NCBI GenBank assembly: GCA_003561595.1
Contig: PWWF01000274.1
Span: 1 to 18,104, forward strand
DNA: 18,104 nucleotides
Source of the DNA: Paracoccaceae bacterium
GTDB taxonomy: Bacteria > Pseudomonadota > Alphaproteobacteria > Rhodobacterales > Rhodobacteraceae
Reading direction: 5' to 3'
Shown: in pieces, positions 1-18,104 of the stretch
Layout: each line of letters starts with the position of its first letter
How positions within the stretch are numbered: position 1 is the stretch's first letter
Notes under the pieces: model-generated
What the model saw: the letters and a program-made list of their open reading frames with translations, nothing else
Told to the model about the DNA's origin: nothing
Database searches by the model: none
Made by a program: the position numbers and the translations under genes

Positions 1-1
1 C

Positions 2-1525
2 CGCGATCTGCGGCTGAGCGTGCAGCATACCGACCCCGAGATTGCGCGCGCGTCCCAGTTCACGCTGGCACCGGGGGCGGAATTTACCTTCACCTCGGAT
101 GCGCTGGACGGGCTGCGGCCAGGCACGGCGCGCGCCTCGCTGGTTGCGGGGGCCGGGGCCGCGCTGGATGTGCCGGGGCTGATCCAGCGGCTTTCGGGCT
201 ATCCCTATGGCTGCACGGAACAGATCGCCTCGTCCATCCAGCCGCTGTTGCTGGCGTCACATGCCGTGGCCGAACTGGGACTGATGAGCGAGGCCGAGGC
301 GCGCGACCGCGTGCAGCAGGCGATTGACAGCATCCTGTCGCGGCAGGGGCGCACCGGGTCATTCGGGCTGTGGGGGGCTGGCGGGTATGAGCTGTGGCTT
401 GACGCCTATATCACCGATATCCTGCTGCGGGCCGAGGCGCAGGGCGCCACTGTGCCCGCGACCGCGATGCGCATGGCGCTGAACAACCTGCGCAATGAGG
501 TCGCGATGGCCGGGCAGCTTTATGGCGGGGCGGCGGGCTATGCCTATGCCTTCCACGTCCTTGCCCGCGCGGGACAGGCCGCAATCGGTGATCTGCGCTA
601 TTATGCCGACACGCTGCCGGACCGGTTCGACACGCCGCTGGCCGCGGCCCAGCTTGGCGCGGCCCTTGCCGCCTATGGCGATCAGCGCCGCGCGGATGCG
701 ATGTTCACCCGCGCGCGTGCGTTGATCGGCGAGGATGAGATGGGCCTGCGCGCCGATTACGGCACCGGGCTGCGCGATGCGGCAGGCCTGCTGGCACTGG
801 CGGTCGAGGCGGGCAGCGACGCCGTGGACCGGGCGCAACTGGCGAGCTTTGTATCGGGCAGCGGCGCTGTCGATCAGCTTTCCACGCAAGAGGCCGCATG
901 GTCGCTGCATGCAGCGATGGCCATGGGGGCCGAAGCGCAGGGCCTGACGCGCGATGGCGCGCCGGTGGATGGCAATGTCGTGGCGCTATATGACGGGGCG
1001 CCCGTGGTGATCGGCAATCTGGGCGCGCGAGAGGTCACGGTGACCCTGTCGGCCTTTGGCGTGCCGGATGTGCCAGTAGATGCAGGCGGTGTGGGCTACA
1101 CGATAGAACGCAGCCTCTATTCGGTTGAGGGTGAGGCAGTCGACCCTGCGTCCTTGCGGGTAGGTGACCGGGTCGTGACCGTGCTGGAGCTGCGCCCCGA
1201 TGCCGGGGTCAGCGGCGGGCGGCTGATGATCGACGATGCGCTGCCTGCGGGGTTCGAGATCGACAATGCCAATCTGCTGCGCGAAGGCGATATCCGCGCG
1301 CTTGACTGGCTGGACACGCATGATCTGGCCGAGATGACCGAGGCCCGCGCCGACCGCTTTCTGGCGGCGGTGGACTGGACCGAGGACCGCCCCCTGCGGC
1401 TGGCCTATATCGCGCGCGCTGTCTCGCCGGGGGTGTTCCATCACCCCGCCGCCAAGGTCGAGGACATGTATCGGCCCACGAACCGCGCGCTGGGGGCGAC
1501 CGGGCAGGTTGTGATCGCACCGTGA
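2..1525 (+). CDS. Alpha-2-macroglobulin family protein, C-terminal part (5' truncated by window)
   Basis: The gene enters from the left edge and its open frame runs from base 2, so only the last 507 residues are visible; bacterial alpha-2-macroglobulins are usually well over 1,500 residues. The thioester motif YGCTEQ lies at about visible residues 69-74, with the Cys codon at 212-214 and the Gln codon at 221-223. In this family Cys and Gln form the internal thioester that traps attacking proteases. The motif is followed by the helical thioester domain and then by C-terminal beta domains. The family acts in the periplasm as an inner-membrane-anchored protease inhibitor, but the signal peptide or lipobox is outside the window. 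The stop codon overlaps the start of pbpC by 4 bases (GTGA), the conserved partnership of PBP1C with this inhibitor, suggesting joint protection or repair of the cell wall after envelope damage. The GTG at base 20 is internal, not a start. Confidence 0.93.
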   Translation, partial: RDLRLSVQHTDPEIARASQFTLAPGAEFTFTSDALDGLRPGTARASLVAGAGAALDVPGLIQRLSGYPYGCTEQIASSIQPLLLASHAVAELGLMSEAEARDRVQQAIDSILSRQGRTGSFGLWGAGGYELWLDAYITDILLRAEAQGATVPATAMRMALNNLRNEVAMAGQLYGGAAGYAYAFHVLARAGQAAIGDLRYYADTLPDRFDTPLAAAQLGAALAAYGDQRRADAMFTRARALIGEDEMGLRADYGTGLRDAAGLLALAVEAGSDAVDRAQLASFVSGSGAVDQLSTQEAAWSLHAAMAMGAEAQGLTRDGAPVDGNVVALYDGAPVVIGNLGAREVTVTLSAFGVPDVPVDAGGVGYTIERSLYSVEGEAVDPASLRVGDRVVTVLELRPDAGVSGGRLMIDDALPAGFEIDNANLLREGDIRALDWLDTHDLAEMTEARADRFLAAVDWTEDRPLRLAYIARAVSPGVFHHPAAKVEDMYRPTNRALGATGQVVIAP

Positions 1526-3534
1526 GGCTTTTGGCACTGGGTCTTTGTGCCGCGCTGGCGCTGGGGATCGGGCTGGATCGCTGGATCGCGGCGACCGATC
1601 TGCCCCCGCTGGTGCCCGACACCTCGGTCGAGGTGCTGGCGCGTGATGGCAGCTTGCTGCGCGCTTACACAGTGCAGGACGGGCGCTGGCGTCTGGGTGT
1701 TGCGCCCGAGCGTGTTGACCCGACCTATCTGGCGATGCTGTTGGCCTATGAGGACAAGCGTTTCTATCGACATCGGGGTGTGGACCCCGTGGCGCTGCTG
1801 CGTGCGGCCGGGCAAAGCCTCTGGCGGGGGCGCGTCGTCTCTGGCGGATCAACCCTGACCATGCAGGTCGCGCGGCTGATCGAGGAGGGCCCCACCGGCA
1901 CATGGCGCGGCAAGCTGCGTCAGATGCGCCTGGCGCTGGCGCTGGAACGCGTGCTGGGCAAGCCCGAGATCCTGAGCCTTTACCTGCATCACGCGCCGAT
2001 GGGCGGCAATATCGAAGGGCTGCGCGCGGGCAGTTTCGCGTGGTTCGGGCGCGAGCCCGCGCGGCTGACCGAAGCGCAATCGGCGCTGCTGGTGGCGCTG
2101 CCGCAATCACCTGCCGCGCGCGCGCCCGACCGACACCCCGACCGCGCACGGGTCGCGCGCGCCCGCGTGCTGGCGCGTGCCGTCGCGGCGGGTGTGATCG
2201 ACGCGGATACTGCAACCGCCGCGCAGCGCGAACCCCTGCCGCAGGACCGCCGCGCCTTTCCGGCGCTGGCCCCGCATCTGGCCGACCGTCTGCGCGCGGC
2301 CCGGCCCGATCGCCATGTCCATCGCACCACGATCGACCCCAACCTGCAGACGGCGCTGGAACAGGTCGCGCGTCAGGCGCAGCGTGATCTGCCGCCGCGT
2401 GCCACCGTCGCGATGATGGTAGCCGACCCGGCCTCGGGCGAGATTGTCGCAAGCGTCGGGTCAGGCGATTATCTGGACATGGCGCGCGAAGGCTTTGTGG
2501 ACATGACGCAGGCCCTGCGCTCGCCCGGATCGACATTGAAGCCGCTGGTCTATGGGCTGGCCTTTTCCGACGGGCTGGCGCATCCGGAAACGCTGCTGCA
2601 TGACCGCCCCGCGCGTTTCGCGGGCTATGCGCCGCAGAATTTCGACCGCCAGTTTCGCGGCCCCGTCACGGCGCGAGAGGCGTTGCAGATATCGCTCAAC
2701 CTGCCGGTGGTCGAATTGACGCAGGCGCTGGGGCCCGCGCGACTGATGGCAGCCCTGCGCGCCGCCGGTGTGCGGGCCGAGGTGCCGGGCGATGCGCCGG
2801 GGCTTGCGGTGTCTCTGGGTGGTGTCGGCATGTCGCTGGAGGGGTTGGTGCAGCTCTACGCCACCATCGCGCGCGGCGGTGCGGCGGTCGATCTGTCGGT
2901 GGAGGGGCCGAGCGATTCGCCCCGCCGTCAGGTCCTGAGCGCCGAGGCCGCCTGGCATCTGGGCGATATTCTGGCCGCCGCCCCCCGCCCCGCGCGCTTG
3001 CCGGATTGGCGCGTCGCGTTCAAGACGGGTACCTCCTATGGGCACCGGGATGCGCTGGCGGTGGGCTTTGACGGGGCGCATGTGGTCGGGGTCTGGGTCG
3101 GGCGCGCGGATGGCGCGCCGGTGCCCGGGATATACGGGGTCGATGTTGCAGCCCCCATTCTGTTCGATGTGTTCGGCCATCTGGGGACGGCACCTGTGGC
3201 GCTGCCCCCCGCGCCGCCTGCGGCGCTGGTTCTGGCGCATGGTGATCTGCCCGATCCGCTGCGCCAGTTCCGCATGGGGCCGCGCGCGGGCGATCAGGCG
3301 CCGCAACTGGCCTTTCCCCCCGATGGTGCCGAACTGGTGCCGATGGGCGGGCGGGTGATGGTGCGGGTTGAACGCGGGCAGGCGCCGTTCACATGGTTTG
3401 CCAATGGCGCCCCGGTCCTGCGCCAGAGCCATGAGCGCGAGACGATGCTGGAACTCGACAGTCCTGGGTTCGTCTCGCTGGCGGTGGTCGATGCCACAGG
3501 TCAGGCCGCCCGCGTGCAGGTCGAGCTGCGCTGA
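1522..3534 (+). CDS. pbpC: Penicillin-binding protein 1C (bifunctional peptidoglycan glycosyltransferase/transpeptidase)
   Basis: The 670-residue product builds and crosslinks peptidoglycan in the periplasm. A short N-terminal hydrophobic anchor (about residues 3-17) precedes a GT51 glycosyltransferase domain, with EDKRFYRHRGVDP and its catalytic Glu at 77, GGSTLTMQ at 108-115, and the later GGNIEGLRAG and ALLVALPQSP blocks. The transpeptidase domain has STLK with nucleophile Ser337 and Lys340, SLN at 391-393 and KTGTS at 501-505, so both active sites look intact. The C-terminal stretch after about residue 575 fits the BiPBP_C domain that distinguishes PBP1C from other class A enzymes. The GTG start at 1522 overlaps the upstream macroglobulin stop, indicating translational coupling. 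The gene ends 25 bases before the convergent anti-sigma gene, and I see no clear terminator there. Confidence 0.95.
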   Translation: MRLLALGLCAALALGIGLDRWIAATDLPPLVPDTSVEVLARDGSLLRAYTVQDGRWRLGVAPERVDPTYLAMLLAYEDKRFYRHRGVDPVALLRAAGQSLWRGRVVSGGSTLTMQVARLIEEGPTGTWRGKLRQMRLALALERVLGKPEILSLYLHHAPMGGNIEGLRAGSFAWFGREPARLTEAQSALLVALPQSPAARAPDRHPDRARVARARVLARAVAAGVIDADTATAAQREPLPQDRRAFPALAPHLADRLRAARPDRHVHRTTIDPNLQTALEQVARQAQRDLPPRATVAMMVADPASGEIVASVGSGDYLDMAREGFVDMTQALRSPGSTLKPLVYGLAFSDGLAHPETLLHDRPARFAGYAPQNFDRQFRGPVTAREALQISLNLPVVELTQALGPARLMAALRAAGVRAEVPGDAPGLAVSLGGVGMSLEGLVQLYATIARGGAAVDLSVEGPSDSPRRQVLSAEAAWHLGDILAAAPRPARLPDWRVAFKTGTSYGHRDALAVGFDGAHVVGVWVGRADGAPVPGIYGVDVAAPILFDVFGHLGTAPVALPPAPPAALVLAHGDLPDPLRQFRMGPRAGDQAPQLAFPPDGAELVPMGGRVMVRVERGQAPFTWFANGAPVLRQSHERETMLELDSPGFVSLAVVDATGQAARVQVELR

Positions 3535-3559
3535 CGGACCGTGGGTAGCCAGGCAATCA

Positions 3560-4357
3560 TCACTCCTGCACAGCGGCGGCGAGGGTGGTGATCGACCCGG
3601 CATCGGTTGCAGCGATGACAGCGTAATGCAGACCCTCGCTGCTCCAATACGCCATCCTCTCCCCGTCGCGTTCCGCAACGCGCAGGCTGTAATCTGGTTG
3701 TTCCAACGCGCGTGGGGTCATCGAGACGGTGATTCGCTCATTGTCCGGGTTTCGATAATAGAACACGGCGACCGGCTGGTTATCGACCACCGCCAGACGT
3801 GCGGTTTCCACCTGATAGCCCAGCCGGTCCAGCTTGGGGCTGTCGATCTTCTGCTGCATCTGTTGCGACATCCAGTCCAAGGCGGCGTCCATCTCATATG
3901 CCTCAAAACTGGCGCGTTCAAAGGCGGCGAGCTTGTAGGCCGTATGTTCCGCCAGCGTGTGCGAGACGAATTGCGGATAGACCGTGCCACCATTGCCAGT
4001 GCCGCTGCCATAAAGCGCATGTGTGCCCCAGCCCGCCGCGAACAGCAGAACGCTGGCCGCGATACGCTGCACCACAGGGCCGAAAGCCACCACGCGCCAG
4101 CGCCGCTTTTGCAGCTTGCGCGCAAGCTGGCGTTCCAGCGCGGCGATCTGCAGGTTTTCGGGGCGGTCATCCGCGCTGGCGGCGTAATCATGCAGCAGAT
4201 TGCCGAAATGCCGCCATTGCGCCACGGCCTCGCGGGCTTGGGCGTCATGGGCCAGCCGCGCCTCAATCTCGGCCATCCGCTCGGGCGCGAGCGTGCCATC
4301 GACATAGGCCATCAAGTCGGGGTCAAGGCCCGGATCAGGGGTATCCGTGCGCGTCAT
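3560..4357 (-). CDS. Transmembrane anti-sigma factor paired with the ECF sigma factor
   Basis: The 265-residue product begins with a soluble domain rich in the pattern DPDLMAYVDGTL...EIEARLAHD, typical of anti-sigma factors that hold an ECF sigma factor at the membrane. One hydrophobic segment (about residues 92-114) would cross the inner membrane. The remaining roughly 150 residues would be periplasmic and presumably sense the signal. The N-terminal domain has no Cys-rich HxxxCxxC zinc motif, so it is not a classical zinc-binding anti-sigma factor such as ChrR. The ATG overlaps the sigma stop by 4 bases (ATGA on the minus strand), so the two are one translationally coupled operon. Regulated proteolysis of the membrane protein is the usual release route in this class, but nothing here shows which protease or stimulus acts. 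Confidence 0.87.
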   Translation of the reverse strand: MTRTDTPDPGLDPDLMAYVDGTLAPERMAEIEARLAHDAQAREAVAQWRHFGNLLHDYAASADDRPENLQIAALERQLARKLQKRRWRVVAFGPVVQRIAASVLLFAAGWGTHALYGSGTGNGGTVYPQFVSHTLAEHTAYKLAAFERASFEAYEMDAALDWMSQQMQQKIDSPKLDRLGYQVETARLAVVDNQPVAVFYYRNPDNERITVSMTPRALEQPDYSLRVAERDGERMAYWSSEGLHYAVIAATDAGSITTLAAAVQE

Positions 4358-4869
4358 GCGTCACCTTCCTTCCGTTTCAGGATCGTCAGCTTTCCCGCGC
4401 CGACACCCTGCACGATCCGGCGCAGGGCCTCGCGTCCGCGGCCCAGCCGCGACATGAATGTGCCAAGCGGCACGTCCAGACAGCGCGCGGCTTCGGCATA
4501 GCTCATCTCGCGCAGCGCGATCAGGATGATCGGCATGCGCTGCGCCTCGGGCAACTGGTCCAGCGCGCCCAGCACCTGCTTCAGTTCAAGCTGCGTGTGC
4601 TGGCAGTCGCGCGCCACCGGGTCCGGCAGGTCGGGCGCAGCATCCGTGCGCGTTTTCGCGCGGCGCAACTCGCTGACATGGGTGTTGTGCAGGATGCGGA
4701 ACAGCCACGGGCGCAGGTTCGAACCGGGCTGGAACGTATCGGACTTGGCAATCGCTTTCAGCAGTGTTTCCTGCACCAGATCATCGGCGGCGACCGGGTC
4801 GCGGGTCAGGACCAACGCATAGCGGCGCAGGCTGCCGACATGGGTATGCAATTCGGTTTTCAGGCTCAC
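4354..4869 (-). CDS. ECF-type RNA polymerase sigma factor
   Basis: The 171-residue product has the two-domain ECF layout. Region 2 is at about residues 8-72, with DDLVQETLLKAI, the LRPWLFRILHN block and a terminal ELRR. After a linker, region 4 is at about 100-152, with LDQLPEAQRMPIILIALREMSYAEAA and a helix-turn-helix ending LGTFMSRLGRGREALRR. It would direct RNA polymerase to a dedicated promoter class. The start is GTG at 4867-4869, chosen because AAGG lies about 8 bases upstream and a promoter-like element sits just beyond at 4901-4926. That element matches three others in the window (near 4967, 6710 and 6785), so autoregulation is likely. The next gene, overlapping by 4 bases, is its anti-sigma factor. 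I cannot assign the ECF subgroup with confidence from the sequence alone. Confidence 0.93.
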   Translation of the reverse strand: MSLKTELHTHVGSLRRYALVLTRDPVAADDLVQETLLKAIAKSDTFQPGSNLRPWLFRILHNTHVSELRRAKTRTDAAPDLPDPVARDCQHTQLELKQVLGALDQLPEAQRMPIILIALREMSYAEAARCLDVPLGTFMSRLGRGREALRRIVQGVGAGKLTILKRKEGDA

Positions 4870-4900
4870 GATGTCACCTTTTCAGGCTAGTTTTCAGGAC

Positions 4901-4927
4901 ATACGCGCCATGCGCGGGTTTCATCCA
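4901..4927 (-). promoter_or_regulatory. Putative ECF promoter of the sigma/anti-sigma operon (autoregulatory)
   Basis: Read on the minus strand, TGGATGAAA (4919-4927) is followed by exactly 13 bases and then CGTAT (4901-4905). Transcription would begin near 4893, giving a leader of about 24 bases before the GTG start at 4869. It is the weakest of four matching sites: T replaces the first G of the -35 element and A the fourth base of CGTT. That the sigma factor itself reads it is inferred. Confidence 0.7.
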
Positions 4928-4958
4928 GAAACTGCGGAAAAAATCTGTCGCGTCAGCC

Positions 4959-4986
4959 GGGATGAAAGCCCCGCGTGAGGCGTTTT
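4959..4986 (+). promoter_or_regulatory. Putative ECF promoter of the DUF2333 gene
   Basis: GGGATGAAA (4959-4967), a 13-base spacer and CGTTTT (4981-4986) lie 23 bases before the ATG at 5010. A start near 4993 leaves a short leader carrying the ribosome-binding site. Written as GGGAT-N17-CGTT, the spacing matches ECF-type promoters. It is divergent from the sigma operon promoter, the two -35 elements being 31 bases apart. Confidence 0.75.
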
Positions 4987-5009
4987 CCCTGCAGTTACAG
5001 GAGAGCACC

Positions 5010-6005
5010 ATGGCAAACGATCTGATCCTGCGGCCGCCCGTGCCCGCGAAGCGACCGCAGACAACACTGCCGGGCCTGATCTTCGGCACGAAACCGCGGG
5101 TGATCGCAAAACGCAGTGTGCTGTATCTGGCCGCTGTTCTGGTCCTGTATTTCGGCGTGATCGGCAATCTGATGCATCGGATCGACGCGGATCTGGAGTT
5201 CACACCGCCCGCGCCCATCGAGGATGGCAGCCATGCCGTGAACATGGCCGAAGCGCTGATCCTGCGCGAAACGGTCGAGAACCGCTGGACCGCGAATGAC
5301 CCGATCTTCTTTCCGACCGCGTTTCACGACAACATGCCGAATTTTCAGCGCGGCATGATGCGCGCGATCAGCCGTTTCACGATGGAGCTGGAAAACCAGA
5401 TCGGGCGGCTGCGCGGATCCTCGGCCATCGACCGCGATCTGGAACGCGCGACCGGCCTGCTGCAATTCCCGACCGATGTGTGGCTGTTCGATTTCGACCA
5501 GTCCTTCCTGCCGATCCAGCCCGCCGACACGCAATATGAGGCCGCCGCCCGCGCCTTGCGGTCCTTCAACACGCGTGTGGCCATCGGCATGGCCGTGTTC
5601 GAGACCCGCGCCGACGCGCTGGCCCTGACGGTTGAACGCATGGCCAGTGAGCTGGGATCGCGCGCCGCAATCGTGGATGACCATGTCAGCGGCGACGGGT
5701 TCATCATCGATTTCGTGTCCGATGACATCTTCTATTTCAACAAGGGGATGGCCTATGCGTCCTATCTTTTGCTGCGCGAACTGGGCCGCGATTTCGAGGA
5801 TGTCATCCGCGCCCAGGGCCTGACCCGCGTGTGGCAGCAGGGGCTGGAGAGCCTGCGCCTGGCGTCCCAGCAAAAACCGCTGATTGTGTTGAACAGCTCT
5901 GGGGCGAACAGTTTCCTTGCCAATCATCTGCATCTGCAGGGGTTCTACCTGAAACGCGCGATCCTGCAACTTGATGAGGTCGCACGCGTGATCCGCGCGA
6001 ACTGA
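5010..6005 (+). CDS. DUF2333 family membrane-anchored protein
   Basis: The 331-residue product matches my recollection of the DUF2333 family. Recognisable blocks are ENRWTANDPIFFP, DNMPNFQRGMMRAISRF, DRDLERATGLLQFP and WLFDFDQSFLPIQPADTQY. A single hydrophobic segment (about residues 36-54, after a basic stretch) anchors it in the inner membrane; the rest is hydrophilic, probably periplasmic and largely helical. The family's function is unknown to me and I see no catalytic motif. The start is ATG 5010, because AGGAG at 4999-5003 is spaced 6 bases from it and the ECF-like promoter at 4959-4986 ends just upstream. A longer open frame upstream would have to cross that promoter and is rejected. 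The gene diverges from the sigma factor, has its own terminator, and is probably a direct target of that sigma factor. Confidence 0.87.
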   Translation: MANDLILRPPVPAKRPQTTLPGLIFGTKPRVIAKRSVLYLAAVLVLYFGVIGNLMHRIDADLEFTPPAPIEDGSHAVNMAEALILRETVENRWTANDPIFFPTAFHDNMPNFQRGMMRAISRFTMELENQIGRLRGSSAIDRDLERATGLLQFPTDVWLFDFDQSFLPIQPADTQYEAAARALRSFNTRVAIGMAVFETRADALALTVERMASELGSRAAIVDDHVSGDGFIIDFVSDDIFYFNKGMAYASYLLLRELGRDFEDVIRAQGLTRVWQQGLESLRLASQQKPLIVLNSSGANSFLANHLHLQGFYLKRAILQLDEVARVIRAN

Positions 6006-6024
6006 GCGACATCTTTTGCGAGCG

Positions 6025-6054
6025 CACCCCGGCCTCCAGGGCCGGGGTGTTTGC
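6025..6054 (+). terminator. Rho-independent terminator after DUF2333
   Basis: A perfect 10-base GC-rich stem (CACCCCGGCC at 6025-6034, GGCCGGGGTG at 6040-6049) with a 5-base loop is followed by a short TTT run. It lies 20 bases after the DUF2333 stop, so that gene appears to be transcribed alone. Confidence 0.8.
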
Positions 6055-6283
6055 TGTGCAGGCTTTCTTGCGCTTCGGACTGACTGGCGCGCGTGCGACG
6101 GCCTCGCCAAAACGCCCGGCTTGTCCCGCAGACAAGCGGCAAGAGAAGCCTTCCATCCCTCCAAGTGATGCATTGGCTCTAGCAATCTGCGCGAGGGGAG
6201 CGGCACCAGATGTTGACTGGTCCTTGGCATGGTGGCGCGTGCGCAATTCCCAAGACGCCCCGCAGGTCATATCCGCGCACATG
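6055..6283. other. Non-coding spacer between two converging terminators
   Basis: This stretch of about 230 bases lies between the terminators of two converging genes. Open frames cross it on both strands, but none has a convincing ribosome-binding site or recognisable domain, and the longer ones run into neighbouring genes. It holds a perfect 7-base hairpin (GCTTGTC at 6119-6125, GACAAGC at 6131-6137) without a T tract. No tRNA fold is apparent. It could be a remnant or a dispersed repeat, which cannot be judged from this window alone. Confidence 0.5.
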
Positions 6284-6314
6284 AAAACGCCGGGGCAACA
6301 TGGCCCCGGCGTTT
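6284..6314 (-). terminator. Rho-independent terminator of the DUF1127-like gene
   Basis: A perfect 12-base stem (6285-6296 with 6303-6314) closes a 6-base loop. Read on the minus strand it ends in TTTT, downstream of the small gene whose stop is at 6332. The AAA/TTT ends of the stem may also let it work in the other direction. Confidence 0.8.
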
Positions 6315-6331
6315 CTCGCAATGTCGCGGCG

Positions 6332-6670
6332 TTATTCTGCCGCGATGGCGTGGTGCTCTCGCCTCTCGATGCCTGCATCCTCTTCCTCGACCAGCCGCAG
6401 GATGTCCGAGGTGATCTCGGCTTCGCGTTCGGCCCGAAGCGCCAGTTCCTCGACATCGAAGGCAAGCGTCGCACGCGACAGGCCGATCCGGTTTAGCTGC
6501 CGCTCGTTCAGGCGCAGCAGGGTGGCTGTGACCGCGATCATGTCGCGGTCCTGCAGCCAGGCTTCATAGTCGCGCCGGTCGCGATGGATCAGCCGGCCCC
6601 ACAGGCCGATCATGCCATCCTTGCGCTTGGCGCGGGCGGGCAGGGCAGGGGCAGTCTGTGTCATGGACAT
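6332..6670 (-). CDS. Small DUF1127-like protein of unknown function
   Basis: The 112-residue product is charged and soluble, with no signal peptide or membrane segment. Residues 54-66 read LNERQLNRIGLSR, resembling the core of DUF1127/YjiS-like proteins (L..R.L..IG..R), embedded in a helical region followed by a Glu-rich tail. I assign only this similarity; the protein is longer than typical DUF1127 members and no biochemical role can be read. The start is ATG 6668-6670, because GGAGGA sits 4 bases upstream of it. An ATG four codons earlier (6680-6682) would place that ribosome-binding sequence inside the coding region, and an ATG two codons later is also possible. The gene is monocistronic, has its own terminator, and is preceded by a strong copy of the shared ECF-like promoter, divergent from the antiporter operon. 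Confidence 0.72.
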   Translation of the reverse strand: MSMTQTAPALPARAKRKDGMIGLWGRLIHRDRRDYEAWLQDRDMIAVTATLLRLNERQLNRIGLSRATLAFDVEELALRAEREAEITSDILRLVEEEDAGIERREHHAIAAE

Positions 6671-6697
6671 GGGTTCCTCCATCTGGTTGACATGGCG

Positions 6698-6725
6698 ATA
6701 ACGCCTTGATGCTGCATTTCATCCC
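6698..6725 (-). promoter_or_regulatory. Putative ECF promoter of the DUF1127-like gene
   Basis: On the minus strand GGGATGAAA (6717-6725) is followed by 13 bases and CGTTAT (6698-6703). A start near 6691 leaves about 20 bases of leader before the ATG at 6670, with GGAGGA in between. The -35 element is identical to those at 4959 and 6771. Confidence 0.75.
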
Positions 6726-6770
6726 GGCCTCACCACGGCGTGATCGCCCGAGGGTTTCGCCGCACGCGAC

Positions 6771-6798
6771 GGGATGAAACTGCGCCCCCATGCGTTAG
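6771..6798 (+). promoter_or_regulatory. Putative ECF promoter of the Mrp antiporter operon
   Basis: GGGATGAAA (6771-6779), a 13-base spacer and CGTTAG (6793-6798) point into the antiporter operon. The predicted start is near 6805, about 75 bases before the preferred mrpE start. It is divergent from the promoter of the DUF1127-like gene, the -35 elements being 45 bases apart. Other promoters for the operon are not excluded. Confidence 0.72.
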
Positions 6799-6879
6799 CT
6801 TATCAACCATGATATGACGGATCATCATCGCCGCGGCGCAGCTTGCGGGGATGCTCGATCACGGGGATACGAGGCTATT

Positions 6880-7467
6880 GTGCGCAAGACTGCCGAACAG
6901 ACACCGGGCCATGATGGCCCCCCGCCCGCACGCGCCACCCAGATGGTGCTGCGCGACACGCCCCCGCCGCCTGGCATGCGCTGGCGTCGTTTTGCCGTCA
7001 AACTGGTGGCGCTGGCGCTGATCTGGGGGGTGCTGACCGAATTTCGCGTCGATGCGTTATACTTCGGGGTGCCCGCCATCCTGCTGGGGGCGGCGCTGGT
7101 CTTTGCGATGCCAGTCGCGCCGGGCTGGCGCATTTCGCCTGCTGGGGCGGTCAGTTTCGCGCTGTGGTTCGCGGTCCAGTCGGTGCGCGGGGCGGTCGAT
7201 GTCGCGCAGCGCGCCTTTTCGCCCGCGATGCCGCTGCGCCCCGGCTTTCGCAGCTATGCGCCCGACCTGCCGGGTGGCGCGCCACGGGTGATGTTCCTCA
7301 ACACAATCACGCTTCTGCCCGGCACCCTGTCGGCCGAGGTTGAGGGTGATGAGGTGATTGTCCACATGCTCGACACACGCGCCGATCTGGAGGCCGATCT
7401 TGGCGCGCTGGAGGCGCGGATCGCCGCGCTGTTCGGCCTGAACGTCAATCCCAGAGGGTCCACATGA
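6880..7467 (+). CDS. mrpE: Mrp-type Na+/H+ antiporter subunit E
   Basis: The product is a small inner-membrane subunit of a multi-subunit cation/proton antiporter. It has hydrophobic helices at VKLVALALIWGVL, LYFGVPAILLGAALVFA and GAVSFALWFAVQSV. The MrpE hallmark MFLNTITLLPGTLSAEV is followed by the soluble C-terminal domain (VIVHMLDTR). The start is uncertain: the frame opens at ATG 6814, but only GTG 6880 has a good ribosome-binding site (GAGG at 6871-6874, 5 bases away), giving 195 residues; ATG 6943 would give 174. Typical MrpE proteins are about 160 residues and the extra N-terminus is hydrophilic and Pro-rich, so a downstream start remains possible. It is the first gene of the operon, overlaps mrpF by 4 bases, and lies behind the ECF-like promoter at 6771-6798. 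Confidence 0.88.
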   Translation: MRKTAEQTPGHDGPPPARATQMVLRDTPPPPGMRWRRFAVKLVALALIWGVLTEFRVDALYFGVPAILLGAALVFAMPVAPGWRISPAGAVSFALWFAVQSVRGAVDVAQRAFSPAMPLRPGFRSYAPDLPGGAPRVMFLNTITLLPGTLSAEVEGDEVIVHMLDTRADLEADLGALEARIAALFGLNVNPRGST

Positions 7468-7724
7468 CGATCTATCTTTACGCTATCGCCACGCTGCTGC
7501 TGCTGAGCATCCTGGCCGGGCTTATCCGCGTGTTGCGCGGTCCCCGCCCGGCAGAGCGCATGATGGCCGCGCAGCTATTCGGGACAGCGGCGGTCGCGAT
7601 CCTGCTGATCCTGTCGCGCATCATGGACAGCCCGGCGCTGCTGGATGTCGCAATGGTCTTTGCGTTGCTGGCCTCCGTGACGCTGGTGGCCTTTGTCGTC
7701 CTTGCCTCGCGAAAGGTGTCGTGA
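7464..7724 (+). CDS. mrpF: Mrp-type Na+/H+ antiporter subunit F
   Basis: The 86-residue product has three predicted membrane helices (about residues 4-24, 36-52 and 58-82). It carries the family pattern RGPRPAERMMAAQLFG after helix 1 and SPALLDVAMVFALLASV before the end, both typical of MrpF/MnhF/PhaF. It is a structural subunit of the membrane antiporter complex. The ATG overlaps the mrpE stop by 4 bases and its own stop overlaps the start of mrpG, so the three are translationally coupled. Length matches the family. Confidence 0.93.
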   Translation: MTIYLYAIATLLLLSILAGLIRVLRGPRPAERMMAAQLFGTAAVAILLILSRIMDSPALLDVAMVFALLASVTLVAFVVLASRKVS

Positions 7725-8032
7725 TGCCCGATCTGATACCCCTGGTCTCGGCAGTTCTGATCGCGGCCGGTGCCGTGTTCTTCATCGCCGGCACTGTCGG
7801 GCTGCTGCGCTTTCCAGACACCTATTGTCGCCTGCATGCGCTGACCAAGGCCGACGGGCTGGGGCTGGCGCTGATCGCGCTGGGCATCGCCCTGACCGCC
7901 AGCAGCTTTGGCGAGGTGTTTCGCATCGCGCTGATCTGGTTCTTTGTGGCCGTGGCCAGCGCCACGGGTGGTCATCTGATCGCGACTTATGCCCGCCGCG
8001 TGGACCGTGCCGAGGGGAAGGAGGGGTCATGA
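7724..8032 (+). CDS. mrpG: Mrp-type Na+/H+ antiporter subunit G
   Basis: The product of about 102 residues has three predicted helices and the diagnostic MrpG stretch GLLRFPDTYCRLHALTKADG after helix 1. It is an inner-membrane subunit of the antiporter complex. ATG 7724 is taken as start because it forms a one-base TGATG overlap with the mrpF stop and has GAAAGG upstream. GTG 7721, one codon earlier, is the alternative. It overlaps the next gene by 4 bases (ATGA). Confidence 0.93.
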   Translation: MPDLIPLVSAVLIAAGAVFFIAGTVGLLRFPDTYCRLHALTKADGLGLALIALGIALTASSFGEVFRIALIWFFVAVASATGGHLIATYARRVDRAEGKEGS

Positions 8033-9009
8033 CCGATGCCGCCATCCTGTTCGACCTGCTGCTGGCAGGCTCGGTCATCGCGCTGGCCATTGCGTCGCTG
8101 ACCGTGCGCGACATGTTCGCGGCGATCGTGCTGTTCGTTATATTCGGCCTGCTGTCCGCGCTGGCCTGGGTGCGGCTGTCCGCCCCTGATGTCGCGCTGG
8201 CAGAGGCCGCCATCGGCACCGGCGTCACCGGCGCACTGCTGCTCAAGACGTTGCATCATCTGCGCTATGTCACGGGTAAGCTGGGCGAGGGGCCAGCGCG
8301 CGGCCTGACCCCCACCGCGCCTGTGCCTGCGGGCGTGATCTGGGCCAATGCCGCGTTTTGCGGCATGATCACGCTGGGGCTTGCACTGGCCTTTCTGGGC
8401 GCGCCGCGATCCGGGCCGGGGTTCGACGCGCTGGTGGCCGAGGCGATGCCTGCCAGCGGGGTGGACCATCCGGTGACGGCTGTGCTGCTGAATTTCCGCG
8501 CCTATGACACGCTGATGGAAGTGGTGGTGCTGCTGGCCGCCGTGATCGCGGTCTGGCAGATCGAACGGGGCCTGTCCGACGCCCCCGCCCCCGCGCTGGG
8601 TGAGGTCTGGCAGGGGTTCGCGCGCCTGACACTGCCCGCCATCGTGGTCGTGGGCACCTATCTGCTGTGGAAAGGGTCCGAGGCACCGGGCGGCGCGTTT
8701 CAGGGGGGCGCGGTGCTGGCGGCGGTGGGGTTGTTGCTGCTGTTGTCGCGGATCTATGTGCCGCAGCCCGCGCATCGCGGTCTGGCGCGCTGGGCCTTTG
8801 TGCTGGGCGCGGGGGCTTTTGCCGGGGTGGCGCTGCTGGTGTCGGGCGGCGGGCGTGTGGCCTTCGAATACCCGGCGGAACACGCCTATGCCCTGATCCT
8901 GCTGATCGAGGGGCTGGTGACCATCTCCATCGCTGTGACGCTGGCCGCGCTGTTTCATGGGCGCGAGCCTGTCGCGGCCCCGGTGCCGGAGGGGCGCAAT
9001 GACACCTGA
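8029..9009 (+). CDS. MbhD/MbhE-MrpB fusion: MrpA C-terminal domains joined to antiporter subunit B
   Basis: The 326-residue protein joins parts that are separate in other systems. Residues about 5-75 are a DUF4040/MbhD-like helical domain (LTVRDMFAAIVLFVIFGLLSALAW and DVALAEAAIGTGVTGALLL). Residues about 105-185 are MbhE-like, with VTAVLLNFRAYDTL at 149-162; both correspond to the C-terminal end of canonical MrpA. Residues about 195-315 are MnhB/MrpB, with SEAPGGAFQGG at 217-227. The conserved acidic and polar residues of the MbhD part, proposed in this superfamily to form part of the ion path, are present. ATG 8029 is chosen for its 4-base overlap with mrpG and the GGAGG upstream; the frame extends further 5' only by overprinting mrpG. 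Because no full-length MrpA exists here, this protein probably supplies its C-terminal function. Confidence 0.88.
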   Translation: MTDAAILFDLLLAGSVIALAIASLTVRDMFAAIVLFVIFGLLSALAWVRLSAPDVALAEAAIGTGVTGALLLKTLHHLRYVTGKLGEGPARGLTPTAPVPAGVIWANAAFCGMITLGLALAFLGAPRSGPGFDALVAEAMPASGVDHPVTAVLLNFRAYDTLMEVVVLLAAVIAVWQIERGLSDAPAPALGEVWQGFARLTLPAIVVVGTYLLWKGSEAPGGAFQGGAVLAAVGLLLLLSRIYVPQPAHRGLARWAFVLGAGAFAGVALLVSGGGRVAFEYPAEHAYALILLIEGLVTISIAVTLAALFHGREPVAAPVPEGRNDT

Positions 9010-9292
9010 TCTGATCTATGGGCTGACCGGGATCGCGGTCTTTGCCATCGGGCTGGTGGGCGCGCTGTGCGCGCAGGACCGGCTGCGCCGTGTGCTGGCG
9101 CTCAAGCTCTGTTCGGTGGGTGCGGGCTTCGTGCTGGTCGTCGCGGCCTGGCGCAGCCCGCCTGCCGACCCGGACCCTGTGCCGCATGCGCTGGTCATCA
9201 CCGGCATTGTCGTGATGGTCAGCGCGACTGCCGTGGCGCTGGCGCTGATCCGCCGTTTGCAAACGCTCGAGGCCGAAGATGATGATGATTGA
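8999..9292 (+). CDS. mrpC: Mrp-type Na+/H+ antiporter subunit C (NuoK-like)
   Basis: The 97-residue product has three predicted helices (about residues 6-22, 29-47 and 63-85) and belongs to the NuoK/MrpC family of small membrane subunits. The segment RRVLALKLCSVGAGFVLV and the later ALVITGIVVMVSATAVALAL fit MrpC. It ends in an acidic tail (EAEDDDD). ATG 8999 lies inside the last codons of the preceding gene (11-base overlap). The frame continues upstream, but that part overprints the MrpB domain and is rejected. Its stop overlaps the next subunit's start region by 14 bases. Confidence 0.88.
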   Translation: MTPDLIYGLTGIAVFAIGLVGALCAQDRLRRVLALKLCSVGAGFVLVVAAWRSPPADPDPVPHALVITGIVVMVSATAVALALIRRLQTLEAEDDDD

Positions 9293-10721
9293 TCCGGTCA
9301 TCCTGACCCTGTTCCTGCCCTTGTTCGGCGCCATCGCGGCCTTTGTGCTGCCGCGTGCAGCGGCCTGGGTCGGGCTGTTGGCCGTGCTGGCGACAGGGGG
9401 CGCGGTCGCCGCACTCGTGCGCGACGTGCTGGCAGCGGGCGAGGTCGTGACCCAACTGGGCGGCTGGGCCCCGCCGCTGGGTATTGCGCTGCGCGCGGAT
9501 GGGCTGAGCGTGGCCATGCTGGCCATGACGGCGGGCGTGGGCCTGCTGGTCAGCATCGGCGCGCTGGACAGCCTGCGCGATCTGCGCGAGCGGCAGTATT
9601 TCTGGCCGCTCTGGCTGCTCTTGCTGACGGGCATGAACGGGGTCTATCTGGGCACCGATATCTTCAACCTCTATGTGATGATTGAGGTCATCGCGCTGGC
9701 CGCCGTGGGCCTGACCGTGCTGAGCGGCACGAAACAGGCCGTGCGCGCGGGGCTGGAATACATGTATGCCTCGATCCTTGGGGCGCTGTTGTTCCTGATG
9801 GGGGTGGGCTTTGTCTATCTGCAGACGGGTCGGCTGGATTTCGCAGGGCTGATCGCGGCGGAGCCCTCTGGCGCGATGAGTGCCGCGCTGGCCCTGATGG
9901 TCGTGGGGCTATTGCTGAAAACCGCGCTATTCCCGCTGCATTTCTGGCTGCCTGCGGCCCATGCGAATGCCACGGCCCCGGCCTCGGCGCTGTTGTCGGG
10001 GCTGGTGGTCAAGGCCGCGCTTTATATCTTTCTGCGGCTGACCACCTATATGCCGCTGCCCGATGAGATACTGGTCACGCTGATCGGCATGCTGGGGGCC
10101 GGGGCCGTGCTGTGGGGGGGCGTGCAGGCCTTGCGGGCCGAGCGGCTGAAACTGCTGGTGGCGTGGTCCACGGTCGTGCAGATCGGGCTGATCTTCATTG
10201 CCTTTGCGCGCGCCGGGCAGGTGGGCCTGTCCGAGAGCTGGAAGGCAGCGGCGCTTCTGATCCTGGCGCATGGCGTGGCGAAATCCGCGATGTTTCTGGC
10301 AGCCGGGCGCATCAAGGATGAAATCGGCCATGACCGGATCGCCGATCTGGACAAATCCGACATCCGACCCACGCTGGCGCAATTCACCTTTGCTCTGGCC
10401 GCGATCAGCATTATCGGCCTGCCCCCCAGCCTTGGCTTCATCGGGAAATGGACGCTGATGGAAGGGGCCATGGCGGCCGGATACTGGCACTGGGTTGCCG
10501 TCACGATGATCGGCACACTGATGTCGGTGGCCTATTTCAGCCGGGTCTTTGCCGGGTTCCTGCGCTTTGACCGGATGCGCGGCGAACTGGCCGAACACAA
10601 GGGCTGGGCGCTGGCGGATGCCGCGCCGCTGACACTGGCCATCGCGGCCATATCGCTGGGCCTGATGGCTGCGCCGATCCTCAGCTTTATCGAGCTTGGC
10701 TACCCGTTCGGAGCGCAATAA
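9279..10721 (+). CDS. mrpD: Mrp subunit D / NuoN-like proton-conducting membrane subunit, paralogue 1
   Basis: The 480-residue, roughly 14-helix protein belongs to the proton-conducting antiporter family shared with NuoL/M/N. The expected ion-path residues are visible: the TM5 glutamate Glu136 (YVMIEVIALAAVGL), the TM7 lysine Lys214 (LLKTALFPLHFWLP), Lys245 of TM8 (LVVKAALYIFLRL) and a later HGVAKSAMF segment. It starts at ATG 9279, with two further in-frame ATGs immediately after, and overlaps mrpC by 14 bases. It is the first of three consecutive D-type paralogues. Family knowledge says such subunits carry proton or cation exchange; which ion this complex uses is not readable here. Confidence 0.93.
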   Translation: MMMIDPVILTLFLPLFGAIAAFVLPRAAAWVGLLAVLATGGAVAALVRDVLAAGEVVTQLGGWAPPLGIALRADGLSVAMLAMTAGVGLLVSIGALDSLRDLRERQYFWPLWLLLLTGMNGVYLGTDIFNLYVMIEVIALAAVGLTVLSGTKQAVRAGLEYMYASILGALLFLMGVGFVYLQTGRLDFAGLIAAEPSGAMSAALALMVVGLLLKTALFPLHFWLPAAHANATAPASALLSGLVVKAALYIFLRLTTYMPLPDEILVTLIGMLGAGAVLWGGVQALRAERLKLLVAWSTVVQIGLIFIAFARAGQVGLSESWKAAALLILAHGVAKSAMFLAAGRIKDEIGHDRIADLDKSDIRPTLAQFTFALAAISIIGLPPSLGFIGKWTLMEGAMAAGYWHWVAVTMIGTLMSVAYFSRVFAGFLRFDRMRGELAEHKGWALADAAPLTLAIAAISLGLMAAPILSFIELGYPFGAQ

Positions 10722-12208
10722 TGACCGAAACACCGTTTCTGCCGCTTTTCATTCTGCTGACCTCGCTTCTGGCCTCGCCCGTCCTGTTCGCGCTGCCAGA
10801 GACTGCGGCGCGCCTGCGCACGGGCATCAATCTGGGGGTTGCGGCGGTCAAGGTCGCGCTGGTCGCCTGGCTGGGCTGGAAGGTCGGGCAGGGCGTGATC
10901 TATGATGTCAGCTTCACCATGTTGCCGGGGCTGGATTTCAAGCTTCAGGCTGACCCGCTGGCGATGCTGTTCATCTCGCTTTCAGCGATCCTGTGGCTGA
11001 TCACCACGGTCTATTCCGTGGGCTATCTGGAACGCGGGCCCCACCGCGCGCGGTTCTTCGGGTTTTTCAGCCTGTGCGTGGCCGCGACTGTTGGCATCGC
11101 CATGGCTGGGAACCTGTTCACATTCCTGATCTTTTACGAGTTGCTGACGCTGGCCACCTATCCGCTGGTGATCCATCGCGGCAGCGCCGAGGCGTTGCGC
11201 GCAGGCCGCATCTATCTGATCTACACGCTGGCCGGGGGGTTGGTGCTGCTGTTGGGCACGCTGGGGCTGTGGGTGCTGGCCGGCACGACCGATTTCGCGC
11301 CCGGCGGCATCCTTGATGATGTGGTGGCCGAGAACCGGCTGGCGGCGCAGATGCTGTTCGTGGTGCTGGTGGGCGCGCTGGGGGTCAAGGCCGCGCTGGT
11401 GCCGTTTCACGCCTGGCTGCCCATTGCGATGGTGGCCCCTGCGCCCGTCTCGGCCCTGTTGCACGCGGTCGCGGTGGTCAAGGCGGGCGCGTTCGGGATC
11501 ATGCGCGTGGTCTATGAGGTCTTTGGCATTGAGACTGCGCAGGCGCTGGGCATGACCGCGCCGCTGGCGGCAATGGCGGCTATCACGATCCTCTATGGCT
11601 CGCTTTGCGCGATCACGCAGGATGACATCAAGAAGCGCCTTGCCTATTCGACGGTCAGCCAGGTCAGCTACATCACGCTGGGCGTGGCGCTGGCCAGCCC
11701 CATCGCGGCTGTGGGGGCCATGGCGCATCTGATCCATCAGGGGCTGATGAAGATCACGATGTTCATGGCCGCAGGCAATCTGGCCGAAGGGCTGGGCGTG
11801 AAAAAGGTCAGCCAGATGGACGGGGTGGGCCGCGACATGCCGGGCACGATGCTGGCCTTTTCCGCCGCCGCACTGGCGATGATCGGTCTGCCGCCGCTCG
11901 CGGGGTTTGTCAGCAAATGGTATCTGGCGCAGGGCGGGCTGGATGCGGGCTATGGCTGGGTGATCGCGCTGCTGTTGGGGTCCAGCCTGCTGAATGCGAT
12001 CTATTTCCTGCCCATGCTGCACCGCGCCTGGTTCCGCGACGGGGGCGCGCGCGACCAGACCCCGGCGCGCCGTCGCATCGGCTGGATGCTGGCCGCCCCG
12101 CCGATTGCGACCGCGCTGATGGTGCTGGCCGTGGGTGGCTTTGCCAATGCGCCCTTCAGCCCGCTGGAATGGACGCGTTTCGTCGTGGCGATCGAGTATC
12201 AGGAGTAA
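10721..12208 (+). CDS. Proton-conducting antiporter subunit (MrpD/ND5-like), paralogue 2
   Basis: The 495-residue multi-helix membrane protein shares the proton-conducting antiporter core. It has the TM5 glutamate Glu140 (FLIFYELLTLATYPLV), Lys223 (GVKAALVPFHAWLP), Lys254 (AVVKAGAFGIMRV) and LIHQGLMKITMF. The stretch TTVYSVGYLE before TM4 resembles MrpA/ND5 as much as MrpD, so it may stand in for the missing N-terminal part of MrpA; it lacks the long ND5 C-terminal helix. The start overlaps the previous stop by one base (TAATG). It ends three bases before the next gene, whose ribosome-binding site AGGAG spans its stop. Confidence 0.91.
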   Translation: MTETPFLPLFILLTSLLASPVLFALPETAARLRTGINLGVAAVKVALVAWLGWKVGQGVIYDVSFTMLPGLDFKLQADPLAMLFISLSAILWLITTVYSVGYLERGPHRARFFGFFSLCVAATVGIAMAGNLFTFLIFYELLTLATYPLVIHRGSAEALRAGRIYLIYTLAGGLVLLLGTLGLWVLAGTTDFAPGGILDDVVAENRLAAQMLFVVLVGALGVKAALVPFHAWLPIAMVAPAPVSALLHAVAVVKAGAFGIMRVVYEVFGIETAQALGMTAPLAAMAAITILYGSLCAITQDDIKKRLAYSTVSQVSYITLGVALASPIAAVGAMAHLIHQGLMKITMFMAAGNLAEGLGVKKVSQMDGVGRDMPGTMLAFSAAALAMIGLPPLAGFVSKWYLAQGGLDAGYGWVIALLLGSSLLNAIYFLPMLHRAWFRDGGARDQTPARRRIGWMLAAPPIATALMVLAVGGFANAPFSPLEWTRFVVAIEYQE

Positions 12209-12211
12209 GGG

Positions 12212-14020
12212 ATGACACTCTCGGTCTATCTGTTTGCGGTGGGCTGGCCGCTGGCCATGGCGGCGGCGCTGTTGGTCGCGCCTGCGCGCCCGATTCTGTG
12301 GCGGATGATGCCGCTGGCCGCGCTGCCCGCGCTGCTGCTGGGCCTTCTGGTGCCCGGCCCGCAACTGGTGCGCGGTGACTGGTTCGTGCTGGGCCTGACG
12401 ATGGGGCTGGACCAGACCTCGCGCCTGTTCGTGATCTTTACCAGCGTGCTGTGGATCGCAGCCTCCAGCGCCGCGCGGCACTGGATGCGCGATGACCCGC
12501 GCGCCACGGGCTTTGGCGTCATGTTCCTGATGGCGATGAGCGGCAATCTCGGGCTGATCCTGTCCAAGGATGCGATGGCGTTCTATGGCGCCTTTGCGCT
12601 GATGAGCTTCGCGTCCTACGGGTTGGTCGTCCATACCCGCGATGCGGGCGCCAAGGCGGCGGCACGGCTCTATATCGGGTTTGTCGTGATCGGCGAGTTG
12701 ATCCTGTTTTCCGGGCTGGTGCTGGCGGCCACGCAATCCGGCTCGATCCTGCTCGAGGACATGCGCAGCACCGAGCTGTCGGGGCTGGCGGTGGCGCTGC
12801 TGCTGGTCGGCTTTGGCATCAAACTGGGGGTGATGCCGCTGCATTTCTGGCTGCCGCCCGCGCATGGCGCGGCCCCGGTGCCCGCCAGCGCGGTCCTGTC
12901 GGGCGCGATGATCAAGGCCGGGCTGTTCGGCATCCTGTCTGCCGTACCGTTGGGCGTGGTCAGCTATTCCGATCACGGCACGGTCGTCATGGCCGCCGGG
13001 ATGATCACGATCTTTGCCGCGCTTCTGCTGGGCGTCCAGCAGGACAGCGCCAAGCCCGTGCTGGGTTTTTCCAGCGTCAGCCAGATGGGCATTATCGCGC
13101 TGGGGCTGGGCGCGGGGCTGATGACGCCTGCGGCCTGGCCCGCCATTGCGCCGGTGCTGGTGTTTCTGGCCGCGCATCACGGACTGGGCAAGGGGGCGCT
13201 GTTTCTCGGCGTCGGCGCATGGGCCGCGCAGGCCGGGCGCGCGGGGCGCGTGGCGGTCACGTTGGCCATGCTGGCCCCGGCGCTTGTGCTGGCGGGGCTG
13301 CCCTTCAGTTCCGGCGCATTGGGGAAAGAGGCGCTGAAAGACGCGCTCGGGTCAGGGTCCGAGGTCTGGCTGCCCTGGCTGATCCTGGCGCTGACGCTGT
13401 CGGGCGTTGCGACCACGCTGCTGATGGCGCGCGCGCTGGCCGCCCTCTGGCTGCACCCGCCCAAGGCCCCGCCTGCCCGGCCAGAGGCGCTGGCGCTGCC
13501 CTTTCTGGGCCTTGCGGGTGGGGCTGTGGCGCTGCCGGTCATCTGGCCGCTGCTGGACAGCGGCATGGCCGCGCCCGTGCTGGATGCGTATAGCGGCGCG
13601 CTCTGGCCTGTCGCGCTGGGCACCGGGATCGCGCTGACCACGGCTATCAGTGCCTATGCACAGCATGTCGGCCCGGCTGCGTTCGTCGCGCTATTGCTGT
13701 CGCCGGGGCGCGCGGTGACGGGCCGGATGGAAAGCTGGTGGTCCGCCAAGCGCCGGGCTGCGCGGCGCGTGGGGCGCGCCGTGCCGCGCAGGCTGGAGGG
13801 GGTCGGGCAACGCTGGCGGCTGGGTCAGGCAGCGATTGCCGGGCTGATCGTCGCCGTCCTGCTGGTCGAGGCGACATCCCCCCTGCGCCCGACTCAGACC
13901 AAGACGCCCGCCGTGTTGCTGGACCCGACCGGACAGGAAACCGAGCTGGACCTGCCCGATCTGGAAACCGACACCGAGATAGAAGAGACTGAGGCGCTGG
14001 AGGATGATCTGGCCGACTAA
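12212..14020 (+). CDS. Proton-conducting antiporter subunit, paralogue 3, with altered TM5 and acidic C-terminal tail
   Basis: The 602-residue product has the same antiporter core as its two neighbours, with Lys204 (GIKLGVMPLHFWLP), Lys235 (MIKAGLFGIL) and AAHHGLGKGALF. It differs in two ways. At the position of the TM5 glutamate it has Ala129 (FYGAFALMSFASYGLVVH), while a Glu appears one helix later at 162 (VVIGELILFSG), where the two neighbours have Gly or Ala. After about residue 510 it continues with a basic Arg/Trp-rich segment, an additional helix (about 541-556) and a highly acidic tail to the end. It starts with ATG 12212 behind AGGAG and ends 5 bases before the convergent chrA stop, with no evident terminator. 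It is probably a subunit of the complex with a changed or relocated ion path. Confidence 0.88.
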   Translation: MTLSVYLFAVGWPLAMAAALLVAPARPILWRMMPLAALPALLLGLLVPGPQLVRGDWFVLGLTMGLDQTSRLFVIFTSVLWIAASSAARHWMRDDPRATGFGVMFLMAMSGNLGLILSKDAMAFYGAFALMSFASYGLVVHTRDAGAKAAARLYIGFVVIGELILFSGLVLAATQSGSILLEDMRSTELSGLAVALLLVGFGIKLGVMPLHFWLPPAHGAAPVPASAVLSGAMIKAGLFGILSAVPLGVVSYSDHGTVVMAAGMITIFAALLLGVQQDSAKPVLGFSSVSQMGIIALGLGAGLMTPAAWPAIAPVLVFLAAHHGLGKGALFLGVGAWAAQAGRAGRVAVTLAMLAPALVLAGLPFSSGALGKEALKDALGSGSEVWLPWLILALTLSGVATTLLMARALAALWLHPPKAPPARPEALALPFLGLAGGAVALPVIWPLLDSGMAAPVLDAYSGALWPVALGTGIALTTAISAYAQHVGPAAFVALLLSPGRAVTGRMESWWSAKRRAARRVGRAVPRRLEGVGQRWRLGQAAIAGLIVAVLLVEATSPLRPTQTKTPAVLLDPTGQETELDLPDLETDTEIEETEALEDDLAD

Positions 14021-14025
14021 GCCTC

Positions 14026-15222
14026 TCAGGGGATGAAGGCCAGCCCGACCCCGCCCGCTGCGGCCACGATCACCACCACCCAGGGCGGGGCCTTCCACGC
14101 CATCAGCAGCACGAAACAGGCCAGGGCGAGGGTGAAATCGCGCATATCCCCGACCGCGCTGGTAAAAACAGGGGAATAGAGCGCTGCGCCAAGAATGCCC
14201 ACGACCGCCGCATTCGCCCCCTGCATCAGCGATTGTGCTTTCGCCATGGTGCGAAATCGCTCCCAGAAGGGCAGCACGCCGATCAGCAGCAGGAAACCCG
14301 GCACAAAGATCGCGGCCAGCGCCAGCGCGCCACCAAGGGTTCCGTTGGGCACCGGACCCAATGCGCCCAGATAGGCGGCAAAGGTAAACAGCGGCCCCGG
14401 CACCGCCTGCGCCGCGCCGTAGCCTGCCAGAAACTCATCGGCGCTGATCTGCCCCGTGGCGACCGTTTCGGCCTGCAACAGCGGCAGCACCACATGGCCA
14501 CCGCCAAAGACCAGCGACCCGGCGCGATAATAGCTGTCGATCAGTGCCAGAACCGCCCCGTGCCCGGCCAACAGCGGCAAAAGCGCCAGCAGAGCCGCAA
14601 AGACAATCAGCGCCCCGATGGCTATGCGGCGCGACACGGGCGTTGCCAGTGGCGCGCCCCCGCTTGCGCTCGCACCACGCCCCAGCACCAGCCCGGCCAG
14701 CCCGCCCAGGACAATCGCGCCGACCATGCCGGAAGCACCGGGCAGGACAGCCAGCATCGCGACCGCGCCCACGGCGATGGCAGCGCGTTCGCGGTCCGGG
14801 CACAGGTTCTGCGCCATGCCCCAGACGGCTTGGGCGATGATCGCCACAGCCACGATCTTCAACCCGTTCAGCGCGCCGGTGCCCACCGGCCCCGACAGGC
14901 TGGCCGCGCCCAGTGCAAAGGCCAGCATGATGAGCGCCGAAGGCAGGGTAAAGGCCACAAAGGCCGCCAGCGCGCCTGCCCAGCCCGCCCGCATCATCCC
15001 CAGCGCAAACCCCACCTGGGATGAGGCCGGACCCGGCAGAAACTGGCACAGCGCCACCAGATCGGCATAGGCGCGGTCATCCAGCCATTTGCGACGGGTC
15101 ACCAACTCATCCCGGAAATAGCCCAGATGTGCGATCGGCCCGCCAAAGCTGGTCAGCCCCAGCTTGAGGAACGCGCCGAAAACCTCGGCCGCATTGCCTG
15201 CCAGGGTGGTGGGTTGTGTCAT
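14026..15222 (-). CDS. chrA: ChrA-family (chromate) transporter, two-domain form
   Basis: The 398-residue inner-membrane protein has the duplicated layout of long-chain CHR transporters. The N-terminal half carries LTSFGGPIAHLGYFRDEL (about residues 23-40) and FLPGPASSQVGFALGMMRAGW (61-81). The C-terminal half repeats this as SLVFGGGHVVLPLLQAE (about 232-248) and QAVPGPLFTFAAYLG. Characterised members export chromate, but many chromosomal ones have no known substrate, and no chrB or other chromate gene is seen nearby, so resistance is not established. ATG 15222 has AAGG about 10 bases upstream; GTG one codon earlier is possible. It lies 69 bases downstream of the Lrp-type regulator on the same strand, so co-transcription is possible, and is convergent with the antiporter operon. 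Confidence 0.9.
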   Translation of the reverse strand: MTQPTTLAGNAAEVFGAFLKLGLTSFGGPIAHLGYFRDELVTRRKWLDDRAYADLVALCQFLPGPASSQVGFALGMMRAGWAGALAAFVAFTLPSALIMLAFALGAASLSGPVGTGALNGLKIVAVAIIAQAVWGMAQNLCPDRERAAIAVGAVAMLAVLPGASGMVGAIVLGGLAGLVLGRGASASGGAPLATPVSRRIAIGALIVFAALLALLPLLAGHGAVLALIDSYYRAGSLVFGGGHVVLPLLQAETVATGQISADEFLAGYGAAQAVPGPLFTFAAYLGALGPVPNGTLGGALALAAIFVPGFLLLIGVLPFWERFRTMAKAQSLMQGANAAVVGILGAALYSPVFTSAVGDMRDFTLALACFVLLMAWKAPPWVVVIVAAAGGVGLAFIP

Positions 15223-15268
15223 CACGGATTTGCCTTGTGTCGCGTCGGGCCGGTTCTGTCGGATTGGT

Positions 15269-15279
15269 GTAACAGTTAC
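15269..15279. promoter_or_regulatory. Perfect palindrome upstream of chrA
   Basis: GTAACAGTTAC is an 11-base perfect inverted repeat with a one-base centre in the 69-base gap between the Lrp-type gene and chrA. Its symmetry and position suggest an operator, but no matching regulator can be named; chance is possible. Confidence 0.3.
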
Positions 15280-15291
15280 GTGGCAGGGCTG

Positions 15292-15747
15292 TCAGCGCGT
15301 GGGAAAAACCATGCTGTCCTTGACCGTGCCATAGGCGAAGCTGGTGTCAATCGACCCGATCCCGCCCACGCGTTGCAGTCGGGTGCGGATGAATGCCTCA
15401 TACGCGTCCAGCGACGCGGTGACGACGCGAAGCTGATAATCGGAGTGCCCGGTCATGACATGGCATTCCAGCACCTCTTCCATGCGCCCGACCTCGCGTT
15501 CGAAACTGCCGACAGTCGCCTCGTCATGCCGTTCCAGCCGGATGCGGACAAAGGCCGTGATGGCCAGACCATAGGCCCGCGGTTCGACCCGGGCGGAATA
15601 GCCGCGGATCACCCCGCGCTTTTCCAGATTGCGCAAGCGGCGCAGGCAGGGCGAGGGGGACAGATTGACCGCCGCCGCCAGATCCTGATTCGACATGCGC
15701 CCGTCCCGCTGCAATGCGCGGATGATCTGGCGGTCCTTGTCGTCCAT
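15292..15747 (-). CDS. mdeR: Lrp/AsnC-family transcriptional regulator, divergent from methionine gamma-lyase
   Basis: The 151-residue product is a standard Lrp/AsnC regulator. An N-terminal winged helix-turn-helix (about residues 3-50; IIRALQRDGRMSNQDLAAAV, then SPSPCLRRLRNLEKRGVI) precedes a ligand-binding RAM domain (about 62-140; ECHVMTGHSDYQLRV and GSIDTSFAYG). Such proteins oligomerise and bind DNA in response to an amino acid. It is divergent from a methionine gamma-lyase gene, the position of MdeR in Pseudomonas putida, so activation of that operon by methionine is the natural inference; the symbol rests on this context. The start is ATG 15747 with GGGG 5 bases upstream. The frame remains open much further upstream but only antisense to mdeA, and that part is rejected. 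Confidence 0.88.
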   Translation of the reverse strand: MDDKDRQIIRALQRDGRMSNQDLAAAVNLSPSPCLRRLRNLEKRGVIRGYSARVEPRAYGLAITAFVRIRLERHDEATVGSFEREVGRMEEVLECHVMTGHSDYQLRVVTASLDAYEAFIRTRLQRVGGIGSIDTSFAYGTVKDSMVFPTR

Positions 15748-15761
15748 TTTGGCCCCAATAC

Positions 15762-15776
15762 TGGCATATTCTGCTA
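15762..15776 (+). promoter_or_regulatory. Candidate Lrp-type binding site
   Basis: TGGCATATTCTGCTA matches 13 of 15 positions of the E. coli Lrp consensus YAGHAWATTWTDCTR and is clearly more AT-rich than its surroundings. It lies in the 108-base gap between the Lrp-type gene and mdeA, just upstream of the regulator's own ribosome-binding site. Assignment to this regulator is inferred. Confidence 0.45.
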
Positions 15777-15855
15777 ATTTATAGGCCAAACGGGGCTGAG
15801 TGCGCAATTCCTGAACGTCTATATCGCGATACCCTGCCGAAAACAGGAGATGAAA

Positions 15856-17058
15856 ATGACCCAGAAAAAAGGTTTCGCCACCCGCGCCATTCATTGCGGC
15901 TATGACGCGATGCACAACCACGGCGCGCTGACCCCGCCCTTGCACCTGACCTCGACCTTTGCCTTTGACACCGCCGAGGCCGGGGGCGAGCTGTTTGCCG
16001 GGGCAGGGGGCGGGCATGTCTATTCGCGCATCTCGAACCCGACGTTGGACCTGCTGGAACAGCGCATCGCCACGCTGGAAGGGGCCGAGGCCGGGCTGGC
16101 GCTGGCCTCGGGCATGGGGGCGATCACATCGGTGCTGTGGACGCTGCTTGCGCCGGGGGATGAGGTGATCGTGGACAAGACGCTCTATGGCTGCACCTTT
16201 GCCTATATGCAGCACGGGTTGCGCAAATTCGGGATCACCATCACGCATGTCGATCTGACCGAGCCTGAGAACCTGACCGATGCGATGAGCGCGCGCACGC
16301 GCATCGTGTATTTCGAAACCCCGGCGAACCCGAATATGCGGCTGGTCGATATTGCCGCTGTCGCGCGCATCGCCCATGCGGGTGGGGCGCAGGTGGTGGT
16401 CGATAACACCTATGCCACGCCTTATCTGACCCGGCCCATCGCGTTGGGGGCCGATCTGGTCGCGCATTCGGCCACGAAATACCTGGGCGGGCATGGCGAT
16501 CTGGTCGCAGGTCTGATCGCGGGCCGGGCAGAGGCGATTTCCGAAATCCGACTGGTCGGCATGAAGGACATGACCGGCGCGGTGATGGCGCCCTTCAACG
16601 CGATGCTGGTCATGCGCGGGCTCAAGACGTTGGCGCTGCGCATGGACCGGCATTGCGCGTCGGCGCAGGTCGTGGCGGACTGGCTGGACGGGCACCCGGC
16701 GGTCGCGAAAGTGCATTACCCCGGCCTGTCCGGTTTCGCGCAAGCTGATCTGGCGTCGCGGCAGATGGCCCAGCCCGGCGGCATGATCGCGTTTGAGCTT
16801 GAGGGCGGCATGCAGGCCGGGCAGGCGATGATGAACCGGCTGCAGATGATTGCGCGCGCCGTGTCGCTGGGCGATGCGGAAACGCTGATCCAGCACCCGG
16901 CCTCGATGACGCATTCGACCTATACGCCGGAAGAGCGCGCCGTGCATGGGATCGGGGATGGTCTGATCCGCCTGTCGGTCGGGCTTGAAGATGTGGATGA
17001 CATCGTGGACGATCTGGACACCGCGCTTGGCCAATATCCTGCCGCCCAGAGCGCCTGA
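15856..17058 (+). CDS. mdeA: L-methionine gamma-lyase (PLP-dependent)
   Basis: The 400-residue product cleaves L-methionine to methanethiol, ammonia and 2-oxobutyrate in the cytosol. It is a Cys/Met-metabolism PLP enzyme: YSRISNPT at 56-63 gives the phosphate-binding Tyr and Arg, and Lys208 in SATKYLGGHGD is the PLP Schiff-base residue. What separates it from cystathionine lyases and synthases is Cys113 in LYGCTFAY and Lys237-Asp238 in GMKDMTGAV. These correspond to Cys116, Lys240 and Asp241 of the P. putida enzyme with a constant offset of three. ATG 15856 is chosen because AGGAG at 15845-15849 is 6 bases from it; ATG 15850 abuts that site. The gene is 16 bases upstream of the E1-type gene, as in the mde operon. 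O-acetylhomoserine sulfhydrylase is the less likely alternative. Confidence 0.92.
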   Translation: MTQKKGFATRAIHCGYDAMHNHGALTPPLHLTSTFAFDTAEAGGELFAGAGGGHVYSRISNPTLDLLEQRIATLEGAEAGLALASGMGAITSVLWTLLAPGDEVIVDKTLYGCTFAYMQHGLRKFGITITHVDLTEPENLTDAMSARTRIVYFETPANPNMRLVDIAAVARIAHAGGAQVVVDNTYATPYLTRPIALGADLVAHSATKYLGGHGDLVAGLIAGRAEAISEIRLVGMKDMTGAVMAPFNAMLVMRGLKTLALRMDRHCASAQVVADWLDGHPAVAKVHYPGLSGFAQADLASRQMAQPGGMIAFELEGGMQAGQAMMNRLQMIARAVSLGDAETLIQHPASMTHSTYTPEERAVHGIGDGLIRLSVGLEDVDDIVDDLDTALGQYPAAQSA

Positions 17059-17074
17059 GCACAAGGCTAACCCG

Positions 17075-18104
17075 ATGCATGACACCACCCGCCATCTGAA
17101 AACCATCGAAGCGCGGCTGCTGTGGCTGTCGCACTGGATGATCCATCACGCCAACCACATCCGCCCCAAGGTGGACGGGATCAAGACAGGCGGGCATCAG
17201 GCAAGCTCCGCCTCGATGGTGTCGATCATGACCGCGCTTTATTTCAGTGCGCTGCGGCCCGAGGATCGGGTCGCGGTCAAGCCCCATGCGGGGCCGGTGT
17301 TCCATGCGATGCAGTACCTGATGGGTCATCTGGATCTGGAGCGGATGCAGGCGTTTCGCGGCTGGGGCGGGGTGCAAAGCTACCCGTCGCGCACCAAGGA
17401 TGTGGATGATGTGGATTTCTCGACCGGGTCGGTGGGGCTGGGCGTGGCGATCACCAGTTTCGCGTCGTTGGTGCAGGATTACATTGCCGCCAAGGACTGG
17501 GGCCGCGACGCACCAAAGGGCCGCATGGTCGCGCTGGTGGGCGATGCGGAACTGGACGAAGGCAATATCTACGAGGCCCTGCAAGAGGGCTGGAAGAACC
17601 ATCTGCGCAATTGCTGGTGGATCATCGACTATAACCGCCAGTCGCTGGACGGGATCGTGCGCGAAGGGCTGTTCGAGCGGGTCGAGAAGATCTTTGACGC
17701 CTTTGGCTGGGATGTGGTGCGCGTGAAACACGGCGCCTTGCAGCGTGTGGCGTTTGATGAGCCGGGCGGCCGCGCCTTGCGCGACTGGATCGATAGCTGC
17801 CCCAATGCCGAATATTCTGCGCTGACCTATCAGGGCGGGGCGGTCTGGCGGCAGCGGCTGATGGATGATCTGGGCGATCAGGGAGATGTGACCGCGCTGA
17901 TCGAGCGGCGCTCGGACGCGGAACTGGCCGCGCTGATGGAAAACCTGGGCGGCAATTGCGTGGTCACGATGGCCGAGACATTTGCCGCCATCGACCATGA
18001 CCGCCCCACCTGCTTTCTGGCCTATACGGTCAAGGGCTGGGGCACGCCGATTGCCGGGCACAAGGACAATCACGGCGGGCTGATGACCAAGGCGCAGATG
18101 GCCG
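17075..18104 (+). CDS. mdeB: Homodimeric E1-type 2-oxoacid dehydrogenase (MdeB-like; 3' truncated by window)
   Basis: Only the first 343 residues are inside the window; homodimeric E1 proteins (AceE type) run to about 800-900. The frame is open to the edge. The N-terminus fits the AceE family: HWMIHHANHIRP, then TGGHQASSASM, then SVGLGVAITSFASLVQDY. The thiamine diphosphate motif begins at GDAELDEGNIYEAL (156-169) and ends at IIDYN. Standing 16 bases after methionine gamma-lyase, it most likely decarboxylates 2-oxobutyrate for conversion to propionyl-CoA, as proposed for P. putida MdeB, borrowing E2/E3 from another complex. An ordinary pyruvate dehydrogenase E1 cannot be excluded from the sequence, but no E2 or E3 gene is visible in the window. 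ATG 17075 has AAGG 8 bases upstream. Confidence 0.87.
   Translation, partial: MHDTTRHLKTIEARLLWLSHWMIHHANHIRPKVDGIKTGGHQASSASMVSIMTALYFSALRPEDRVAVKPHAGPVFHAMQYLMGHLDLERMQAFRGWGGVQSYPSRTKDVDDVDFSTGSVGLGVAITSFASLVQDYIAAKDWGRDAPKGRMVALVGDAELDEGNIYEALQEGWKNHLRNCWWIIDYNRQSLDGIVREGLFERVEKIFDAFGWDVVRVKHGALQRVAFDEPGGRALRDWIDSCPNAEYSALTYQGGAVWRQRLMDDLGDQGDVTALIERRSDAELAALMENLGGNCVVTMAETFAAIDHDRPTCFLAYTVKGWGTPIAGHKDNHGGLMTKAQMA

Follow-up and report, generated by a model that had tools for sequence, protein, structure and literature searches.

Conserved, fixed-spacing probable promoter motif accompanying an ECF sigma factor gene, DUF2333 and an Mrp-type antiporter operon in Rhodobacteraceae

The window analysed here, an 18,104-nt stretch of DNA from a Paracoccaceae bacterium, carries four short sites that are in all likelihood promoters of the ECF sigma factor encoded beside them, given that dozens of relatives have these signals directed at the same genes. 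What sequence comparison establishes is that the motif exists with a constant spacing and orientation, that it goes with these genes, and that it co-occurs with the sigma factor. The features concerned are as follows.

3560..4357, minus strand: probable membrane anti-sigma factor (265 aa), with an N-terminal anti-sigma-type part, one transmembrane helix and an RseB/MucB-like C-terminal domain (158-265)
4354..4869, minus strand: ECF sigma factor gene (171 aa, GTG start); Pfam Sigma70_r2, Sigma70_r4_2 and PhyR_sigma2 above cut-off
4902..4927, minus strand: predicted promoter of the sigma/anti-sigma operon, TGGATGAAA-N13-CGTA; exact match, conserved
4959..4984, plus strand: predicted DUF2333 promoter, GGGATGAAA-N13-CGTT; exact match, conserved
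5010..6005, plus strand: DUF2333 protein (331 aa); PF10095, 64.3 bits against a cut-off of 22
6332..6682, minus strand: DUF1127-like small protein (116 aa, or 112 aa from the start at 6670); homologues in orthologous loci
6700..6725, minus strand: predicted promoter of the DUF1127-like gene, GGGATGAAA-N13-CGTT; exact match, conserved
6771..6796, plus strand: predicted promoter of the Mrp-type operon, GGGATGAAA-N13-CGTT; exact match, conserved
6814..14020, plus strand: Mrp-type cation/proton antiporter operon by Pfam, comprising E, F, G, an MbhD-MbhE-MnhB fusion, C and three Proton_antipo_M subunits

The four sites and the genes they face

The motif KGGATGAAA-N13-CGTW has exactly four exact matches in the window, all of them intergenic and each directed at a gene, as the initial annotation had reported. 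One pair lies between the starts of the sigma (4869) and DUF2333 (5010) genes; the other occupies the gap between the DUF1127-like gene, which starts at 6682 or 6670, and the Mrp operon, which starts at about 6814. The positions and strands first given to the sites stand, although their ends were 1-2 bases off. The earlier description of an identical -35 part in three copies, with spacers of exactly 13 that nevertheless differ, is likewise borne out: the -35 part is GGGATGAAA in three sites and TGGATGAAA in the fourth, the spacer is 13 in 4/4, and any two spacers agree at 2-8 of 13 positions, which argues that the sites are not recent duplicates of one another. When up to two mismatches are allowed, the window contains five matches against 0.56 expected, a number reached by 0/200 shuffles.

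The 3.3-Mb genome to which the window belongs has five exact copies of the core GGATGAAA-N13-CGTW, of which the window contains four, and the motif written backwards gave no exact match and one match at ≤1 mismatch. A position weight matrix whose training set excluded the window and L028, its closest relative, scores the four sites at 26.1-30.5, with the rest of the 18.1 kb all below 8 and the other own-genome matches with ≤1 mismatch reaching 20.0 at most. The fifth exact match, on another contig (C152, L001), scores 10.3 and was rejected as a target. Across the family, at least 172 of 295 genomes have at least one exact core match, and 5 of 30 isolated matches score 20.4-23.4, exceeding the 5% quantile (19.9) of the promoters used for training. 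Since such single matches are common background, a family-wide count is uninformative on its own; what is exceptional about the motif is its clustering and its conservation. This background is what a reading of the sites as chance matches, or as copies of each other, would draw upon, and we regard that reading as practically negligible: the shuffles, the unlike spacers, the conservation in 39 loci and the adherence to a 13-nt spacer led us to reject a chance or duplication origin.

The sigma factor consists of regions 2 and 4 without region 3 (Sigma70_r2 at residues 9-72, Sigma70_r4_2 at 98-149) and scores 67.7 bits against TIGR02937 (cut-off 42.9). Its gene, neighboured by the anti-sigma gene, DUF2333 and pbpC, overlaps the anti-sigma gene by 4 nt. 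The overlapping downstream product, which has a weak NCBIfam antisigma match and is present in 38/39 orthologous loci (the sole exception, L034, stops at a contig end), is probably the cognate anti-sigma factor. Its transmembrane helix is predicted at about residues 94-110 with low model confidence, and its outer, C-terminal domain is predicted to fold like the C-terminal domain of RseB/MucB, with residues 145-265 as the only part that aligns. The RseB/MucB link comes from this fold, because a Pfam search of 36 anti-sigma members gave no MucB/RseB family among the matches listed; the anti-sigma factor thus seems, from its model, to include an RseB-like sensor domain of its own.

The DUF2333 protein is probably membrane-anchored and helical, its AF2 model being almost wholly so; a Foldseek search with that model found no PDB match at E ≤ 0.001. 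The small protein had been called DUF1127-like, a name that is apt as to resemblance but falls below the Pfam cut-off: the window's own protein has no Pfam match at E up to 1, and the best of the homologues scanned against DUF1127 (PF06568), that of SC52, reaches E 0.015 and 15.4 bits (cut-off 23.3). The operon at 6814..14020 unites E, F, G, B, C and D-type subunits in the manner of Mrp (CPA3) antiporters and differs from them in its MbhD/MbhE/MnhB fusion and three Proton_antipo_M subunits, with no full-length MrpA seen by Pfam; its transport function is predicted.

Conservation of the motif with the sigma factor

The comparison with related genomes for which the initial annotation had called covers 39 loci whose sigma factor is an orthologue (57-96% identical), a motif being accepted at ≤2 of 12 mismatches. 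By this measure it faces the sigma gene in 37/39 loci, DUF2333 in 37/38, mnhE in 28/29 and the DUF1127-like gene in 19/30, counts that are not independent, as the loci are related and some assemblies are common to both data sets. In 7 of the remaining 11 loci the DUF1127-like gene lies directly behind DUF2333. Sites beyond the threshold include the sigma promoters of L049 and L051, the DUF2333 promoter of L063 and the DUF1127-like promoters of L046-L048 and L050, with three mismatches each, and the mnhE site of L050, with four. At the sigma promoter the -10 element is CGTA in 34 of the 37 loci; with the motif so regularly in front of the sigma operon, this promoter would be bipartite and autoregulated.

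Spacing is as strictly kept as sequence. In 515 kb from 40 loci there are 84 exact motifs with a spacer of 13, whereas spacers of 8-12, 14-17 and 19 give none and spacers of 18, 20 and 21 one each, and columns that played no part in choosing the sites are conserved as well: of 121 distinct promoters, 92% have G before CGT and 78% have T at offset 27. Such strict spacing combined with wide conservation makes this a clean case in which to test sigma-promoter specificity. Operators, too, can take the form of conserved, spaced boxes, and the motif might accordingly bind a DNA-binding regulator; we consider this very improbable, as the motif is asymmetric and fixed in spacing, includes a -10-like GCGTW box, lies in a module that itself contains an ECF sigma gene, and is found at median distances of 17-83 nt from the approximate starts across the four gene sets. 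Moreover, 73 of the 80 exact matches on either strand of the 39 loci are directed at one of the four genes; the other seven comprise three facing an ATPase gene, two facing an SPW-like gene and two unassigned ones (L046, L057). Among 34 more distant sigma loci (L067-L100) there was no exact motif and four one-mismatch matches.

Within the genus, the sigma factor and DUF2333 occur in the identical 20 of 37 genomes (Fisher p 6e-11, uncorrected for phylogeny), and exact motifs number 67 in the 20 sigma-positive genomes versus 16 in the 17 sigma-negative ones. Orthologous mnhE is present in 19 of the 20 sigma-positive genomes, the exception being G310. It is also found in four genomes of 79-95% completeness with no detected sigma factor (G300, G303, G311, G312), where the mnhE-side motif carries two mismatches in G311 and at most one in each of the other three. 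All 23 mnhE orthologues of the genus carry the motif with 0-2 of 13 mismatches (at most 2/100 shuffles were as good), and none of the seven mnhE paralogues examined does so, their 4-5 mismatches being no better than shuffles. In G314 the sigma gene has an in-frame stop and no exact motif is present.

Mrp operons located across the sigma gene's other side, or away from it, keep the motif too. The proposal that the encoded ECF sigma factor controls the four sites as a regulon is therefore supported by orthologous, rearranged and plasmid-borne loci together with the genus-wide presence and absence, all of which tie the motif to the sigma factor and to the same targets. That this regulon is local, as first described, is true of the clustering at the sigma gene; in some relatives, however, mnhE or a gene for an AAA_15/OLD-like ATPase carries the motif away from it.

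Relation to known sigma factor systems

EcfG promoters have the form GGAAC-N16/17-CGTT, and their spacing is nearly that of the window sites. The sites could then be promoters mainly of another sigma factor, such as one of EcfG type beside PhyR in the general stress response, with the local sigma playing a minor part. The window's genome has ten above-cut-off matches to TIGR02937 (whose model picks up other sigma-70 factors too) and, on a separate contig (C203), a PhyR gene beside an ECF gene; the window's sigma factor is, besides, 41% identical to the S. meliloti sigma beside rsiA1/rsiB1 (RpoE2-type, ECF15). We nonetheless judge this improbable. The -35 element here is GGGAT, not GGAAC; the motif clusters at the orthologous sigma gene, fronts its own operon in nearly all loci and travels with it on plasmids; and DUF2333 is confined to sigma-positive genomes of the genus. 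The window also differs from the EcfG/ECF15 arrangement in having a membrane anti-sigma factor, and neither NepR nor PhyR was seen beside its sigma gene.

The sigma factors of the ECF26 group (S. meliloti RpoE1, RpoE3, RpoE4 and RpoE6) have small regulons, with the top RpoE6 targets near rpoE6, in the available text of PMC6180224. As in the present system, they have a downstream anti-sigma factor with an N-terminal domain, a transmembrane segment and a periplasmic domain. The group consensus in that text is GGAATA at -35 and GT at -10; here the -35 is GGGATGAA and the -10, GCGTW, contains GT. The target genes differ as well, and the window's sigma factor is 38% identical to a pSymA RpoE6-type protein, a value close to the 41% for the ECF15 member. 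Unlike the separate periplasmic RseB and MucB, which have an N-terminal lipoprotein-like domain, of the E. coli RpoE-RseA-RseB and P. aeruginosa AlgU-MucA-MucB systems, the RseB-like domain here, with 7-13% sequence identity to them, is fused to the anti-sigma factor, and the RseB N-terminal domain is absent.

The system is of a known kind, and the regulon, including the Mrp-type operon, looks newly described: among the matches listed in the literature searched, a coverage outside which most subscription journals fall, the regulon was not described and no paper held both DUF2333 and "sigma factor". For this ECF sigma factor, itself not found described in searchable papers, the comparison supplies a precise promoter code and a short list of targets open to testing, with the poorly understood DUF2333, DUF1127-like and SPW-like proteins as constant or recurrent members.

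Additional targets, spread and possible role

The AAA_15/OLD-like ATPase and the SPW-like protein are probable further targets, judging from the sites in front of their genes. Among the 17 distinct ATPase loci in which a start is present (duplicates merged; startless fragments L048, L248, L300 and L301 excluded), six have a strong site (L059, L061, L056, L289/L159, L291/L198 and L295/L190, the last 569 nt upstream), five a weak GGATTA-type site that outscored 40 shuffles (L286, L293, L296, L294/L029 and L297/L066) and six no site (L287, L288, L290, L292, L298 and L299). The own-genome ATPase, on another contig, may join the regulon through a weaker site.

In the resting state, the sigma factor would be held by its co-transcribed membrane anti-sigma factor, until the outer RseB-like domain sensed an envelope or ion signal and the sigma factor was freed. 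We infer that it would then recognize the motif directly, so that RNA polymerase would start at GGGATGAA-N13-GCGTW. Levels of the sigma and anti-sigma factors would rise by autoregulation, along with the DUF2333 protein, the DUF1127-like small protein and the Mrp-type antiporter, and the ATPase might respond through its weaker site. Such a circuit suggests how soda-lake bacteria might switch on an Mrp-type antiporter, and it would have a role in salt/alkali or envelope stress.

Skermanella plasmids carry a module of sigma factor (56% identical), anti-sigma factor, DUF1127-like gene, SPW, DUF2333 and YqhA in which the motif is kept with one mismatch. The system is also found on Rhodobacteraceae plasmids and in Ectothiorhodospira, and its carriers include the culturable Roseinatronobacter thiooxidans as well as Tropicimonas and Roseivivax, both marine genera. 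We tentatively suggest, as a possibility short of probable, a portable ECF module whose anti-sigma factor doubles as the sensor (an RseA-type anchor plus an RseB-like outer domain) and which, using a -35 class of its own, couples the state of the envelope to Mrp cation/proton exchange. As a unit for surviving salt or alkali, it would have passed between Rhodobacteraceae of soda lakes, on plasmids to other Alphaproteobacteria, and also to a gammaproteobacterium, Ectothiorhodospira haloalkaliphila.

The stress module linking a membrane sensor to cation/proton exchange that the initial annotation had envisaged is put forward here conditionally, since the Skermanella version has no Mrp gene within 9 kb on either side. 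That arrangement, the predicted RseB/MucB resemblance of the anti-sigma outer domain and the marine carriers would all suit a genuine regulon serving general envelope or lipid stress, which Mrp joined late as a target, and we give this alternative a chance only somewhat below even. Against it, orthologous mnhE accompanies the sigma factor in nearly every sigma-positive genome of the genus and lies within many other Rhodobacteraceae loci. Many carriers, moreover, come from salty or soda habitats: several bear haloalkaliphile names, and four loci belong to MAGs named for soda-lake data sets, going by the available text of PMC6146748.

The motif copies and genes of the window

The initial annotation had proposed four identically spaced promoter copies, and these were recovered as four exact matches to KGGATGAAA-N13-CGTW, arranged in two divergent pairs (sigma/DUF2333 and DUF1127-like/Mrp operon).

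3560-4357, minus strand: predicted membrane anti-sigma factor (weak family matches and a model), overlapping the sigma gene by 4 nt
4354-4869, minus strand: ECF sigma factor, regions 2 and 4
4902-4927, minus strand: motif copy 1, facing sigma, exact match
4959-4984, plus strand: motif copy 2, facing DUF2333, exact match
5010-6005: DUF2333 gene
6332-6682, minus strand: DUF1127-like protein
6700-6725, minus strand: motif copy 3, facing the DUF1127-like gene, exact match
6771-6796, plus strand: motif copy 4, facing the Mrp operon, exact match
6814-14020: Mrp-type operon (E, F, G, an MbhD-MbhE-MnhB fusion at 8029-9009, C and three Proton_antipo_M subunits)

With up to two mismatches allowed, the window holds five matches, a number reached in 0 of 200 shuffles. 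Four of the five exact matches to GGATGAAA-N13-CGTW in the whole genome (3.3 Mb, 440 contigs) fall within the window. A position weight matrix built from 119 promoters of relatives, excluding the window and its nearest relative (L028), scored the four sites at 26.1-30.5 and no other position in the window at 8 or above. Remaining sites in the genome with at most one mismatch scored 20.0 at most, and 5 of 30 background matches in the family scored 20.4-23.4.

The DUF1127-like label stands as a resemblance to DUF1127, although no cut-off was reached. No full-length MrpA is encoded in the operon at 6814-14020. Following this operon, genes for a chromate transporter (minus), an Lrp/AsnC regulator (minus) and a Cys/Met-metabolism PLP enzyme (plus) occupy 14026-17058, a region in which the matrix scan found no motif.

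The sigma factor and its predicted anti-sigma factor resemble a standard ECF/membrane anti-sigma module. The window sigma is 41% identical to the Sinorhizobium meliloti sigma adjoining rsiA1/rsiB1, and 38% identical to a pSymA sigma adjoining a divergent subtilase-like gene, which fits the description of RpoE6 (group ECF26) in PMC6180224. The ECF26 consensus published there (-35 GGAATA, -10 GT) differs from the GGGATGAA and GCGTW of the window's motif, and we therefore adopted neither an ECF26 nor an ECF15 assignment.

Conservation and spacing at orthologous loci

A search for six short peptide patterns across 84,980 species genomes yielded 73 loci, comprising 39 orthologues (L028-L066; sigma identity 57-96%) and 34 distant relatives (L067-L100; at most 47%). 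Mismatches were counted over 12 fixed positions in the best gene-facing match, with denominators omitting genes lost at contig ends or not found in the locus. Sites face the matching genes in relatives: zero or one mismatch was present at 36/39 sigma, 32/38 DUF2333, 27/29 mnhE (the first gene of the Mrp-type operon) and 18/30 DUF1127-like genes, and at most two at 37/39, 37/38, 28/29 and 19/30, respectively. Among the 11 DUF1127-like genes that lack a good site, seven sit immediately downstream of DUF2333 in the same orientation (L053, L055, L057, L059, L061, L062 and L063) and could therefore share its promoter; the other four (L046, L047, L048 and L050) do not. On both strands of the 39 orthologous loci, 73 of 80 exact matches face one of the four genes. 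The 34 distant loci contain no exact motif and four one-mismatch matches.

The claim of a fixed 13-base spacing extends well beyond the window. Across 40 loci (515 kb, window included), 84 exact matches have a spacer of 13, one each has 18, 20 or 21, and none has 8-12, 14-17 or 19. Two unselected columns are also conserved among 121 distinct promoters, a G preceding CGT (92%) and a T at offset 27 (78%), and the motif is best written as (G)GGATKAA(A)-N12-G-CGTW-TKT. The -10 element ends in CGTA in 34/37 sigma promoters and in CGTT in 26/37 DUF2333 promoters, a difference that may give the two promoters unequal strengths. We considered whether the motif might instead be an operator site or a set of chance matches, but its orientation, spacing and conservation argue against both readings, which we disfavor.

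Co-occurrence of sigma and motif across the genus

A sigma orthologue is present in 20 of 37 genomes of the window's genus, and DUF2333 was found in exactly those 20. Exact motifs number 67 in the sigma-positive genomes versus 16 in the 17 sigma-negative ones; five of these 16, all from the incomplete assemblies of G300, G303 and G312, stand upstream of either mnhE or a DUF1127-like gene. The locus and genus sets have assemblies in common and thus are not independent. In a 295-genome family draw, only three genomes carry a sigma with at least 60% identity. The main rival reading holds that the sites are recognized by another sigma, for instance the EcfG-type factor encoded next to PhyR on contig C203 of the window's genome; the co-occurrence of sigma, motif and DUF2333 speaks against it, and we favor the proposed link to the window sigma.

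Orthologous mnhE (identity of at least 55%) occurs in 23 genomes, representing 19/20 sigma-positive (G310 being the sole exception) and 4/17 sigma-negative genomes. The motif lies upstream in 23/23, with 0-2 of 13 positions mismatched (none in 15 genomes, one in five, and two in G301, G302 and G311), and at most 2/100 shuffles equal these sites. Of eight paralogous mnhE matches, the seven that were examined have 4-5 mismatches upstream, equaled by 50-100 of 100 shuffles. The motif is exact in G315 and G317, where mnhE lies ~17 kb from sigma, and its exact core is kept in G307, where mnhE is mid-contig on a different contig from sigma; mnhE is also on contigs other than sigma's in G309 (one mismatch) and in G301 and G302 (two mismatches). 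Neighborhood alone therefore does not explain the link, and the proposed regulon is not confined to the sigma locus in all relatives. The separate mnhE contig of G318 arises because the assembly breaks within DUF2333.

In G314 (L186), the sigma orthologue (59%) carries one in-frame stop, and the genome lacks an exact motif. In G311 (L154, L220), sigma was not detected and the site on the mnhE side is degraded (GGATAAGA), yet one exact motif is retained opposite it, a picture that would fit decay of the regulon once sigma had been lost.

Further probable targets and spread of the module

Genes for SPW-like small membrane proteins follow an exact or one-mismatch motif at five loci (L053, L055, L056, L063 and L064); three of the proteins were scanned and match SPW below cut-off, and two were assigned by eye. 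An AAA_15/AAA_21 ATPase gene, whose product weakly resembles OLD and other AAA proteins, follows an exact motif at L056, L059 and L061, and formerly unassigned matches in G303 (569 nt away), G315 and G317 precede the same gene. Its counterpart in the window's own genome (C279:3287-5428, L293) has a weak GGATTA-type site scoring 13.7, against 3.6 for the best of 40 shuffles; 6/17 ATPase loci have no site of either kind. Loci where this OLD-like ATPase recurs behind the motif include L198, L159 and L190. Near-identical exact matches at L195 (G310) and L203 (G328) are not followed by known regulon genes.

In a Rhodobacteraceae strain, plasmid pSC52_1 harbors the sigma, anti-sigma, DUF1127-like, DUF2333 and Mrp genes together with the motif. 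In Skermanella mucosa and S. rosea, plasmids (L208, L209) encode sigma (56%), anti-sigma, SPW, DUF2333 and YqhA with sites bearing one mismatch, as well as a DUF1127-like protein. No Mrp genes lie within 9 kb of this module, which is wired to SPW, DUF2333 and YqhA in place of Mrp; L209 adds an ATPase-inhibitor zeta gene. The physiological role could be either ion/alkali stress or general envelope stress.

In the gammaproteobacterium Ectothiorhodospira haloalkaliphila (L050), a 1.8-Mb contig holds the sigma, DUF2333, DUF1127-like and Mrp genes together, with clear motifs only at sigma and DUF2333. Its sigma groups with those of Rhodobacteraceae, within the Skermanella branch (node support 81/89, drawn open), and the simplest reading is that the module apparently arrived by horizontal transfer. 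Since marine genera carry the module too, a link to soda-lake habitats is suggestive only. Four loci come from metagenome-assembled genomes named T3Sed10 or B1Sed10, which are data-set names applied to Kulunda soda lakes in PMC6146748.
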